A DNA stretch of 64,000 nucleotides, taken from assembly GCF_000013385.1 (NCBI RefSeq), contig NC_007760.1, positions 2,605,001 to 2,669,000 on the forward strand, read 5' to 3'. This DNA is from Anaeromyxobacter dehalogenans 2CP-C. Lineage in GTDB: Bacteria > Myxococcota > Myxococcia > Myxococcales > Anaeromyxobacteraceae. This document shows positions 1 to 64,000 of the stretch, in pieces. The notes below the pieces were generated by a model. It searched no databases, was not told where the DNA came from, and saw nothing but the letters and a program-made list of their open reading frames with translations. The translations under genes were made by a program, and so were the position numbers. How positions within the stretch are numbered: position 1 is the stretch's first letter; every line of letters starts with the position of its first letter.

Positions 1-645
1 CGCGCCGAGATCGTCGTGCGGCCCCACGAGCACGCTCGCGTGGCGGGCCGCCCGGTCGAGGATCCGCCGGGTCCACGCGTCGCGCAGCGCGGGCGGCGCC
101 TTCCCCCAGACCGCCTGGAGCGGGCGCTGCACCGGCGCCGTGAGCGCCGCGTACGCCTCGAGCTGCGCGACCGAGCCGAGGATCGTCGGCAGCCCGAGCT
201 GGAGCAGCGGGTCGGCGAAGCTCAGGTTGTGCGTGTACTCGGACACGGCCTGCGCGATGGCGTAGTTCGCGAGGCCCGAGAGGAAGAGCACGCGCGCGTT
301 CGTGAAGCACCGCTGCTCGTGCGCCTGGATGTGCCGGATGGCCCACTCGTCGAGGAAGCCGCGGAGGCGGGCGCCGGTGGTGACCGGCACCTCGCACACT
401 GCGGCCTCGAGCTCGGCCGTGGTGGGATCCTCCCAGCGCCGCGTCCCCACCAGCAGGTGGTCGGCGACGAGGCCCAGGCCGATCGCGTCGCACTCGCCCT
501 GCCAGCGCGCGAGCAGATCCAGCGCCTTGCGGAGATCGTGGTCCACGCCGAACCGGCGGAGCCGGAACGGCTGCCCCATGAACCGCGTGGTGTAGTCGTA
601 GTCTCCGGCGCTCGCGCCGAGGCTGATGCTGACGACGTTCTTCAT
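1..645 (-). CDS. Conserved protein, 3' part outside window (quinate dehydrogenase-like annotation family)
   Basis: An open frame runs leftward from an ATG at 645 to the window edge, giving 215 residues with no stop. It starts MKNVVSISLGASAGDYDY and has a region rich in DAIGLG-type glycines near residue 60. The start resembles proteins annotated, without firm biochemistry, as quinate 5-dehydrogenase-like; this is recalled family resemblance, and no catalytic residues can be assigned. It is divergent from the short-chain dehydrogenase at 881, so the 235-bp gap probably holds both promoters. Codon usage matches the surrounding GC-rich chromosome. The frame is real with good confidence; the function is weakly supported. 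Confidence 0.7.
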   Translation of the reverse strand, partial: MKNVVSISLGASAGDYDYTTRFMGQPFRLRRFGVDHDLRKALDLLARWQGECDAIGLGLVADHLLVGTRRWEDPTTAELEAAVCEVPVTTGARLRGFLDEWAIRHIQAHEQRCFTNARVLFLSGLANYAIAQAVSEYTHNLSFADPLLQLGLPTILGSVAQLEAYAALTAPVQRPLQAVWGKAPPALRDAWTRRILDRAARHASVLVGPHDDLGA

Positions 646-880
646 GTCCATCACCCGCTCGTCGCAATGATGCGCCAGGCGCGGGAAGCGTACGCCGGCA
701 CGAGCGGGGCCAGTTCGAACCGGTCCCCTCGGGCTGGTGTGACAGACGAGCAGGACGTTCGGCCGGCGGTGCCGCCCGGCCGCTCGTTCGCGGTCGTCTC
801 TCGCTGGTCTGCGACCATCGGGCGCAGCCTCGGCGCTCGGCACCAGGAGCACCGTCGGCGAGGACGGCTCGGAGGTCGCC

Positions 881-1741
881 ATGAAGGCATGGAAGGGGAA
901 GCGCGTGCTCATCACCGGGGCCGCGGCCGGGATCGGCCGGGCGCTCGCCGAGCGGCTCGGCGCCCGTGGCGCGGCGCTGATCCTCACCGACCGGGACGAG
1001 GAGCCCCTGGCCGCGACCGCCGACGCGATCCGCCGGGCCGGGGCGGTCGCGGAGCACCACGTCCTCGACGTCACGAAGGGCGCCGCCATCCTGCAGGTGC
1101 GCGACGCGATCCACTCGCGCGGCGGCCCCATCGACGTGCTGGTCAACAACGCCGGGGTGGTCTTCGGCGGCGCGTTCGCGGACGTCCCGCTCCAGAAGCA
1201 CCTCGACACGTTCGCCGTGAACGTGCTCGGGCTGGTCTCGGTGACGCACGCGTTCCTCGACGACCTCGTCGCCCGCCCGGAGGCGCACCTCGTCAACGTG
1301 GCGAGCGCGGCCGGGCTCACCGCGGTGCCGTTCGCGAGCACCTACGCGGCGAGCAAGTGGGCCGTGGTCGGGTTCTCCGAGTCGATCCGGCTCGAGCTCG
1401 CGCGCCAGGGGCACCGCCAGGTGCACGTGACGACCGTCTGCCCGCTGTACGTCTCGACCGGCCTCTTCGAAGGCGCCCGCCCGCCGCTGTTCACCTCGAT
1501 GCTCACGCCGGCGCAGCTCGCCGACGAGATCGTCGAGGGGGTCGAGCAGGATCGCGTCTTCGTCCGCACGCCGTGGCTCGTGAAGCTCGTCCCGTTCCTG
1601 AACGGCGTCCTCCCCACCGGCCTGGCCGACGTCCTGTCCACGGCGCTCGGCGCCGCCGGCAGCATGGAGCAGTGGACCGGGCGCGCCGCGAAGGTGCCCG
1701 AGGCGCCCGCGCGCCGGGTCGCCGGCCGCCGCCGGCGGTGA
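881..1741 (+). CDS. SDR family NAD(P)-dependent oxidoreductase
   Basis: A 286-residue classical short-chain dehydrogenase/reductase. The cofactor motif GAAAGIGRALAERL is at about residues 13-26, NNAG follows near residue 90, and the catalytic pair YAASK is near residue 157 after the conserved Ser region (NVASAAG). Family knowledge predicts reversible NAD(P)H-dependent oxidation/reduction of an alcohol or ketone; the substrate cannot be read from sequence. The C-terminal 60 residues are a longer basic tail (RRVAGRRRR). An upstream GGAGG-type site (cggaggtcgcc) supports the ATG. It is convergent with the H-protein-like gene, with a perfect hairpin between them. Confidence 0.9.
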   Translation: MKAWKGKRVLITGAAAGIGRALAERLGARGAALILTDRDEEPLAATADAIRRAGAVAEHHVLDVTKGAAILQVRDAIHSRGGPIDVLVNNAGVVFGGAFADVPLQKHLDTFAVNVLGLVSVTHAFLDDLVARPEAHLVNVASAAGLTAVPFASTYAASKWAVVGFSESIRLELARQGHRQVHVTTVCPLYVSTGLFEGARPPLFTSMLTPAQLADEIVEGVEQDRVFVRTPWLVKLVPFLNGVLPTGLADVLSTALGAAGSMEQWTGRAAKVPEAPARRVAGRRRR

Positions 1742-1760
1742 GGTCCCGTCGGAACGGCGA

Positions 1761-1782
1761 AGGGCCGGCGCTCGCCGGCCCT
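1761..1782. terminator. Hairpin between convergent genes
   Basis: AGGGCCGGCG, two bases, then CGCCGGCCCT form a perfect 10-bp inverted repeat midway between two converging genes. There is no T-run on either side, so it is at best a GC-rich bidirectional terminator. Confidence 0.5.
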
Positions 1783-1808
1783 CGACGCTTCGGCCCGTCC
1801 GCGGCGGC

Positions 1809-2555
1809 TCAGGTCAGGAAGTACTCCCGGGCCAGCTCGTCCCAGCGCTCCCCTGCCAGCGCGCGGGCGATGCCGTGGACCGGCGTGCCGCCGTCCTGCA
1901 GGACCTGCCCGAGCTCGGGCGCGAGGCGGAGCGCCAGGGTGTCCCCGGCCACGTCGAGCATCCGCTGCGCCGGCGCCTCGGCCTGGAGCTGCCGGAAGTT
2001 CGCCACCAGCCGCGGCGCCTTCACCTTGAACAGCCAGCCCGCGCCGTAGGGGTCCTCGAGCGCGCCGTGGGCGCGGACGCGCGGGTTCACCGCGACCACG
2101 GTGCCGTCCACCGGCGAGAGCATCGCGACCCCGCGGTCCTCGTCGCGCAGCTCGATGGCGGGCTCGCCCTGCGCCACCCGCGCCCCGACCGCGGGCAGCT
2201 CCACCGTCGCCGGCCCCACCAGCTTGTGGGCGAAGTCGTCGATGCCCACGGAGACGAGCCCGTCGCCGCCCAGCCGCGCCCAGGTGTGGCCGGGGTGCAG
2301 GTGCACGTCGGCCGGGACGTGGAACCAGCCGGCCGAGGCCGGCCGGGCGATGGCGGTCGCGCCCGCGGGACGCGCCGCACGGAGGGCGGCGGACACCGCC
2401 TCGCGCACCGGCACCGCGACCCGCATCACCTCGCGCGCCTCGCGCCGGCCGCCCTGCACGTACCTCCAGAACGGGATGAAGAGCAGCAGGTAGCCGATCC
2501 CGAGGCCGTACTCCAGGAGCTTCGCTGGGTACACGGAAAGTAGATCGTAGGCCAT
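1809..2555 (-). CDS. Membrane-anchored GcvH-like (H-protein fold) protein lacking the lipoyl lysine
   Basis: A 248-residue protein. One membrane segment (about residues 14-32) is followed by a linker and an H-protein-like domain (about 78-200) with the markers HTWARL and VSVGIDDFAHKLVG. In true glycine cleavage H protein the lipoylated Lys sits eight residues before the Pro of the turn that precedes the second half-domain. Here that turn is SPVDGTVVAVN, the matching position is Asp in RDEDRGVAML, and no Lys occurs nearby. The protein therefore probably does not carry lipoate. Such membrane H-like proteins occur beside respiratory complexes in other deltaproteobacteria (recalled). A GAGGAG site precedes the ATG. 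The 24-residue gene upstream is 41 bp away on the same strand. Confidence 0.82.
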   Translation of the reverse strand: MAYDLLSVYPAKLLEYGLGIGYLLLFIPFWRYVQGGRREAREVMRVAVPVREAVSAALRAARPAGATAIARPASAGWFHVPADVHLHPGHTWARLGGDGLVSVGIDDFAHKLVGPATVELPAVGARVAQGEPAIELRDEDRGVAMLSPVDGTVVAVNPRVRAHGALEDPYGAGWLFKVKAPRLVANFRQLQAEAPAQRMLDVAGDTLALRLAPELGQVLQDGGTPVHGIARALAGERWDELAREYFLT

Positions 2556-2596
2556 GGGCTCCTCGCTCCGTACGCGTGCGCTGCCGCCGACGGGAG

Positions 2597-2671
2597 TCAG
2601 TGCGAGGCGGAGAGGTTCAGGGCCGGGATGATGGCGAATCCGATGAGGGCCAGCACGAGTGCGAACATCAT
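2597..2671 (-). CDS. 24-residue single-span membrane protein
   Basis: A very short frame starting MMFALVLALIGFAIIP and ending NLSASH. Nearly the whole protein is one hydrophobic segment. It has a strong Shine-Dalgarno sequence (AAGGAG, then six bases, then ATG at 2671) and lies 41 bp upstream of the H-protein-like gene on the same strand, so the two probably form an operon. Function is unknown. By analogy with other tiny membrane subunits it could stabilise a membrane complex that includes its neighbour; this is inference. ATG at 2668 is an alternative start, but the RBS spacing suits 2671. Confidence 0.6.
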   Translation of the reverse strand: MMFALVLALIGFAIIPALNLSASH

Positions 2672-3093
2672 GGCGTGCTCCTTGTCAGCTCCTGCGTTGG
2701 GCTTCGTCGCTGCGGTCCTTCGCCCTTCGACCGTTCTCGATGGCAAGCCGCGGGCCAGCGCACGCGGGCCGCACCCCGATCCCGGGAACCCCGTGCGGAC
2801 GCGGGCGGTTGGGTCGCGAGCGGCCGCGGCGAGCGCCCCGGCGTGCGCCGCGACGCGCACGGCGAACTGCTGAGAGGGACAGCGGCGCCGCGCCGCGCCC
2901 GCCCGGAATGCTCTGAGATTTCGAGGCGATCGGCCTCGCGCCCCGCACTGCGGAGGAACACAACACGGTGCAGAGTTTCGCGACGGTGCGGCGGCGGCCA
3001 CGAGGACCGCATGGAAGGCCCGCCCGCGACGCGGCCCGACGGTAGACGTTCTCCTGCGGTCCCCGCTCGGCGGGTCCGCATCAGGAGAACCTC
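2672..3093. other. Divergent intergenic region, 422 bp
   Basis: No convincing gene was found in any frame. The stretch separates the leftward small-protein/H-like pair from the rightward DUF2892 gene and must hold both promoters. A short palindrome, CGAGGC-GATCG-GCCTCG, lies at 2922-2938 and could be an operator. No clear -35/-10 pair was recognised. Confidence 0.4.
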
Positions 3094-3348
3094 ATGAGCC
3101 TTCACGAAACGTTCAACCGCTCGGCCTTCTCGCAGTTCATCAACGGCGGTCAGGGGCGGGTCCTCAGGCTGGCCGCCGGCCTGGGGTTCCTCGCGGTGGG
3201 GCTCGTCTACCGCGATCGCGCGCTCGGCCTGGCGGCGATGGCCTGGAGCGTGCTTCCGCTGACCGCCGGCGGCTTCGACGTCTGCTACATCAGCGCGGCG
3301 CTGGGCGGCCCGCTCTCGGGAGAGAAGATCAGGCGCCTGAGGAGGTGA
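3094..3348 (+). CDS. DUF2892-like small inner-membrane protein
   Basis: An 84-residue protein with two predicted membrane segments (about 24-42 and 46-66) and the ending FDVCYISAALGGPLSG. That ending resembles the C-terminal G-x-C-P-like turn of DUF2892 proteins, the family of the YgaP membrane domain. A clear AGGAG site lies six bases before the ATG. Members are often found near sulfur or rhodanese functions (recalled), but no such neighbour is visible here. It is transcribed alone and divergently from the small membrane protein. Confidence 0.7.
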   Translation: MSLHETFNRSAFSQFINGGQGRVLRLAAGLGFLAVGLVYRDRALGLAAMAWSVLPLTAGGFDVCYISAALGGPLSGEKIRRLRR

Positions 3349-3543
3349 TCCGGGCACCCCCAAACGCGAGACCGCGTCGCGCAACGTGCGACGGTCGCGC
3401 GCGCCTCGCTCCGTACGTGAGCAGGTGCGCGAGCAGGCCGCGCGAGCCCGGTGGCTCGCCGGTGCGGAGCGCACGCAAGGCCGCGTGGGCATCGCGATGC
3501 GCCGAGCGCTGCCGTGCAGGCGGCGGGCCACTAAAGGAGCAGC

Positions 3544-4254
3544 ATGACCCCTGTCATCGTGATCTCCGGAGCCGTCGGAGCCCTCGGGACCGCCCTCGCC
3601 GGCCACCTCGTCGCGCATGGCTACCGCGTCGCCGGCGTGGGGCTCCGCCGGCACGAGGAGCGCCTGCGAACGCTCGAGGCGGACCTCGGCGCCGGGTTCG
3701 CGGGGTTCACCCTCGAGGCCGACTCGACCGCCGCGTGGGACGCGACGCTCGACGCCGTGGGGTCGCGCCTCGGCGCGGTCTCGGGCGCTGCGCTGGTCGC
3801 CGGTGGCTGGCGCGGAGGCGAGCCGTTCCACGAGGACCGCGACGAGGGGACCTGGCGGAGCATGCTCGACGAGAACCTCGAGTCGGCGCAGCGCGCGCTG
3901 CGCGCGCTGATGCCGCGTCTCGTGGCGCAGCGCTCCGGCAGCGTGGTGGTGGTCGGCTCGCGGAACGTGGAGCGCCCCTGGTCAGGGACGGGCGCGGCCG
4001 GCTACACGGTCGCCAAGACCGCCGTCGTGGCGCTCGCGCGCGTGATCGCCCAGGAGGTGCTGGAGACCGGCGTGCGGGTGAACGCCGTCCTGCCGAGCAC
4101 CATCGACACGCCCGCGAACCGCGACGCCATGCCCGGCGCCGACGCTTCGCGCTGGGTCGCGCCGGGATCGCTCTCGGCCGTCATCGAGTTCCTGCTCTCG
4201 GACGCGGCACGAGACGTGAGCGGCGCGGTGATCCCGGTGTACGGGCGCGCCTGA
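3544..4254 (+). CDS. SDR family oxidoreductase
   Basis: A 236-residue short-chain dehydrogenase. The glycine-rich turn SGAVGALGTAL is at residues 8-18, the conserved Ser is in VVVGSRN, and the catalytic pair is YTVAK with Lys four residues after Tyr. The C-terminus SGAVIPVYGRA fits the family's usual end (SG..I.VdGG) in altered form. AAGGAG precedes the ATG with normal spacing. The substrate is unknown. It is only distantly similar to the SDR at 881, so the two are not a recent duplication. It converges with the DUF5666-like gene across a 42-bp gap. Confidence 0.88.
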   Translation: MTPVIVISGAVGALGTALAGHLVAHGYRVAGVGLRRHEERLRTLEADLGAGFAGFTLEADSTAAWDATLDAVGSRLGAVSGAALVAGGWRGGEPFHEDRDEGTWRSMLDENLESAQRALRALMPRLVAQRSGSVVVVGSRNVERPWSGTGAAGYTVAKTAVVALARVIAQEVLETGVRVNAVLPSTIDTPANRDAMPGADASRWVAPGSLSAVIEFLLSDAARDVSGAVIPVYGRA

Positions 4255-4296
4255 GCGCTCCGGTGGCAGGCGCCGCGCTCGGCCTCCGCCTCGAGC

Positions 4297-4998
4297 TCAC
4301 ATCGGCGGCACCGCGCCGTCCTTCCCGACGAACATCCGATCGACGAGCACCGTCCCGTCCGGCTGGGGCGCCCCCGCCGCGAACACGTGCGCGCCGGTCG
4401 CGATGGCGGCGCGGTCCGCCGGCTCGATGCGCACGACTGGCGTCCCCGGGGGAACGATCACCGTCTGCTTGCCGCCCGCGTACGTGAGCTCGAGCCGCTT
4501 CCCGCCGGACCCGCCGGAGACGTCCGAGACGTTCGCGTTCGTCATCGTGCTCCGAGCGCCCTTCGCATCCTCGGCGCCGGCCACCGTCGCGTTCGTCATC
4601 GAGCTGCCCGGCTTCAGGTCCCAGGGGCGATGCCCCTCGCCCGTGCCCCGCGCCGCCTCGGGGAAGACGTGGACCTCGACGGCGCGCAGCGTGCCGTCCT
4701 TCGCCTGGACCGCCGTCGTGCCGACGTACGCGCCCTTCGCGATCGCGCCGAGATCGGCCCGCGTCGCGGTGCTCACGCGCGACTTCGGCCCGAGCTTCAG
4801 CGGCTGCGGCCGTCCATCCTGCAGCTTCACCGTGACCGAGTCGCCGGCCACCTCGCTCACCACGCCGCGCACGTGCTGCTCGCCCTCCGCGGCGAGCGCG
4901 CTGACCGCCGCCATGCACGCCATGGCTGCCACGACCCACCGCAGCGCCCGCGCGAGCGCCTCCCGCCCGTTCGTCCCGCGCTCCTCACGACCCGCCAT
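4297..4998 (-). CDS. Exported DUF5666-like beta-barrel-domain protein
   Basis: A 233-residue protein with a basic N-terminus and a hydrophobic segment ending near ALAAEGEQ (about 20-40), consistent with a signal peptide. The body has two copies of a small beta-rich unit: VRGVVSEVAGDSVTVKLQDG (about 42-60), and LELTYAGGKQTVIVPPGTPV followed by a GAHVFAAG segment (about 160-220). This pattern is typical of DUF5666-type proteins. Role unknown, presumably periplasmic. The sequence SMTNA(T) recurs as STMTNANV about 20 residues later. It lies just downstream of the molybdoenzyme gene, separated by 24 bp, and may be co-transcribed with it. Confidence 0.72.
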   Translation of the reverse strand: MAGREERGTNGREALARALRWVVAAMACMAAVSALAAEGEQHVRGVVSEVAGDSVTVKLQDGRPQPLKLGPKSRVSTATRADLGAIAKGAYVGTTAVQAKDGTLRAVEVHVFPEAARGTGEGHRPWDLKPGSSMTNATVAGAEDAKGARSTMTNANVSDVSGGSGGKRLELTYAGGKQTVIVPPGTPVVRIEPADRAAIATGAHVFAAGAPQPDGTVLVDRMFVGKDGAVPPM

Positions 4999-5022
4999 GT
5001 CCGCCCCCTTCGCCGGGCACCG

Positions 5023-5727
5023 TCACACGCCCGCGAACCACTCGTACCCGCGGTCCTCCCAGTAGCCGCCGGTCCGAACCGGCAGGAAGGAGACGTCGGT
5101 CACCCACTTCACCATCTTGTAGCCGAGCTTCACCGCGGAGTAGAGCCGCAGCGGCGCGCCGTACTCGCGTGCGAGCGGCTGGCCGTTCATGCCGTAGGCG
5201 AGGATCGTCTGAGGGTGAAGGGCGCTCTCGAGGTCCCACGACGAGTAGTATCCAGCCTCGAACGTGCGGAACTCGACGTACCGGACACGCCGGTCGGGCG
5301 CGACGAGCCGCGCGAGCTCCGAGACGCGCACGCCGTCCCAGGACGCGACGGCGGACCAGCCCTCGACGCAGTGGTGCCGGACGCGCGTGCGCGTCCGCTG
5401 CAGGCGCTGGAGCGCGTCCGCGGACAGGACGACCGGGCGCGCGACGAGGCCTCCGACCCGCAGCGCCCAGCCCTCCGGCGCGGCGGGGTAGTCGCTCCCG
5501 ATCCTGTACTGCGGGAAGTCGCCGGGCGCGCTCTCGTCACTCTCGGCGAGCTCCGGCGCGAGCCGGCCCGGGTCGAAGAGCGCCCGCTGCCAGCGCTCGT
5601 TCACCCGCTCCATGAGGCCCAGGAAGCCCGCCCGCGGGTGGTCGGAGTCGCACGCGACGCCCCCGAGCGCGACGAGCGCCCCCGTGCGCAGGCCGGCCCG
5701 GAGGAACGCTCGCCGCGTACCGGTCAC
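5023..5727 (-). CDS. MsrP/YedY-type molybdopterin-dependent oxidoreductase
   Basis: A 234-residue protein of the oxidoreductase molybdopterin-binding family. The N-terminus TRRAFLRAGLRTGALVALGG is a twin-arginine signal, possibly with a lipobox at LGGVAC. The Mo-ligating Cys is Cys120 in HHCVEGWSAVASWDGV, matching the CVE-x-W signature. The family transfers oxygen atoms or electrons at a periplasmic Mo centre, usually through a membrane cytochrome b; here that partner is the next gene upstream. The start is GTG at 5727, overlapping the cytochrome stop by 4 bp (GTGA), so the two are translationally coupled. Substrate unknown: methionine sulfoxide reduction or sulfite oxidation are family options. 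Confidence 0.88.
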   Translation of the reverse strand: MTGTRRAFLRAGLRTGALVALGGVACDSDHPRAGFLGLMERVNERWQRALFDPGRLAPELAESDESAPGDFPQYRIGSDYPAAPEGWALRVGGLVARPVVLSADALQRLQRTRTRVRHHCVEGWSAVASWDGVRVSELARLVAPDRRVRYVEFRTFEAGYYSSWDLESALHPQTILAYGMNGQPLAREYGAPLRLYSAVKLGYKMVKWVTDVSFLPVRTGGYWEDRGYEWFAGV

Positions 5728-6236
5728 GCCTCGGCCCTCCGTCCGCCCGCCGTCATGTCGACGAGCGTCCGCGGGTGGAGCACCGCCTGCACGACGTGGA
5801 CGACGAGGAACGCGGCGAGCGCCACCAGCACGCCCAGGTGAATCGCGCGTGCCGCGTCGTATCCGCCCAGGAGCGCCGTGAGGCGTGGCAGCTGGACAGG
5901 CTTGTAGATCGCGAGCCCCGACGCGACGAGGAGGGGCGCGATCGCGAGCACGCCGGTGTACACGAGGCGCTGCATCCCGTTGTAGAGCCCCACCGGCGAC
6001 GGCGCGGCACGCCGGAGGCGCAGGTCGTGGAGCACGGTCTCCCACGCGTTCCGCGCGTCGCGCCGCGGGGAGAAGAGCCGCTCGCGCCATGCGCCGCTCG
6101 CGAAGAAGTAGGCGAGGTAGACGAGGGCGTTCGCGGTGAAGATCCAGGCGAACGCGAAGTGCCAGTGCCGCGCTCCCGCGAGCCACTTCCCTACCGTCAG
6201 CACGCGGATGAGGAAGGGCTGCGACGAGCGCGGCAT
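5724..6236 (-). CDS. Cytochrome b561/thiosulfate-reductase-b-like membrane subunit, apparently shortened at N-terminus
   Basis: 170 residues from ATG 6236. Three membrane segments are visible (about 27-47, 88-108 and 128-150). His residues sit in ARHWHFAFAW (24 and 26), in AARAIHLG and in FLVVHVVQAVLH, matching the later haem-b positions of this family. Normal members begin with an extra helix carrying an RHP..VR.THW His motif. No such segment is present upstream in any leftward frame. Either the first helix has been lost or this lineage uses a short form. It is coupled to the molybdoenzyme by GTGA. The RBS is weak (CAGGTCCTCGAG). Confidence 0.68.
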   Translation of the reverse strand: MPRSSQPFLIRVLTVGKWLAGARHWHFAFAWIFTANALVYLAYFFASGAWRERLFSPRRDARNAWETVLHDLRLRRAAPSPVGLYNGMQRLVYTGVLAIAPLLVASGLAIYKPVQLPRLTALLGGYDAARAIHLGVLVALAAFLVVHVVQAVLHPRTLVDMTAGGRRAEA

Positions 6237-6607
6237 CTCGAGGACCTGCCTGGACGCGCCAAGCCAGTCGGACCTAAGGAGCGGATCCCCGCAGCGCGCG
6301 GATTCGACGGGGCGTTCTCGAACCGCGCGCACGAGCGGCAGCGGGTCGAGCGCACCTCCATCCGCCGAGCGGTCGCTGGGCGGCGCAGCTGCCGTGGAAG
6401 CGCGCGGCGCGACCGCGTGCCGCACGCCTTTCCGCCGCGCCCCTTCCGTGGCTCGGGTATGGTGCGCCCGTGCTGCCGATCGTGAGCCGCGCGCCGCTCC
6501 AGCTCGCCCGCCCGTGAGGGCCCGAGGCGAGTTCGCCTCGTAGACCAAGCCGCCGCCGCCACCCTCCTCGGCCGTGCCGGGATTCCCCGGCGCACGGAGC
6601 AGCACGC
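6237..6607. other. Divergent intergenic region, 371 bp
   Basis: This lies between the leftward cytochrome b gene and the rightward YedE gene. It was searched for the missing first helix of the cytochrome (an RHP..THW motif) in leftward frames; none was seen. No RNA gene or strong promoter was recognised. Confidence 0.35.
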
Positions 6608-7708
6608 ATGCAAGCGCAGTCCCCCTCTTCCGCCCTGTGGAAGCTCCTCCTCGCCGGCCTCTTCTTCGGGGTCGTCGCATCGCTGCTCGTGTACGCCGGG
6701 AACCCCGGGAACATGGGCGTCTGCGTCGCCTGCTTCCTGCGCGACATCACCGGCGCGTTCGGCGGGTCCGCCGCCGGGATGGGCGCCCTCGCCTACCTCC
6801 GGCCCGAGCTCCCCGCGCTCGTGCTCGGCGCGGCCGGCGCCGCCGTCGCGTCCGGACAGTTCCGTCCGCGCGGCGGCGTCGCCGTCCTGCCGCGCTTCGT
6901 GCTCGGCTTCGTGTTCATGGTGGCCGCGCTGGTGTTCCTCGGCTGCACCGTGCGCGTGTGGCTGCGCGTCGGCGGCGGCGACCTGAACGCGGTCGTCGGC
7001 GCCGTCGGGCTCGTCGCCGGGATCGCGGTCGGGGCCGCGGTGCTCCGCAGCGGGTACGCGCTCCCGGCGTCGCGCGAGGTGTCCCTCCCTGCGGCGCTCG
7101 CCGTCCCGGGGATCGCCATCGTCCTCCTCGCGATCGCGCTCCTCACCGGGGGAGCGCCCGCCTTCCTCACCGTGGCCCCCGCGGTGAAGCGGGCGCCGAT
7201 CGCGATCTCGCTCGTCGCCGGCCTCGCGCTCGGCGTCGTCGCCCAGCGGAGCCGCCTGTGCACGACCGGCGGCATCCGCGACGTCATCCTCTGGCGCCGC
7301 CCCGAGAAGCTGCTCGGCATCGCGGGGCTGGTCGCGGGCGCGCTCGCGGCGAACGCCGTGCTCGGCCAGCTCCGGTTCGGCTTCGAGGGCCAGCCGATCG
7401 CGCACACCGACGCGCTCACGAATTTCGCGTCCACCGCCGTGGCGGGGCTCGCGGCCGTGCTCATGGGCGGCTGCCCGCTGCGCCAGCTCGTCATGGCCGG
7501 CGAGGGAGACGCCGGCGCCGGCGGCGCGCTCGCGGGGATGGTCGCGGGCGCCCTGTTCGCGCACGGCGCACGCCTCGCCTCCTCGCCGAAGGGCCCCGCG
7601 TCCGGCGCGCTGCCCCTGCTCGCCGTGCTCGCGGCCGTCACGCTCGCGCTCGCCTGGTACCTGCGGAGGCAACAGGCCACGAGCGCCGCCGCCGCGCCCG
7701 ACGCGTGA
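6608..7708 (+). CDS. yedE: YedE-type putative selenium transporter
   Basis: A 366-residue polytopic membrane protein with about ten hydrophobic segments. Four conserved Cys motifs of YeeE/YedE proteins are visible: GNMGVCVACFLRD (about 33-45), GCTVRVWLR (about 115), SRLCTTGGIRD (about 215) and GGCPLRQL (about 288). This pattern fits the YedE (FdhT) branch, proposed to import a selenium compound, rather than the thiosulfate importer YeeE. The expected small partner YedF (a TusA-like redox protein) is not present on either side. The start follows GGAGCAGCACGC. Some uncertainty remains between selenium and sulfur cargo. Confidence 0.85.
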   Translation: MQAQSPSSALWKLLLAGLFFGVVASLLVYAGNPGNMGVCVACFLRDITGAFGGSAAGMGALAYLRPELPALVLGAAGAAVASGQFRPRGGVAVLPRFVLGFVFMVAALVFLGCTVRVWLRVGGGDLNAVVGAVGLVAGIAVGAAVLRSGYALPASREVSLPAALAVPGIAIVLLAIALLTGGAPAFLTVAPAVKRAPIAISLVAGLALGVVAQRSRLCTTGGIRDVILWRRPEKLLGIAGLVAGALAANAVLGQLRFGFEGQPIAHTDALTNFASTAVAGLAAVLMGGCPLRQLVMAGEGDAGAGGALAGMVAGALFAHGARLASSPKGPASGALPLLAVLAAVTLALAWYLRRQQATSAAAAPDA

Positions 7709-8107
7709 CCCGGTCGCCTCACTGCGCGTCGGATCGCCAGTCACTCGAGGTGACCGGCGGAGGCGATTGCGGTCTCCGGGTGCCACTTATACTCTCCGTG
7801 GCGGCCAATCCATTGGCGTGAGGCCGGCCGGGAGACCAGCGACATGAGACGACTTTCACGACGAAGGCCGGAACCCTCCTAGCCGCATGGTTCGTCGGAT
7901 GCTGGAACGCCGCGGCCTCGCTCCTCACGAGGCTGAGGACCGTCTCGCCCGCCGAAGCAGCGCTGATCGACGAGGAAGGCCGATCGCCGGTCAAGTGATC
8001 CGGGACCGGCCGCCGATCGTCCCGCGCTCGCCAGGCAACTCGGTGCCGAGCCGGATGTGACGGCCAAAGGGCTTGACGGACTTCACTGTCGGCGCAAGGA
8101 TGACCCG
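7709..8107. other. Intergenic, 399 bp, with a possible gene remnant
   Basis: A stop-free rightward frame at 7822-7998 would encode a hydrophobic stretch (GTLLAAWFVGCWNAAASLL) followed by an acidic tail ending EEGRSPVK and TGA, but it has no start codon. It may be the end of a decayed gene. A YedF-like gene was looked for here and not found. Confidence 0.3.
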
Positions 8108-8494
8108 ATGCGAATCCCTCTCGTCGCGCTGCTCTCGATCCTCGGGCTGTGCACGGTCGGCTGCGAGGACGAGGCTTGCCAGGACGTGAACTGCTCGCCG
8201 TGTCCTCGGTCGGGAGACCTCACGATCATGGATTCCGTGAGCTCCGGCGTGGTGCCCGGAGCGGCCGTCAGTGGCGGGAGCGTGACCTGGGCATGTACCG
8301 ACGCCGGTGGGGCGACCCGGTGCACGACGGGCACCGAGCAGTTGCCCGATGCAGTCGTCAGCGTCACGGTCACCGCGCCCGGCTACGTTTCGCAGGACGT
8401 TCAGCTCACGCCCGTGGAGGGCGCACCCGGGAAGTGCTGCGCCGGCTGCATCACCTACTCGCCTTCGGTGGTCGCGCTGGTGCGCGCACCATAG
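8108..8494 (+). CDS. Small Cys-rich lipoprotein
   Basis: 128 residues. A signal peptide ends in the lipobox LCTVGC (Cys at about 19), so the mature protein is predicted to be lipid-anchored. The mature part has paired Cys (EACQDVNCSPCP near the start, KCCAGC near the end) and a central stretch, VVSVTVTAPGYVSQDVQLTP, that looks like a carboxypeptidase-regulatory or PEGA-type beta sandwich, a common carbohydrate- or protein-binding add-on. The ATG at 8108 has AAGGA upstream and begins the signal peptide. Role unknown. It converges with the aminotransferase gene 36 bp away. Confidence 0.7.
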   Translation: MRIPLVALLSILGLCTVGCEDEACQDVNCSPCPRSGDLTIMDSVSSGVVPGAAVSGGSVTWACTDAGGATRCTTGTEQLPDAVVSVTVTAPGYVSQDVQLTPVEGAPGKCCAGCITYSPSVVALVRAP

Positions 8495-8530
8495 ATCCGA
8501 CTGGCGGCCGAGGACCGCCGGGCGGCGTCC

Positions 8531-9700
8531 TCACGCCCGCCGGGCCAGGTATGGAAGCGCCTGCGTCACCATCGCGTCCGACGCGGTCAGGCTGATCCGG
8601 AAGTAGTCCGGCTGCTTCATGAGCGTGCCCGGCATGACGAAGATCCCGTCGTCGGCCAGCGCCTCCCACTGGCGGACCGGATCTCCCGCCCACCGCGCCC
8701 ACAGGTAGAAGGTGCCCTCCGGCGGCAGGACGGCGTGACCAGCCCGGCCCAGCGCCGCGCTCAGCGCATCGCGCCGGCGGGCCAGCGCCGCCACGTCGAT
8801 GGAGAGGCGCTCCAGCTGCGGTACCGCGTACTGCATGACCGCATTCGGGAAGCACCAGCCCAGCGCCATCTGACTCGCGAACATGACGTCGCGCAGCTGC
8901 TGCCGGTCGGACGCGGGCATCAGCGGTGAGAGGGCCAGGTAGCCGAGTCGCTGCCCCGGGGCCAGCAGGACCTTGCCGTAGCTGTAGGAAACGAGCGTCC
9001 ACGGATACACGGCCGCCGGGCTGGTGAAGGCCCGGCCGTCGAAGCGGATGCGCCGATAGGGCTCATCGGACAGGAGGAAGACCCGGCGGCCGATCCGGCG
9101 CGAAGCGCGCTCCAGCACCTCCGCCAGCCCCGCCAGCTCGGCACGCCCGTAGATCCGGCCCGTGGGGTTGTGCGGGGTGTTCACGATCACGAGGCGCGTG
9201 TCCGGACCGATGGCCGCCTCGATGGCCTCGAGGTCGAGGTCGAAGCGCGGTGCGCGAAGCGCCACCTCCCGCGGCACGGCGTCGGCCGCAAGGAGCATCG
9301 GCTCGTAGCAGAACCAGGCCGGCGCGTTGAAGATGGCCTCGTCGCCGGCGTCGAGCAGCAGGCGGAAGGCGAGCGAGATGGCCCCGAAGGCTCCGGCGGT
9401 GAGGGCCACGTCGGCGGACTCGAGCGGAAGCCCCAGCTCCCGGCCGACGGTCTCGGCCAGGAACGCCTGCGGCGCCTCCTCGCTGGACTTGTAGGCGAAC
9501 CAGTTCTCGTCGAGCGGGACGGCGGCTTCGCGGATGGCCGCGACGAGGCCGTCGAGCGGCATCTCGTGCGGGTTCCCGAAGGTGAAGTCGGCGATGGTGG
9601 CATCCCCGCGCCGTTCGCCGTACCGCGAGCTGAAGTAGAAGCTCTTGACCGCCTCGAACGCCCGATCCGCCGCCGCCGCCCTGCGCGACACGATCGCCAT
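8531..9700 (-). CDS. PLP-dependent class I/II aminotransferase
   Basis: A 389-residue fold-type I aminotransferase. The PLP lysine is K243 in SYGKVLLAPGQRLGYL. The ring-binding Asp is in LLSDEPYRR (D212), and NTPHNPTGR gives the conserved Asn. The length is usual for aspartate/aromatic-type aminotransferases, but specificity cannot be set. It follows the cysteine synthase gene by 12 bp on the same strand, so the two are probably one operon. The pairing suggests a route joining a beta-substituted alanine or cysteine-derived product to a keto acid (inference). Confidence 0.88.
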   Translation of the reverse strand: MAIVSRRAAAADRAFEAVKSFYFSSRYGERRGDATIADFTFGNPHEMPLDGLVAAIREAAVPLDENWFAYKSSEEAPQAFLAETVGRELGLPLESADVALTAGAFGAISLAFRLLLDAGDEAIFNAPAWFCYEPMLLAADAVPREVALRAPRFDLDLEAIEAAIGPDTRLVIVNTPHNPTGRIYGRAELAGLAEVLERASRRIGRRVFLLSDEPYRRIRFDGRAFTSPAAVYPWTLVSYSYGKVLLAPGQRLGYLALSPLMPASDRQQLRDVMFASQMALGWCFPNAVMQYAVPQLERLSIDVAALARRRDALSAALGRAGHAVLPPEGTFYLWARWAGDPVRQWEALADDGIFVMPGTLMKQPDYFRISLTASDAMVTQALPYLARRA

Positions 9701-9712
9701 GGCCGTGCGCCC

Positions 9713-10762
9713 TCAGGCCTTCGGGCCCGCGTCCGCCACGGAACGCGCGATCGACTGTTCCTCCTCGGTCATCTCCGACGGCACGTCCGCGAAGAGCGGC
9801 GTGCTGAGGTAACGCTCCCCCGTGTCCGGCAGCATGCAGAGGATGTTGGCCCCCGGCTCCGCGCTGGCGGCGATCTCGAGGGCGCCGGCGAACGTGCCGC
9901 CGGAGGTGATGCCCACGAAAATGCCCTCCCGTGCGGCCAGCTCCTTGGCGCAGCGGATCGCCTCCGGGCCGGGGACGGCCAGGATGCGGTCCACCAGCTT
10001 CAGGTCCACCGCGTCGCCGGTCAGCTTCGGGATGAAGTCCGGGGTCCATCCCTGCATCGGATGCGGCTTGAAGCTCGGGTGCGGTGCGGCCGGGGTGCCG
10101 TCCGGATTGCGTGACTGCGCGGCCCCGCTGCCCAGGAGCGGGGCCTCCGACGGCTCGCAGACCACGATCTTCGTCTCCGGCCTTTCCTTGCGGAGCACGC
10201 GGGCCACGCCCTTGAGCGTCCCACCGGTCCCGTAGCCGGTCACCCAGTAGTCGAGCCCGTCGCCCGCGAAGTCGGCCAGGATTTCCTGCGCCGTCGTGCG
10301 CGAGTGGTAGTCGGGGTTGGCCTCGTTCTCGAACTGACGCGTCATGAACCAGCCGTGCGCGGCCGCGAGCGCCTCCGTCTTCCTGATCATGCCCACGGCG
10401 CGCTCCGCCGCCGGGGTGAGCACCACCTTCGCACCCAGGAAGCGCATCAGCCGGCGCCGCTCGACGCTGAACGACTCGGCCATCACGAGCACCAGCGGAT
10501 AGCCCTTCGCCGCGCAGACCATGGCCAGGCCGATGCCGGTGTTGCCGCTGGTCGCCTCGATGACGGTCTGGCCCGGCTTCAGCGCTCCCGAACGCTCCGC
10601 CGCCTCGATCACGGCGATGGCGAGGCGGTCCTTCACCGAGCCGAGCGGGTTGAAGGCCTCGACCTTGACGAACAGGTTCACTTTCGGTGGAGCGAGCCTG
10701 TTGATCCGGACCACGGGAGTGTTTCCGATCGTCTCCAGGATGCTCGCGTAACGTCGGCCCAT
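9713..10762 (-). CDS. cysK: Cysteine synthase family protein (O-acetylserine sulfhydrylase-like)
   Basis: 349 residues, fold-type II PLP enzyme. The Schiff-base lysine is K44 in NPLGSVKDR, the substrate loop is ATSGNTGIGLA (about 69-79), and the phosphate-binding loop is GYGTGGTLKG. These are the features of CysK/CysM: O-acetylserine plus sulfide gives cysteine plus acetate. The C-terminus is about 25 residues longer than short CysK forms, with a TGERYLSTPLF motif near 300. A GAGGTGCGTC site precedes ATG 10762. The leader holds an 8-bp hairpin (10777-10797). Because it shares an operon with an aminotransferase, it could use another nucleophile than sulfide. Confidence 0.87.
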   Translation of the reverse strand: MGRRYASILETIGNTPVVRINRLAPPKVNLFVKVEAFNPLGSVKDRLAIAVIEAAERSGALKPGQTVIEATSGNTGIGLAMVCAAKGYPLVLVMAESFSVERRRLMRFLGAKVVLTPAAERAVGMIRKTEALAAAHGWFMTRQFENEANPDYHSRTTAQEILADFAGDGLDYWVTGYGTGGTLKGVARVLRKERPETKIVVCEPSEAPLLGSGAAQSRNPDGTPAAPHPSFKPHPMQGWTPDFIPKLTGDAVDLKLVDRILAVPGPEAIRCAKELAAREGIFVGITSGGTFAGALEIAASAEPGANILCMLPDTGERYLSTPLFADVPSEMTEEEQSIARSVADAGPKA

Positions 10763-10776
10763 GACGCACCTCGGGG

Positions 10777-10797
10777 AGCGGCGGGGAAGCCGCCGCT
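10777..10797 (-). promoter_or_regulatory. Hairpin in leader of cysteine synthase operon
   Basis: AGCGGCGG, a five-base loop, then CCGCCGCT lie 14 bases upstream of the start codon, close to the ribosome-binding site. It could affect translation initiation. No known riboswitch pattern was recognised. Confidence 0.35.
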
Positions 10798-11034
10798 CGA
10801 GGCGACATCTGTAACGGGGACGCGCTGCGCCGACGGGACCCGACGGGAGCGTCCGCCATCGACGACCTCTCGGGCCCGCGTGGGGCCCGCGCGGAGACGC
10901 CTGGCCGAGCCCTCGACGAGCTGCGCGGGGACCCCGCACCGCAGTTCGGGCGCCCGGAGCGGCGGCCGCCGGCAGTCAGCCCCTCCCCTCCGGCAGGTCA
11001 CGAACCAGCCTGGCGCCGGTCCAATCCACTGATC

Positions 11035-12252
11035 GTGACGGAACCGCGTCGGACATCGCGAGCGCTTGCTGCGGCACGGGACGGAACCTGGCTCACTCGC
11101 GAGCGTTTGCGAGCGTACGGCCTGACGCTCATCGCCGCGTACGTCGCATGTGGCGCCTGGTTATGCCGCGGGCGCGGTCTGCTCGATCCACTCGGACGCC
11201 CCATTGGCACGGACTTTCTCAGCTTCTACGCGAGCTCCACGCTCGCCCGGGCAGGTGAGGCCTCCTCGGTGTACGTCGAGGGTGCGCTCCGAGACGCCGA
11301 GCTCGCGGTCGTCGCGGGCGGAGCAGACCTTCCCTTCTATGCATGGCTCTACCCGCCACAGGCGCTGCTCGTGGTCTATCCGCTCGCGGCGATGCCCTAC
11401 CTCGCGGCGTTCGCCGTCGCGATGTCGGCCGGGATCGCCGTGGTCGGCGTCGTCGTGGCCTCGGCGACCTCGGGGTGGCGGGCGCAGCTCGGCCTCACCT
11501 TCGCCGCGCCCGCCATGTTCCTCTGCGTCACGCACGGTCAGCTCTCGCTGCTCGCCATCGGGCTGCTCGGCGCCAGCCTCGCGCTGCTCCGTTCGTCGCC
11601 GTGGCTCAGCGGCATCCTCGTTGGGCTGGCGAGCTTCAAGCCGCAACTCGGGCTCCTGTTTCCCGTGGCGCTCCTGGCAGGGCGCCACGGTCGCGCGTTC
11701 CTCTCGGCCACAGCCGCCGCAGTCCTGCTGGCGTGGGCGAGCTGGCTCGCATTCGGACCCGACGTGTTCCGTCAATGGCTCGGTGCACTGCCCGGTGCGC
11801 GCGCCATCGTGGAGGATGGCGCCGTCGAGTTCTCCAAGCAGGCCTCGGTTCTCGCAGCGGGCCGCGTCCTCGGGCTGCCTGTGCCATACGCCACGGCGCT
11901 GCAGGGCGTGGCGCTCGTCTGTGCGGCGGGCGCCGTAGGGTGGGCCTGGCGGAACGTCGCGGACCCCGCGCTCCAGAACGCCGTGCTCGTCACGGCCGCC
12001 GTGCTCGGGAGCCCGTTCGTCCTGGTCTATGACCACCTCCTCGTCGTCCTCGCGCTGGGTTGGCTCGTGGCGACCTGGCGTCGCACCGCGCCGCTGCCGT
12101 GGGAGGTCGCCGTCGCCGCCTTCGCGTGGGCGGCCCCCCTTCTTGCGATGGCGGTGCGCTTGCCTCTCGCGGCCGCAAGCAGCGCGTGCCTCCTCGCGCT
12201 CCTCCTGCGACGCGCCGTATCGCTCCCGAGCATCCGCGACGCTCGGACATAG
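11035..12252 (+). CDS. GT87-like polytopic membrane glycosyltransferase (DUF2029)
   Basis: A 405-residue integral membrane protein with about ten hydrophobic segments. The extracytoplasmic loop after the first helix has GTDFLSFYASS (about 60), the acidic signature region of GT-C enzymes. PFYAWLYPPQALLVVYPL (about 100-117) and ASFKPQLGLLFP (about 200) match the W-x-YPP and S-x-KPQ motifs of DUF2029/GT87 mannosyltransferase-like proteins. Such enzymes use polyprenyl-phosphate sugars; the acceptor here is unknown. The start is GTG at 11035. It stands alone, 272 bp from the divergent cysteine synthase gene. Confidence 0.82.
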   Translation: MTEPRRTSRALAAARDGTWLTRERLRAYGLTLIAAYVACGAWLCRGRGLLDPLGRPIGTDFLSFYASSTLARAGEASSVYVEGALRDAELAVVAGGADLPFYAWLYPPQALLVVYPLAAMPYLAAFAVAMSAGIAVVGVVVASATSGWRAQLGLTFAAPAMFLCVTHGQLSLLAIGLLGASLALLRSSPWLSGILVGLASFKPQLGLLFPVALLAGRHGRAFLSATAAAVLLAWASWLAFGPDVFRQWLGALPGARAIVEDGAVEFSKQASVLAAGRVLGLPVPYATALQGVALVCAAGAVGWAWRNVADPALQNAVLVTAAVLGSPFVLVYDHLLVVLALGWLVATWRRTAPLPWEVAVAAFAWAAPLLAMAVRLPLAAASSACLLALLLRRAVSLPSIRDART

Positions 12253-12387
12253 CAGCGATCACACGGGCCGCTGAATGCGCCCCGGCCATTGCGTCACGAC
12301 GGGATCGCCGCGGTCGAGCCGCAGAGCGCCCCCGCGTAGCGCAGCGCGCGCGGAGGCGGGAACGGGTACACTCCCGCCGCCCTCGCC

Positions 12388-14022
12388 ATGCTCGACCCCC
12401 TCGTCCGGCTCCTCGCGCAGAACCCGCTCCTGCTCCTGTTCCTGGTGGCGGCGCTCGGCTACCCGCTCGGCCAGATCCAGGTGCGCGGCAGCCGGCTCGG
12501 GGTCGCGTCGGTGCTCTTCGTGGGCCTCGCGGCCGGCGCCCTCGACCCCTCGCTGGCGCTCCCCGAGATCGTCTACATGCTCGGCCTGGCGATCTTCGTG
12601 TACGCCATCGGCCTCTCGTCGGGCCGGGCGTTCGTGGCCTCGCTGCGGCGCGACGGGATCCGCAACACCGGCCTCGCGGTCTTCGCCGTCGGGCTGGCGG
12701 TGGCGCTCTCCTACCTCGCGCGCCGGCTGCTCGGCCTGGACGCGTCGCTCACCGCCGGTCTCTTCGCGGGCGCCACCACCAGCACCCCCGCCCTGGCCGC
12801 CGCCATGGAGACGCTGAAGCAAGCCGCCCCCGGGCACGCGCTCTCCGAGCCCGTGGTGGCCTACTCGATCTGCTATCCGTTCGGCGTGGTGGGCGTGGTG
12901 CTGGCGGTGCGCGCCGCCTGGTGGCTCTGGAAGCCGGACCTCGCCGGCGAGGCGCGGCGCCTCGCCGAGATGGGCGCCGGGAACGAGCCGCTCGGCTCGA
13001 CCACCGTGCGCGTCACCGAGGACATGGGCGCGCTCACGCTCGAGGAGCTCGTGCGCGGGCTCCGCTGGCACGTCATCTTCGGCCGGCTGCGGCGCGGCGA
13101 CCGGCTCATGCTGGCCGCGCCGGACGTGCGGCTCGAGGCCGGCGACCTCGTCACGGTAGTCGGCACCCCCGCCGAGCTCGCGCGCGTGGTGGAGCGGCTC
13201 GGCGTGGTCGCCGACGAGCCCATCGACGCCGACCGGAGCGAGTTCGATCTCCGGCGGATCTTCGTGTCGAGCCCCGAGGTGGCCGGGCGGACGGTGGCGG
13301 AGCTCGACCTGCCGCGCCGGATGGGCGTGGTGATCACCCGCGTCCGGCGCGGCGACGTGGACCTGCTCCCCGCCCCGGCCCTGCGGCTCGAGGTGGGCGA
13401 CCGGGTCCGGGTGCTCGGCCCGGTGAAGCAGCTCCCCCGCGTCACCACCTACTTCGGCGACTCCTATCGCGCGGCGAGCGAGGTGGACATCCTCACCTTC
13501 GGCCTCGGGCTCGCGCTCGGCCTGCTCCTCGGCATCCTCCCGCTGCCGCTGCCGGGCGGGGTATGGGTGTCGCTCGGGTTCGCCGGGGGCCCGCTGGTGG
13601 TGGCGCTCGTGCTCGGGACGATGGGACGCACCGGCGGGATGGTCTGGCACCTCCCCTTCAGCGCCAGCGTGGCGCTCCGCCAGTTCGGCCTCACCCTCTT
13701 CCTGGCCGGCATCGGCACGCGCGCCGGCGTGGGCTTCCTCGCCACCTTCGCCAGCCGGGAGGGGCTGCTGCTCTTCGCCGCCGGCGCCGCGATCACGTTC
13801 GCCACCTCGCTCGCGGCGCTGTTCGTGGCCCACCGCCTCATGAAGATCCCGATGAGCCTCGCGCTCGGGATGGTGGCGGGGATCCAGACCCAGCCGGCGG
13901 TGCTCGGCTACGCGCTCGATCAGACCGGCAACGAGATCCCGAGCCAGGGCTACGCCGCGGTCTACCCGGCGGCCACCATCGCGAAGCTCCTGCTGGTGCA
14001 GCTGCTGGTGGCGTTCGGCTGA
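12388..14022 (+). CDS. AspT/YidE/YbjL-type membrane antiporter with two RCK_C domains
   Basis: 544 residues. An N-terminal membrane half (about 1-190) contains SRLGVASVLFVGLAAGALDP and GATTSTPALAAAMETL; the G-x-T-x-T-P-A motif is the hallmark of the AspT/YidE duplication family. Two cytoplasmic TrkA-C/RCK_C domains follow (about 205-285 and 287-365). A second membrane half (about 375-544) contains SASVALRQFGLTLFLAGIGTRAG and QTQPAVLGYALDQTGNEIPSQGYAAVYPAA. Known members exchange aspartate/alanine or succinate; the substrate here is unknown. It is a single gene. The downstream boundary is where unusual sequence begins. Confidence 0.88.
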   Translation: MLDPLVRLLAQNPLLLLFLVAALGYPLGQIQVRGSRLGVASVLFVGLAAGALDPSLALPEIVYMLGLAIFVYAIGLSSGRAFVASLRRDGIRNTGLAVFAVGLAVALSYLARRLLGLDASLTAGLFAGATTSTPALAAAMETLKQAAPGHALSEPVVAYSICYPFGVVGVVLAVRAAWWLWKPDLAGEARRLAEMGAGNEPLGSTTVRVTEDMGALTLEELVRGLRWHVIFGRLRRGDRLMLAAPDVRLEAGDLVTVVGTPAELARVVERLGVVADEPIDADRSEFDLRRIFVSSPEVAGRTVAELDLPRRMGVVITRVRRGDVDLLPAPALRLEVGDRVRVLGPVKQLPRVTTYFGDSYRAASEVDILTFGLGLALGLLLGILPLPLPGGVWVSLGFAGGPLVVALVLGTMGRTGGMVWHLPFSASVALRQFGLTLFLAGIGTRAGVGFLATFASREGLLLFAAGAAITFATSLAALFVAHRLMKIPMSLALGMVAGIQTQPAVLGYALDQTGNEIPSQGYAAVYPAATIAKLLLVQLLVAFG

Positions 14023-14126
14023 CCTGGCGAACGGCGCGGCGACGAAGGGAGCAACGGGTCGACTACGTGAGGCGTCCTACCCTGTCCGAACCCTTGAGCT
14101 CCGCCGAGCCTCGGGGGAATAGGGCC

Positions 14127-14945
14127 TCAGATCTCGAGAGGGATGTTCTCCTCCACGTACCGCTCCCCTGTAGGCGACAAAACCACCACCCCGGTACTGC
14201 GGTCGTAATCTACGAGCGCTCGCCTGTGCGCTGGTACCAACACGTCGCGGCGATAGACGGACGCTCTCCAGTGACCAATCCAGTCCGCCAGCACCGATTC
14301 GGATATGCCGCCAGGTGTGGAGTAGAGAAGCACGAGCGTCTTCTCGAGCGCGGTCAGTCCGCTGAGAAGGACGCGCTTCTTACCTCCCACCTCCCACACG
14401 ATGGGCAGGGTTCGGTCAACAAGGGCGTCAACGGCTGCTGCCGCCGTCGCGGTGTCAACCCCGTGAAACAGCCGAATCAACTCGGCGACGATCCACTTAG
14501 CCGTCATCAGGACGAAGACGGCGTCCATGTGGTTCGGGTTCACGTCACCGCCTACGTGACCGACACCTCGGTTGTTCCTGATCTCGTAGAGCGCTGTCAG
14601 CACCCGCGGAATCTGGATTCTGACGGAACGCGGGACCTTGTCGCCCGCCTTCTCAAGCGCGAGACAGGCAGCAACCATGTTCGGTGGTTTGGAGGGCGCG
14701 GGCGGGTAAGAACCTGCGACAAAGCCCTGGAGAATCGAGATCGTTACCTCGCAGAGTTTCCCCCCGTTCAACTCCGCCGGCTCCCACCTGCTTTCCCGGT
14801 AGTTACGGATGATCGTGCGGAGTGCTTCCAGAAGGGGAGCACGCAGCGCCTCCGGCAACGCTTCCAAAGGCAGTTGAATTCCGGAGGAGGCCGCTGGTGC
14901 GGCTGCCCTCTTTCCCTTGCTGCTCTTCCGCTGAGCCCTTTTCAC
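14127..14945 (-). CDS. HEPN-like protein with RX6H motif and C-terminal winged-helix-like region
   Basis: 272 residues. After a basic tail, the helical region (about 25-165) contains YEIRNNRGVGHVGGDVNPNH. R123 and H130 are six residues apart and R is followed by N, fitting the R-N-x4-6-H active site of HEPN ribonucleases found in Abi proteins and toxins. The C-terminal part (about 185-272; LTALEKTLVLLY...GISESVLADW and VVLSPTGERYVEE) looks like a winged helix. Its ATG overlaps the stop of the previous gene by 4 bp (ATGA). It is the last gene of the leftward cassette. A defence or toxin role is inference; no named family was identified. Confidence 0.7.
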   Translation of the reverse strand: MKRAQRKSSKGKRAAAPAASSGIQLPLEALPEALRAPLLEALRTIIRNYRESRWEPAELNGGKLCEVTISILQGFVAGSYPPAPSKPPNMVAACLALEKAGDKVPRSVRIQIPRVLTALYEIRNNRGVGHVGGDVNPNHMDAVFVLMTAKWIVAELIRLFHGVDTATAAAAVDALVDRTLPIVWEVGGKKRVLLSGLTALEKTLVLLYSTPGGISESVLADWIGHWRASVYRRDVLVPAHRRALVDYDRSTGVVVLSPTGERYVEENIPLEI

Positions 14946-15484
14946 TGGGAATCCGGAACGCGGTCGACCAAGAGGCTTTCGATATATTGGACGCCTCGGC
15001 GAGAGATCTTGTAGCGGACTGGTTTCCCGTGAACGCGCGTGCGGTCGCCCATCACGTACTTCGAGGCCTCTTTCGCCAAAAGTTTCGACACATCTGGTCG
15101 ACCTATTGGAACCCCCAGTTCGCGGGTGATCTTCGCGATGTCACCAGAGGTTAGACCGAACGCACTGTCCATCTCTTCGTGAATTATGAACAGAGGCAGC
15201 AGGATGCGGTTGAGCTGACTTCTCTGGTCCAGAATCTTCGACTCGATTGCGTCGAATTGGCCCGAACTCTTAACCTGGGTCGACACTTGGTGCACGCGAT
15301 CAGCCTCGTGGTCCTCTGATTCGACCTTCTCAGAAGCACGCCGTGGCCTATACTTCGCACTGCGAGGCTCCGCCGTGCTTGGTGACGCGCGGCCATAGAA
15401 CTGAAGAAGTGCGTGGATCTCCTCAGGCGGCCCCTCTACGGTGACGACTGTGCCGTTCTCTAGCTTGAGTTCTGCGCGCGCCAT
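14942..15484 (-). CDS. Unknown protein with C-terminal winged-helix-like domain
   Basis: 180 residues from ATG 15484. An N-terminal beta-rich stretch (MARAELKLENGTVVTVEG) leads into PPEEIHALLQFYG. A low-complexity charged linker (about 40-85) follows, then a helical C-terminal domain with TSGDIAKITRELGVPIGRPDVSK, typical of winged-helix DNA- or protein-binding units. An earlier start at 15559 is possible, but the N-terminal beta motif suits 15484. It is translationally coupled to the HEPN-like gene by ATGA, so the two products are probably made in fixed ratio, as for an adaptor with its effector (inference). GC content is lower than in the flanking chromosome. Confidence 0.65.
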   Translation of the reverse strand: MARAELKLENGTVVTVEGPPEEIHALLQFYGRASPSTAEPRSAKYRPRRASEKVESEDHEADRVHQVSTQVKSSGQFDAIESKILDQRSQLNRILLPLFIIHEEMDSAFGLTSGDIAKITRELGVPIGRPDVSKLLAKEASKYVMGDRTRVHGKPVRYKISRRGVQYIESLLVDRVPDSQ

Positions 15485-15638
15485 ATCAACTCTTGTTGTT
15501 GAGAGTTTTCGAAGCGACCTAATCGCCGACGCAAGTTCCACCGGGTAACCGCTCTTCACCAGTTAAATGGTTCGGCACTCGTGTCCGCGGACGTGCCAGT
15601 CGATGATCCCGAGCATGCACGCGCGACCGAGCGCCAAA

Positions 15639-16211
15639 CTAGGCACGGCCCGCTGCCACCGCACGGCTGAGTTCCTCAACCGCTCCTCGAACGCCGTCGT
15701 GCAGCCGGTCGAGGTCGGCCTTGCGAACAAGCGCCATTCGGTTATGAGCGCCCAGATCACCGCAGAACTTCACATTGGGCAAGACGCGCTTGGTGTTCCT
15801 GGTGAGCCTGAGAACGGGTTCGCTCGTGGCCTTCCCGATGAGGGCGCTGAAGTCCAGATAGTCACCGTTACCATTTTGTATGCGAGTGCCGATGCCATGG
15901 CGCTCGTAAGCTTCCACGATCAAAGCTTCAACCAACCGCCTAAGCATCGTCGCGCAGGCATTATAGCAGGCGTTGTCGTAGCAGCGGTTCGCCTCCCAGA
16001 GCACCTTTTGGAAGACGCCTTGGCGCGCGTCTAGCAGGTCGTCCGGGAGGAACGGCACCGTGGATGCCGGTGCCGTGGTCGCTTCGGGCGCATCGAGCAC
16101 GGCCTCAAGATCCGACCCGGCCTTAATGGAGAGTTCATCAATAAGAGCAAGCATCTCCTTCACGTTCAAGGGAAACGCCGCCACCACGCTGTCCAGCAGC
16201 GGGCGAAGCAC
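15639..16211 (-). CDS. DUF4145/HEPN-like protein (downstream part of an interrupted frame)
   Basis: 190 residues from GTG 16211. The region YNACATMLRRLVEALIVEAY followed by VLPNVKFCGDLGAHNRM resembles the DUF4145 HEPN family (G-x-GAH motif), helical domains common in defence genes. The frame continues upstream without shift: only TAG at 16218-16220 separates it from the preceding 67-residue frame, so the two may be one 259-residue gene broken by a nonsense codon. Whether GTG 16211 is used as a restart is unknown. It lies within the leftward cassette, 155 bp before the next gene. Confidence 0.62.
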   Translation of the reverse strand: MLRPLLDSVVAAFPLNVKEMLALIDELSIKAGSDLEAVLDAPEATTAPASTVPFLPDDLLDARQGVFQKVLWEANRCYDNACYNACATMLRRLVEALIVEAYERHGIGTRIQNGNGDYLDFSALIGKATSEPVLRLTRNTKRVLPNVKFCGDLGAHNRMALVRKADLDRLHDGVRGAVEELSRAVAAGRA

Positions 16212-16217
16212 AGCAAC

Positions 16218-16421
16218 CTAGAATGCTACCCGGGGGTACCGATCATCTGGGTAGTCCTGCTGCATCATGAGGAAGGACTTCCGTAGCCCAGCAAGCGACT
16301 TGCTCGCCTTTCCGGTGTAGCGAGCCGAGCCCAATGAGGCACGGTTCTTCTTGGCAGCCTGCAACAGGCCGCGAAACTCGTGGAGACGGTCGATGAACGC
16401 TTGGGCGGATGCCGTTCGCAC
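16218..16421 (-). CDS. 67-residue protein, in frame with downstream DUF4145-like gene
   Basis: Starts at GTG 16421 with GAGGCGGAC upstream, 9 bp after the stop of the previous gene. The product is helical and basic (RLHEFRGLLQAAKKNRASLG) and ends YPRVAF before TAG. The codons after the TAG read on in the same frame into the DUF4145-like protein. It may therefore be the N-terminal piece of that protein, or a separate small gene. Confidence 0.5.
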   Translation of the reverse strand: MRTASAQAFIDRLHEFRGLLQAAKKNRASLGSARYTGKASKSLAGLRKSFLMMQQDYPDDRYPRVAF

Positions 16422-16430
16422 GTCCGCCTC

Positions 16431-16847
16431 TTAGGGATTCGAATACTTCCAGATCTTTCTTTCACCCTGGGCAACACGCTGACGGCGGAGTTCTCCGCGA
16501 CGGGTGAGGGTCACCAGGGCTCCGCTCAGAGTCGTCAGTGGGTAGTGCCAACCGTGCGCTTGAAGCTCTTCACGGATCTCGCCCATTGCCCGCTGATTCC
16601 GAAATAGGCCCTCTCCTCGAAGAACAAGGAGACGACCGATAAGCGAGTTGGCTTCCTTCCTTTGCTCGGCGTTCCTTGTCGGGCGCCCGGCATGCTCCCC
16701 GCCCGGACTGGTGGTCGTCCTCTGTTCACCGGCAAGAAGGTGAGCAAGCATTACCTCGAAGGCCTTTACCTTTAGTTCACCCGCCGGCATATCGGCGACA
16801 GCCTGCTCGGCGAGCTTTCTCAATTCCATGAGCCGCTTTGCGTCCAC
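16431..16847 (-). CDS. Small winged-helix-like protein sharing a domain with the neighbouring gene
   Basis: 138 residues from GTG 16847, which has GGAGG five bases upstream. The first 60 residues are helical (AKRLMELRKLAEQAVADMPA), then comes a short linker. The C-terminal domain (about 85-138) has MGEIREELQAHGWHYPLTTL, TRRGELRRQ and RKIWKYSNP. The same order of conserved residues (GEI, AxG, TxLxGxL, TRxGxL, RxWxYxxP) ends the 264-residue protein encoded just upstream, so the two share a domain. It is probably a winged helix used for DNA binding or protein contact. No family name is assigned. Confidence 0.62.
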   Translation of the reverse strand: MDAKRLMELRKLAEQAVADMPAGELKVKAFEVMLAHLLAGEQRTTTSPGGEHAGRPTRNAEQRKEANSLIGRLLVLRGEGLFRNQRAMGEIREELQAHGWHYPLTTLSGALVTLTRRGELRRQRVAQGERKIWKYSNP

Positions 16848-16878
16848 CGCGGCCTCCTTCCTGGGCTTCGGCCCAACT

Positions 16879-17673
16879 TTAGTGTGCGCGCCGCTTGGGG
16901 GCCGTGTAGACCCAAACGCGCTTCCCATTGATGTCCTTCTTTTCGCGATCCAGCACGCCCGCCCGCGTTGCTTCCAGTAAATAGCCGGGTAGTGACGTGC
17001 TCTTCAGCATGCGACCCTGAGCGTGAAACCGCTCTAGGATTTCACCGAAGGTCCTGAACTGATCGAAGTAGCCTGCCTCGACCCATGGCACGAATACGGC
17101 GCTCTCGCCTCCGTGCCGTTTCCCTTTTCGCCGTGGGACCGAACCTGCCGACTTCTCGACCACCCTGGGCCGGGAGGGGGCCGGCCTAGGCGACTGCGCC
17201 TCGGTGGCAGCGGAGGGCTTCGGTAGCCTGTGCACCTGGGGTAGCGTTGGTAGTTTCGCCGTCTGCCCCGCGGCTCGCCGACTCCGTGGCTTGCTCTGTC
17301 TGTTTAACTCTTCGCGGATCGAGTCCAACGCGGCGATCGCCACGCTGTACTCGCCCTTAGCGGTCACCAGGACCAAGTGTTCTTCCTTCATGGCCATCAA
17401 GAGAGGCCGAACCGTTCCGCCCCCGACGCGAAGAGCTTCCGAGAGCGGTCCCGGGCGCGCGGTCGTCGCGTGCGGCGCGTCGGTCACGAAAGGCCAGCCC
17501 TGAAGCGCGACTAGATAAAGGAGGACGCGCTGTCGGAGACTGAGCTTCGCGGCGGGGGGGAGCAGAACGATCGTACCCGCCTCCGGGTCATAACGCGCGT
17601 ATGGTCCGATCAGTTCCTCGATCTGTTGCTCAGTCAACTGCGCGCCAGAAACGGTCAGATCCCTTAGCGCCAT
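16879..17673 (-). CDS. Two-domain winged-helix-like protein, first gene of the unknown cassette
   Basis: 264 residues from ATG 17673, with a good GGGAGG site; longer frames upstream have no RBS. The N-terminal half (about 12-115) contains LTEQQIEELIGPYARYDP, then LRQRVLLYLVALQGWPFVTD and a likely recognition helix near GGGTVRPLLMAMKEEHLV. A Pro/Arg-rich linker spans about 125-190. The C-terminal domain (about 205-260; FGEILERFHAQGRML, LLEATRAGVLDR, RVWVYTAP) matches the C-terminus of the next gene. As the promoter-proximal gene it could be the regulator or sensor of the cassette (inference). Confidence 0.65.
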   Translation of the reverse strand: MALRDLTVSGAQLTEQQIEELIGPYARYDPEAGTIVLLPPAAKLSLRQRVLLYLVALQGWPFVTDAPHATTARPGPLSEALRVGGGTVRPLLMAMKEEHLVLVTAKGEYSVAIAALDSIREELNRQSKPRSRRAAGQTAKLPTLPQVHRLPKPSAATEAQSPRPAPSRPRVVEKSAGSVPRRKGKRHGGESAVFVPWVEAGYFDQFRTFGEILERFHAQGRMLKSTSLPGYLLEATRAGVLDREKKDINGKRVWVYTAPKRRAH

Positions 17674-18063
17674 CGTAGCCTCCCAAGGCACCATTGTAGC
17701 GTGACAGCGAGTGAGAAGAACGTGCTGAGACGGCACCCAGAGTGTCGTGTGACCCGGAGACAAGTCGTCGAGCACTGAGGATAGGAGGAGCCATCCTTCC
17801 CCAGAGCCTTGACAGTCAGTCGCGGCGGTGTCGCACTCGGGAATGGTGGCGGCTACCCGGGGCGGCGCGGCGGCCCGCGCGCGACGCTCTGGGTACAACG
17901 CGGGTGGCTCGAGCACTCTGCGCCCCGCAGCAATCGCAGGCCCCTCCAAGGCGGGCAGCGACTTGCTGAGCGGAAAGAGCAGCCAGGCGCGGTGGACTAG
18001 GCTCCGCAGCGATAGGCGGCCAGACACCGGCCGCCTTCTTGCGCCGAACGCCCCGACCCCGCC
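17674..18063. other. Intergenic, 390 bp, upstream of the unknown cassette
   Basis: No gene is supported in any frame. The region lies between the DUF554 gene and the first cassette gene, both leftward, so it should hold the cassette promoter. No obvious operator was recognised. GC content rises from the cassette side to the DUF554 side, marking a likely boundary of acquired DNA. Confidence 0.35.
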
Positions 18064-18819
18064 TCACCACCCCGCCAGCACCACCACCAGCACCGGCGCG
18101 ATCACCAGCGCCGGCAGCATCGAGCCGACGCGGACCCGGCGATCCTCCATCCCCACGCCGGCGAGCAGCAGGTTCACGCCGATCGCGGCGACGAGGAGCC
18201 CGCCGGCGCCGCCGACGGCGAGCACGCGCGGATCGGTCGCTGGATCCGGCAGCACCCGCGCGAACGCGGCGGCGGCGACGCTGATGCCGCCCTGGAGGAG
18301 GAGGATCGGGAGCGCGGAGAGGCCGACGCCGGCGCCGTAGACGCCCGCGAGCGCGACCGCGGCGATCCCGTCGAGCGACGACTTCAGCACCAGCGTCTGC
18401 GCGTCGAGCGTCAGGCCGTTCTGGATCGAGCCGACGATCGCCATCGGCCCGATGCAGAACAGCAGCGACGCGGTGACGAAACCCTCGGTGAAGCGGCCTC
18501 CGCCGCCCACCTTGCGACGTGCCGCCTCGCCGATGGCGGTGAGCCGCTCCTCGATCTGGAGCAGCTCGCCCACGACCGCGCCGAGCGCGAGGCTCACCAG
18601 CGCGAGGATGATCCCGGGGAGCGGACCGGCGCGGACGGCGTCCAGGCCGCGCGCCATCCCGAGCCCGACGAGCAGCGTCACGAGCCCGAGCACCTGCATC
18701 AGCGTCCGCCCGAGGCGGTCCGGCAGCCGGGCGCCGACGCCGGCCCCGACGACGGTGCCGGCCGCGATCGCGGCGACGTTGATCCAGGTGCCGGAGGTGC
18801 GCGCGACGAGGTCGAGCAA
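18064..18819 (-). CDS. DUF554 family membrane protein
   Basis: 251 residues from TTG 18819. It has the family's N-terminal signature SGTWINVAAIAAGTVVGAGVG, then six to seven hydrophobic segments and LLFCIGPMAIVGSIQNGL in the middle, which matches DUF554 (proposed small-molecule carrier; YdfK/YqgA type). The start is uncertain: an ATG at 18891 would add 24 residues, but these would be encoded across the 16-bp attachment repeat and are unlike family N-termini. The upstream side is the left boundary of the integrated element, so its promoter may have been replaced by element DNA. Confidence 0.75.
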   Translation of the reverse strand: MLDLVARTSGTWINVAAIAAGTVVGAGVGARLPDRLGRTLMQVLGLVTLLVGLGMARGLDAVRAGPLPGIILALVSLALGAVVGELLQIEERLTAIGEAARRKVGGGGRFTEGFVTASLLFCIGPMAIVGSIQNGLTLDAQTLVLKSSLDGIAAVALAGVYGAGVGLSALPILLLQGGISVAAAAFARVLPDPATDPRVLAVGGAGGLLVAAIGVNLLLAGVGMEDRRVRVGSMLPALVIAPVLVVVLAGW

Positions 18820-18869
18820 CGGGCGCCCCAAAAGACGACGCCGGCTCAGCTCTGGGCTGGCCGGCGTCG

Positions 18870-18885
18870 AACTGGTTGCGGGGGC
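18870..18885. repeat. Left attachment repeat (distal copy)
   Basis: AACTGGTTGCGGGGGC is identical to 33331-33346. Identity stops on both sides (G versus C before, G versus A after). It is a partial copy of the tRNA-fMet 3' end with no tRNA around it, as expected for the far end of an element inserted at a tRNA 3' end. Confidence 0.85.
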
Positions 18886-19156
18886 GCGCAACGCCGAGAA
18901 TCAGCGCGCTGTCCCCCAACGTTTTCGTGGGTGCTGGACCGAGCCCGACGCGGTGGCGCGAAGCTCACCGACAACCGGTCGGCATGACGGCTCCCACCTG
19001 CCATCGCCGAACTTGGCCCTGTCCGCGTCGAGTGCATCGACCGCACGTCGGGGCGCAAGATGCCGGTCATGTTCTCCTGGAACAAACTTCCCCCCGGCCA
19101 TTACCGAGGAATGCGAGCCCCTCGAAGCTGCCGGTTTTCATGCGTGCGTTCGGCCG

Positions 19157-19537
19157 CTACGGCTCGCGCGCGAGGAGCAGGGCCTGCACAAGCTCCCACG
19201 GCAAGACAGAGCGGACCGCTGCGGCTTCGGAAGCGGTGTTCGGTTGCGCGCGCCGGAGAACTGTCTTCGCCTTCCGTAAGGCGAACGGAGGCACACCGGC
19301 CGCTCCGGCGAGCCACAGGAGGGCCGACGGGCTCTGCAAGTGGTTGTAGGCGAATCGAGCGGAGTGGTTGAACCCCTTGCGGTTGTAGAACCCGGGGCCG
19401 TCGTACTCGTCGAGCCACGCCATGAGCTGCTCGCGCACAGGCTTCGACGGGCGGAGCCGCTGGATGCGGCTTCGCAGTTCGGCCGGCGTCATCGTCGAGG
19501 TCTTCCGCCCGGTCTCATGGACGACCAGTTTCTTCAT
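19157..19537 (-). CDS. Hypothetical protein, last gene of the restriction operon
   Basis: 126 residues from ATG 19537, with GGGAGG upstream. It begins MKKLVVHETGRKTSTMTPAE and has a helical, basic body (RSRIQRLRPSKPVREQLMAW) and YNRKGFNHSARFAYNHLQSP. No known domain was recognised. It starts 13 bp after the ASCH gene, which itself follows hsdR by 9 bp, so it is probably co-transcribed with the type I system and may modulate it (inference). Confidence 0.6.
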   Translation of the reverse strand: MKKLVVHETGRKTSTMTPAELRSRIQRLRPSKPVREQLMAWLDEYDGPGFYNRKGFNHSARFAYNHLQSPSALLWLAGAAGVPPFALRKAKTVLRRAQPNTASEAAAVRSVLPWELVQALLLAREP

Positions 19538-19550
19538 CCGACGCCTCCCT

Positions 19551-19835
19551 TCACCTCTTCGGCTTCTGCGACTGACGGTCCCAGCACTGGACGCCGAGCA
19601 CCCGCCCAAGGTGGAGCTGGTACCCGCCGCCCTGACGCGTGACCCGGGTGACGACGACGATGGCCTCGGGTATGGGGTGGGTCATCCCGTTCAGCAGCCG
19701 CAGCTTGAACGGTGTCTTGAGCGGCTCGATGCGCCGCTTCCAGAACCGCGACTGCTCTCGGTATTCGACCCGCTTCGTCTTCGCGACGATGCGCGCGAAG
19801 AACTCGCGCTTGATGTTCATGGTTAGCGTGTCCAC
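19551..19835 (-). CDS. ASCH-domain-like protein
   Basis: 94 residues from GTG 19835, with AGGAGG five bases upstream. The core MNIKREFFARIVAKTKRVEYRE, followed by a Trp-Lys-Arg (FWKRRI) and a beta strand ending in LLNG, matches the ASCH fold (related to PUA domains), which binds RNA or modified nucleotides; some members act as amidohydrolases. It is short for the family but looks complete. Its position directly behind hsdR suggests an accessory that senses nucleic-acid state, perhaps modified bases (inference). Confidence 0.72.
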   Translation of the reverse strand: MDTLTMNIKREFFARIVAKTKRVEYREQSRFWKRRIEPLKTPFKLRLLNGMTHPIPEAIVVVTRVTRQGGGYQLHLGRVLGVQCWDRQSQKPKR

Positions 19836-19844
19836 GAATGCCTC

Positions 19845-22800
19845 CTAGGCAGCGAACGCCTCACCGTAGTGCCGGTAGACGTGCCTGAAGATGGCACCGG
19901 CTTTCTCCATGAAGAGGTCCTTCGTGTACGAGGCTGGCAAGCCCGTATCGAGCGCATCCTCGATCGCGACGCGAACCCGGGCGCGGGACTGAGCGGTCTT
20001 CTGCCAGTCGATCGTGAGAATTCCCCTGACCGTCCCCAGCAGTTGCCTCGCGACCTTCTTCACCTCGTCGCGCTCCGGCGGCGACAACTCGGGGCCGGGC
20101 CGCGTGAGAAGGTCGAAGACGACCAACTCCTCTTCCGAAAGCTGCTCCCGGATGTGACGCTTCTCCTCCTCCGAGAGTTTCTGACTCAGGTCCAGCAACT
20201 CCTGAAAGAGCTGCTCGATCTGCTTGGACCCGATGTTGTACTCCTCGATGAGGCTCTCGAAGCGTTCGCGCAGGTCGACACGCGTCTCGTTCTCGTCGAT
20301 CAGCCGTTCGAGTTGCGCTGCGATCGCGGCTTTGAGCCGTTCCAGGTCCAGGTTCCGCGTCTTCGACTGCCTGAATCGTTCCGCGAGCACCTGGAAGTCG
20401 ATGCGTGAGAGGTCGATCGGAGGGGGCCCGCCTTCAGCGATCTCCGCGCCACGGATGGAACGGTCGAGTACCTCCCCTACTCGCTGAAGAACGTCAGCGA
20501 GGTCCACCTTCTCAGGCGACAGTTCGGCGCGAATCTTGTCCACGAGCGCTTCGACTGTCGCCATCCGAACCGCGAACTCCACTGCGCGCCTGTGGGGCTT
20601 CACGGCGCTGTACAGGGCACTCACAAGCCGGCCCTGCGCCTGGAAGCCCTTCCTACGGTCGTCCGGGGACAGGAGCGCGTTCACCGCCTCCCCAACCCGT
20701 GTGAGCCTCTCGATGGCGTTGTGACTCTCCTCGATGCCAGACAGGCTCACCCGCGCCGACTTGCAGAAGGCGTCCAGCGCCGCTAGCGCAGAGCGTAGCT
20801 CGTCAACGAGGTCCTCCTTGTCGCGGACAGGCGTCCGGCCGCCGGTGCCTGCACCATAGATGGCTAGCGCCTTCTCCAGCGACTGAAAGACGTTCGCGTA
20901 GTCCACGATGACGCCGCTGTGCTTACCGGGGTAGACGCGGTTCGCCCTCGCGATCGTCTGCATCAGGGTGTGGTTCCGCATCGGCTTGTCCAGGTAGACT
21001 GTCGAGCAGCTCGGCGCGTCGAACCCTGTGAGCCACATCGCGCAAACAAAAACGAGAGCGAGCGGGTCCTCGGGGTCTTTGAACTTTTCGTCAAGGGACG
21101 GCTGCGACTGGACCATCCGCGTCCGGTGCGGAACGATATCGAGCCCGAGCTTCTGCATCTCCTCGATCTCGTTCTGGCCCGGCGACACGATGACGGCCAT
21201 ATCGACCGTGTCGAGCCGCTTCAGGCGGTCTGACAACCGCGCCTGCTCCTCCGGGGCCTTCTCGTAGTCCCGGAGTGCAGCTTTCACTCGCTCGCGCTCG
21301 GCATCCCACTCACGTCGCACCTTATCGTGCGTCCGAATTGCGGTCGCCTTGTCGATTGAGACGACCATCGCCTTCCCCTGGAAGCCGCGAGCGAGGAAGT
21401 GCTGGACGATGTCCTTAGCGACCGTGTCGAGCCGGTCGTCCCGAGTAATGAGATGGTACTTCTGTCCGAGGAGTTTCTGGAGGCGCGCCTCGTTCTCCGC
21501 GTCAAGAGCGGCGGCGTCGATGACGTCATACAACTCGTCGTTCAGGTCGGGGTTCGCGAGCCGCAGTTCGGGCGTCCGGTTCTCGTAGAAGAGGCGGACG
21601 GTAGCCCCGTCCTCAATCGACTGCTGGAAGTCGTAAATGGAGACGTAGTCGCCAAAGACCTCTCTTGTCTTTTCCTCAGTAGCAATCAACGGCGTGCCGG
21701 TGAACGCAACGAACATCGCGTTCGGCAGCGCCGCGCGCATGTTCATCGCAAGTTGGTCGTACTGGGTCCGGTGGGCCTCGTCGACGATTACGATGATCTC
21801 CCGACGATCGTTCAAGACCTCCATCGTCTGGAATTTGTGGATGAGAGTGAAGACGTAACGGTGGTTACCGCGGAGCAAGTCGCGGAGGTTCTCACCCGTG
21901 GTCGCATGGCACGCCGCAGCGTCCTCCACTGCTCCGCACGCAGCGAACGTCTTCGCGATCTGGTCGTCCAGTTCCACCCGGTCCGTGACGACAACGAACG
22001 TCCAGTTTCCAGGGACCGTGCGCAAAATCTTTTGCGCGTAGAAGACCATCGAGAAGCTCTTGCCGCTGCCCTGCGTCTGCCAGAACACGCCGCCGCGCCC
22101 GTGCCCCTCCTGCCGAGCCTTCAGCGTCGCCGCGATGGCGTTGTTCACGCCAAGGAACTGATGGTTCTGAGCGAGAATCTTCGTGAGGCCCGTCTTGTGC
22201 TCGGAGAAGAGCGAGAAGTTACGAACGAGGTCCAAGAGGCGTCCCTTCTCGCACGTTCCACGCAGCAGAACCTCCATCGAGATGCGCCTCGGTTCGTCCT
22301 CACGGTCGACCCGCTTCCAATCGAAGAAGCGACCCCAGTCCGCGGTCAGCGAGCCTACTTTCGCTTCAGTTCCGTTGGACGCGATCAGGAGCGCGTTGAA
22401 CGCAAACAGCTGCGGAACCCCGTTCTGAGCGTGTTTGTAGCTTGTGAGGTTCTCATCAAACGCTTGGCGAGTTGGAACGCCCGGCTTCTTCAACTCAATT
22501 ACCACGAGTGGGAGACCGTTCACGAACAGAACGATATCCGGGATACATTTATAGAGGGCACCCCTAACTGCGAACTGCTCGACCGCGAGGAAGTCATTCT
22601 CCGTCGGGTGGTCCCAGTCGACGACCCGCACCGTGCGCAGTTCATTCTGGCCGGTGCGCGGGTCCCGCACGGTGACCTTCACCCCCTCGCTCAGGAGACG
22701 ATGCACCTCGCGATTCGCGCCTGCCGGATCCATCGCCGTACGGTCACGAAGCAGTTCGTCGATGGCGGTGTCCACTCCTGAGGGCGGTGTTCCCGGGTTC

Positions 22801-22985
22801 AGCTTCGCTAGCGCATGACGGAGGCGACGCACTAGCGCCACGTCGCGATCGGACTCGCGCCCGAGCGTACCTGATGAGCCAAATACCTCGTCCGCCCCCG
22901 ATGCTGCCGACCACTGAAGCGCGGCGAGGACGTCCATCGCCGCCGCTTCGACAAGTGCCAGTTCGCTGTAGGCGTTGGCGGTCAT
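19845..22985 (-). CDS. hsdR: Type I restriction enzyme R subunit (HsdR)
   Basis: 1046 residues from ATG 22985, a normal length. The nuclease site is D150 with IELKK (E164, K166), the PD-(D/E)xK arrangement. The SF2 motor has Walker A QTQGSGKS (about 303-310), VDEAHR (about 401-406) and the later motif AFTGTPL. The C-terminal helical region contacts the methylase complex. The subunit translocates and cuts DNA lacking the methyl mark, in complex with HsdM2HsdS. It starts 5 bp after the hsdS stop, and all expected motifs are present, so the enzyme looks functional. Confidence 0.96.
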   Translation of the reverse strand: MTANAYSELALVEAAAMDVLAALQWSAASGADEVFGSSGTLGRESDRDVALVRRLRHALAKLNPGTPPSGVDTAIDELLRDRTAMDPAGANREVHRLLSEGVKVTVRDPRTGQNELRTVRVVDWDHPTENDFLAVEQFAVRGALYKCIPDIVLFVNGLPLVVIELKKPGVPTRQAFDENLTSYKHAQNGVPQLFAFNALLIASNGTEAKVGSLTADWGRFFDWKRVDREDEPRRISMEVLLRGTCEKGRLLDLVRNFSLFSEHKTGLTKILAQNHQFLGVNNAIAATLKARQEGHGRGGVFWQTQGSGKSFSMVFYAQKILRTVPGNWTFVVVTDRVELDDQIAKTFAACGAVEDAAACHATTGENLRDLLRGNHRYVFTLIHKFQTMEVLNDRREIIVIVDEAHRTQYDQLAMNMRAALPNAMFVAFTGTPLIATEEKTREVFGDYVSIYDFQQSIEDGATVRLFYENRTPELRLANPDLNDELYDVIDAAALDAENEARLQKLLGQKYHLITRDDRLDTVAKDIVQHFLARGFQGKAMVVSIDKATAIRTHDKVRREWDAERERVKAALRDYEKAPEEQARLSDRLKRLDTVDMAVIVSPGQNEIEEMQKLGLDIVPHRTRMVQSQPSLDEKFKDPEDPLALVFVCAMWLTGFDAPSCSTVYLDKPMRNHTLMQTIARANRVYPGKHSGVIVDYANVFQSLEKALAIYGAGTGGRTPVRDKEDLVDELRSALAALDAFCKSARVSLSGIEESHNAIERLTRVGEAVNALLSPDDRRKGFQAQGRLVSALYSAVKPHRRAVEFAVRMATVEALVDKIRAELSPEKVDLADVLQRVGEVLDRSIRGAEIAEGGPPPIDLSRIDFQVLAERFRQSKTRNLDLERLKAAIAAQLERLIDENETRVDLRERFESLIEEYNIGSKQIEQLFQELLDLSQKLSEEEKRHIREQLSEEELVVFDLLTRPGPELSPPERDEVKKVARQLLGTVRGILTIDWQKTAQSRARVRVAIEDALDTGLPASYTKDLFMEKAGAIFRHVYRHYGEAFAA

Positions 22986-22990
22986 GCACC

Positions 22991-24205
22991 CTAACCCGCT
23001 GAGAGTTGTCCGGCCATCAACCGAGGTAGCAGCAGGTCGCGCGTCGCTCGGAGGTTCCGAATCCGCTGCTGGAGTGTCGCGATTTCGCGCCCGATAGGTT
23101 CGAACACTTCCTTGGCCCTCGCCAGCACAGGCGGCGGTGGCTCCCCTAGCAGAATGCCACGGATGTGGGAGTCCCCAAGGTGGGCAACAGTCGTACCGAT
23201 GATCGCTCGGTTCAGCGCCTGAACCGGCGCGGTAAGCGCAAGGAGCAGGTGAAGTGCGGACCACTCTCCCGACGGACGGAAGCGGGCAACGCGCTGGTTC
23301 TGAAGCGCTCGCCCGCTCGACCAGATGCACATGTGAAAGTCCCCATCCATGCCGACAAGGACGTCGCCGTTTTGAATCTCGTATCTCGAGGCGGCGGGCT
23401 CGGTCGTATACGTTTCCGAACGACCGACAGGGATGTCGCGAATCCGAACAACGGGTGTTCCTGCGGCCGAGTCCTCAGAGAAGAGCGCCGACTTGAAAGG
23501 AAATCCGTACTGAACCTCCGCAATCTCCTTTGGTGAGCGAAGGACCCAATCTCGTGGAACGCGTCCAATCCGCGTCGACATCCGGGATGTCGTTTGCGCC
23601 CCTGGGTAACGGAACAGCACGAACCACTCGCGATAGAGCGCACGCGCCATCCGTTCGAGCACCCCGATGCGGCGCTTGCTGTTATCGATGAGGCCATCGT
23701 AGGCGGCCAAGACTCTCGCAATGCGACGCTGCTCCGAAAGCGAGGGGACTCGTACCGGAAACTCCGGGAATTTTGTCAGCGGCAGGCGATCTACCGTCGC
23801 ACCCGCGAGCGTGTTCTTTCGGACGACCTCTCGCCACTCGGGCGTGAAGAAGTAGTAGTGCAGGAATCGAGGGTCTACCCGCGCCAGGTTCGGACGGATG
23901 AGCGCCATCCGCCGGCCCAGACATCCCCTGAACCCATTCGGAATGATCGCGTACCGATTGAGCGTCGCTTCGTAGGTGAAAACCAGGTCGCCTGCTCGTG
24001 GTTCCACTCGACGCGTCCATTTGGGGAAGTCATCCTCTGCGATATGGCGAATGGAGGAGAGGTCGAGGTGCCCGTCCTCCGTGACGTTCGAGATTCCTAG
24101 AAACACGGGGCCCTCGACCGCAGGAGCTGGTGTCGCGTGCGGCCCGTCGAAAAGCCCCTCGTACAGTTCCGAGATTGCGACAAGACTCGACTTGCTTGGG
24201 CGCAT
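22991..24205 (-). CDS. hsdS: Type I restriction enzyme specificity subunit (HsdS)
   Basis: 404 residues with the usual two target-recognition domains: about 1-140 and 220-350. Each is followed by a conserved helix: SLSEQRRIARVLAAYDGLID near 155-174, and VFEPIGREIATLQQRIRNLR near 370-390. The end RDLLLPRLMAGQL is the family's standard C-terminus. It chooses the bipartite DNA site for HsdM and HsdR; the site cannot be read from sequence. It lies between hsdM (6 bp) and hsdR (5 bp). No inverted repeats suggesting phase-variable shuffling were noticed. Confidence 0.94.
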   Translation of the reverse strand: MRPSKSSLVAISELYEGLFDGPHATPAPAVEGPVFLGISNVTEDGHLDLSSIRHIAEDDFPKWTRRVEPRAGDLVFTYEATLNRYAIIPNGFRGCLGRRMALIRPNLARVDPRFLHYYFFTPEWREVVRKNTLAGATVDRLPLTKFPEFPVRVPSLSEQRRIARVLAAYDGLIDNSKRRIGVLERMARALYREWFVLFRYPGAQTTSRMSTRIGRVPRDWVLRSPKEIAEVQYGFPFKSALFSEDSAAGTPVVRIRDIPVGRSETYTTEPAASRYEIQNGDVLVGMDGDFHMCIWSSGRALQNQRVARFRPSGEWSALHLLLALTAPVQALNRAIIGTTVAHLGDSHIRGILLGEPPPPVLARAKEVFEPIGREIATLQQRIRNLRATRDLLLPRLMAGQLSAG

Positions 24206-24211
24206 CTTCGG

Positions 24212-25828
24212 CTACCCCAGTATCTCGGCCGCGGTCTTGGTGATCACCTTCTCGAACTCCCTCGCCTCAGCGGTCAGAGTTTCAAATTCTTCCGCCAGCC
24301 CCTCGAACTGGGTTCTGAAATCTTCGTCGCTCACCTCTTCTCCCTGGGCGGCACCCACGTAACGACCCGGATTGAGACTCCATGCTTGCTTCTCGATCTC
24401 CGAGATCGTTGCCGCCTTGCAGAACCCGGCCACATCGGCGTACGTGGGCTTGTTTCCAAACACTTCGCGCAGGCGGTATTTTGCCTCCGCTCCGCCGAAG
24501 GTGAGGTCCACCTCCTCCCTACGAAATAGGCGTGCGACATTCGCGAGGAAACCGATCTGCGCTTCAGTCCAGTCCCGGTGCGCACGGTCGACTTGCCGAT
24601 AGATGTGCTGGGCGTCGATAAAGAGCACTTTGTCGCGTCGGTCCTTCGGCTTCCCGCGGTCCAGGAACCACAGCGTGCAGGGCAACGCGACGGTGTAGAA
24701 CATCTTCGACCCGACCGAGATGATCACGTCGACCGCGCGGGATTCGATGAGCTTCCGACGTAATTCCTGTTCGGAAGCGCGCGCGTCCGGAGCAGAGCTC
24801 GCCATTACGAACCCGGCGCGCCCGGATTCATTCAGTGCGGAGTAGAAGAGTTGAATCCAGAGGTAGTTCGCGTTGTCCACGTTCGGAACTCCGAACGGGA
24901 AGCGACGCCCTGGGCCGACCGCGTCCCGGATGCGATCTTTGTCCACCTTGTCGACGTTAAATGGAGGATTCGCCAATACGAAGTCGAACCGCCCGACAGC
25001 GTTGTGCGGGTCATCGTAGTAACTGTTGATCTCGCCGCCGTGGCGAATGTCACCCTCAAGCCCATGCACAGCGAGGTTCATGCGGCAGAGTTGGCCGGTG
25101 GTGTCGACCTTCTCGACGCCATGGATTGCGAGGCCGCCGTTCTTCTTGTGCTCGGAGACAAATCTGGCGCTCTGCACGAACATACCGCCTGACCCGCAGG
25201 CAGGATCGAGCACACGCCCCTTGAACGGCTCAAGAATCTCCACCATTAGGCGAACGATTGGCTGTGGCGTGTAGAACTCACCGCCGCCTTGGCCCTCCGC
25301 CATCGCAAACTCACCAAGAAAGTACTCGTAGATCTTCCCGAAAGAGTCTCCCTCAAGATCGACTGGGATTGCCGAGAACGCCTTCAGTAGCTCTTTTAGC
25401 GGTCGAGCTTTGAATTGCTGGTAGGTCTTCGGGAGGACACCTGCGAGCTGCTCGTTGTCGCGCTCTACTGCGCGCATCGCATCGTCGACCGCCTGCCCGA
25501 GCGTCTTCCCATCGCGGCCTCCTTCGGGGAACTCCAGAAGCTCGCTGAAGCGTGCTTCCGAGGCGAGAAACAGCACGCCCTCGGCGTGGTAGCTGGCAGG
25601 GTCGTCAACCCGGGAGCCCCGCCGCCCCGTCGTGACCTTCGCCAACTCGGCGCGCCGGACGGCGAATCTCGCGTCGGCGAACTTCAGGAAGATGAGGCCG
25701 AGAATGGGCTGGCTGTACTCTGCGGACTTCAGGCCGCTGTTGGCGCGCAGTTCATCCGCTGCGGCCCAGAGGCGCTTCTCCAGCGTCGCGGCGGCGACGT
25801 CCTTCTCCGTGGGGGCGATCCATCGCAT
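24212..25828 (-). CDS. hsdM: Type I restriction enzyme modification subunit (HsdM)
   Basis: 538 residues. An N-terminal helical domain ([21 protein letters not shown]) is followed by the methyltransferase core with the SAM motif [15 protein letters not shown] (about 207-221) and catalytic NPPF (287-290), the gamma-class N6-adenine methyltransferase order. The C-terminal coiled helices contact HsdS. It methylates adenine in the half-sites recognised by HsdS. It is the first of the three hsd genes. The TIR-like gene 107 bp upstream points the same way and may share the promoter. Confidence 0.96.
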
Positions 25829-25935
25829 CGCTCCATTTAGCCTGATTTCCGGGCGAGATCGAAGCTTGACGCGTGTTCCGCGACGAGACGGCGCCCAGCT
25901 CGTTCGCGGCGTCGTGTCGATGCGGTACAGCGGGC

Positions 25936-26721
25936 CTACCTTGAGAACCCGAGGTTGATGATGGGCGGGCCACCACCACCGAACTGCTTCAGCTTCGCGG
26001 CAAGTTCGCGCTCAAGCTGCTGAAGGCCTTCGCCGTTGGCGAGATACAAAAGCGTCCGGTGGTGACGCATGTCGAAGGGCACGTCATCGATGGTCTGAGC
26101 GATGGGGACCACGTGCTTGCCGAGCGTATGAGCGATGCCGGTCTCGTACATTACGTTCGGGTTCTTCCGACTGAAGTCCACGACTACGACCTGGGCCCGA
26201 AAGATCAAGCTGAAGATGTCCTGCACGATGACGCTGTCCTGCCACATGTCGTCCACCCGCATAGAGCGGAGCGAGTTGGCCGTGCATGCCCGCTTCATCG
26301 CCTCATAGACAGGCTTGAACTCTGGGCTGAACGGCATCATCACAGCGACAAGATCGGACTCGACGCTGCCGTCCGGAATCTGGAAGACGTTCGGCGCGAA
26401 GGTGATCTTGCGCTCGGAGGGCTTAGCGGAGACGTACTCAGTCTTCTCTTCGCCAGGGAACTTCTCGTTCAGGTACTCCTCGATCACGTCGAGGGCACGA
26501 ACGTCGCGGTCCGAGATTCGCCGAAGGACCGTCAGGACGTTTCCCTCGTAGTCCTCATCGTGCCAGGAGAGGCTACGTAGCAGCCGGTCGTGACCGGTGA
26601 TGATCTTCGACTGCCCCGAGAGCAGTCCGACTTCCTCCCAGTTTCCAGCGTTGAAGGTGGCAACGATGCGTGCGCGAAGCGCGATCAGTCGCTTCGCGAG
26701 GGCGAGAGGGTCTGTCATCAT
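25936..26721 (-). CDS. TIR/nucleoside-deoxyribosyltransferase-like putative defence effector
   Basis: 261 residues from ATG 26721. A helical N-terminal domain (about 1-95) contains [19 protein letters not shown]. The C-terminal Rossmann-like domain (about 120-245) has [48 protein letters not shown] (Glu193) and [10 protein letters not shown]. This order is typical of TIR/NDT-fold proteins that cut nucleotide cofactors or bind second messengers in anti-phage systems. The start has no clear RBS; upstream GTG or ATG codons (to 26805) remain possible. Placement before hsdM suggests a back-up effector or linked defence gene (inference). Confidence 0.72.
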
Positions 26722-27373
26722 GAAGTCGAATTCTGTCTCATCGCGACCCGCACTGCGAGCGCGGATTGACGGAGCCACATCGTGGGCCACCGTCGTCGCG
26801 CCCACGGGTGCACGGGCGGCGGCGATCGCGCAGCACCACGACCGTTAGGCCAAGGGCTGAATCAGACCTCTCGTCCGAATCGAGGTCCCCGGGCACGCGG
26901 GCGCGGTTCGGGGCCCAGGGGTGGGGTCGGCCGGAAACGGGCCACGTAGGGGGTGGCCCTGCCGTCATCCTGCCCTGCTCATCCCATGGTCCGTGACACC
27001 GAGTCACGGGGTGCCTGCCATGGCGCGCCCGCTGTGTAGAAGACCCTCCGAGCATCGCGGGTGATCGGCGCCCCGACGCCCGCGCCGAGGGCCAGGCATG
27101 GGCAACGGGTCAGCGCGGGACGTAGCGGTGGTGGCGTACGACGCAATGCAGGTGAGGTCTGGAGGAAGGAACTGGCCCACAGGCTCGCGGCCCTGGCCGG
27201 CGCTGGGTCGAGCGGAGCGGGGAAGCCGAGGAGTTGGCCGCCCTCCTGCGCAAGGGAGGGCGCCAGACGATCTAGGAGGCCGCTGGGCACGTCGGACAGG
27301 CGAGGCCGACGGGCTCGTCCGCGTAGCGCGCTCGCGCCGCTCCTGCGGGGCGCCAGGGCTCTCCTGCGCTGGC
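26722..27373. other. Intergenic, 652 bp, inside the element
   Basis: No gene is supported: the open frames here are GC-bias artefacts without RBS. The stretch contains the inverted repeat CCGTGAC-accga-GTCACGG at 26991-27009, a possible operator for the leftward effector/hsd operon. It also marks the change from the lower-GC restriction genes to the higher-GC half of the element. Confidence 0.35.
26991..27009. promoter_or_regulatory. Perfect 7-bp inverted repeat, possible operator
   Basis: CCGTGAC, five bases, GTCACGG. It lies 270 bp upstream of the TIR-like gene in otherwise featureless DNA. The binding protein is unknown. Confidence 0.35.
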
Positions 27374-27970
27374 TTACGCTGCGCCGCGCTTGAGGGCGAG
27401 CCGGGCCGTGCTCTCCTTGCACCCCACAACCTCGGCGGCCTTCCGCTGCGACATGCCCCCGGCGATGAGCGCGCGGAGCTTCTTGACCTCGACCGGCAGA
27501 AGCGCCCGCGGACGCCCGAGCTGTTTCCCCTCGCGGCGAGCGCGCGCGAGGCCCGCCTTCGTCCTGGCGATCAGGTTCGCCCGTTCCATCTCAGCCATCC
27601 ACCCGAAGATGCCGACGAGGAGCCCGCGAGTCTGCCCTGCGTCCTCGACCCACGACTCCCGCACTGAGAGGACGCGGCACCCGTAGCCGTCGAGCTTCGC
27701 GATTCGGTTGATGCACTCGCGCATGTCGCGGTCGAGTCGGTCGAGCGCGACCACGACTACGGCGCGGACGCGGCCCGTACGCGCATCTTCCATGAGGCGG
27801 TCGAGGACCGGGCGCTTCTTCTTCGCGGAGCCCTGCTCTTCGTAGAACACAGGCGCGAACCCCCTGGCCTCCGCGAGACGCGCGACGTCCGCGCGCTGGT
27901 TCTCGACGGTCTGGCGGCCGTCGATGGAAGAAACGCGCAGGTAGCAGGCGGCTTCGGGGCGACTGGCCAT
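27374..27970 (-). CDS. Small serine recombinase (resolvase/invertase family)
   Basis: 198 residues from ATG 27970 (a second ATG at 27994 would add eight). The catalytic motif is YLRVSSIDG with Ser14. Later come VVVVALDRLDRDMRECI and EMERANLIARTKAGLARAR, the conserved catalytic and E-helix segments. The C-terminal helix-turn-helix has GMSQRKAAEVVGCKESTARL. It is the length of Tn3-type resolvases and phage invertases. It is separate from the large recombinase at the right end and may resolve multimers of the excised circle, or be left from an older transposon. Confidence 0.9.
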   Translation of the reverse strand: MASRPEAACYLRVSSIDGRQTVENQRADVARLAEARGFAPVFYEEQGSAKKKRPVLDRLMEDARTGRVRAVVVVALDRLDRDMRECINRIAKLDGYGCRVLSVRESWVEDAGQTRGLLVGIFGWMAEMERANLIARTKAGLARARREGKQLGRPRALLPVEVKKLRALIAGGMSQRKAAEVVGCKESTARLALKRGAA

Positions 27971-29362
27971 GCGCGCATCATACGTCCGTTTCATGCGCGG
28001 GTCAACGCGCCGCCCCGGGGCCGCTGGTTTCGCACGGTTGCGCCGAGGGGTTGAGGGGACGTTTCCTGCGCACGCCGACGGGAACGTCGAACCGCAGGCC
28101 GCGAGCGCCGAGCGGACGCAGCGTCGAGGCGGCCCAGGGCGCCCGTCGGTCCCGGCGGCGCGCGGGCGGCAGAGCCCGGCGGCCGTCGACCCGGCGGCGC
28201 GAGGGCGCGAGGGCTCCGGCGGCCCGGCGGCGCCCGCGGCGCGAGGGTCCGGCGGCGCGGCGGCGTCTGCGGCGGGGAGTACGTCTTACGGGGGGTTCCC
28301 AGCCGCCCCAGAGGGCTGGCGTCGTATGACTCTTCCTGGTTAGACCTCTGACCATGTACCCTCGCACCTTTGGGGTATGCCTGGACGCGTCGCGGCACGC
28401 GAGCGGCCCGGGGGGCGGGGCGGGCGTGCGCGCGCTCGACCCCGAACCACCCCCGGAAGAGGGCTAACGAGTTGCAGCGACTGAGCGTCGAAGAATCGCT
28501 CTGGCGGGCTCCTAGGCGGTCGAGCGGGAGGCCGGGACGAGGGATTCCAGGGACTTGCGGACCGCGCGCCTGCAACGCACTTCGGACCGACGCACGGAAA
28601 CGCGTGATAGCGGCCAGTTTCAGATACGGGGGGGACACACACCGGCTTGATCGAACCCCGTGCGTCGCTCCTAGGGCCATTTCCGATCGTTCTAGGGGCA
28701 TTCCTGCGGCCGCCCGAGACCCCGCTTTCCGGGCCCGGCGGGCGCCGGGGGGTCGCGGAGCTGGCGGCCGAGCAGGCGGGAGGCTCCTGCCCGAAGGCCA
28801 CGGCCTGGAGCGGCGCACCGCGGGACCACGGCGCCGCCCGGTCCGGCTCGCGCGCGCGGCGATGGCCAAGGGCTGGAGGACCAGAGGGCCGCCTGGTCCT
28901 GGGGCGTCAGCCCTTGAGCCCCTGGCCTTCAGGCTTCGACCGAAGCGCCTTCGCATCCCCAGCGCCGAAGCACCCGAAGGCCCATCGGCCCTTTAACCCT
29001 TAGTTCTTTTAGTCTTTTCGCGCGCTCTATATGGCGCGAGCCGCGCGCTCCCCAGCCGCGCCTCGCCGCTATACCCCTAACGGACTACCACCCGCCCGTT
29101 CCGACGCGCGCCCTAGTAGGGGCGGGTCGAACGTCACTCGGTCCGCCGAACGGCGGTATAGAGAGAGGGCGCGAAGCAGACCCCGCCGCCGCTTCACCTG
29201 CGCGACCTGCCCGCCCCCTCGATCTCGACGCCCTCGGTCCCGAGGGCCACGCGCTCCCGCCCCGCCGCCCGGCCCCTCGGCCGCGCCACCTTCCCGACCC
29301 GGCGCCTTCCTGGCGCGCGGGTTCTCGTCGTTCAACCCACAGTCGAGTCGAGGAATCCCCCG
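27971..29362. other. Gene-poor 1.4-kb stretch of the element
   Basis: No frame here has both an RBS and protein-like composition. 28150-28270 is extremely GC-rich with imperfect short repeats of CGGCGGCGCGAGG type. 28058-28088 holds the near-perfect inverted repeat GACGTTTCC/GGGAACGTC, close to the resolvase gene and a possible resolution site. 28670-28705 contains two similar units, CTAGGGCCATTTCC and CTAGGGGCATTCC. 28990-29040 is locally T-rich with CTATAT, a possible promoter. It could hold a replication origin or res site; nothing decides this. Confidence 0.35.
28058..28088. repeat. Inverted repeat next to resolvase gene
   Basis: GACGTTTCC (28058-28066) and GGGAACGTC (28080-28088) are complementary at eight of nine bases around a 13-base spacer. 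They lie about 90 bp upstream of the resolvase start, where resolution sites of such enzymes are usually found. Confidence 0.35.
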
Positions 29363-30187
29363 ATGTCCCAGAAGACCGAGAAGCAGCACGTCCCGAACGT
29401 CAACGAGGCCGAGGCCGCCGCGCAGCGCGCCAGCACGGAGGCCCGCGCGGCCGCCGAGCGCGTCGCCGCCCTCCGTGCCGCCCTGGCCCACGCCGAGACG
29501 CACCCGCTGGACTTCAGCGACGGCGAGACCTACGCGAGCGAGGTCGCGAGACTCCGCTACGACCTCGCCAAGGCGGCCGACACGGCGAACCGGGCGCAGG
29601 CCGCGCGAGAGGCCGCCGCCGAGGCCTTGCAGGCCGCCAAGGACGAGCAGGCCCTGAGCGACGCACCGCGCCTGGAACAGGAGGCCGAGGCCGCGCGCGC
29701 GCAGTTCGTCAAGATCGCCCAGGAGTGCGCCGCCAGCCTCGCCGCGACGCTCGCTTGCGCGGTCCTGGCTCACGAAGCGCTGCACGCCAACCGCGCCGAG
29801 CTGCGCGCCGCGGGCCACGTCCCCGAGGGCGACGCGCGCACGTCGATGGGTTTCGCGTGGCTGGGCCTGCTCGACAAACGCCCCGGCGCCGTCGGCGCGT
29901 TGGCCACGGCCACTAACGTCCTCGCGTGGGTGGAGGCTGCGCCCGTGCGCGAGGCCGAGGAGAAGGAATTCCAGCGTCGCCGCGCCCTGGAGCGCGAGCG
30001 CGCTGCGCTGGCGGGGCATCTCGGACCGGAGGCCAAGGCCGAGGCCGAGGCTCGCCGTGCTGCCGACATCAAGCGCATGAGCGACACCAGGGGCGGCGGC
30101 GCGTTCCTGGGCGTGCGCGGCTCCGTCGCCGAGAAGGAGCTGGCGGTCTACCGCGCCAACGCCTCGCTGAACGGGAAGGGCGAGTGA
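29363..30187 (+). CDS. Unknown Ala/Glu-rich coiled-coil protein
   Basis: 274 residues from ATG 29363, with GAGGAATCCCCCG upstream. The first 120 residues are nearly all charged heptads (AERVAALRAALAHAETH, LEQEAEAARAQF), a strong coiled-coil pattern. The middle is more hydrophobic (ASLAATLACAVLAHEALHAN, about 128-147). A charged tail ends in RGSVAEKELAVYRANAS. No known domain was recognised. It opens an operon of four overlapping or closely spaced genes. Possible roles range from structural scaffold to partition; none is supported by a motif. Confidence 0.65.
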   Translation: MSQKTEKQHVPNVNEAEAAAQRASTEARAAAERVAALRAALAHAETHPLDFSDGETYASEVARLRYDLAKAADTANRAQAAREAAAEALQAAKDEQALSDAPRLEQEAEAARAQFVKIAQECAASLAATLACAVLAHEALHANRAELRAAGHVPEGDARTSMGFAWLGLLDKRPGAVGALATATNVLAWVEAAPVREAEEKEFQRRRALERERAALAGHLGPEAKAEAEARRAADIKRMSDTRGGGAFLGVRGSVAEKELAVYRANASLNGKGE

Positions 30188-30711
30188 TGCGCCCCGGCGA
30201 CGAAACGAAGGGCACGAAGCCTGCGAGGCGGAAGCGCGTCACGCTCTCGGACCGCCTCCACGACATCGCCCGGCGCGAGGAAGCCGTGGAGCGCGTCGCG
30301 GCGAACCTCGCTCAGCGCGCCGAGCGCCTGCGCCAGCGCGCCGAGGAGCTGGCCCGCGGAGCTGACGCGGTCATGGGCGACGTGGAGCGCGACATCGAAC
30401 GGCGCGCGGCCGAGGCACGCGAGAAGGCCAAGGCCGCCTCGATGTTCACGGAGCAGCACGCCGAGGTCGCCGACCGACTCGCGAAGGGGCTCCCCGCGTT
30501 CGACGGCGCGCCCCGCCCCACGGCGCGCGAGACCACCGCGGCTCTGCAGTTGCTCGCGTCGCTCGACGCGAAGGCCCGTGAGCGCGAGGCGAAGGGCGGC
30601 GGCACCATCATACTTCTGGTGAAAGACCCCTTCGGCGACGGCGAGGTGAAGCTGCAGGCGGACCGCGCTGCCGTCGAGCGCCAGCGCACGGGGCGGGAGG
30701 ACGGCGAGTGA
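30187..30711 (+). CDS. Unknown coiled-coil protein
   Basis: 174 residues. Its ATG overlaps the previous stop by one base (TGATG), so translation is coupled. A basic start (KPARRKRVTLSDRLHDIARR) leads to a long helix with repeated AQRAERLRQRAEEL units (about 30-95), then a more globular end with GGGTIILLVKDPFGDGEVKL. It resembles its neighbour in composition but not in sequence. No family was recognised. Confidence 0.62.
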   Translation: MRPGDETKGTKPARRKRVTLSDRLHDIARREEAVERVAANLAQRAERLRQRAEELARGADAVMGDVERDIERRAAEAREKAKAASMFTEQHAEVADRLAKGLPAFDGAPRPTARETTAALQLLASLDAKAREREAKGGGTIILLVKDPFGDGEVKLQADRAAVERQRTGREDGE

Positions 30712-31085
30712 CGCGCGACGAGTTGCGAGCGGCGACCGCGCGCAGATTCCCCGTGCGCCTACCGTTCCCCGAGGCGCTGCACTCGACCGACGCCCGCATC
30801 AGCCCCGGCGCGCGGCTTCTGCGCTACGTGGCCGACGTGTTGGACGAGGAACGGCTCCACCCCGACGACGTCATGCTCGCGCGCGCCGACTATCACCGGC
30901 TCATGCGCGAGGTGGCCCGCTGGCTCCGTCGCCGAGGCGTGAGGCGCGCCGACCTGCTTGCAGCCTGCACGGCTTGGAGTGCGGCGTGCGGGCCGCTGGA
31001 AGACAGGCGGGGCGTGGTGCCGAAGGGGACGATCTACGTGAGGGCTGAAACCAACCGAGCACATCAAGGAGTTGACAATGGGTGA
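30708..31085 (+). CDS. Unknown 125-residue protein
   Basis: Starts at GTG 30708, overlapping the previous stop by 4 bp (GTGA). It is a basic, helical protein with ARLLRYVADVLDEERLHPDD and MREVARWLRRRGVRRADLLA in the middle. The last residues overlap the start of the next gene. Coupling and codon usage support a real gene; function is unknown. Confidence 0.6.
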   Translation: MTRDELRAATARRFPVRLPFPEALHSTDARISPGARLLRYVADVLDEERLHPDDVMLARADYHRLMREVARWLRRRGVRRADLLAACTAWSAACGPLEDRRGVVPKGTIYVRAETNRAHQGVDNG

Positions 31086-31338
31086 CGCAGACTGGGAGTG
31101 GACGCAGGAGGAGGTCGCGGCCCTCGCGGCGACGAAGCCGGAATTCGTCGCGGACGTGAACGGGCGCAAGGTGCCGACCATGGACAAGGCGGACATCCTC
31201 GCCCTGGCGGCTCGCTACCCGTCGATGCGCCTGAACAAGGCGGTGCCGTCCGCCGAGGCCCGCGCGAACGCAGCCGCGCAGGACGCCGAGCGCGACGCGG
31301 CGCTTCGGGCCCGCTACCCGTCCATGTTCAAGCCCTGA
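31078..31338 (+). CDS. Unknown 86-residue protein, last gene of the operon
   Basis: ATG 31078 has AAGGAG six bases upstream and overlaps the previous gene by 8 bp. The protein is acidic and Ala-rich. The motif ARYPSM occurs twice, near residue 42 and as the C-terminus RARYPSMFKP, so a short peptide unit is repeated. A strong terminator follows 27 bp after the stop. Function unknown. Confidence 0.6.
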   Translation: MGDADWEWTQEEVAALAATKPEFVADVNGRKVPTMDKADILALAARYPSMRLNKAVPSAEARANAAAQDAERDAALRARYPSMFKP

Positions 31339-31364
31339 GACCGGCCCCAAGACCCGCAGGTTCC

Positions 31365-31407
31365 GAGGCCCCGGCGTCCAGCGCGCGCCGGGGCCTCTGT
31401 CGTTTTT
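31365..31407 (+). terminator. Rho-independent terminator
   Basis: GAGGCCCCGGCG (31365-31376) and CGCCGGGGCCTC (31386-31397) form a perfect 12-bp stem with a nine-base loop, followed by TGTCGTTTTT. It ends the operon of unknown genes and isolates the recombinase cassette. Confidence 0.9.
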
Positions 31408-31425
31408 CGGCGGCCCGGTCGTGTG

Positions 31426-31453
31426 TGAGACCTTCCTGCACGTAACGGTCTCA
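31426..31453 (+). promoter_or_regulatory. Inverted repeat overlapping start of recombinase cassette
   Basis: TGAGACC (31426-31432) and GGTCTCA (31447-31453) are perfect 7-bp arms around 14 bases. The right arm includes the A of the first start codon. No Shine-Dalgarno sequence is visible, so this site may control both transcription and translation of the cassette. Confidence 0.5.
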
Positions 31454-31596
31454 TGCGCCGCGTCGCCGCCGCCCAGCTCGCCCTGCCGCTCTGGTTCCCG
31501 CCGGTCCAGCTCGCCCTGCCGTTGAAGGCGCGCAAGCCGCGCCCGCAGAAGGTCGCGGTGCGCGTGCCGCCGCGGGTCTCCAGGCCGAAGCCGTGA
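31453..31596 (+). CDS. 47-residue basic protein with two putative beta-clamp-binding motifs
   Basis: Not a shadow: its stop overlaps the next gene's start (GTGA) and that gene in turn overlaps the recombinase (ATGA). The hexapeptide QLALPL occurs twice, at residues 8-13 and 19-24, followed by a basic Pro-rich tail (KARKPRPQKVAVRVPPR). QL-x-LPL is the known form of the short motif by which polymerases and repair proteins dock on the bacterial DNA sliding clamp. Two copies in so short a protein suggest a clamp-binding peptide that recruits or blocks replication factors (inference). Confidence 0.55.
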   Translation: MRRVAAAQLALPLWFPPVQLALPLKARKPRPQKVAVRVPPRVSRPKP

Positions 31597-31756
31597 AGGC
31601 CCTGGCCCCCGAGCCGGACGTGGAGGTGGTCGGCGAGCCTCCCGAGCCCGAGGCCCTGCGCCTCTTCTGGCGCGCGTTCGCAAGCATCGCGGCGGACCTC
31701 CTAGACGAGGACGATCTCGGCAGCGATGATCAGGGCGCCAAGGAGGCCGCCGCCCG

Positions 31757-31760
<4 letters not shown>
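31593..31760 (+). CDS. 55-residue acidic protein coupled to the recombinase gene
   Basis: Starts at GTG 31593, overlapping the 47-residue gene by 4 bp, and stops at 31760, overlapping the recombinase ATG by 4 bp. The product is acidic, with one helix (ALRLFWRAFASIAADLLDED). Small genes of this kind are often found directly before serine recombinase genes in other genomes (recalled). A role as regulator or directionality partner is possible but not shown. Confidence 0.55.
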
Positions 31761-33413
<1,653 letters not shown>

Positions 33414-33440
33414 GGTGGGAAAGTGTCGAAGCGAGGCGGG

Positions 33441-33469
33441 TTTCTACAGTCCGGGCCGGTTTCGGTCAA
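33441..33469 (-). promoter_or_regulatory. Promoter of tRNA-fMet
   Basis: Read leftward: TTGACC (33469-33464), a 17-base spacer, and TAGAAA (33446-33441), 30 bases before the tRNA. It is a near-consensus housekeeping promoter with ideal spacing. Confidence 0.8.
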
Positions 33470-33520
33470 GACCTTTTCGCACCGCGCCGAAATGCGTTCG
33501 GAGGGGCCTCGCCGGCGGCC

Positions 33521-34363
33521 TCACCCTCCCGCTCTCCGCAGCACGGCGCCGGGCACCAGGAACAGCGCGGCGAGCGCCACCATGGTCGCGCCGGTGGGGA
33601 TCTCCCAGGCCCACGACAGCACGTAGCCGCCGCCCGCCGCCAGGACGCCGAGGCCGGCGGCGACGGCGAACGCGGGGCGGAACCCGACCTTGAGCAGCAG
33701 CGCGGCCGCGGCGGGCAGGGTCAGGAACGCGAACACGGGCAGCGCGCCGAGCGCCCGCGCGGTGACGGGGATCGCCAGCCCGATCGTCAGGAACAGCAGG
33801 GCGTCCCACAGCTTCACCCGCAGCCCGAGCGCCTGGGCGGTCTCGGGGTCGAACGACGCGAACGCGAGCTCCTTCGCGAACACGAGGTGCACGGCGGTGC
33901 AGACGGCGGCCACCACCACGATCACGGCGAGGTCGCCGGCGGGCACGGCCACGGCGTTGCCGAACACCATGCCGCCGAGGTCGTGGGCGGCGTGCACGAG
34001 CTGGCTCACCCCGAGGACCACCAGCGCGGACGCGGTGACCCAGGCGGCGCCGACGGTCGCCTCGGCGGGCAGCCGCCGCGGCCGGAGCGCGCCGAGCACG
34101 AGCGCGCCGGCGACCGAGAACAGGATCGCGACGGCGAGCTGCTCGGTGGCGTGCTCGGTCTCGATGTGCACCCGCTCCTCGACGAGCAGCGTGAGCACGA
34201 GCCCGAGGGTGGACACCTGCGTGAGCGCGGCGGACACGAACACGGTCCGCCGCAGCACCACGTACACGCCGAGCGCGCCGAGCAGCGCGCCGGCCACGAT
34301 CGACGCCGCGAGGGGCACCTCCCAGATCTCGCGCGCCGACAGGAACGTCTCGAACGCGCTCAC
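33521..34363 (-). CDS. Metal ABC transporter permease (ZnuB/MntB family)
   Basis: 280 residues from GTG 34363, with about eight hydrophobic segments. The N-terminal pattern PLAASIVAGALLGALGVYVV, the cytoplasmic FDPETAQALGLRVKLWDALL and ALPVFAFLTLPAAAALLL are hallmarks of the ABC-3 permease family for zinc or manganese. The GTG start overlaps the stop of the ATPase gene by 4 bp. It is the third gene of a three-gene importer, and the last before tRNA-fMet. The metal cannot be decided from this subunit. Confidence 0.92.
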   Translation of the reverse strand: MSAFETFLSAREIWEVPLAASIVAGALLGALGVYVVLRRTVFVSAALTQVSTLGLVLTLLVEERVHIETEHATEQLAVAILFSVAGALVLGALRPRRLPAEATVGAAWVTASALVVLGVSQLVHAAHDLGGMVFGNAVAVPAGDLAVIVVVAAVCTAVHLVFAKELAFASFDPETAQALGLRVKLWDALLFLTIGLAIPVTARALGALPVFAFLTLPAAAALLLKVGFRPAFAVAAGLGVLAAGGGYVLSWAWEIPTGATMVALAALFLVPGAVLRRAGG

Positions 34364-35130
34364 CGCCGCACCTGCCCGTTCACGGGGTACACGAGGCGCC
34401 GCCCGTCGAGCTCGCGCACCGCCACGGGCCGGCCGTAGAGCGCCCCGAGCGCCTCGGGCCGCAGCATCTGCTCGACGGACCCGACGCGGAACAGCGCCTG
34501 GTCCTTGTCCACGAACGCGAGCGACCGCGCGTAGTTCGCGACGGCCTCGAGCCGGTGCGACACCATCACGATCGCGATCCGAACGCCCTCGTGCAGGTCG
34601 CGGAGGAGATCCATCGTGGCGAGCTCGGCGGACGGGTCCATCCCGTTGGTGGGCTCGTCCACCACGAGCAGCGTGGGCTCGGCGGCGAGCGCCCGCGCGA
34701 TGAGCGTGCGCTGGCGCTGCCCGCCGGACAGCTCGCCGTAGGCGCTCCCGGCGAGCGCCTCGATCCCGACGAGCGCGAGCGCGGCCCGCACCGCCTCGTG
34801 ATCGGCGGGGCCGGGGCGGCGCCCGGGCCCGAGCGCGGGGACCCGGCCCATCAGCACCACTTCTCCCGCGGTGAACGGCCACACGGGATCGACGTGGTCG
34901 CGCTGGGGGACGTAGCCGACGCGCACGCCGGGTCGCAGCGTTCGGCGCCCGGCGAGCAGCGGGAGCGCCCCGAGGAGCGAGCGCACCAGGGTGGTCTTGC
35001 CGCCGCCGTTCGGGCCGACGACGGCCAGGAAGTCCCCGGCCTCGACGGCGAGGTCCACGCGCTCGAGGATGGGGCGCCGGCCGTAGCCGACGGTCGCGCC
35101 CTCGAGCGCGACGAGGGGGCCTGGGCTCAC
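34360..35130 (-). CDS. Metal ABC transporter ATP-binding protein (ZnuC/MntB-type)
   Basis: 256 residues from GTG 35130. Walker A is GPNGGGKTT (about 38-46), the Q-loop is in YVPQRDHVDP, the ABC signature LSGGQRQRTLIARAL is near 135, Walker B is LLVVDEPTNGMDP and the switch His is in VMVSHRLEA. It energises metal import with the adjacent permease and binding protein. It overlaps both neighbours by GTGA, so all three are translationally coupled. Confidence 0.94.
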   Translation of the reverse strand: MSPGPLVALEGATVGYGRRPILERVDLAVEAGDFLAVVGPNGGGKTTLVRSLLGALPLLAGRRTLRPGVRVGYVPQRDHVDPVWPFTAGEVVLMGRVPALGPGRRPGPADHEAVRAALALVGIEALAGSAYGELSGGQRQRTLIARALAAEPTLLVVDEPTNGMDPSAELATMDLLRDLHEGVRIAIVMVSHRLEAVANYARSLAFVDKDQALFRVGSVEQMLRPEALGALYGRPVAVRELDGRRLVYPVNGQVRR

Positions 35131-36026
35131 CGGAGCGCCCCCGCGACACGCCCGACGAGCGCCTCGATCCACTGCTCGTAGCTCTTCACCCCGGGCTCGC
35201 CGCCCACGTCGCCGGGCACGCGCACCACCTTCGCGCCGGCGTGGCGCGCCACCACCTCGGCGGACTTCGTGTCGTAGTAGTTCTCCACCACGATCGCCTT
35301 CACCTGCTCGCGCTGCGCCCGCTGGACCAGCTCGGCGAGGTAGGCGGGCGGCGCGGGCACGCCGGGGCGCGGCTCGATCTCGCCCGCCGACACGATCCCG
35401 CTCCAGTCGAGGAAGTACGTGAGCGTGCGGTGCTGCGAGAAGATCTTCTTGCCCTTCACCGGCGCGAGCGTCGCCTGCCAGCGCGCCATGTCGGCCTCGA
35501 GCTTCGTCCGGAACGCGGCGAGCGCGCCCTGGTAGGCGGCGGCGCCGGCGTGATCGAGCTCGCCGAGCTTCGCGGCGATGGCGGTCGCGACCTGGAGCGC
35601 GCGGCGCGGGTCGGTGAGGAAGTGCGGGTTGCCGGCGGGGTGGAGGTCGCCCCGGCTGCGGTCCACCGGGCCGGTGGGGACGTCGAGGACCTGCACCGCG
35701 GACGCGGCGGTGAGCCGGCGCGCGCCGCCGGGCTGGATGGCGGCGTTCCGCGACTGGTTCACGAGCGGCGGCAGCCAGCCGATCTCGAGGTCGAGGCCGA
35801 CGTCCACGAGCAGGTCGGCGTTGCGGAGCTTCACCGCCAGCATGGGGTTCGCGTCCACGTAGTGCGGGTCCTGCGAGCCGCGCGAGAGGCTCTCCACCGA
35901 GGCGCGGCCGGCGGAGACCTCGCGGACGAGCGCGGCGAGCCCCTCCGTCGTGGTCACGACGCGGGGGCCGGCGAGGGCGAGGGAGGGGACGAGGGCCAGG
36001 AGGAAGGCGAGCGTGCGAGTCGTCAT
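35127..36026 (-). CDS. Metal ABC transporter substrate-binding protein (ZnuA-like)
   Basis: 299 residues. The signal peptide is LAFLLALVPSLALAG (cleavage near residue 19). Cluster A-I binding-protein features include GSQDPHYVDANPML (His ligand near 55), HPAGNPHFLTDPRRAL (His near 130), SQHRTLTYFLDW (His near 195) and a final Glu/Asp region VVENYYDTKSA. Three His plus an acidic ligand suit Zn or Mn. There is no long His-rich loop of the kind usual in ZnuA. It is the first of the importer genes, 13 bp after the porin gene. Confidence 0.9.
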   Translation of the reverse strand: MTTRTLAFLLALVPSLALAGPRVVTTTEGLAALVREVSAGRASVESLSRGSQDPHYVDANPMLAVKLRNADLLVDVGLDLEIGWLPPLVNQSRNAAIQPGGARRLTAASAVQVLDVPTGPVDRSRGDLHPAGNPHFLTDPRRALQVATAIAAKLGELDHAGAAAYQGALAAFRTKLEADMARWQATLAPVKGKKIFSQHRTLTYFLDWSGIVSAGEIEPRPGVPAPPAYLAELVQRAQREQVKAIVVENYYDTKSAEVVARHAGAKVVRVPGDVGGEPGVKSYEQWIEALVGRVAGALR

Positions 36027-36039
36027 GGCTGGTCTCCTC

Positions 36040-37272
36040 CTAGAACGGGTGGGCGCCGTGCGCCCCGATGCCGAACTCGACGTGGAGCAGCGCCTCGAGG
36101 CCTCCTCCGCCGCCGGGCAGCCGGTCCCAGCCGACCTGGAGCCGCAGCCGCTGGAACTCCGACGGGAACCAGGTCACGAGCCCGCTGGCGCGCTGCTCGG
36201 TGCCGGCCGGCGCCTCGCCCGCGGACGGCGCGCGCTCGTAGCGCACGCCGTAGCCCCACCACGCGTTCTGCCGCCAGAACGCCTGCGTCCACCAGCCGGT
36301 CTCGGTGCCCCCGCCGTTCGCGTCGGCGGCGGCGCCCCGGAACCTCCGCGCGTACACCTCGCCCTGCACCGCCAGGTAGGCGCGGCCGGCGGGCGGACGG
36401 ATGCGCAGGTACGCGTCGGCGCCGCCGAGGTCGCGGAACGCGCCGGCGGTGCCCTCCCCGCGACGGGCGGCGGAGACGCCCAGGCCGAGCGTGGCCGCCT
36501 CGCCGATCGGCACGTAGTTGAGCAGGCGGGCCACGCCGGTCAGCTCCGAGGGCGCATCCTCGACGAGCGTCGTGTTCTGTCCGGCGAGGCGAAGCTCGGA
36601 GAACCAGGGCAGCGGCGCCAGCCAGGCGACCTCCACGCCGGGCCCGCCCAGCGACTCCTCTCCGAGCAGCCGCTCCCGCGCGAGCGGCGCGTCCACGAAC
36701 TCCCAGGCGTGCGGGTGCTGCAGGTTGAGCCGGCCGAACGGGCTGTAGATGCGGCCGGCGCGGACCTGCAGGCCGGCGGGGAGCGCGAGGGTGGTGACGT
36801 AGGCCTCCTCGACCCCGGCGCCGGCCTCGGTGAACGACAGGAAGACGTCGGCGCGGACGTACGGATCGACCACCGCCTGCAGCCCGAGCTCGAGCTCCTC
36901 GAACGCGAACGCCGGCTTCTCGGCGGGGCTGAACGGGCCGCCGCGCGGCGAGCGCTTCTCGACGTCGTACGAGTCGTAGGCGAGCGAGGCCGAGCCGATG
37001 GCGCTCACGTCGGGCAGGAGCAGGAGCCGCGCGTACGGGCTCCCGCCGGTGGACGGCGCGGCGGCGCCGCCGGCCGCAGGAGGCGTCTGCGGCGTGGGCG
37101 CCGGCGCGGCGGCGGACGCGCCCAGCTCCTTCGCGATCTCGGCCTCGAGCTGCTTCGAGTCCTGCTGCGCGGGGGGGCTGGACGGCGGGGAGGCCGCGCC
37201 GGACGACTGCGCGGAACCTGCGGTGGGGACGGCGGACACGGCGAGCACGCTCGCCACGATCAGTGAACGCAT
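36040..37272 (-). CDS. Outer-membrane porin-like protein of the metal-uptake operon
   Basis: 410 residues. The signal peptide is MRSLIVASVLAVSAVPTAGSAQ. An Ala/Pro-rich linker with KQLEAEIAKELGAS follows (about 38-75). A beta-barrel body has alternating polar/hydrophobic strands, such as AFEELELGLQAVVDPYVRADVF, YVTTLALPAGLQVRAGRIYSP and YLAVQGEVYARRF. The final residue is Phe (HGAHPF), as in outer-membrane barrels. It lies upstream of the ABC importer with 13 bp between, so it probably passes metal across the outer membrane. No plug domain or TonB box was seen. Confidence 0.78.
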   Translation of the reverse strand: MRSLIVASVLAVSAVPTAGSAQSSGAASPPSSPPAQQDSKQLEAEIAKELGASAAAPAPTPQTPPAAGGAAAPSTGGSPYARLLLLPDVSAIGSASLAYDSYDVEKRSPRGGPFSPAEKPAFAFEELELGLQAVVDPYVRADVFLSFTEAGAGVEEAYVTTLALPAGLQVRAGRIYSPFGRLNLQHPHAWEFVDAPLARERLLGEESLGGPGVEVAWLAPLPWFSELRLAGQNTTLVEDAPSELTGVARLLNYVPIGEAATLGLGVSAARRGEGTAGAFRDLGGADAYLRIRPPAGRAYLAVQGEVYARRFRGAAADANGGGTETGWWTQAFWRQNAWWGYGVRYERAPSAGEAPAGTEQRASGLVTWFPSEFQRLRLQVGWDRLPGGGGGLEALLHVEFGIGAHGAHPF

Positions 37273-37364
37273 GACGCACCTCGGCGCGCGCGCGGCGCGC
37301 CATGTTACGCGGAATGGATCGAGCGCGCGCGACGAGGTGCGCGCTCATGCGGAGCCGATGGGGG

Positions 37365-37628
37365 CTACGCGTTCCGCGGAGGTGACTGCCCGGGGACGGC
37401 GCCGAGCGGGGCGCCCAGCACGGGTGCGAGGCCGCGCGCAGGCTCGACCACGTCCTCGAGGACGGGGCGCGGCGCGACGTCGGGGGTCTCGTCGTGCGCG
37501 ACGTCGGCGCTCCGCACCGCGCACACGGCGCAGTGATCGGCGCCGTGCGGGCCGGGTGCGTGCGCGTGGTGACCCCCGGCCGCGAAGACCAGGAACAGGG
37601 CCAGCCCGGCGGCGAGGAGCGCGCGCAT
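37365..37628 (-). CDS. Small His/Cys-containing exported protein (DUF2946-like)
   Basis: 87 residues with an N-terminal hydrophobic segment (MRALLAAGLALFLVFAAGG) followed directly by HHAHAPGPHGADHCAVCAV, a His cluster and a C-x-x-C pair. The layout resembles short DUF2946-type proteins found with copper or zinc genes. It is the first leftward gene upstream of the porin, 92 bp away. A role in periplasmic metal handling or sensing is inference from composition and position. Confidence 0.65.
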   Translation of the reverse strand: MRALLAAGLALFLVFAAGGHHAHAPGPHGADHCAVCAVRSADVAHDETPDVAPRPVLEDVVEPARGLAPVLGAPLGAVPGQSPPRNA

Positions 37629-37706
37629 CCGGCCCCGAACTTGGTCGGCCGCTCCACGGCTGTCAACCGAAAGTGCCAGCGCCCCCGCCGCGGCGCGGGC
37701 GCGGGT

Positions 37707-38882
37707 TCACGCTCCGAGCGCGCCCGCCGCCCGCAAGGCCGCGATCTCCGAGGGCGAGAACCCGGCCTCCGCCAGCACCGCCTCGCCGTGCTCGCCCAGC
37801 CGGGGCGCGGCCCGGAGCGGCGCCGCCTCGCCGCGCAGCCGCACCGGGGACGCCACCGCGGGCAGCGCCCTGCCCTCCCACGGCGTGTCCACCTCGACGA
37901 ACGCGCCGCGCGCGGCGAGCTGCGGGTCGGCGCGCGGCTCGTCGCCCTCCAGCACCGGCGCGACGCACGCGTCGTGCGCCGCCGCGAACGCGGCCCACTC
38001 GTCGCGCGTGCGCGCCGCGAAGAGCGCCTCCAGCTCGGCGCGCAGGCCGGCGCCGCCCTCGTCCCACTGCCGCGAGGCGAGCTCCGGCCGGCCCACGGCC
38101 TCGCAGAACGCGGCGAAGAACGAAGGCTCGAGCGCGGCGAGCGCGACGAAGCGGCCGTCGCGGGTGCGGTACACGCCGTAGCAGGCCGCGCCGCCGTCGA
38201 GGAGCTCGCGGCCGCGCGCCAGCGGCGCGCCGCGGGCCCACGCCATCCCGAGCGGCATGGCGAGCAGCGCCAGCGCGCCCTCGGTCATCGACACGTCCAC
38301 GTGCGCGCCCTCGCCGGTGGACGCGCGCCGCAGGAGCGCCGCCAGGATGCCGGCCACCGCGGGCCAGGCGCCGCCCGCCACGTCCGCGACCTGCACGCCG
38401 AGCGGCCGCGGCGCGTCGGGCGGGCCGTTCGCGGCGAGCACGCCCGACACCGCGCAGTAGTCGAGGTCGTGGCCGGCGCGCCCGGCGTACGGGCCGTCCT
38501 GCCCGTAGCCGGAGATGGAGCAGAGCACGAGGCCGGGGGCGCGGGCGCGCAGCGCCTCGTACCCGACGCCGAGGCGGTCGAGCACGCCGGGCCGGAAGGA
38601 CTCGACGACGGCGTCGGCGCGCGCCGCGAGCCGCAGGAAGGTCTCGACGCCCTCCGGCCGGCGGAGGTCGAGCGCGAGCGAGCGCTTGTTGCGGTTGAGC
38701 GCGTGGAACGCGCCGGACTGCTCGCCCGCGAGCGGCGGCATCCAGCGCAGCCAGTCGCCGCCCTGCGGATCCTCCACCTTCACGACGTCCGCGCCGAGAT
38801 CCGCGAGGACCAGCGTCGCGTACGGCCCGGGGAGGAGCCGGGTGAGGTCGAGGATGCGGACGCCGGCGAGCGGGAGCGCCAC
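37707..38882 (-). CDS. CaiB/BaiF CoA-transferase family protein (alpha-methylacyl-CoA racemase type)
   Basis: 391 residues. The N-terminal family signature VRILDLTRLLPGPYATLVLADLGADVVKVE is clear (about 8-37). GHDLDYCAVSGVLA near residue 130 matches the G-H-D-x-x-Y segment of alpha-methylacyl-CoA racemase, where the His acts as a base, rather than the catalytic Asp context of formyl-CoA transferases. The predicted role is epimerising 2-methyl branched acyl-CoA or moving CoA between acids in lipid degradation. It is 15 bp downstream of the SCP2 gene, same strand, suggesting a shared lipid-handling operon. Confidence 0.88.
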   Translation of the reverse strand: MALPLAGVRILDLTRLLPGPYATLVLADLGADVVKVEDPQGGDWLRWMPPLAGEQSGAFHALNRNKRSLALDLRRPEGVETFLRLAARADAVVESFRPGVLDRLGVGYEALRARAPGLVLCSISGYGQDGPYAGRAGHDLDYCAVSGVLAANGPPDAPRPLGVQVADVAGGAWPAVAGILAALLRRASTGEGAHVDVSMTEGALALLAMPLGMAWARGAPLARGRELLDGGAACYGVYRTRDGRFVALAALEPSFFAAFCEAVGRPELASRQWDEGGAGLRAELEALFAARTRDEWAAFAAAHDACVAPVLEGDEPRADPQLAARGAFVEVDTPWEGRALPAVASPVRLRGEAAPLRAAPRLGEHGEAVLAEAGFSPSEIAALRAAGALGA

Positions 38883-38897
38883 GCCCGTGGCCCGGGA

Positions 38898-39230
38898 TCA
38901 GACGAGGATCTGCTGCAGCTTCATGGCGAGGCCCATGTCGCCCTGGATCTTCAGCTTCCCGGACATGAAGGCCATCTGCGGGTTGAGCTTGCCGTTCACG
39001 ATGTTCAGGAAGTCCTGCTCGGTCGCGGCGACGGTGCACTTCGGGCTGGGCGGCGCGCCCTCGCTCACCTTCCCGCCGGGCGCGGTGCAGTCCACGCCCC
39101 AGGTGCCGCCGCCGGGACCGCTGATGTTGAACTGGTAGACCGCCGCGATCCGGGTGACGACGTCCGGCTTCGCCTGGAGCTTCGCCGGGATGTGATGCTC
39201 GAAGACTTCCTTCACGGTGGACACTGCCAT
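38898..39230 (-). CDS. SCP2 sterol-carrier domain protein
   Basis: 110 residues, a single SCP2 domain. VKEVFEHHIPAKLQAKPD leads into YQFNISGPGGGTWGVDC. KCTVAATEQDFLNIVNGKLNPQMAFMSGKLKIQGDMGLAMKLQ is the standard second half in which the fatty-acyl tunnel forms (only short parts need be compared). It binds acyl chains or acyl-CoA and is probably cytosolic. The ATG at 39230 is preceded by an approximately 55-base leader from a TTGACA promoter. Operon with the CaiB-type gene. Confidence 0.9.
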   Translation of the reverse strand: MAVSTVKEVFEHHIPAKLQAKPDVVTRIAAVYQFNISGPGGGTWGVDCTAPGGKVSEGAPPSPKCTVAATEQDFLNIVNGKLNPQMAFMSGKLKIQGDMGLAMKLQQILV

Positions 39231-39290
39231 CTCGGACCCTCGGAGCCGCTCGGCGGCCGCTGATTCCAGAATCAAGCCTGCGGAGACGGC

Positions 39291-39319
39291 AACGTATTGG
39301 GCGGGTCCGGGAGTGTCAA
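39291..39319 (-). promoter_or_regulatory. Promoter of SCP2-CaiB operon
   Basis: Read leftward: TTGACA (39319-39314), 17 bases, TACGTT (39296-39291). The -35 context GGCTTGACACTCCCGGAC is nearly the same as that upstream of guaB (GGCTTGACGCTCCCGGAC). Confidence 0.65.
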
Positions 39320-39339
39320 GCCGGCCCCGGCACCGGCCG

Positions 39340-39723
39340 CTACGCGCGCCCGTGCGTCTGCACGGCGTCGTTCACCGCGGCGGTGAGCGCGTCCGGATCG
39401 ACCGGCTTGATGAGCACCGCGTCCACGTCGCGGCCACGCGCCCGCGCGATGTCGTCGCGCTCGGCCCAGCCGGTGACGATCACCACCGGGACGGTGGGCG
39501 CGATGGCCTTCGCCGCCCGGGCCATCTCCAGCCCGCCCATGCCGGGCATCCCGACGTCGGTGACCACCACGTCGATGGAGTGCTCGGAGAGGGTCTTCAG
39601 CCCCTCCTGCCCGCTCGCGGCGGACAGGACCAGGCACCCGGAGGCGGTGAGCACCTCCGCCATGAGCTCCCGGTTGTCGTCGTCGTCCTCGACGAGGAGG
39701 ACCCGTACCCCGCTCTGCTCCAT
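39340..39723 (-). CDS. Single-domain response regulator
   Basis: 127 residues, only a receiver domain. The acidic pocket is EDDDD (about 11-15), the phosphorylation Asp is in VVVTDVGMPGMGG (about 55), the Thr/Ser switch is in VVIVTGWAE and the Lys is in VLIKPVD. There is no output domain, so it acts by protein contact or within a phosphorelay. ATG 39723 has GAGGGG upstream. No kinase gene is nearby, so it is an orphan. Confidence 0.92.
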   Translation of the reverse strand: MEQSGVRVLLVEDDDDNRELMAEVLTASGCLVLSAASGQEGLKTLSEHSIDVVVTDVGMPGMGGLEMARAAKAIAPTVPVVIVTGWAERDDIARARGRDVDAVLIKPVDPDALTAAVNDAVQTHGRA

Positions 39724-39815
39724 GATCCCCTCGCCGGGCGGCCGCACGACCTGGCACCCCGGGGTCAGTTAAGCACTCGCTGCCCCGGGGCGCGACCGCC
39801 TCGTGGGGGCGACGG

Positions 39816-41630
39816 CTACTCGGCGTAGAAGGAGTCGAGCAGGGCCTGGTACTGCTGCGTGACGACCTTGCGCTTCACCTTCAAGGTGGGCGTCAGCTCG
39901 CCCGTCGCCTGGGTGAAGTCGCGCGGCAGGATCTCGAACTTCTTGATGGTCGCGTAGCTCGCCTGGCGGGCGTTGAGCGCGTCGATCGACTGCTGGATGC
40001 GCGCGCGCAGCCGGGGATCGCGGTGCAGCCCCTCGCCGGCGGGCAGGCCCTGGTCGCTCGCCCACTTGCGCGCGTTCTCCTCGTTGAGCGTGATGAGCGC
40101 CGAGAGGAACTTGCGCTTGTCGCCGTGCACCATGACCTGCGAGACGAGCGGGTCGGTCTTCAGCTCGTTCTCGAGGTTCTGCGGCGCCACGTTCTTCCCG
40201 CCGGCGGTGACGATGATGTCCTTCTTGCGGTCGGTGATCTTGAGGCAGCCCGCCTCGTCCACGAACCCGATGTCGCCGGTGGCGAGCCAACCGTCCTTGA
40301 GCACCTCGGCCGTGGCGGCGGGGTTGTTGTAGTACTCCTTCATCACGCACGGTCCCCGCACCATGATCTCGCCGTCCTCGGCGATGCGGACCTCGGTGCC
40401 GGGGACCGGCGGTCCCACCGTGCCGATCCGGTTCGCGCCGGGGCGGTTCACGAACGTGCCGGCGGAGGTCTCGGTGAGGCCGTAGCCCTCCAGGATCACG
40501 AAGCCGAGCTGGTCGAAGAAGTGGGCGATCTTCGGCGAGAGCGGCGCGCCGCCCGAGACGAACAGGCGCATCCGCCCGCCGAAGCGCTCGGACAGCGTGG
40601 CGGAGAGCTTCGGGAACACCAGCTTGCGGCCGATGGTGAGCCCGAGCGAGGAGTAGTCCTTCCCCTGCTCCTTCGCCGCGGCGTACTTCTCGAACTCCTC
40701 CAGGGCGAGCTTGAACAGCTTGCCCTTGAGGCCGGGCGTGGCGAGCCCCTTCGTGATCACGGTGTTGTAGGCCTTCTCGAAGATGCGCGGCACCGACGGC
40801 ATCACCGTGGGCCGGACCTCGCCGGCGTTGTCCACGATCTTCTCGAGCGACTCGACGAACGCGCCGGTGGCGCCGGTGCTGAACCAGACGGCCTCGATCA
40901 CCTTGGCGAACGAGTGCGCCATGGGCAGGAACATCAGGATGAGGTCGTCGGGGCGGACGACCTTCAGGCCCTCCACCGCCAGCGCCTCGTAGACCCAGTT
41001 GCCGTGCGTGAGCACGACGCCCTTCGGGTTGCCGGTGGTGCCGGAGGTGTAGATGAAGCTGGCCGGGTCGTCGCGCCGGATGCGGGCGAGCCGCGCCGCG
41101 TGCGCGTCGGGGTTCGAGGCGCGCCAGGCCACGCCGGCGCGCTCCACGTCGGCGAGCGTCCGCTCGAACGCGTCGGCCGCCGGGCCCTGCGCGCGCACGA
41201 GGCCCTCCAGCGCCGGGAGCTTGCCGCGGACCTCGCGGATCTTCGCCACCTGCGCCGCGGAGTCGCAGAACACGAAGCGCGCGCCGGAGTCGGCCAGGAT
41301 GTACTGGCACTCGGCGGGCGTGTTGGACTGGTAGATGGTGACGGTGATCCCGCCGGCGCCGAGGATCCCCAGGTCGGCCAGGATCCACTCGAGGTTCGTG
41401 TCGCCGATGATGGCGACGCGATCGCCGGCGCGGAGCCCGAACGACGCGAGGCCGTCGGACACGTCGCGCGCGCGGCGGGCCATCTCGGCCCAGCTCACGT
41501 CGCGCCAGGCGCCTCCGGACTTGAACTTCACCGCCGTCGCGTCGCCGCGCCGGCGCGCCTGCGCCTCGAACAGCGAGACGAGGTTCTGGGCGTCGGGCGC
41601 CCCCTTCCTGAGCTCCGCCTCGGCGATCAT
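39816..41630 (-). CDS. Long-chain-fatty-acid--CoA ligase (AMP-forming)
   Basis: 604 residues from ATG 41630, which has GAGGA upstream. The AMP-binding P-loop is SFIYTSGTTGNPKGV (near 190), followed by GYGLTETS (near 365), TGDIGFVDEAG, the hinge ITDRKKDIIVTAGGKNV, and a C-terminal Lys in TPTLKVKRKVV. The layout matches the FadD15/ACSL branch for C12-C18 acids: ATP, fatty acid and CoA give acyl-CoA, AMP and PPi. It follows the TPR gene by 13 bp on the same strand. A second, more distant acyl-CoA synthetase is at 58142. Confidence 0.93.
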   Translation of the reverse strand: MIAEAELRKGAPDAQNLVSLFEAQARRRGDATAVKFKSGGAWRDVSWAEMARRARDVSDGLASFGLRAGDRVAIIGDTNLEWILADLGILGAGGITVTIYQSNTPAECQYILADSGARFVFCDSAAQVAKIREVRGKLPALEGLVRAQGPAADAFERTLADVERAGVAWRASNPDAHAARLARIRRDDPASFIYTSGTTGNPKGVVLTHGNWVYEALAVEGLKVVRPDDLILMFLPMAHSFAKVIEAVWFSTGATGAFVESLEKIVDNAGEVRPTVMPSVPRIFEKAYNTVITKGLATPGLKGKLFKLALEEFEKYAAAKEQGKDYSSLGLTIGRKLVFPKLSATLSERFGGRMRLFVSGGAPLSPKIAHFFDQLGFVILEGYGLTETSAGTFVNRPGANRIGTVGPPVPGTEVRIAEDGEIMVRGPCVMKEYYNNPAATAEVLKDGWLATGDIGFVDEAGCLKITDRKKDIIVTAGGKNVAPQNLENELKTDPLVSQVMVHGDKRKFLSALITLNEENARKWASDQGLPAGEGLHRDPRLRARIQQSIDALNARQASYATIKKFEILPRDFTQATGELTPTLKVKRKVVTQQYQALLDSFYAE

Positions 41631-41643
41631 CGCGTCCTCGCTT

Positions 41644-42378
41644 TCACTTGCGTTCCAGCATGCCCCGCGCGACCTGCTGCCACCGTCGCTCCTCGGGGGG
41701 GTCATAACGGCCCGGCTCCGATGCCAGCGCCTTCTCGAGCTGCTCCCTCGCCTCGCGCCCGTGCCCTTCCTTCCGGTAGAGGTCGGCCAGGTACACGCGC
41801 GCGCGCACGTTGTCAGGGTTCTGCGCCAGCGCGGCGTGGAGCGCGCGCTCGCTCTTCTTCGCGTCGTACTTCGGCCAGGGGAGCTTGAACCAGAAGCGCC
41901 CCCACGCCGTCTGGATCGAGCCGTGCTGGAACCCGGGATCGATCTTCTCGGCGTGGGAGAGGCGGTCCTTGAACTTCCCCTCGATCCCCTGCGTCAGCGC
42001 CTTGAAGATGCCGATGCCGAGCGAGTAGTTGCCCATGCCGGCCGCCGCGAAGTGCCAGCCCTCGACGCGCGCCGGGTTCGCGCGGATGGCGCGCTCGCCG
42101 TACTCCCAGCCCTGCTTGCCGAGGCGGCTCTTCTCGGAGTCCTTCAGCGCCGGGTCGTCGGAGAGCCAGAAGTCGAGCCGGGCGAGCCGCCACAGCACCT
42201 CGTAGTCGTCGGGCGCGCGCCGCCCCGCGTCCTCGAGCGTGGCGCGCACCTCGTCGAGCGCGCCGGGCTCGTCGCGGCGCGCGTACGCCGCGTCGGAGCG
42301 CTCCAGCAGGTCCCGGAGGGCTGGCTCCTGGGGGGCAGCCGTGGCGGCCAGGGCGGCGGCGAGCAGCGCGCAGATCAT
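41644..42378 (-). CDS. Exported TPR-like protein
   Basis: 244 residues from ATG 42378. A short signal-like segment (MICALLAAALAATAAPQEP) is followed by helical repeats: YEVLWRLARLDFWLSDDP (about 55), WEYGERAIRANPARVEGWHF (about 85), then KKSERALHAALAQNPDNVRARVYLADLYRKEG (about 175-206) with TPR spacing. The middle (NYSLGIGIFKALTQGIEGKF) resembles the TatT-type TPR proteins linked to TRAP transporters, but no transporter genes are present. Operon with the acyl-CoA ligase. Periplasmic location is inferred. Confidence 0.75.
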   Translation of the reverse strand: MICALLAAALAATAAPQEPALRDLLERSDAAYARRDEPGALDEVRATLEDAGRRAPDDYEVLWRLARLDFWLSDDPALKDSEKSRLGKQGWEYGERAIRANPARVEGWHFAAAGMGNYSLGIGIFKALTQGIEGKFKDRLSHAEKIDPGFQHGSIQTAWGRFWFKLPWPKYDAKKSERALHAALAQNPDNVRARVYLADLYRKEGHGREAREQLEKALASEPGRYDPPEERRWQQVARGMLERK

Positions 42379-42492
42379 CCGGCAAGCATGCCGGGATGCG
42401 TCCCGCTTGGCTGCGCCCCTGGAGAGGTTCACCTGCCGTGACGTGACCCCGCGGCGGACGGGCAGGCGACCGGGGATCGACCGGTCTCTGCC

Positions 42493-42520
42493 CGCCCTTC
42501 GGCGGGCTCAGGGCGAGCGG
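42493..42520. repeat. Dispersed repeat unit (copy 1)
   Basis: CGCCCTTCGGCGGGCTCAGG continuing to GGCGAGCGG. It shares CCTT-x6-GGCTCAGGGCGAGCGG with 50294-50321. It is intergenic, after the VWA lipoprotein gene. Units of this type are scattered through many high-GC genomes (recalled). Confidence 0.6.
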
Positions 42521-42575
42521 AGCGCTTGCTGCGGCCGCGCCCGCCCGACCCCGGCCCCAGACGGGGCCACCAGGG

Positions 42576-44510
42576 CTAGAACGAGCCGGCGCCCTGGTCG
42601 CCGCACACGCAGGTGCCGGGCGCGGACGAGGTCGGCTGGACGAAGGAGCCGACGTCGCCGCCCGCGTAGCAGGTCCAGTCGGTCGCCTTGCCGCCCAGCG
42701 CGCCGGCGCACTCGGTCCGCGTCAGGCAGCCGCCGGCGGGCAGCCGGCCGAGATAGTCCGCCGAGTAGGTCTCCCCGGGGTTCGCCTCGCAGTTCTGCGT
42801 CGCGTGGTTGATGTAGATGTTCCGCGTGGCGCCGGTGGGCTTGCGCTGGTCGGCGCTGATCTGCTCGCGCGTGGCGGTGAACCACCAGTCCCAGCCCGCC
42901 GCCTCGGCCTCGGTGGCGGTGAGCGTCGAGGGCGCCGGGCCGCGGCACGTCTTGCGCGTGTCGCCCTTCTGGCTCGCGATGCGCAGCAGCACGATGTCGC
43001 TGCCGGCGGGATCAGTGGGCAGGAGCAGGCCCGAGGGCGGCTTCACGATGTCGGCGATGCGGTCGAGGATCTGCGCGAAGTTGGGATCGCAGATCGAGCC
43101 GGCGACCACGTCGGCGCCCTTGGCGCGGAGCTGCTGCGACGCCTCGAGCAGGCGGGAGCCCGGCGCCTGGCCGCCGCACACGTTGTTGGTGCAGGTCAGG
43201 TTGCTGCCGGTGCACGCGTAGTCGCAGCAGATGCCGGGGGCGCAGGACGCGTCCTGGCAGACGCTCTGCGAGGTGGAGACGATGAAGCCGGCGCCGACCG
43301 GGCGCCCGAGGCCGGTGAGGTAGTCCACGATCTGCGAGACCGCGAACTGCTTGGGCGTCGCCGAGGACGCGTCGGCCACGCAGGAGTCGGAGCCCGGCCC
43401 GCCGCTCAGCACCACGCCGCCGCTGGGATCCTGCGGCGACGAGCAGTCGTCCTCGTCGCCCACGAACACCGTCACCAGCTTGGAGTTGTCGTGCAGCCAG
43501 GACGCCGGCGCGGAGGCCACCACGTTCCCGCTCGCGTCGCGGCGATCCACCTGGCGCCCGGTGAGCGCCTTCTCCACCGCGAGCCGGCCGGCCTCGAGCG
43601 CCTGCTCCTGGCCGGAGCCGCAGGTGCCCGCGATGACGTTGCCCTGCCACGTGCCGGAGCGGTTGCTGGCGAACCAGTCCTTGAGCTGGGTCGCGGTGTA
43701 GCCCTGGCGGTTGCAGACCTTGCTGCCGTCGCTGCACGCGGGCAGCGCCGGATCGCGGATGGGGAGGCCGGTCCCATCGAGCTGCGGGTAAAGCTCCTTG
43801 TCGAAGTGCAGCACCCGGGGGCTGTCGCCCAGGCTCACGAACGCGCCGTGCGGATAGTACTGGCCGTCGGCCGAGAGGCCCGGCGAGCAGCGCCCGTCGA
43901 AGCGGTAGTGCGTCTCGACCCTGCCGCAGGCGGTGCCCAGGGCGGAGCAGCCGATGGCATCGACGGCCGGCGCCACCGAGTCGGCGCCGCAGCAGTAGCC
44001 CTCGCCGAGCAGCCCGGTGCAGGTGGTCTTGCAGGTGGTGCCGGCGATGCCGGCGCAGGCGGCGTCGCTGGTGCACGCCCGCGGCCCCTTCATGGGCCCG
44101 GTGGGCACGCCGCTCGGCGCCTCGCAGCACACCTGCTGGCCCGCGGCGCCGGGGCAGTCGTTCCGGCAGGTCACGCCGGACAGCGGGCCGTTGTAGAAGA
44201 CCGACGTGGTGGTGACCGCCACGTGGAAGTCGATGGGCTCGAGGCCCGCGCCGCGCCGGGACGTGTTCGTCTGGTCCAGGTTCTGGATGAACGCGGCGAA
44301 GTTCTGCGCGAGCTTCTCCTGCTCGCCCGCCATGGAGCCGGAGTCGTCCACCACGAACAGCACGTCCGCGGTCGAGATGCTCGAGAGCGTCACGCGCTCC
44401 GAGCCCGGCTGGATCAGGCAGTGGCCGACAGGATTGAAGTTGTAGTCCTGGCACCCCGCCGCGAGCAGCAGCAGCGGAAGCACCGCGAGGACCCGGGACG
44501 CTCGCGCCAT
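42576..44510 (-). CDS. VWA-domain lipoprotein rich in Cys pairs
   Basis: 644 residues. The signal peptide has lipobox LLLAAGCQD (Cys20). A von Willebrand A-like domain starts at ADVLFVVDDSGSMAGEQEKL with the metal-ion site D-x-S-x-S (about 50-54). It is interrupted by a Cys-rich insert (about 113-200) with CCEAPSG, CTSDAACAGI, CKTTC and CCGADS. A later part, VTVFVGDEDDCSSP, completes the fold. Further Cys clusters lie at about 430-460 and in the C-terminal end. Such proteins are frequent in myxobacteria and are thought to be surface or adhesion proteins. The partner is unknown. Confidence 0.8.
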   Translation of the reverse strand: MARASRVLAVLPLLLLAAGCQDYNFNPVGHCLIQPGSERVTLSSISTADVLFVVDDSGSMAGEQEKLAQNFAAFIQNLDQTNTSRRGAGLEPIDFHVAVTTTSVFYNGPLSGVTCRNDCPGAAGQQVCCEAPSGVPTGPMKGPRACTSDAACAGIAGTTCKTTCTGLLGEGYCCGADSVAPAVDAIGCSALGTACGRVETHYRFDGRCSPGLSADGQYYPHGAFVSLGDSPRVLHFDKELYPQLDGTGLPIRDPALPACSDGSKVCNRQGYTATQLKDWFASNRSGTWQGNVIAGTCGSGQEQALEAGRLAVEKALTGRQVDRRDASGNVVASAPASWLHDNSKLVTVFVGDEDDCSSPQDPSGGVVLSGGPGSDSCVADASSATPKQFAVSQIVDYLTGLGRPVGAGFIVSTSQSVCQDASCAPGICCDYACTGSNLTCTNNVCGGQAPGSRLLEASQQLRAKGADVVAGSICDPNFAQILDRIADIVKPPSGLLLPTDPAGSDIVLLRIASQKGDTRKTCRGPAPSTLTATEAEAAGWDWWFTATREQISADQRKPTGATRNIYINHATQNCEANPGETYSADYLGRLPAGGCLTRTECAGALGGKATDWTCYAGGDVGSFVQPTSSAPGTCVCGDQGAGSF

Positions 44511-44640
44511 CGTATGGCCTCCAGTTCGCGCGCGATGATAGCCGCGATCGTCCCTTGAGCAAACGACGCGGCAATCCCACGTTCACCGACCGTCGGCGGC
44601 GCGCAGGAGCGCCCACCTGCTCCCACCACGGCGCGCGGCG

Positions 44641-44667
44641 GCCCGGAGGCCGCCGCGGCGGCCGGGC
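44641..44667 (-). terminator. GC-rich hairpin after guaA
   Basis: GCCC..GGCCGCC-gc-GGCGGCC..GGGC forms a nearly perfect hairpin immediately after the guaA stop codon. It lacks a T-run, so termination is plausible but not certain. Confidence 0.45.
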
Positions 44668-46224
<1,557 letters not shown>

Positions 46225-46278
46225 GTCGGCCCGGCCGCGCCGCCCCGCCCGGCGGGGCCGCGGCGTGAGGAGGGAGGG

Positions 46279-47802
<1,524 letters not shown>

Positions 47803-47895
47803 TCAGGCGATCGCGGGGAGTTCCCCGGCGGCGACGATCCCGGCGCCGCGGCGGGTGGTCCGGAGGCGCACACGACGTTCCGCACGTGCGCGCGC

Positions 47896-47925
47896 TTGCC
47901 GGTCCGCCTGCCGCGAAGGGATAAT
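47896..47925 (+). promoter_or_regulatory. Promoter of PilZ-Hsp70 gene, very close to start codon
   Basis: TTGCCG (47896-47901), 18 bases, GATAAT (47920-47925), then eight bases to GTG 47934. No Shine-Dalgarno sequence fits between, so a leaderless transcript is likely. Confidence 0.5.
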
Positions 47926-47933
47926 CGCGGGCG

Positions 47934-50282
<2,349 letters not shown>

Positions 50283-50293
50283 CGGGCCCCGCC

Positions 50294-50321
50294 CGCCCTT
50301 AGACAGGCTCAGGGCGAGCGG
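50294..50321. repeat. Dispersed repeat unit (copy 2)
   Basis: CGCCCTTAGACAGGCTCAGG continuing to GGCGAGCGG, in the 47-bp gap between the converging PilZ-Hsp70 and dedA genes. It is the same unit as at 42493-42520. Confidence 0.6.
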
Positions 50322-50329
50322 GTACGCCC

Positions 50330-51004
50330 TCAGTCCCGGTCGCCGTCCGGCGAGGCCGGCACCGCGCGGCGCGTCTGGAGCCAGCGCAGCAGCAGGCCGA
50401 GCAGCACCACGCCGACGCCGAGCAGGATGTAGTGGCTGAAGCGGGCGGCCAGGCGCGCCGCCTCCTCGATGTTCGAGCCGAAGTAGAAGCCGAGGCAGAC
50501 CCAGAGCGGCGCCGAGACCAGGGCGGCGGCGCCGTCGAACAGCAGGAACTCCCAGTACGGCATCCTCGCGTGCCCGGCCGTGAAGTAGGTCGGCATGCGG
50601 ATGCCGGGGAGGTATCGCGCCACCACCACCACCACGTTGCCGCGGCGGCGCATGAGCTTCTCGACCTTCTCCAGCTTCTCGGGGGTGATCATGCGGCGCA
50701 GCGGGCGGAAGTCCGCCACCCGGGCGCCGAACTTCCGGCCGGCGAGGAAGATCACCGAGTCGCCCGCCAGGATGCCCGCCAGCCCCACCGCCACCATGAA
50801 CAGCAGCCCGTCGTCCCGGACCATCGCCGCGATCGACGCCGACTCGAGATCGCTCGCGAGCCAGGCGAGCACGCCGCCCGTGACGAGGATCACGTCCTCG
50901 GGCATGGGCAGGCCGAAGCCGCACAGCACCAGCACGGCGAAGACGAACACGTATCCGACGTGGAGGGAGTGCCCTCCCAGCAACTCGACCAGGCGTTCGA
51001 GCAT
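50330..51004 (-). CDS. DedA family membrane protein
   Basis: 224 residues with about five hydrophobic segments. The DedA signatures are FGLPMPEDVILVTGGVLA (about 30-47), GDSVIFLAGRKFG (about 82) and RYLPGIRMPTYFTAGHARMP (about 128-147) with the conserved Arg residues. The family includes undecaprenyl-phosphate and phosphatidylethanolamine flippases important for envelope integrity. It sits 115 bp after the cyclic-nucleotide-binding gene on the same strand and may be a separate unit. The lipid substrate is not decided. Confidence 0.92.
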   Translation of the reverse strand: MLERLVELLGGHSLHVGYVFVFAVLVLCGFGLPMPEDVILVTGGVLAWLASDLESASIAAMVRDDGLLFMVAVGLAGILAGDSVIFLAGRKFGARVADFRPLRRMITPEKLEKVEKLMRRRGNVVVVVARYLPGIRMPTYFTAGHARMPYWEFLLFDGAAALVSAPLWVCLGFYFGSNIEEAARLAARFSHYILLGVGVVLLGLLLRWLQTRRAVPASPDGDRD

Positions 51005-51119
51005 CCGCGGTGCCTCGCGCTCCTTCCCGGGATCCCGGCTTACCGCATGTCCGCCCGGAGGTCACGCGGCACGTGCGCCCGCGCGCAGGCCGCGCGATCG
51101 CACGTCCCGTGCGGCGGGG

Positions 51120-51584
51120 TCACGGCGCGGAGGGTCGCGCCGCCGCCAGGCCGCGCAGCTGCTCGCGGCTCTCCGCCACCTTCGCCGACAGGTCGGCGGC
51201 GATGGCGAGCGCCAGCTTCAGGCAGGCCTGCGGCTTCTGCGGCTGCAGCCGCGCGAAGTCTCGCTGGGCCAGCTCCAGCACCTCGCACGGCGTGGCCGCC
51301 ACCGCCGACACCAGGCGCACGCTCTTGCCGAGCAGCGCCAGCGCCCCGAGGTGCTCGCCCGGCCCCAGCACCGCGAGCTCGCGCTCGCCGTCCGGCCCGC
51401 GCTGGGTGACGCGCACCGTGCCGGTCTTCAGGATGAACATCGACTCGCCCACCATGTTCTCGACGAACAGCGGGCTGCCGGCCGGGACCGCCTTCTCCGC
51501 GGCGACGCTCGCGAAGATGCGCAGGCCGGTCTCGGTGAAGTCGCGGAACAGGACCGAGCGCTGGAGCGCCTCGACCACGGTCAT
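51120..51584 (-). CDS. Cyclic nucleotide-binding domain protein
   Basis: 154 residues: a stand-alone cNMP-binding beta-roll (about 8-115) with LFRDFTETGLRIFASVA, the strand GTVRVTQRGPDGERELAVLGPGEHLGALAL and a following helix. The phosphate-binding cassette normally has an Arg after G-E-x-x-G; here the segment is GEHLGALALLGKSVRLVSAVA, so binding may differ. There is no DNA-binding helix-turn-helix, so it is not a CRP-type regulator. Its ATG overlaps the carbonic-anhydrase stop by 4 bp. Confidence 0.87.
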   Translation of the reverse strand: MTVVEALQRSVLFRDFTETGLRIFASVAAEKAVPAGSPLFVENMVGESMFILKTGTVRVTQRGPDGERELAVLGPGEHLGALALLGKSVRLVSAVAATPCEVLELAQRDFARLQPQKPQACLKLALAIAADLSAKVAESREQLRGLAAARPSAP

Positions 51585-52108
51585 GGGACGCCCCCCTCGG
51601 CGCGGTAGCGCGCGGCGTACGCCACGTAGTTCGCCGCGCTGGTCCGGAGGAACGCGATCTCCTCCGGCGTGAGCGGGCGCTTCGGCCTCGCGGGCTGGCC
51701 CATCACCAGCGTTCCCGGCGGCACCACCGCGCCGGGCGGGACGAGCGCCCCCGCCCCGACCATCGCGTCCGGACCCACCACCGCGCCGTCGAGGACGATC
51801 GCGCCGATGCCGATCAGGCAGCGGTCGTGCACGGTGCAGCCGTGCAGCACGGCGCGGTGGCCGATGGTGACGTCCTCGCCGATGACGGTGGGGTGCGTGC
51901 GGGTGGTGACGTGGATCACGGTCCCGTCCTGCACGTTGGTGCGGGCGCCGATCCGGACGGTGTTCACGTCCCCCCGCACCACGGTCCCGAACCAGAGGGA
52001 CGCCTCGGGGCCGACCTCCACGTCGCCGGTGACCACGCAGCCGGGCGCGGCGAAGACGGTCGGGTGCAGCCGGGGCCTCGCGCCCGCGTACGGCAGCAGG
52101 ATGGGCAT
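51581..52108 (-). CDS. Gamma-class carbonic anhydrase family protein
   Basis: 175 residues: a left-handed beta-helix of hexapeptide repeats (ASLWFGTVVRGDVNTVRIGA, NVQDGTVIHV). Metal His ligands are seen in VIHVTTRTHPT, TIGHRAVLHGC (G-H-x4-H-G) and the later hexapeptides. It is the YrdA/CaiE-like branch: zinc or iron binding, CO2 hydration possible but activity in this subgroup is often unproven. It lies 13 bp after the VanZ gene and is translationally coupled to the next gene. Confidence 0.9.
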   Translation of the reverse strand: MPILLPYAGARPRLHPTVFAAPGCVVTGDVEVGPEASLWFGTVVRGDVNTVRIGARTNVQDGTVIHVTTRTHPTVIGEDVTIGHRAVLHGCTVHDRCLIGIGAIVLDGAVVGPDAMVGAGALVPPGAVVPPGTLVMGQPARPKRPLTPEEIAFLRTSAANYVAYAARYRAEGGVP

Positions 52109-52121
52109 CGCGCCCGGGATG

Positions 52122-52553
52122 CTAGCCCGCGCGCGACCGGCGCCGCAAGAACGCGGCGGCGAGCGCCGCGCCCCCCAGCGCGCCGGCGGTGTCCGCGGCC
52201 CAGTCGAACGCGTCGGGCTGCCGGTTCGGCACGTGCGCCTGGTGCCACTCGTCGCTCGCGCCGTACAGGCTGGCCAGCACGGCCGCCGCCAGGAGCAGGC
52301 GGCGCCCGCGCGCCAGCCGCGTGCCCGCGAGCGCCAGCGCGAGGAGCCCCCCCAGCACGGCGTACGCGGACGCGTGGACGATCTTGTCGTGCGAGAAGAT
52401 GCCCTTCGGCACGAACGGCAGCGGATCGGGGCGGGAGGAGAGCCAGAAGATGAGCCCCGCGTACGCGGCGGCGCCCGCGGCCGCCACCGCCCGCCATCCC
52501 CTCCCGACGGGGGCGGCGAGGGCCCCCGCCCCGGCCTGGAGATCCGCGCTCAC
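52122..52553 (-). CDS. VanZ-like family membrane protein
   Basis: 143 residues from GTG 52553, which overlaps the miaB stop by 4 bp (GTGA). It has four hydrophobic segments. FWLSSRPDPLPF, HDKIVHASAYAVLGGLLALAL and YGASDEWHQAHVPNRQPDAFDWAADTAGALGG carry the K-x-x-H and D-E-x-x-Q-x-F/H...D-x-x-x-N/D-x-x-G pattern of the VanZ-like family. Function is unknown in most members; VanZ itself lowers teicoplanin sensitivity. Confidence 0.85.
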   Translation of the reverse strand: MSADLQAGAGALAAPVGRGWRAVAAAGAAAYAGLIFWLSSRPDPLPFVPKGIFSHDKIVHASAYAVLGGLLALALAGTRLARGRRLLLAAAVLASLYGASDEWHQAHVPNRQPDAFDWAADTAGALGGAALAAAFLRRRSRAG

Positions 52554-53944
52554 GCGAGCGTGCCCGAGAGCGAGCTGCCGCCCGCGCGCGTGATCCGCAC
52601 GGGGACGCGCGCGCCCGCCGGCGCCGCCGCCTCGTCCGCGGTCAGGTGGACCACGCGGTTCTCGGGCGTCCGTCCCAGCCGCTCCCCCGGCTCGTCGGAC
52701 GGGCCCTCCACCAGCACCTCGACCACCTTCCCGAGCTCGGCCGCCAGGATCTCCCCGGCGATGCGCCGCTGCGCCGCGAGCAGCCGCTCGAGCCGCGCCA
52801 CCGCGACGTCGCGCGGCACGTCCTGCCACTCCGGCGCGCTGCCGAGCCGCACCGCCGCGACGGTGTGCGGCCGCGGGCTGAACACGAAGCTGAAGCTCTG
52901 CTCGAAGCGGGCGCGCTCCAGCAGGGCCAGCGAGGCCTCGAAGTCCGCGTCGGTCTCGCCGGGGAACCCCACGATGAAGTCGGTGGTGATGGCGATGCCG
53001 GGCCGGGCGGCGCGCAGCCGGTCGAAGCGATCGAGGTACTCGGCCACCGAGTAGTCGCGGCGCATGCGGCGCAGCACGGCGTCGGAGCCGGACTGCACCG
53101 GCAGGTGGAAGTGCGGCATCACCTTCGGCTCGTCGCGGAACACCTCGACGAGCGCGCCGGAGAGGTCGTGCGGGTGGCTGGTGGTGAAGCGGATGCGGTC
53201 GATCCCCGGCACGGCCGCGACGCGCCGGAGCAGGTCGGCGAAGGTGCAGCCGCCCCCGTACGAGTTCACGTTCTGCCCGATGAGCGTCACCTCGCGCACG
53301 CCCACCGCGGCGAGCGCGGCGCACTCGGCCACCACGTCCGGGAACGGCCGCGACACCTCGCGCCCGCGGGTGTGCGGCACGATGCAGAACGCGCAGACGT
53401 TGTCGCAGCCCTTCATGGCGGTGACGAACGCGGTGGCCCGGCCGCGCGCCGCCTCGGCGTCGGCGCGCGGGAACACGTACTCCTCCGAGTCCATCCAGCC
53501 GGTCTCGGCGAAGCGCTCGCCGCGGGCGCGCTCCACCATCTCCGGCAGCCGGGCGATGTTGTCCGGCCCGAAGACGAAGTCCACGTACGGCACGCGCGCG
53601 AGCAGCCGGTCCTTCTCCTGCTGCGCGACGCACCCGGACACCGCGATGAGCGCGCCGCGCCGCGCCTTCACCTCGCGGTAGCGCCCCAGCGCCGAGAGCA
53701 GCTTCTGCTCGGCCTTCTCGCGGACCGCGCAGGTGTTGAGCAGGATGAGGTCGGCCTCGTCCGCGCTGGCGGCGCGGGCGTAGGCGTGGCGCCCGAGCAG
53801 CTCGACCATCCGGTCGGAGTCGGACTCGTTCATCTGGCAGCCGAAGGTGTGGACGTACACCTTGCGCGGCGGCGCCGCCGGCGACGGGGCGGGGTCACCC
53901 GCGGCGGGGGCCGGCTTCCTGGAGAGGGGCACGAGATCGGACAT
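52550..53944 (-). CDS. miaB: tRNA-2-methylthio-N6-dimethylallyladenosine synthase (MiaB)
   Basis: 464 residues. The UPF0004 domain has Cys in TFGCQMNESDS, LNTCAVREKAEQK and SGCVAQQEK (auxiliary cluster). The radical-SAM domain has CDNVCAFC binding the second 4Fe-4S cluster. The TRAM domain is at the end (VEGPSDEPGERLGRTPENRVVHL). It adds a methylthio group to i6A37 of tRNAs reading UNN codons. N-terminal extension of about 28 Ala/Pro residues. First gene of the operon miaB-vanZ-carbonic anhydrase-cNMP-binding protein. Confidence 0.96.
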   Translation of the reverse strand: MSDLVPLSRKPAPAAGDPAPSPAAPPRKVYVHTFGCQMNESDSDRMVELLGRHAYARAASADEADLILLNTCAVREKAEQKLLSALGRYREVKARRGALIAVSGCVAQQEKDRLLARVPYVDFVFGPDNIARLPEMVERARGERFAETGWMDSEEYVFPRADAEAARGRATAFVTAMKGCDNVCAFCIVPHTRGREVSRPFPDVVAECAALAAVGVREVTLIGQNVNSYGGGCTFADLLRRVAAVPGIDRIRFTTSHPHDLSGALVEVFRDEPKVMPHFHLPVQSGSDAVLRRMRRDYSVAEYLDRFDRLRAARPGIAITTDFIVGFPGETDADFEASLALLERARFEQSFSFVFSPRPHTVAAVRLGSAPEWQDVPRDVAVARLERLLAAQRRIAGEILAAELGKVVEVLVEGPSDEPGERLGRTPENRVVHLTADEAAAPAGARVPVRITRAGGSSLSGTLA

Positions 53945-54021
53945 CGGCGCGGAACCTATGGAACGGTGGGCGGGGAGTCAATCGCCGGGCGGCCGGGCAC
54001 GGCGGGGGGCGGGCCGGCGGG

Positions 54022-55422
54022 TCAGCGGCCGGGCACCAGCGCGTCGGCGATCCCCTCCAGCTCGGCCAGCGTGGTCACCGGGGCGACGCGGTCGCAGTGG
54101 GCCGCGTAGAGCGGCAGCTCGCTGTCGCCGGTGCCCCACAGGTGCCGCGGCTCGGGGCACATCCACAGCACGCGGCGGGCCCGCCGGCGCAGCTCCTCCA
54201 GCACCCAGGCCTCCGGGGGGTTGTAGTTGTTCCGGCCGTCGCCGATGACGAGCACGGTGGTGCGCCGGGTGACGGCGGGCAGCGCGTCGCGGTGGAACGT
54301 GCGCAGCGCGCGCCCGTAGTTGGAGTTGGCCGCGAGGCTCACCGCCCGCGCGGCCACCGCGAGGTCCGCGGCGCGGGCCGGCTCGCGCTCGGCCCGGAGC
54401 TGCGCGGTCACCTCGGCGAGGTCGGCCACGAACACGAACGTGCGGACGCGGCTGAACAGCGACTGCATGGTGTAGAGGAACAGCAGCATCAGCCGGGTGA
54501 CGTGGCGCACCGACTCGGAGACGTCGCACAGGACCACCACGTCCGGTCGCTGCGGGCGCCGCCGCCGGAACACCACCTGCGCCGGGAAGCCTCCGAGGCC
54601 CAGGTTGCGCCGGAGCGTCCGCCGGACCGCCAGGACGCCGCGGCGCCGGCTCCGGTCGCGCCGCACCAGCCGGCTCTTCAGCCGCTCGGCGAGCCGCTTC
54701 ACGGCGCGCTCGGTGCGCGCGATCTCGTCGCGCGAGATCGGCGCGAGGCCGCCGCGCCCCTGCTCCGCGCGCCGCACGCTGCGCGCGCCGGCCTCCAGCT
54801 CCGCCCAGCGCCGGGCGGCGTCCTCGACGCGCCGGAGCACCCCGGCGACCCGCTCCGAGACGAGCTGGAGCTTCGCCGCGTCCAGCCCGCGCGCCCGCAG
54901 CGCCTGCTCCAGCGCGGCCGCGTCGGCCGGGAGCGCCGCGCCGCCCGCAGCCGCGAGCAGGCGGCGGCCCTGGAAGCCGGTGGCGCCGGCGCTCGCCAGC
55001 GCGGCGAAGTCGAGCTGCTGCGCGGCCGCGCGGAGCAGCCGGGCCAGGAGCGCGGGATCCCCCTGGAGCGCGGCGAGGGCGAGCGGGCTCATCGCCGAGG
55101 CCAGCTCGCCCAGCGTCCAGGCGACCATCTCCAGGTCGTCGGGCTCGAGCAGCCCCTGCTCCTCCAGCTCGGCGAGCAGCCCGCGCTCGGCCCCCGCCAC
55201 CAGGCGTCCCATGCCGGAGAACAGGAGGTCGAAGAGCGCCTCGAACACCGGCACGTCCGCGGCGCGCTTCACCAGGGTGGCGCGCAGGGCGGCCTTGAAC
55301 GCGCCCCGATCCTCGACGCCCACCAGCGCGCCGGCGGCGACCGCGTCGGCCACCTCGGCGGGCGACACGCGCACGCCGTTCGCGCGCAGGAGCCGGGCGA
55401 GCTCGGAGACCAGGGCGTCCAC
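54022..55422 (-). CDS. CoxE-like VWA domain protein
   Basis: 466 residues. The N-terminal half is helical and Arg/Ala-rich (VSPAEVADAVAAGALVGVED near the start). After a basic linker (RRDRSRRRGVLAVRRTLRRN, about 250-270) comes the VWA/CoxE domain: VVVLCDVSESVRHVTRLMLL (about 293; the metal site is D-x-S-x-S), TFVFVADLAEVT, SNYGRALRTFHRDALP and TVLVIGDGRNNYNPPEAWVL. CoxE-type proteins work with MoxR ATPases in metal-cofactor insertion or complex assembly. No MoxR gene is next to it in this window. Transcribed alone. Confidence 0.88.
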   Translation of the reverse strand: MDALVSELARLLRANGVRVSPAEVADAVAAGALVGVEDRGAFKAALRATLVKRAADVPVFEALFDLLFSGMGRLVAGAERGLLAELEEQGLLEPDDLEMVAWTLGELASAMSPLALAALQGDPALLARLLRAAAQQLDFAALASAGATGFQGRRLLAAAGGAALPADAAALEQALRARGLDAAKLQLVSERVAGVLRRVEDAARRWAELEAGARSVRRAEQGRGGLAPISRDEIARTERAVKRLAERLKSRLVRRDRSRRRGVLAVRRTLRRNLGLGGFPAQVVFRRRRPQRPDVVVLCDVSESVRHVTRLMLLFLYTMQSLFSRVRTFVFVADLAEVTAQLRAEREPARAADLAVAARAVSLAANSNYGRALRTFHRDALPAVTRRTTVLVIGDGRNNYNPPEAWVLEELRRRARRVLWMCPEPRHLWGTGDSELPLYAAHCDRVAPVTTLAELEGIADALVPGR

Positions 55423-55511
55423 CCGGCGAGTCTAACCGGACCGGCCGGGCGGCGCGGCGGGACGGCGGGGCCGGCTGCGCGCGCGCCGGGGCCGGTGTAT
55501 GACGGGAGGCC

Positions 55512-56762
55512 ATGGGACCGCTGGTCGTGCCCGTCTTCCTGGCGCTGTTCGCCGTCCAGCTGGCGGTGGAGACCGGCCTGCTCGCGCTCAACCTCCGCCA
55601 CGTCCGGCGCGAGCGGGGCGTGCCGTCGCCGCTCGCGGGCCAGGTGAGCGACGAGACCGCGGCGCGGAGCCGCGCCTACACGCTCGCGAACGGGCGGCTG
55701 GCGCTCGTGGACGGGCTGTCCTCGGCGGCGGCCACGCTCGCGGTGCTGTTCTCGGGCCTGCTGCCCTGGCTCGACCGCGCCGTCTCGGCGCGCCTGGCGG
55801 GCCCCCACCGCTTCGTGGCGTACCTGATGCTGCTCGCCATGGGGGGCGCCGCGATCGCGCTCCCCTTCTCCGCCTGGCGCACGTTCGTCACCGAGGCCCG
55901 CTTCGGCTTCAACCGGACCAGCCTGGCGACCTGGCTCGGCGACCGCGCCCGGGGCGTCGCGCTCCAGGCGCTGATCGGGATCCCCATCCTCTACGCGGTC
56001 TACGGGTTCATGCGCTTCGCCGGCGCGCACTGGTGGCTGTGGCTGTTCGCGTTCCTGGTGGTGGTGCAGGTGCTGCTCCTCTGGGCCTGGCCCACGCTCA
56101 TCGCGCCCCTGTTCAACCGGTTCCAGCCGCTGCCGGAGGGGCCGCTCCGCGAGCGGCTCGACGCGCTGGCGCGCGAGGCGGGGTTCGCGAACCGGGGGCT
56201 GTTCGTGATGGACGCGTCGCGCCGCTCCGGCCACTCGAACGCGTACTTCACCGGGATCTTCCGGCCGCGCATCGTGCTGTTCGACACGCTGGTGGCGAGC
56301 ATGAGCGTGGACGAGGCGGCGAGCGTGCTGGCGCACGAGATCGGCCACTACCGCCGGCACCACGTGCACCGCGGCCTGGCGCTGTCGCTCGCCGGCACGC
56401 TCGTCATGCTGTTCGTGCTCTCGCGGATCGTGCCGTGGCCGCCGCTCTACACCGCCTTCGGCTTCGACGGCCCCTCGCTCCACGCGGCGGTCGCGCTCCT
56501 CTCGCTGTGCGGCGGCGCGTTCGTGTTCTGGCTGGCGCCGCTCGCCGCGCAGATGTCCCGCCGCCACGAATACGAGGCGGACCGCTACGCGATCGCGCTG
56601 GCGCGGGCGCCGGACGCGCTCGCGAGCGCGCTCGTGCGCCTGAACGGCGAGAACCTCTCCAACCTGCACCCGCACCCCTGGTACAGCGCCTGGCACTACA
56701 GCCACCCGACGCTGGTCGAGCGGCTGGAGGCGATCCGGGCGCAGGCCGCCGCCGCCGGCTGA
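55512..56762 (+). CDS. M48 family (Ste24-type) membrane metalloprotease
   Basis: 416 residues. Several membrane segments precede the catalytic site. The zinc motif is LAHEIGHYRRHH (H275, E276, H279) and the third ligand is E353 in RRHEYEADRYAIALA. The N-terminal CAAX-protease region (YTLANGRLALVDGLSSAAAT; TEARFGFNRTSLATWLGD) is characteristic of Ste24/HtpX-like enzymes that cut membrane proteins or prenylated CAAX ends. In bacteria it is probably membrane quality control. It starts divergently from the CoxE-like gene, 89 bp away. Confidence 0.93.
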   Translation: MGPLVVPVFLALFAVQLAVETGLLALNLRHVRRERGVPSPLAGQVSDETAARSRAYTLANGRLALVDGLSSAAATLAVLFSGLLPWLDRAVSARLAGPHRFVAYLMLLAMGGAAIALPFSAWRTFVTEARFGFNRTSLATWLGDRARGVALQALIGIPILYAVYGFMRFAGAHWWLWLFAFLVVVQVLLLWAWPTLIAPLFNRFQPLPEGPLRERLDALAREAGFANRGLFVMDASRRSGHSNAYFTGIFRPRIVLFDTLVASMSVDEAASVLAHEIGHYRRHHVHRGLALSLAGTLVMLFVLSRIVPWPPLYTAFGFDGPSLHAAVALLSLCGGAFVFWLAPLAAQMSRRHEYEADRYAIALARAPDALASALVRLNGENLSNLHPHPWYSAWHYSHPTLVERLEAIRAQAAAAG

Positions 56763-56793
56763 GCGCCGGGGGCCGCCCGAGGCCCCGCGGCGC
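56763..56793. terminator. Hairpin between convergent genes
   Basis: GCGCCGGGGGCC, six bases, GGCCCC-g-CGGCGC: a 12-bp stem with one bulge, filling the gap between the M48 gene and the TonB-like gene and touching the latter's stop codon. It is probably a bidirectional terminator without T-runs. Confidence 0.55.
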
Positions 56794-57998
56794 TACTCGT
56801 CGAAGCGGATGGGCATCACCACCCAGAGCCGGGTGGGCTTGCCCGCCGCGTCGGCGCCGGGCGCGAAGCGGCAGCCGCGCACCGCCGTCCAGATCGCGTC
56901 GGCGACGCGGCGGTCGGGCAGGTCGCCCATCACCTGGAACAGCCCCACCGTCCCGTCCTTCGCGACCGCGAAGCGCACCGTCACCGGCCCGCTCACCCGC
57001 TCGCGCGCGTCGCGCGGCAGCCGGATCGCGTCCTGCACGCAGCGCGGGACCTGGAGGTTCGGCTTGCGGAACCCGGCCGCCGCGTAGCGGGGCGCGTCCT
57101 CCACCGGGGTGGCGCCGGCGGGCGGCGGGGGCAGCGGCACGTCGGCCCAGGCGCCGCGATCGGCGCCGGCGTGATCCAGCGACACGACCGTGGCGGGCCC
57201 GACCGAGCCCGCGCCGCGCGACGGGGCCGGGTCCTCGACGCCCCCCGCGGCGCGCTCCGGCGCCCGCCCGGCAGGGGGACGCGGCGCGGGCGCGGGGGAC
57301 GGCTGCTCGCGGGCGGCGCGCGCCAGGCGCGCGCGCGCCGGAGGCGGCTCCGCGGATGGCGCGGCGACCGCCGGGGGCAGCGTGCGGGCGGCGACAGCGG
57401 GCGCCGGCACAGGCGCGACCGCGAGCGCGGCGGGCTCGAGGGGCGGCGCGTCCGCTCGGCCCGAGCCTGTCGAAGGACCAGCGGCGAGCGCCGGCGCGGC
57501 GGGCGGCCCCGCGGCGGGCGGGGCGGCGTCGGGGGCCGGCGCGGCGCGCTCCAGCTTCCGGGCCTGCCACACGAACGCGACCACCGCGGCCAGGCACAGC
57601 GCGGCGATGCCGCCCAGCACCGGCGCGGCGCCGCGGCGAGGGGTGACGCGCGCGAAGGCGGGGCCGGCCGCCGGGCCGCGGTAGCGCGCCCGCTCCGCGA
57701 CCGCGGGCGTGGCGGCGGTGGGCGAAGGCGGCTCCGGGTCGCCGCCCAGGTCGAGGTCCTCGAAGCTCGCCTCTGCGCCTGCGGGCGCCGGCGGCGCGTC
57801 GTCGTCGAACCCGAGCGCCTGCGCGAGCGGCACGGCCGGCGCCGGCGCGACGTCCGGGAGCGGCGGGGGCGCCGCGGGCGGCCGCTTCGCGCGGCCGGCG
57901 GCGGCGGCGGGCGAGGCCGGGTACCCGCACGCGCAGCGGGGCGCGCCGTCGGCCACCTCGCCGCCGCAGCGTGCGCACGTCACGATTGGTGAATCCAT
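56793..57998 (-). CDS. Zinc-ribbon, single-span protein with TonB-like C-terminal domain
   Basis: 401 residues from ATG 57998. An N-terminal zinc ribbon has CARCGGEVADGAPRCACG. An acidic/Pro-rich cytoplasmic region follows, then one membrane helix (GGIAALCLAAVVAFVWQ, about 158-174) and a long Ala/Pro linker. The C-terminal domain (about 300-401) has VPRCVQDAIRLPRDARERVSG, VTVRFAVAKDGTVGLFQVMG and FAPGADAAGKPTRLWVVMPIRFDE, the TonB C-terminal pattern. It probably spans the periplasm. A copy of the dispersed repeat lies within the linker-coding part. Exact partner unknown. Confidence 0.78.
   Translation of the reverse strand: MDSPIVTCARCGGEVADGAPRCACGYPASPAAAAGRAKRPPAAPPPLPDVAPAPAVPLAQALGFDDDAPPAPAGAEASFEDLDLGGDPEPPSPTAATPAVAERARYRGPAAGPAFARVTPRRGAAPVLGGIAALCLAAVVAFVWQARKLERAAPAPDAAPPAAGPPAAPALAAGPSTGSGRADAPPLEPAALAVAPVPAPAVAARTLPPAVAAPSAEPPPARARLARAAREQPSPAPAPRPPAGRAPERAAGGVEDPAPSRGAGSVGPATVVSLDHAGADRGAWADVPLPPPPAGATPVEDAPRYAAAGFRKPNLQVPRCVQDAIRLPRDARERVSGPVTVRFAVAKDGTVGLFQVMGDLPDRRVADAIWTAVRGCRFAPGADAAGKPTRLWVVMPIRFDE
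57452..57477. repeat. Dispersed repeat unit (copy 3), inside a coding sequence
   Basis: CCGCTCGGCCCGAGCCTGTC followed by GAAGGA. It is the reverse-complement form of the unit seen at 42493 and 50294, with one or two changes. It lies in frame in the Pro/Ala linker of the TonB-like gene and encodes GPSTGSGRA there. Confidence 0.6.
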
Positions 57999-58141
57999 CG
58001 CGCCCCCCTCACCTCGGACCGATGGTCTGGCTTGTAGCAGCCGCCCCGTCCCGCCCCAAGTCGCGCGGGTGGGGTCCACGTGACGGGTCGTGGGACCCGC
58101 GCGCACCTCGGGCGAGAGCGACGGCGACGGTGGGCCGGCGC

Positions 58142-59932
58142 CTACACCGCGCCGTACAGCCGGGCGAGCGAGGGCGCCAGCCAGTCGAGGAGCGCGTCGC
58201 GCTTCACCTTCAGCGTCGGCGTGACGAGCGCGGGGTGCTCGTGCGGCGCGCCCGGGATCACCAGCAGCCGCTTGGGCTTCTCGAACTCGCTGAACGCGGC
58301 CAGCGCCGCGCGGGCGCGCGGGAGGAGCTCCTCGGCCGCGTCCTTGCCGGCGGCGGCGAGGCGGGCCAGCTCCTCCCTGGCGACGAACACCGCCGCGGCC
58401 ACGAACGGCCGTCCCTCGCCGAGCAGCACCGCGCCCTGGAACGGCTCGGCGGCGGCGATGGCCTGCTCCACCGGCTCCGGCGACACCTTCTTGCCGGTGG
58501 AGAGCACCATGAGGTTCTTCTTCCGGCCGTCGATCCGGAGCGCGCCGTCGGGCTCCTCGCACCCGACGTCGCCGGTGCGGAAGAACCCGTCGTCGGTGTA
58601 GGCGCCCTCGGCGTCCTCCGGCTCGAGGTAGCCGGTGAACAGGAGCGGGCCGCGCACCTGCAGCTCGCCGTCGGGCGCGAAGCGCAGGTCGTGCTCGGGC
58701 GTCGGGTACCCGGCGCTGCCGGCCCGGCGCGGGCCGGAGAACAGGTTGGACGAGATGAGGCCGGCCGTCTCGCTCATGCCGTAGAGCTCGACCATGGGGA
58801 TGCCGAGCCCCTCGTAGAACCGGAACAGCGCCGGCGCGGCCGGGGCGCCGCCCGCGAACACGCCGCGGATGCGGCCGCCGAGCTTGGCCCGCACGGCGCG
58901 CCCCACCAGCCGGTCGGCGAGGCGCGCGAGGAGGCGGTCGCCGATCCGCCGCGACCCGTCCACCCGCACGCGCACGGCCGCGTCCAGCGCGCGGCGGGCG
59001 AGCGCGCGCGCCGGCGCGGGCAGCGCGTCCACCCGCGCCAGCACGCCGGCGCGGATCCGCTCGTACACGAGCGGCACCGAGAACAGGTAGGTGGGGTGCA
59101 GCTCGAGCGCGCGCTCGATGTCCTCGCGCCGGGCGGTCATGGCGAGCGCGTGGCCCTGGGCGAGCGCCAGCGTGAACTGCGCGTGGCCGGCCACGTGCGC
59201 GAACGGCAAGAAGTGCACGCCCAGGTCGTCCTCGGTGGTGCCGACCGGCAGCGTCCCGCCCTCCACCGCGTGCACCATCGCGCGCTGCGGCAGCCGGACG
59301 CCCTTGGGCCGGCCGGTGGTGCCGCTCGTGAACAGCAGCAGGAACGGGTCCTCCTCGCCCACCGAGGCGGCGAGCGCGGCGTGCTCCGCGGCGTCGAGGC
59401 CGGGCGCGCGCGGCCCGATCGCGTCCTCGAGCGCGGCGGCCGAGAGGCCGGGCGCGAGCGACGCCTCCGGGAGCGGCGCGCCGGAGAGGACCACCCGCAG
59501 GCCGGCGGCGGCGAGCTCGCCGGCGATGGGCGCGAGCTTCTCCCAGCCCTGCGCGCCCGAGACCAGCACCACCACCGGGCGCACCCGCCGCGCGATCCCC
59601 TGGGCCGCCTCGGCCGAGAGGCTCGCGAACAGGGCGGCCGTCTCGGCGCGGAGGATCTGCGCCCCGAGCGCCACCAGCTGCCACTCGGGCGAGTTGTCGG
59701 CGAGCAGGAGGATGCGCGTCCCCGGGCCGACGCCGTGCGCGCGCAGGAACGCGGCCGCGCGGCCCACGCCGGCGCGGAACGCGGCGAACGTCACGGCGCG
59801 CGGGGCCGCGCCGGGGACGGCCGGGTCGAAGAACCGGATGAACGCCTTGTCCGGGAGCCGCGCCGCGGTGTGCTCGAGCATGGCCGGCAGCGTGCGGGCG
59901 GCGTAACGATGGATGGGGAGTCGCGTGGGCAT
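58142..59932 (-). CDS. AMP-dependent acyl-CoA synthetase/ligase
   Basis: 596 residues from ATG 59932. The P-loop is LLFTSGTTGRPKGVRL (near 205); then come VELYGMSETAGL (near 400), RTGDVGCEEPDGALRIDGRKKN (hinge) and a Lys in TPTLKVKRDALL near the end. It is the same family as the ligase at 39816 but only moderately similar, so it is not a recent duplicate; it probably acts on long-chain or aryl acids. No good RBS was seen before the ATG, so a GTG or ATG farther upstream (to 60031) is possible. Single gene. Confidence 0.9.
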   Translation of the reverse strand: MPTRLPIHRYAARTLPAMLEHTAARLPDKAFIRFFDPAVPGAAPRAVTFAAFRAGVGRAAAFLRAHGVGPGTRILLLADNSPEWQLVALGAQILRAETAALFASLSAEAAQGIARRVRPVVVLVSGAQGWEKLAPIAGELAAAGLRVVLSGAPLPEASLAPGLSAAALEDAIGPRAPGLDAAEHAALAASVGEEDPFLLLFTSGTTGRPKGVRLPQRAMVHAVEGGTLPVGTTEDDLGVHFLPFAHVAGHAQFTLALAQGHALAMTARREDIERALELHPTYLFSVPLVYERIRAGVLARVDALPAPARALARRALDAAVRVRVDGSRRIGDRLLARLADRLVGRAVRAKLGGRIRGVFAGGAPAAPALFRFYEGLGIPMVELYGMSETAGLISSNLFSGPRRAGSAGYPTPEHDLRFAPDGELQVRGPLLFTGYLEPEDAEGAYTDDGFFRTGDVGCEEPDGALRIDGRKKNLMVLSTGKKVSPEPVEQAIAAAEPFQGAVLLGEGRPFVAAAVFVAREELARLAAAGKDAAEELLPRARAALAAFSEFEKPKRLLVIPGAPHEHPALVTPTLKVKRDALLDWLAPSLARLYGAV

Positions 59933-60037
59933 GGGGGCTGGCCGGTGGCCGGTGCGAGCCTGCCCTGGGCGTGTCACGACGGTGTCACGGCGGGAACGGC
60001 CGGTGCGCGCGGCCCGGTGCCGCAAGCCCACCCGGCG

Positions 60038-61354
60038 CTACCGCTCCAGCAGCGCCACGCCCTCCACGTGGTGCGTCTGCGGGAACATGTCCACCGGGAC
60101 CACGGCCGCCACGCGGTAGCCCGCCTCGACGCAGGCGCGCAGGTCGCGCGCGAACGTGGCCGGGTCGCAGGAGACGTAGACGGCCCGCGGGACGCCCAGG
60201 TCGCGGAGCGCGGGCCCGATCCCCCGCGCCCCCTCGCGCGGCGGATCGAGCAGCGCCGCGCCGAAGCGCCGCGCCCCCGGCCCGGACTCGCGGCCGAACG
60301 CGCGCGCCAGCGCCAGCGCGTCGCCCGCGAAGAAGCGCACGTTCCGGCCGCCCAGGTCGGCGCGGGCGAGGTCGAGCGCCGGCCCCTGCACCTCGATCGC
60401 CGACACGCTCCGCGCCCGGTCCGAGAGCGGCCCGGTGAAGTTCCCCGCCCCGCAGTACAGCTCGAGGACGTCCTCGCCTTCGGGCGCGAGCAGGTCGAGC
60501 GCGGTCTCCACCAGCCGCGCGTTCGCGCCGCGGTTCGCCTGCTGGAAGACGTCCGGCCGCGAGCGCTGCGTCCCGGCCTCCGGCCGGCCCGGCGCGCGCG
60601 CATGCCGCAGCACCGGGTCGCCGGCCGTCACCGGCTGGCCGCCCTCCGCCTGGAGCACGAGCCCCTGCAGCGCCGGCACCTCCCGGAGCAGCGCCTCGGC
60701 GCGGGTGCGCACCGGCGAGGTCACCTCCGGCAGGAGCAGCCACGCCGCCCCCCGCCCGGCGGCCTCGGACCACTCCAGCGCCACCTCGCGCGGGGAGAGC
60801 CGCGCGGCGGCGAGCGCCGGCCCGACCGCCTCCCGCAGCGCGTCGAGCCCGGGCTCGAGCAGGTGGCACTCCCGCAGCCGGACCGGCTCGTGCGAGCGCC
60901 GGCGGAAGAACACCAGCCGGCCGGCGGCGCGGTCGTGGTGGAACTTGGCGCGGGCGCGGTAGCGCAGGGGCGACGGCGAAGGGACGATGGGACGCGCCGG
61001 GTAGCTGCCCGGCTCGAGCTTGCCGATGCGGCGCAGCGCCTCGTGGAGCGCCCGCTCCTTCGCGGCGAGCTGCACCGGGTAGGCGACGTGCAGCCACTCG
61101 CAGCCGCCGCAGGCGGCGTCCGCCGACGGGCCCGGGCCGAAGTGGCGGCACGGCGGCGCGAGGCGGGCCTCGCCGGGCGCGGAGAGCTCGACGAGCGCGC
61201 CGTGCGCGGTGGCGGCGCCGGGGCGCGGCGCCGGGACCTCGGCCACGACCCGGTCGCCGGGCGCGGTCCAGGGGACGAACACGGTCAGCTCGCCGTGGCG
61301 GCCCACGCCCTCGCCGCCGGGGGCGAGCGCCTCGATGGTCAGCGGGATGCGCAC
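60038..61354 (-). CDS. TrmA/RlmCD-type RNA 5-methyluridine methyltransferase
   Basis: 438 residues. An N-terminal TRAM domain (LTIEALAPGGEGVGRHGEL) is followed by a likely Fe-S site CRHFG...CGGCEW plus a Cys near residue 165 (LRECHLL). The SAM domain has VLELYCGAGNFTGPLS, LLDPPREGARGI, and the catalytic Cys in YVSCDPATFARDL, followed by VVPVDMFPQTHHVEGVALLER. These are the features of m5U methyltransferases of 23S rRNA (RlmC/RlmD). Which U is modified is not decided. Single gene, 106 bp from the acyl-CoA ligase start. Confidence 0.93.
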   Translation of the reverse strand: MRIPLTIEALAPGGEGVGRHGELTVFVPWTAPGDRVVAEVPAPRPGAATAHGALVELSAPGEARLAPPCRHFGPGPSADAACGGCEWLHVAYPVQLAAKERALHEALRRIGKLEPGSYPARPIVPSPSPLRYRARAKFHHDRAAGRLVFFRRRSHEPVRLRECHLLEPGLDALREAVGPALAAARLSPREVALEWSEAAGRGAAWLLLPEVTSPVRTRAEALLREVPALQGLVLQAEGGQPVTAGDPVLRHARAPGRPEAGTQRSRPDVFQQANRGANARLVETALDLLAPEGEDVLELYCGAGNFTGPLSDRARSVSAIEVQGPALDLARADLGGRNVRFFAGDALALARAFGRESGPGARRFGAALLDPPREGARGIGPALRDLGVPRAVYVSCDPATFARDLRACVEAGYRVAAVVPVDMFPQTHHVEGVALLER

Positions 61355-61393
61355 GCGCCGGGGATAACACGGGCCGGGGCGAACTTCAGCCGG

Positions 61394-61750
61394 TCAGCTC
61401 TCGTCGAGATCGTGGCGCAACCGCGAGACGAACGCCTCCAGCTCCCGCCGCCGCGGCTCGTCCACGCTGGTGAACTCGATGCCCATGCCCGGCACGACGT
61501 TCACGGTGTTGCCGAACGGGCTGACGCGGGTGACGCGGCCATCCAGGTGGTACGGGAACGACGCGCCGGGGAGCTGGATCAGGATCTTGACCGCCGTGCC
61601 GACCGGCAGCGGGTTGCGCGTGTTGATGAACAGCCCGCCCTGGCTGATGTCGGTGGCCCAGTCGCTGAGGAAGGCCCCCACCGTCCGGTAGGCCACGGGG
61701 ATCTCGTGGTGAAGGCGCGCGGAGCGCCGCTTCTTCTCGGACGGCGTCAT
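61394..61750 (-). CDS. PilZ domain protein
   Basis: 118 residues, one PilZ domain. The c-di-GMP motif is RRSAR (R8 and R12), and DISQGGLF gives D-x-S-x-x-G. The end has GMGIEFTSVDEPRRRELEAF, typical of the myxobacterial PilZ subtype that is also fused to Hsp70 at 47934. It is probably a c-di-GMP receptor acting through protein contact. It sits 14 bp after the DUF62 gene on the same strand, suggesting co-transcription. Confidence 0.92.
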   Translation of the reverse strand: MTPSEKKRRSARLHHEIPVAYRTVGAFLSDWATDISQGGLFINTRNPLPVGTAVKILIQLPGASFPYHLDGRVTRVSPFGNTVNVVPGMGIEFTSVDEPRRRELEAFVSRLRHDLDES

Positions 61751-61764
61751 CCGCGAAAACTGTA

Positions 61765-62556
61765 TCAGGGGCCCACGGCCGGGCCAAGAACGAGGCGGAC
61801 CGGGAGCCCGCCGGCGCCTCCCAGCCGCGCGGCCGCGCTCCCCTCGCGGATGGCCAGCTCCACCCGTCCGCCGCTCCCCACGAGCGCGACCAGCTCGCCC
61901 GGCGCCCCCTCCCCGAACGTCCGGACCCAGCGCGCCGGCTGGTCGCCCGCGAACGCGGCGGTGACCGCCGCGCCGCCCAGGTCGGCCGCGCGGATCGAGG
62001 TCACCACGTTCCCGAACCGGTCGGCGGCCAGCGCCACCCCGCGCACCGCGCCCCCGGCGACCTCGGCCGCGGGCCACTCGAGCCGCACCGGATCGGCCAC
62101 CTCCCGGCCGAGCGCCGCGGGCGTCCCGCCGCGGGCGAGGTAGATGGCCGCCGGCGCGAACAGGTCGCGGCCGTGGAACGTGGCGGTGCGCGGCGGCGCC
62201 AGGACGCCGCCGGTGCCGAGCGCCCAGGCGCGCGCCCCCGGGCCGAGGAAGGGCGTGAGCAGCCCGTTGTCCGGCCCGAGCAGCCGCCGCCCCTCGGGAT
62301 CGACCACGCACAGCGCCCGGCGCGCGGTGCCGACCCCCGGGTCCACCACGGCGAGGTGGACCGCCTCCCGGGGGAACCAGGGCAGGCAGGCCTCGAGCAT
62401 GAGCGCGCCGGCGAGGACGTCGAACGCGGGCACCTCGTGCGACACGTCCACCAGGCGGGCGTCGGGGAACGCGACGAGCAGCACCGCCTTCATCTGCGCC
62501 GGGAACCCCGAGCCGGCGCCGAAGTCGGTGGTGAGCGTGAACAGCGGACCGGCCAC
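61765..62556 (-). CDS. S-adenosyl-L-methionine hydroxide adenosyltransferase family protein (DUF62)
   Basis: 263 residues from GTG 62556. The N-terminal TLTTDFGAGSGFPAQMKAVL carries the T-T-D-F-G motif (SAM-binding Asp). VHLAVVDPGVGTARR and LLGPDNGLLTPFL are family landmarks, and DRFGNVVTSI begins the C-terminal barrel. Family enzymes hydrolyse SAM to adenosine and methionine; halogenases are close relatives, but this has the hydroxide-type loop length as far as can be judged. It lies between the CoA-transferase genes and the PilZ gene on the same strand. Confidence 0.88.
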   Translation of the reverse strand: MAGPLFTLTTDFGAGSGFPAQMKAVLLVAFPDARLVDVSHEVPAFDVLAGALMLEACLPWFPREAVHLAVVDPGVGTARRALCVVDPEGRRLLGPDNGLLTPFLGPGARAWALGTGGVLAPPRTATFHGRDLFAPAAIYLARGGTPAALGREVADPVRLEWPAAEVAGGAVRGVALAADRFGNVVTSIRAADLGGAAVTAAFAGDQPARWVRTFGEGAPGELVALVGSGGRVELAIREGSAAARLGGAGGLPVRLVLGPAVGP

Positions 62557-62594
62557 GGGGTGCCCTCCCCGCCCCGCGCCCGGGGCGGCGGCGC

Positions 62595-63254
62595 TCACGC
62601 CTGCTGCATGGTCCGCAGGTCGGGCGCGACGATGAGCTTCGGCTCGGTGAGCGCCTGCACCGACTCGACGGTCTCGCCCGGCGCGAGCTCCCGCAGCACC
62701 AGGCCGTCCTTGCTCACGTCCAGCCAGGCGCGGTCGGTGCAGATCGACGACACGCAGCGGAGGCCGGTGATGGGCAGGGTGCACTGGCGGAGGATCTTCG
62801 GCTTCCCGTCCTTGGTGGCGTGGTCCATCATCACCACCACCCGCTTCGCGCCGGCGACGAGGTCCATGCCGCCGCCCATGCCCTTCACCATCTTGCCCGG
62901 CACCAGCCAGTTGGCGAGGTCGCCGCGCTCCGACACCTCGAGCGCGCCGAGGATGGCGAGGTCGATGTGGCCGCCCCGGATCATCGCGAACGACTCGGCG
63001 GAGGAGAAGAACGCGGCGCCCTTCACCACCGTGACCGTCTCCTTGCCGGCGTTGATGAGGTCCGGGTCCAGCTCGTCCTCGCGCGGGTACGGGCCCACGC
63101 CCAGGATCCCGTTCTCCGACTGCAGCACCACCTCGACGCCGGGCGGCACGAAGTTGGAGACGAGCGTGGGCATCCCGATGCCGAGGTTCACGTAGAAGCC
63201 GTCGCGCAGCTCGCGGGCCACGCGCGCGGCGATCTGCTCTCGGTTGAGCGGCAT
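62595..63254 (-). CDS. scoB: 3-oxoacid CoA-transferase subunit B
   Basis: 219 residues. [19 protein letters not shown] (about 20-38) is followed by [14 protein letters not shown], where the Glu of S-E-N-G is the catalytic residue that forms the CoA thioester. [20 protein letters not shown] and the end fit AtoA/ScoB. With subunit A it moves CoA from succinyl-CoA or acetyl-CoA to acetoacetate or butyrate. ATG 63254 lies 14 bp after the stop of subunit A. Acceptor specificity is not decided. Confidence 0.94.
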
Positions 63255-63268
63255 CGCTTCGCTCCTCC

Positions 63269-63970
63269 CTACGCCGTCGCCGGACGGACCGTCCGCCGCT
63301 CGATCCACTTCTCGTACCGCTCGCCGCGGACCACCCGCCTCACGTAGATGCTGGGCGTGTGGACGAGGTCCGGGTCGAGCGCGCCCGGCTCGACCACCTC
63401 CTCCGCCTCCGCCACCGTGATCGCCGCGGCGGCGGCCATCATCGGCTGGAAGTTGCGGGTGGTCTTCCGGTACACGAGGTTGCCCCAGGTGTCCGCCTTC
63501 CAGGCCTTCAGGAAGGCGAAGTCGGCCTTGAGCGGCAGCTCCAGCAGGTACTCGCGGCCGGACAGCAGCCGCGTCTCCTTGCCCTCCGCCACCTGCGTGC
63601 CGACGCCGGTGGCGGTGTAGAAGCCGCCGATGCCGGCCCCGCCGGCGCGGATGCGCTCGGCGAGCGTGCCCTGCGGCACCAGCTCCACCTCCAGCTCGCC
63701 GGAGAGGAACTGGCGCTCGAACTCCTTGTTCTCGCCGACGTAGGACGCGACGATCTTGCGGATCTGCCGCGCCTTCAGCAGCACGCCCAGCCCGAGCTCG
63801 GTCGTGCCGCAGTTGTTCGAGACGAGCACCAGGTCGCGCACGCCCTTGCGGTGCAGCGCGAGGATCAGGTTCTCCGGGTTCCCGCACAGGCCGAACCCGC
63901 CCACCATGATGGTGGCCCCGTCCTTCACGTCCGCGACCGCGGCGTCGGCCGACTCGACCAGCTTGTTCAT
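63269..63970 (-). CDS. scoA: 3-oxoacid CoA-transferase subunit A
   Basis: 233 residues. [20 protein letters not shown] (about 20-39) is the CoA-binding glycine-rich signature of the alpha subunit. [17 protein letters not shown] and [44 protein letters not shown] match ScoA/AtoD closely. It forms a heteromer with subunit B, encoded immediately downstream. A GGAGGGGCGG site precedes ATG 63970. The promoter is probably at or beyond the window edge. Confidence 0.95.
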
Positions 63971-64000
63971 CCGCCCCTCCTACCGCTCCACCACCACCGC

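Follow-up and report, generated by a model that had tools for sequence, protein, structure and literature searches.

Two genomic islands with different large serine recombinases share the layout and both ends of a four-gene operon of no recognised family

The islands inserted at ssrA in Dehalococcoides (DsiB/DsiA) are, as far as the available excerpts of their description go, the closest described relatives in kind of the element analysed here. In those excerpts, their large serine recombinase (LSR), ~540 aa long, reads through to a stop codon beyond the island's edge; they also encode another serine recombinase of ~200 aa, a syntenic accessory module next to the recombinase for ParB-, RecF-, Mom- and RNA-polymerase-like proteins, and cargo (PMC3146451). 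Little is known of how many small islands that carry defence genes persist and move, and the transfer of many islands has been called enigmatic, at least in the excerpted text of PMC11389934. Here, we describe an island lying in a window of 64,000 nt from Anaeromyxobacter dehalogenans 2CP-C (NC_007760.1, 2,605,001-2,669,000; a host genome of 5,013,479 bp in a single contig), with all positions given in window numbering unless a contig or locus is named, and focus on four coupled genes, g1-g4, that occupy the accessory position between its two recombinases.

We place the island at 18886-33347 (14,462 bp), because a 16-bp repeat, AACTGGTTGCGGGGGC, stands at both ends (18870-18885 and 33332-33347) and in a single copy at the empty site of the congener G001, where DNA resembling window positions 18059-18885 joins directly to DNA resembling 33331 onward. 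The att search used a 17-base probe with up to 3 mismatches, for which shuffled sequences gave two or more copies in 4 of 100 cases. The right copy is inside the 3′ end of the target, a tRNA-Met (CAT) gene on the minus strand that is left intact (33334-33410; ARAGORN, Rfam), and the LSR gene (31757-33355, plus strand; 532 aa; Pfam Resolvase, Recombinase and Zn_ribbon_recom) has its stop codon in this host gene; joined to 18886-19300 as a circle, the same frame would yield 668 aa instead of 532, a situation also described for DsiB. Site-specific insertion, short direct repeats, an empty site elsewhere, an LSR with Resolvase, Recombinase and zinc-ribbon domains whose gene runs at its 3′ end into att at an RNA gene, and a second, small serine recombinase together mark this as an LSR island. 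These ends correct the extent assumed in the first-pass annotation, which credited g1-g4 with half of the element's coding capacity: the operon makes up 13.7% of the att-bounded element, and a share of about 47% is reached only if the resolvase, operon and LSR are counted alone. The att repeats, together with the empty site, rule out a small element of ~6 kb running from the resolvase to the LSR. A tandem insertion of two elements would be expected to leave a third att copy; only two were found, though a middle copy may have decayed. Another low-GC insert, beyond the island's limits, occupies 14052-18059 between transporter-like and DUF554-like genes (names assigned by eye); G006 and G001 differ at this insert, the genes of which have no clear families.

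The left part of the island carries defence cargo on the minus strand: a type I restriction subunit gene, hsdR (19845-22985; PADLOC REase_I, E 3.8e-174), the specificity subunit gene hsdS (22991-24205; Pfam Methylase_S, PADLOC), the methyltransferase gene hsdM (24212-25828; Pfam N6_Mtase and HsdM_N, PADLOC), and a gene for an AbiJ_NTD5 protein with a TIR-like C-terminal part (25936-26805; Pfam 7.8e-31, PADLOC TIR effector 5.3e-6). GC content is 63% in the cargo and 73% in the backbone, suggesting that the cargo probably came from elsewhere. To its right are a small serine recombinase gene of the resolvase/invertase type (27374-27994, minus strand; Pfam Resolvase, 4.3e-35), divergent from the operon and 3.8 kb from the LSR gene, and then a 1.37-kb stretch without a clear coding signature (27995-29362) that contains the backbone's lowest-GC 60 bp (28972-29031). 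Between the operon and the LSR gene lie two small plus-strand frames, one of 47 aa with a coding signature (31453-31596) and one of 55 aa that overlaps the LSR start (31593-31760). The 47-aa frame holds two QLALPL stretches, which we take to resemble sliding-clamp binding motifs. No relaxase, as an integrative mobilizable or conjugative element would carry, was found among the element's proteins scanned with Pfam, and no recognisable packaging or capsid-remodelling gene among those scanned with PHROGs, both scans covering all but hsdR (PADLOC only) and the frame at 19551-19835.

The operon is real and tightly coupled, and its family is not one that we recognise. All four genes are on the plus strand: g1 (29363-30187, 274 aa) and g2 (30187-30711, 174 aa) share 1 nt in a TGATG junction, g2 and g3 (30708-31085, 125 aa, GTG start) share 4 nt in GTGA, and g3 and g4 (31078-31338, 86 aa) overlap by 8 nt, just as the first-pass annotation had described. 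Long open frames arise cheaply in GC-rich DNA, and we compared codon composition across competing frames. Each of g1-g4 has GC contents of 0.70-0.79, 0.51-0.54 and 0.82-0.92 at the three codon positions, matching the LSR gene, and four of the five rival frames measured lack this pattern (29031-29657 on the plus strand; 29069-30019, 30148-30459 and 30901-31683 antisense). The fifth, antisense over g3 at 30759-31196, carries a similar but weaker pattern (0.71/0.56/0.80), which makes g3 the least certain of the four genes. A simple gene caller that takes the longest start in each frame does not list g2, because its longest start (29926) overlaps g1. Downstream of g4, a perfect 13-bp stem with a T-rich tail (31365-31397, plus strand) closes the operon, as had been claimed for it, and 3 of 200 shuffles fold equally well; a terminator consensus scan found 1 site against a shuffle mean of 2.6. 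Across the element, Rfam returned the tRNA, one sub-threshold match at the terminator, and nothing else.

None of g1-g4 has a significant match in Pfam, NCBIfam, PHROGs or PADLOC, the best weak match (E 0.021) belonging to g2, whose weak matches at this level and below are to coiled-coil proteins of many kinds; the absence of a known domain noted at first pass therefore holds for these libraries. The two coiled-coil proteins described there fare unequally. For g2, the predicted structure contains one helix of 80 residues (residues 20-99, pLDDT about 75-97), followed by another helix and then an end of low confidence (mean pLDDT of the whole model, 74.7), whereas the call for g1, an Ala-rich and presumably helical protein, was made on composition only. 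Likewise, the single basic protein of that description is indeed g3 (pI 10.3), but g2 is basic too (pI 9.4). The repeated ARYPSM motif of g4 does occur twice. Among solved structures nothing matched g2, and g3, for which the model is unusable (pLDDT 45), gave two weak matches (E 0.13 and 0.32). A terminase-like nature for g2, suggested by eye from its positional equivalent in the second island described below, finds no support in Pfam, PHROGs or the fold search.

Conservation of the neighbourhood beside serine recombinases had been proposed as a check, and it succeeded once, when a search with g4 led to contig C135 of G008 (locus L063; E 6.5e-4). There, a small serine recombinase gene on the minus strand (7023-7934) is followed by a 1.1-kb gap without a clear coding signature, then h1 (9083-9913, the counterpart of g1), h0, h2, h3, h4 (10727-10954, the homologue of g4), a 13-bp terminator stem, h5 and an LSR gene (11746-13275). 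In the window's own genome, about 100-170 bp separate the flanks of this insert of ~9.6 kb, and the G008 island is therefore also an insertion; it sits between NUDIX-like and uracil-DNA-glycosylase-like genes (named by eye), and a PD-T7-4-like protein (E 1.6e-13) is among its cargo. The two islands thus have the same layout, counterparts of g1 and g4, and the terminator, but differ in insertion site, cargo and recombinases, with LSRs only 26% and small recombinases 36% identical; G008 has the extra frames h0 and h5, and its h2 and h3 are not demonstrably kin to g2 and g3.

The relationship is clearest for g4 and h4, which are 44% identical over their full length and align with a z of 9.6, reached by none of 478 background genes (BLASTP 2e-4). 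For g1 and h1, 30% identical over their full length, the end-to-end alignment score was likewise reached by none of 478 background genes and its z by 2, while the pair was undetected by phmmer at E 0.05 and gave a pairwise BLASTP E of 0.85. Scores for g2-h2 and g3-h3 were reached by 45 and 92 of the 478, respectively, and lie within background (BLASTP for g2-h2, 0.009), so that conservation is demonstrated only for the operon's two ends. Although GC-rich DNA inflates the scores of such matches, the best DNA match between the backbones begins 94 nt before both start codons and continues through g1 and h1 in exact register. The terminator stems begin 27 and 28 nt past the respective stop codons, with 3 of 200 and 2 of 200 shuffles folding equally well. 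A frame in G006 scoring z 7.5 with g4 proved to be a chance match through a common N-terminal stretch only.

Several observations concern the surroundings of the G008 island. A different element of the genome that contains the window encodes a relative of the Cys-rich h5 (L063:11143-11541), 32% identical to it (L094:6035-6430), and no further relatives at E 1e-4 were found in 195 genomes; next to that relative, L094:6488-6802 encodes a small protein with matches to phrog_15261 (2.4e-7) and to a PHROG for the small terminase subunit (8.4e-5). The window's own genome and G001 hold comparable islands (L124 and L126) in which the G008-type LSR gene is interrupted or shortened; these lie near recA- and ComM-like genes (by eye).

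For the wider family we searched 195 genomes, in which the genus is represented by one genome per species. Searches were run with g3 (24 and 195 genomes), with g4 and the g4/h4 profiles (195 genomes, the profiles at E 0.01), with the g2/h2 profile (24 genomes, E 0.01), and with the g1/h1 profile and h5/L094 (195 genomes, E 1e-6 and 1e-4). At these thresholds, the window and G008 hold the only credible copies. Although 83 of the 195 genomes passed E 0.1 with g3, all matches besides the window were at 0.0038 or weaker, and we treat them as chance, mostly short stretches within much longer frames, with one locus (L098) inspected. For g4, 31 of 195 genomes passed E 0.1, and beyond the window and G008 all were again at 0.0038 or weaker. 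The g4/h4 profiles added four genomes at E 0.002-0.01: in two, the matching protein has an RRYPDM stretch and by eye resembles an antitoxin, in a third (L097) the neighbouring genes show no such operon, and the fourth (G035) is known by score alone, as is the one G023 match to the g2/h2 profile (E 0.0027). Contig scans with g1 and g4, a method that reaches close relatives only and missed the G008 copy, found none, and plasmids searched with g3, g4 and h1 yielded none either. In G020 and G022, relatives of the small serine recombinase (L089 and L090) lie beside small membrane- and coiled-coil-like proteins, in stretches that are perhaps prophage (by eye).

The tRNA-Met site itself is occupied repeatedly. 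LSR relatives, mostly broken, abut the same gene in four of the eight other genomes of the genus (G002, G003, G004 and G005), with only that of G004 at full length, and G006 has an LSR tail at a distance of 9.9 kb; tblastn of g1-g4 against nine stretches from such sites gave a best E of 0.6. A small recombinase 71% identical to the window's lies in a G005 stretch that lacks g1-g4, and on this comparison the small recombinase is not tied to the operon. The G004 LSR (L023), 43% identical to that of the window, ends in the same tRNA-Met gene and, as in the window's island, has a small serine recombinase nearby on the opposite strand, in G004 a fragment. The slot between the LSR and this truncated recombinase holds, in place of g1-g4, a gene for a 406-aa replication-initiator-like protein (HTH_36, 4.5e-8; DnaD_N, 1.3e-6; replication-initiation PHROGs, best 5.6e-10), with about 20 bp between the initiator-like gene and the small recombinase and no gene-poor stretch. 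By analogy, and from a single island, this gene is the best clue to the role of the slot.

Because the two islands agree in the operon's ends, in the gene-poor stretch and in gene order despite having different LSRs, small recombinases, sites and cargo, the operon seems to belong to the carrier rather than to its freight, and since the module recurs in a distant version in another island of this sort, g1-g4 probably work for the island and not in defence of the cell. From the observed frames, island ends, empty site and layout common to two islands with different LSRs, sites and cargo, we propose that g1-g4 may be a module in the backbone of genomic islands that form a small class, in which the LSR would insert the island at its fixed site and the left part would carry exchangeable defence genes. 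We tentatively favour, among the roles of replication, packaging and defence raised at first pass, replication or maintenance of the excised form, to which the operon's position points best: the operon would most likely aid the excised circle, acting from the gene-poor stretch between g1 and the divergent small serine recombinase, which might resolve dimers or assist the LSR. Continued mobility of the island, action of the operon on the excised form and cooperation of the four proteins are inferences here. In both backbones, the lowest-GC 60 bp (50% against a mean of 72-73%) lies about 295-390 bp before g1 or h1, within a gene-poor stretch of 1.1-1.4 kb, and such a dip would fit an origin. Its recurrent position is weak evidence, because a promoter would likewise account for an AT-richer dip and the gene-poor stretch takes up 18-23% of each backbone; a hairpin before g1 and h1 is no better than in shuffles (17 of 200 and 42 of 200). 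Weighing against a replication role, Pfam, PHROGs, NCBIfam and PADLOC find no replication domain in g1-g4, only two copies of the module were found, conservation is demonstrated for the operon's two ends alone, and the G004 analogy is one island, in which the gene-poor stretch is missing. A more specific form of the proposal, which we regard as doubtful, is that g1-g4 constitute a replication-or-maintenance module with no recognised domain, driving the excised circle of an unnamed family of LSR defence islands, with the paired RYPSM of g4 serving as a docking peptide that holds the complex together or recruits a host factor; if true, such islands would be plasmid-like elements residing as defence islands.

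The directionality factors with which serine integrases work are small proteins, in many cases encoded close to the integrase, and the operon, which encodes small basic or acidic proteins, stands just before the LSR gene in both islands. It could thus control integration and excision, with g3, g4 or one of the 47- and 55-aa frames acting as the LSR's directionality factor and the others as regulators. We consider this unlikely: a directionality factor should change along with the LSR that it serves, and here the two LSRs are only 26% identical. The operon is missing beside the G004 relative at the same tRNA-Met gene, nothing matched g1-g4 at E 0.1 in five loci where LSRs related to that of G008 occur, and a terminator separates operon from LSR in both islands. 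It is improbable that the island is a phage satellite (a group that includes PICI, P4 and PLE) in which g1-g4 redirect packaging or interfere with a helper phage, even though the island is small, bears defence genes and has no transfer genes that we found. Satellites often encode proteins without homologues, according to the excerpted text of PMC11389934, and g1-g4 are likewise without a known family. Positive evidence for packaging is nonetheless absent: no capsid, terminase or portal match appeared among the proteins scanned with PHROGs, g1, g2, g3, h2 and h4 had no tblastn match in 50,697 phage records, six viral contig scans were empty, and none of 86 viral structure matches to the g2 fold reached E 0.001.

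Co-directional genes of no recognised family in an island bearing known defence genes might also form a new multi-gene anti-phage system. We rate this as quite improbable, and defence as the least likely of the three roles first put forward, because the module is common to two islands with differing defence cargo, staying beside the recombinases while the cargo on the other side is exchanged, and because no PADLOC model matches g1-g4 (best E 0.036). Least probable of all is that the operon is a relic in rapid decay that no longer has a function; its very narrow distribution would agree with decay, whereas four open, coupled frames with coding signature, full-length g1/h1 and g4/h4 similarity and a retained terminator argue against it. 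A module common to two islands with different recombinases, sites and cargo offers a compact, testable candidate for the missing function, and it suggests a conserved carrier on which the defence genes are freight that can be exchanged.

Compared with known islands, the window's element resembles SCC elements (CcrA/CcrB/CcrC) in being an LSR-driven island with cargo, and its LSR has CcrB as best NCBIfam match (E 1.4e-27); at 96.6 bits this match falls far below the curated Ccr family cut-off of 900, and the target is a different one. In the literature within reach, from which most subscription journals are absent, searches on Anaeromyxobacter serine recombinases and islands and on LSR islands with defence genes or satellites turned up no description of the g1-g4 module. 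With the ssrA islands, on the excerpts available, the element shares an LSR 3′ end running through att, a small serine recombinase, an accessory module, exchangeable cargo and an RNA-gene target. It differs from them in that its target is tRNA-Met rather than ssrA, in that their small recombinase adjoins the LSR gene and is co-oriented with it whereas the window's is divergent with the operon in between, and in that g1-g4 match none of their ParB, RecF-like, Mom or RNA-polymerase-domain genes. As judged from sequence, then, the island is of a known kind, and its accessory module is new and has been found twice.
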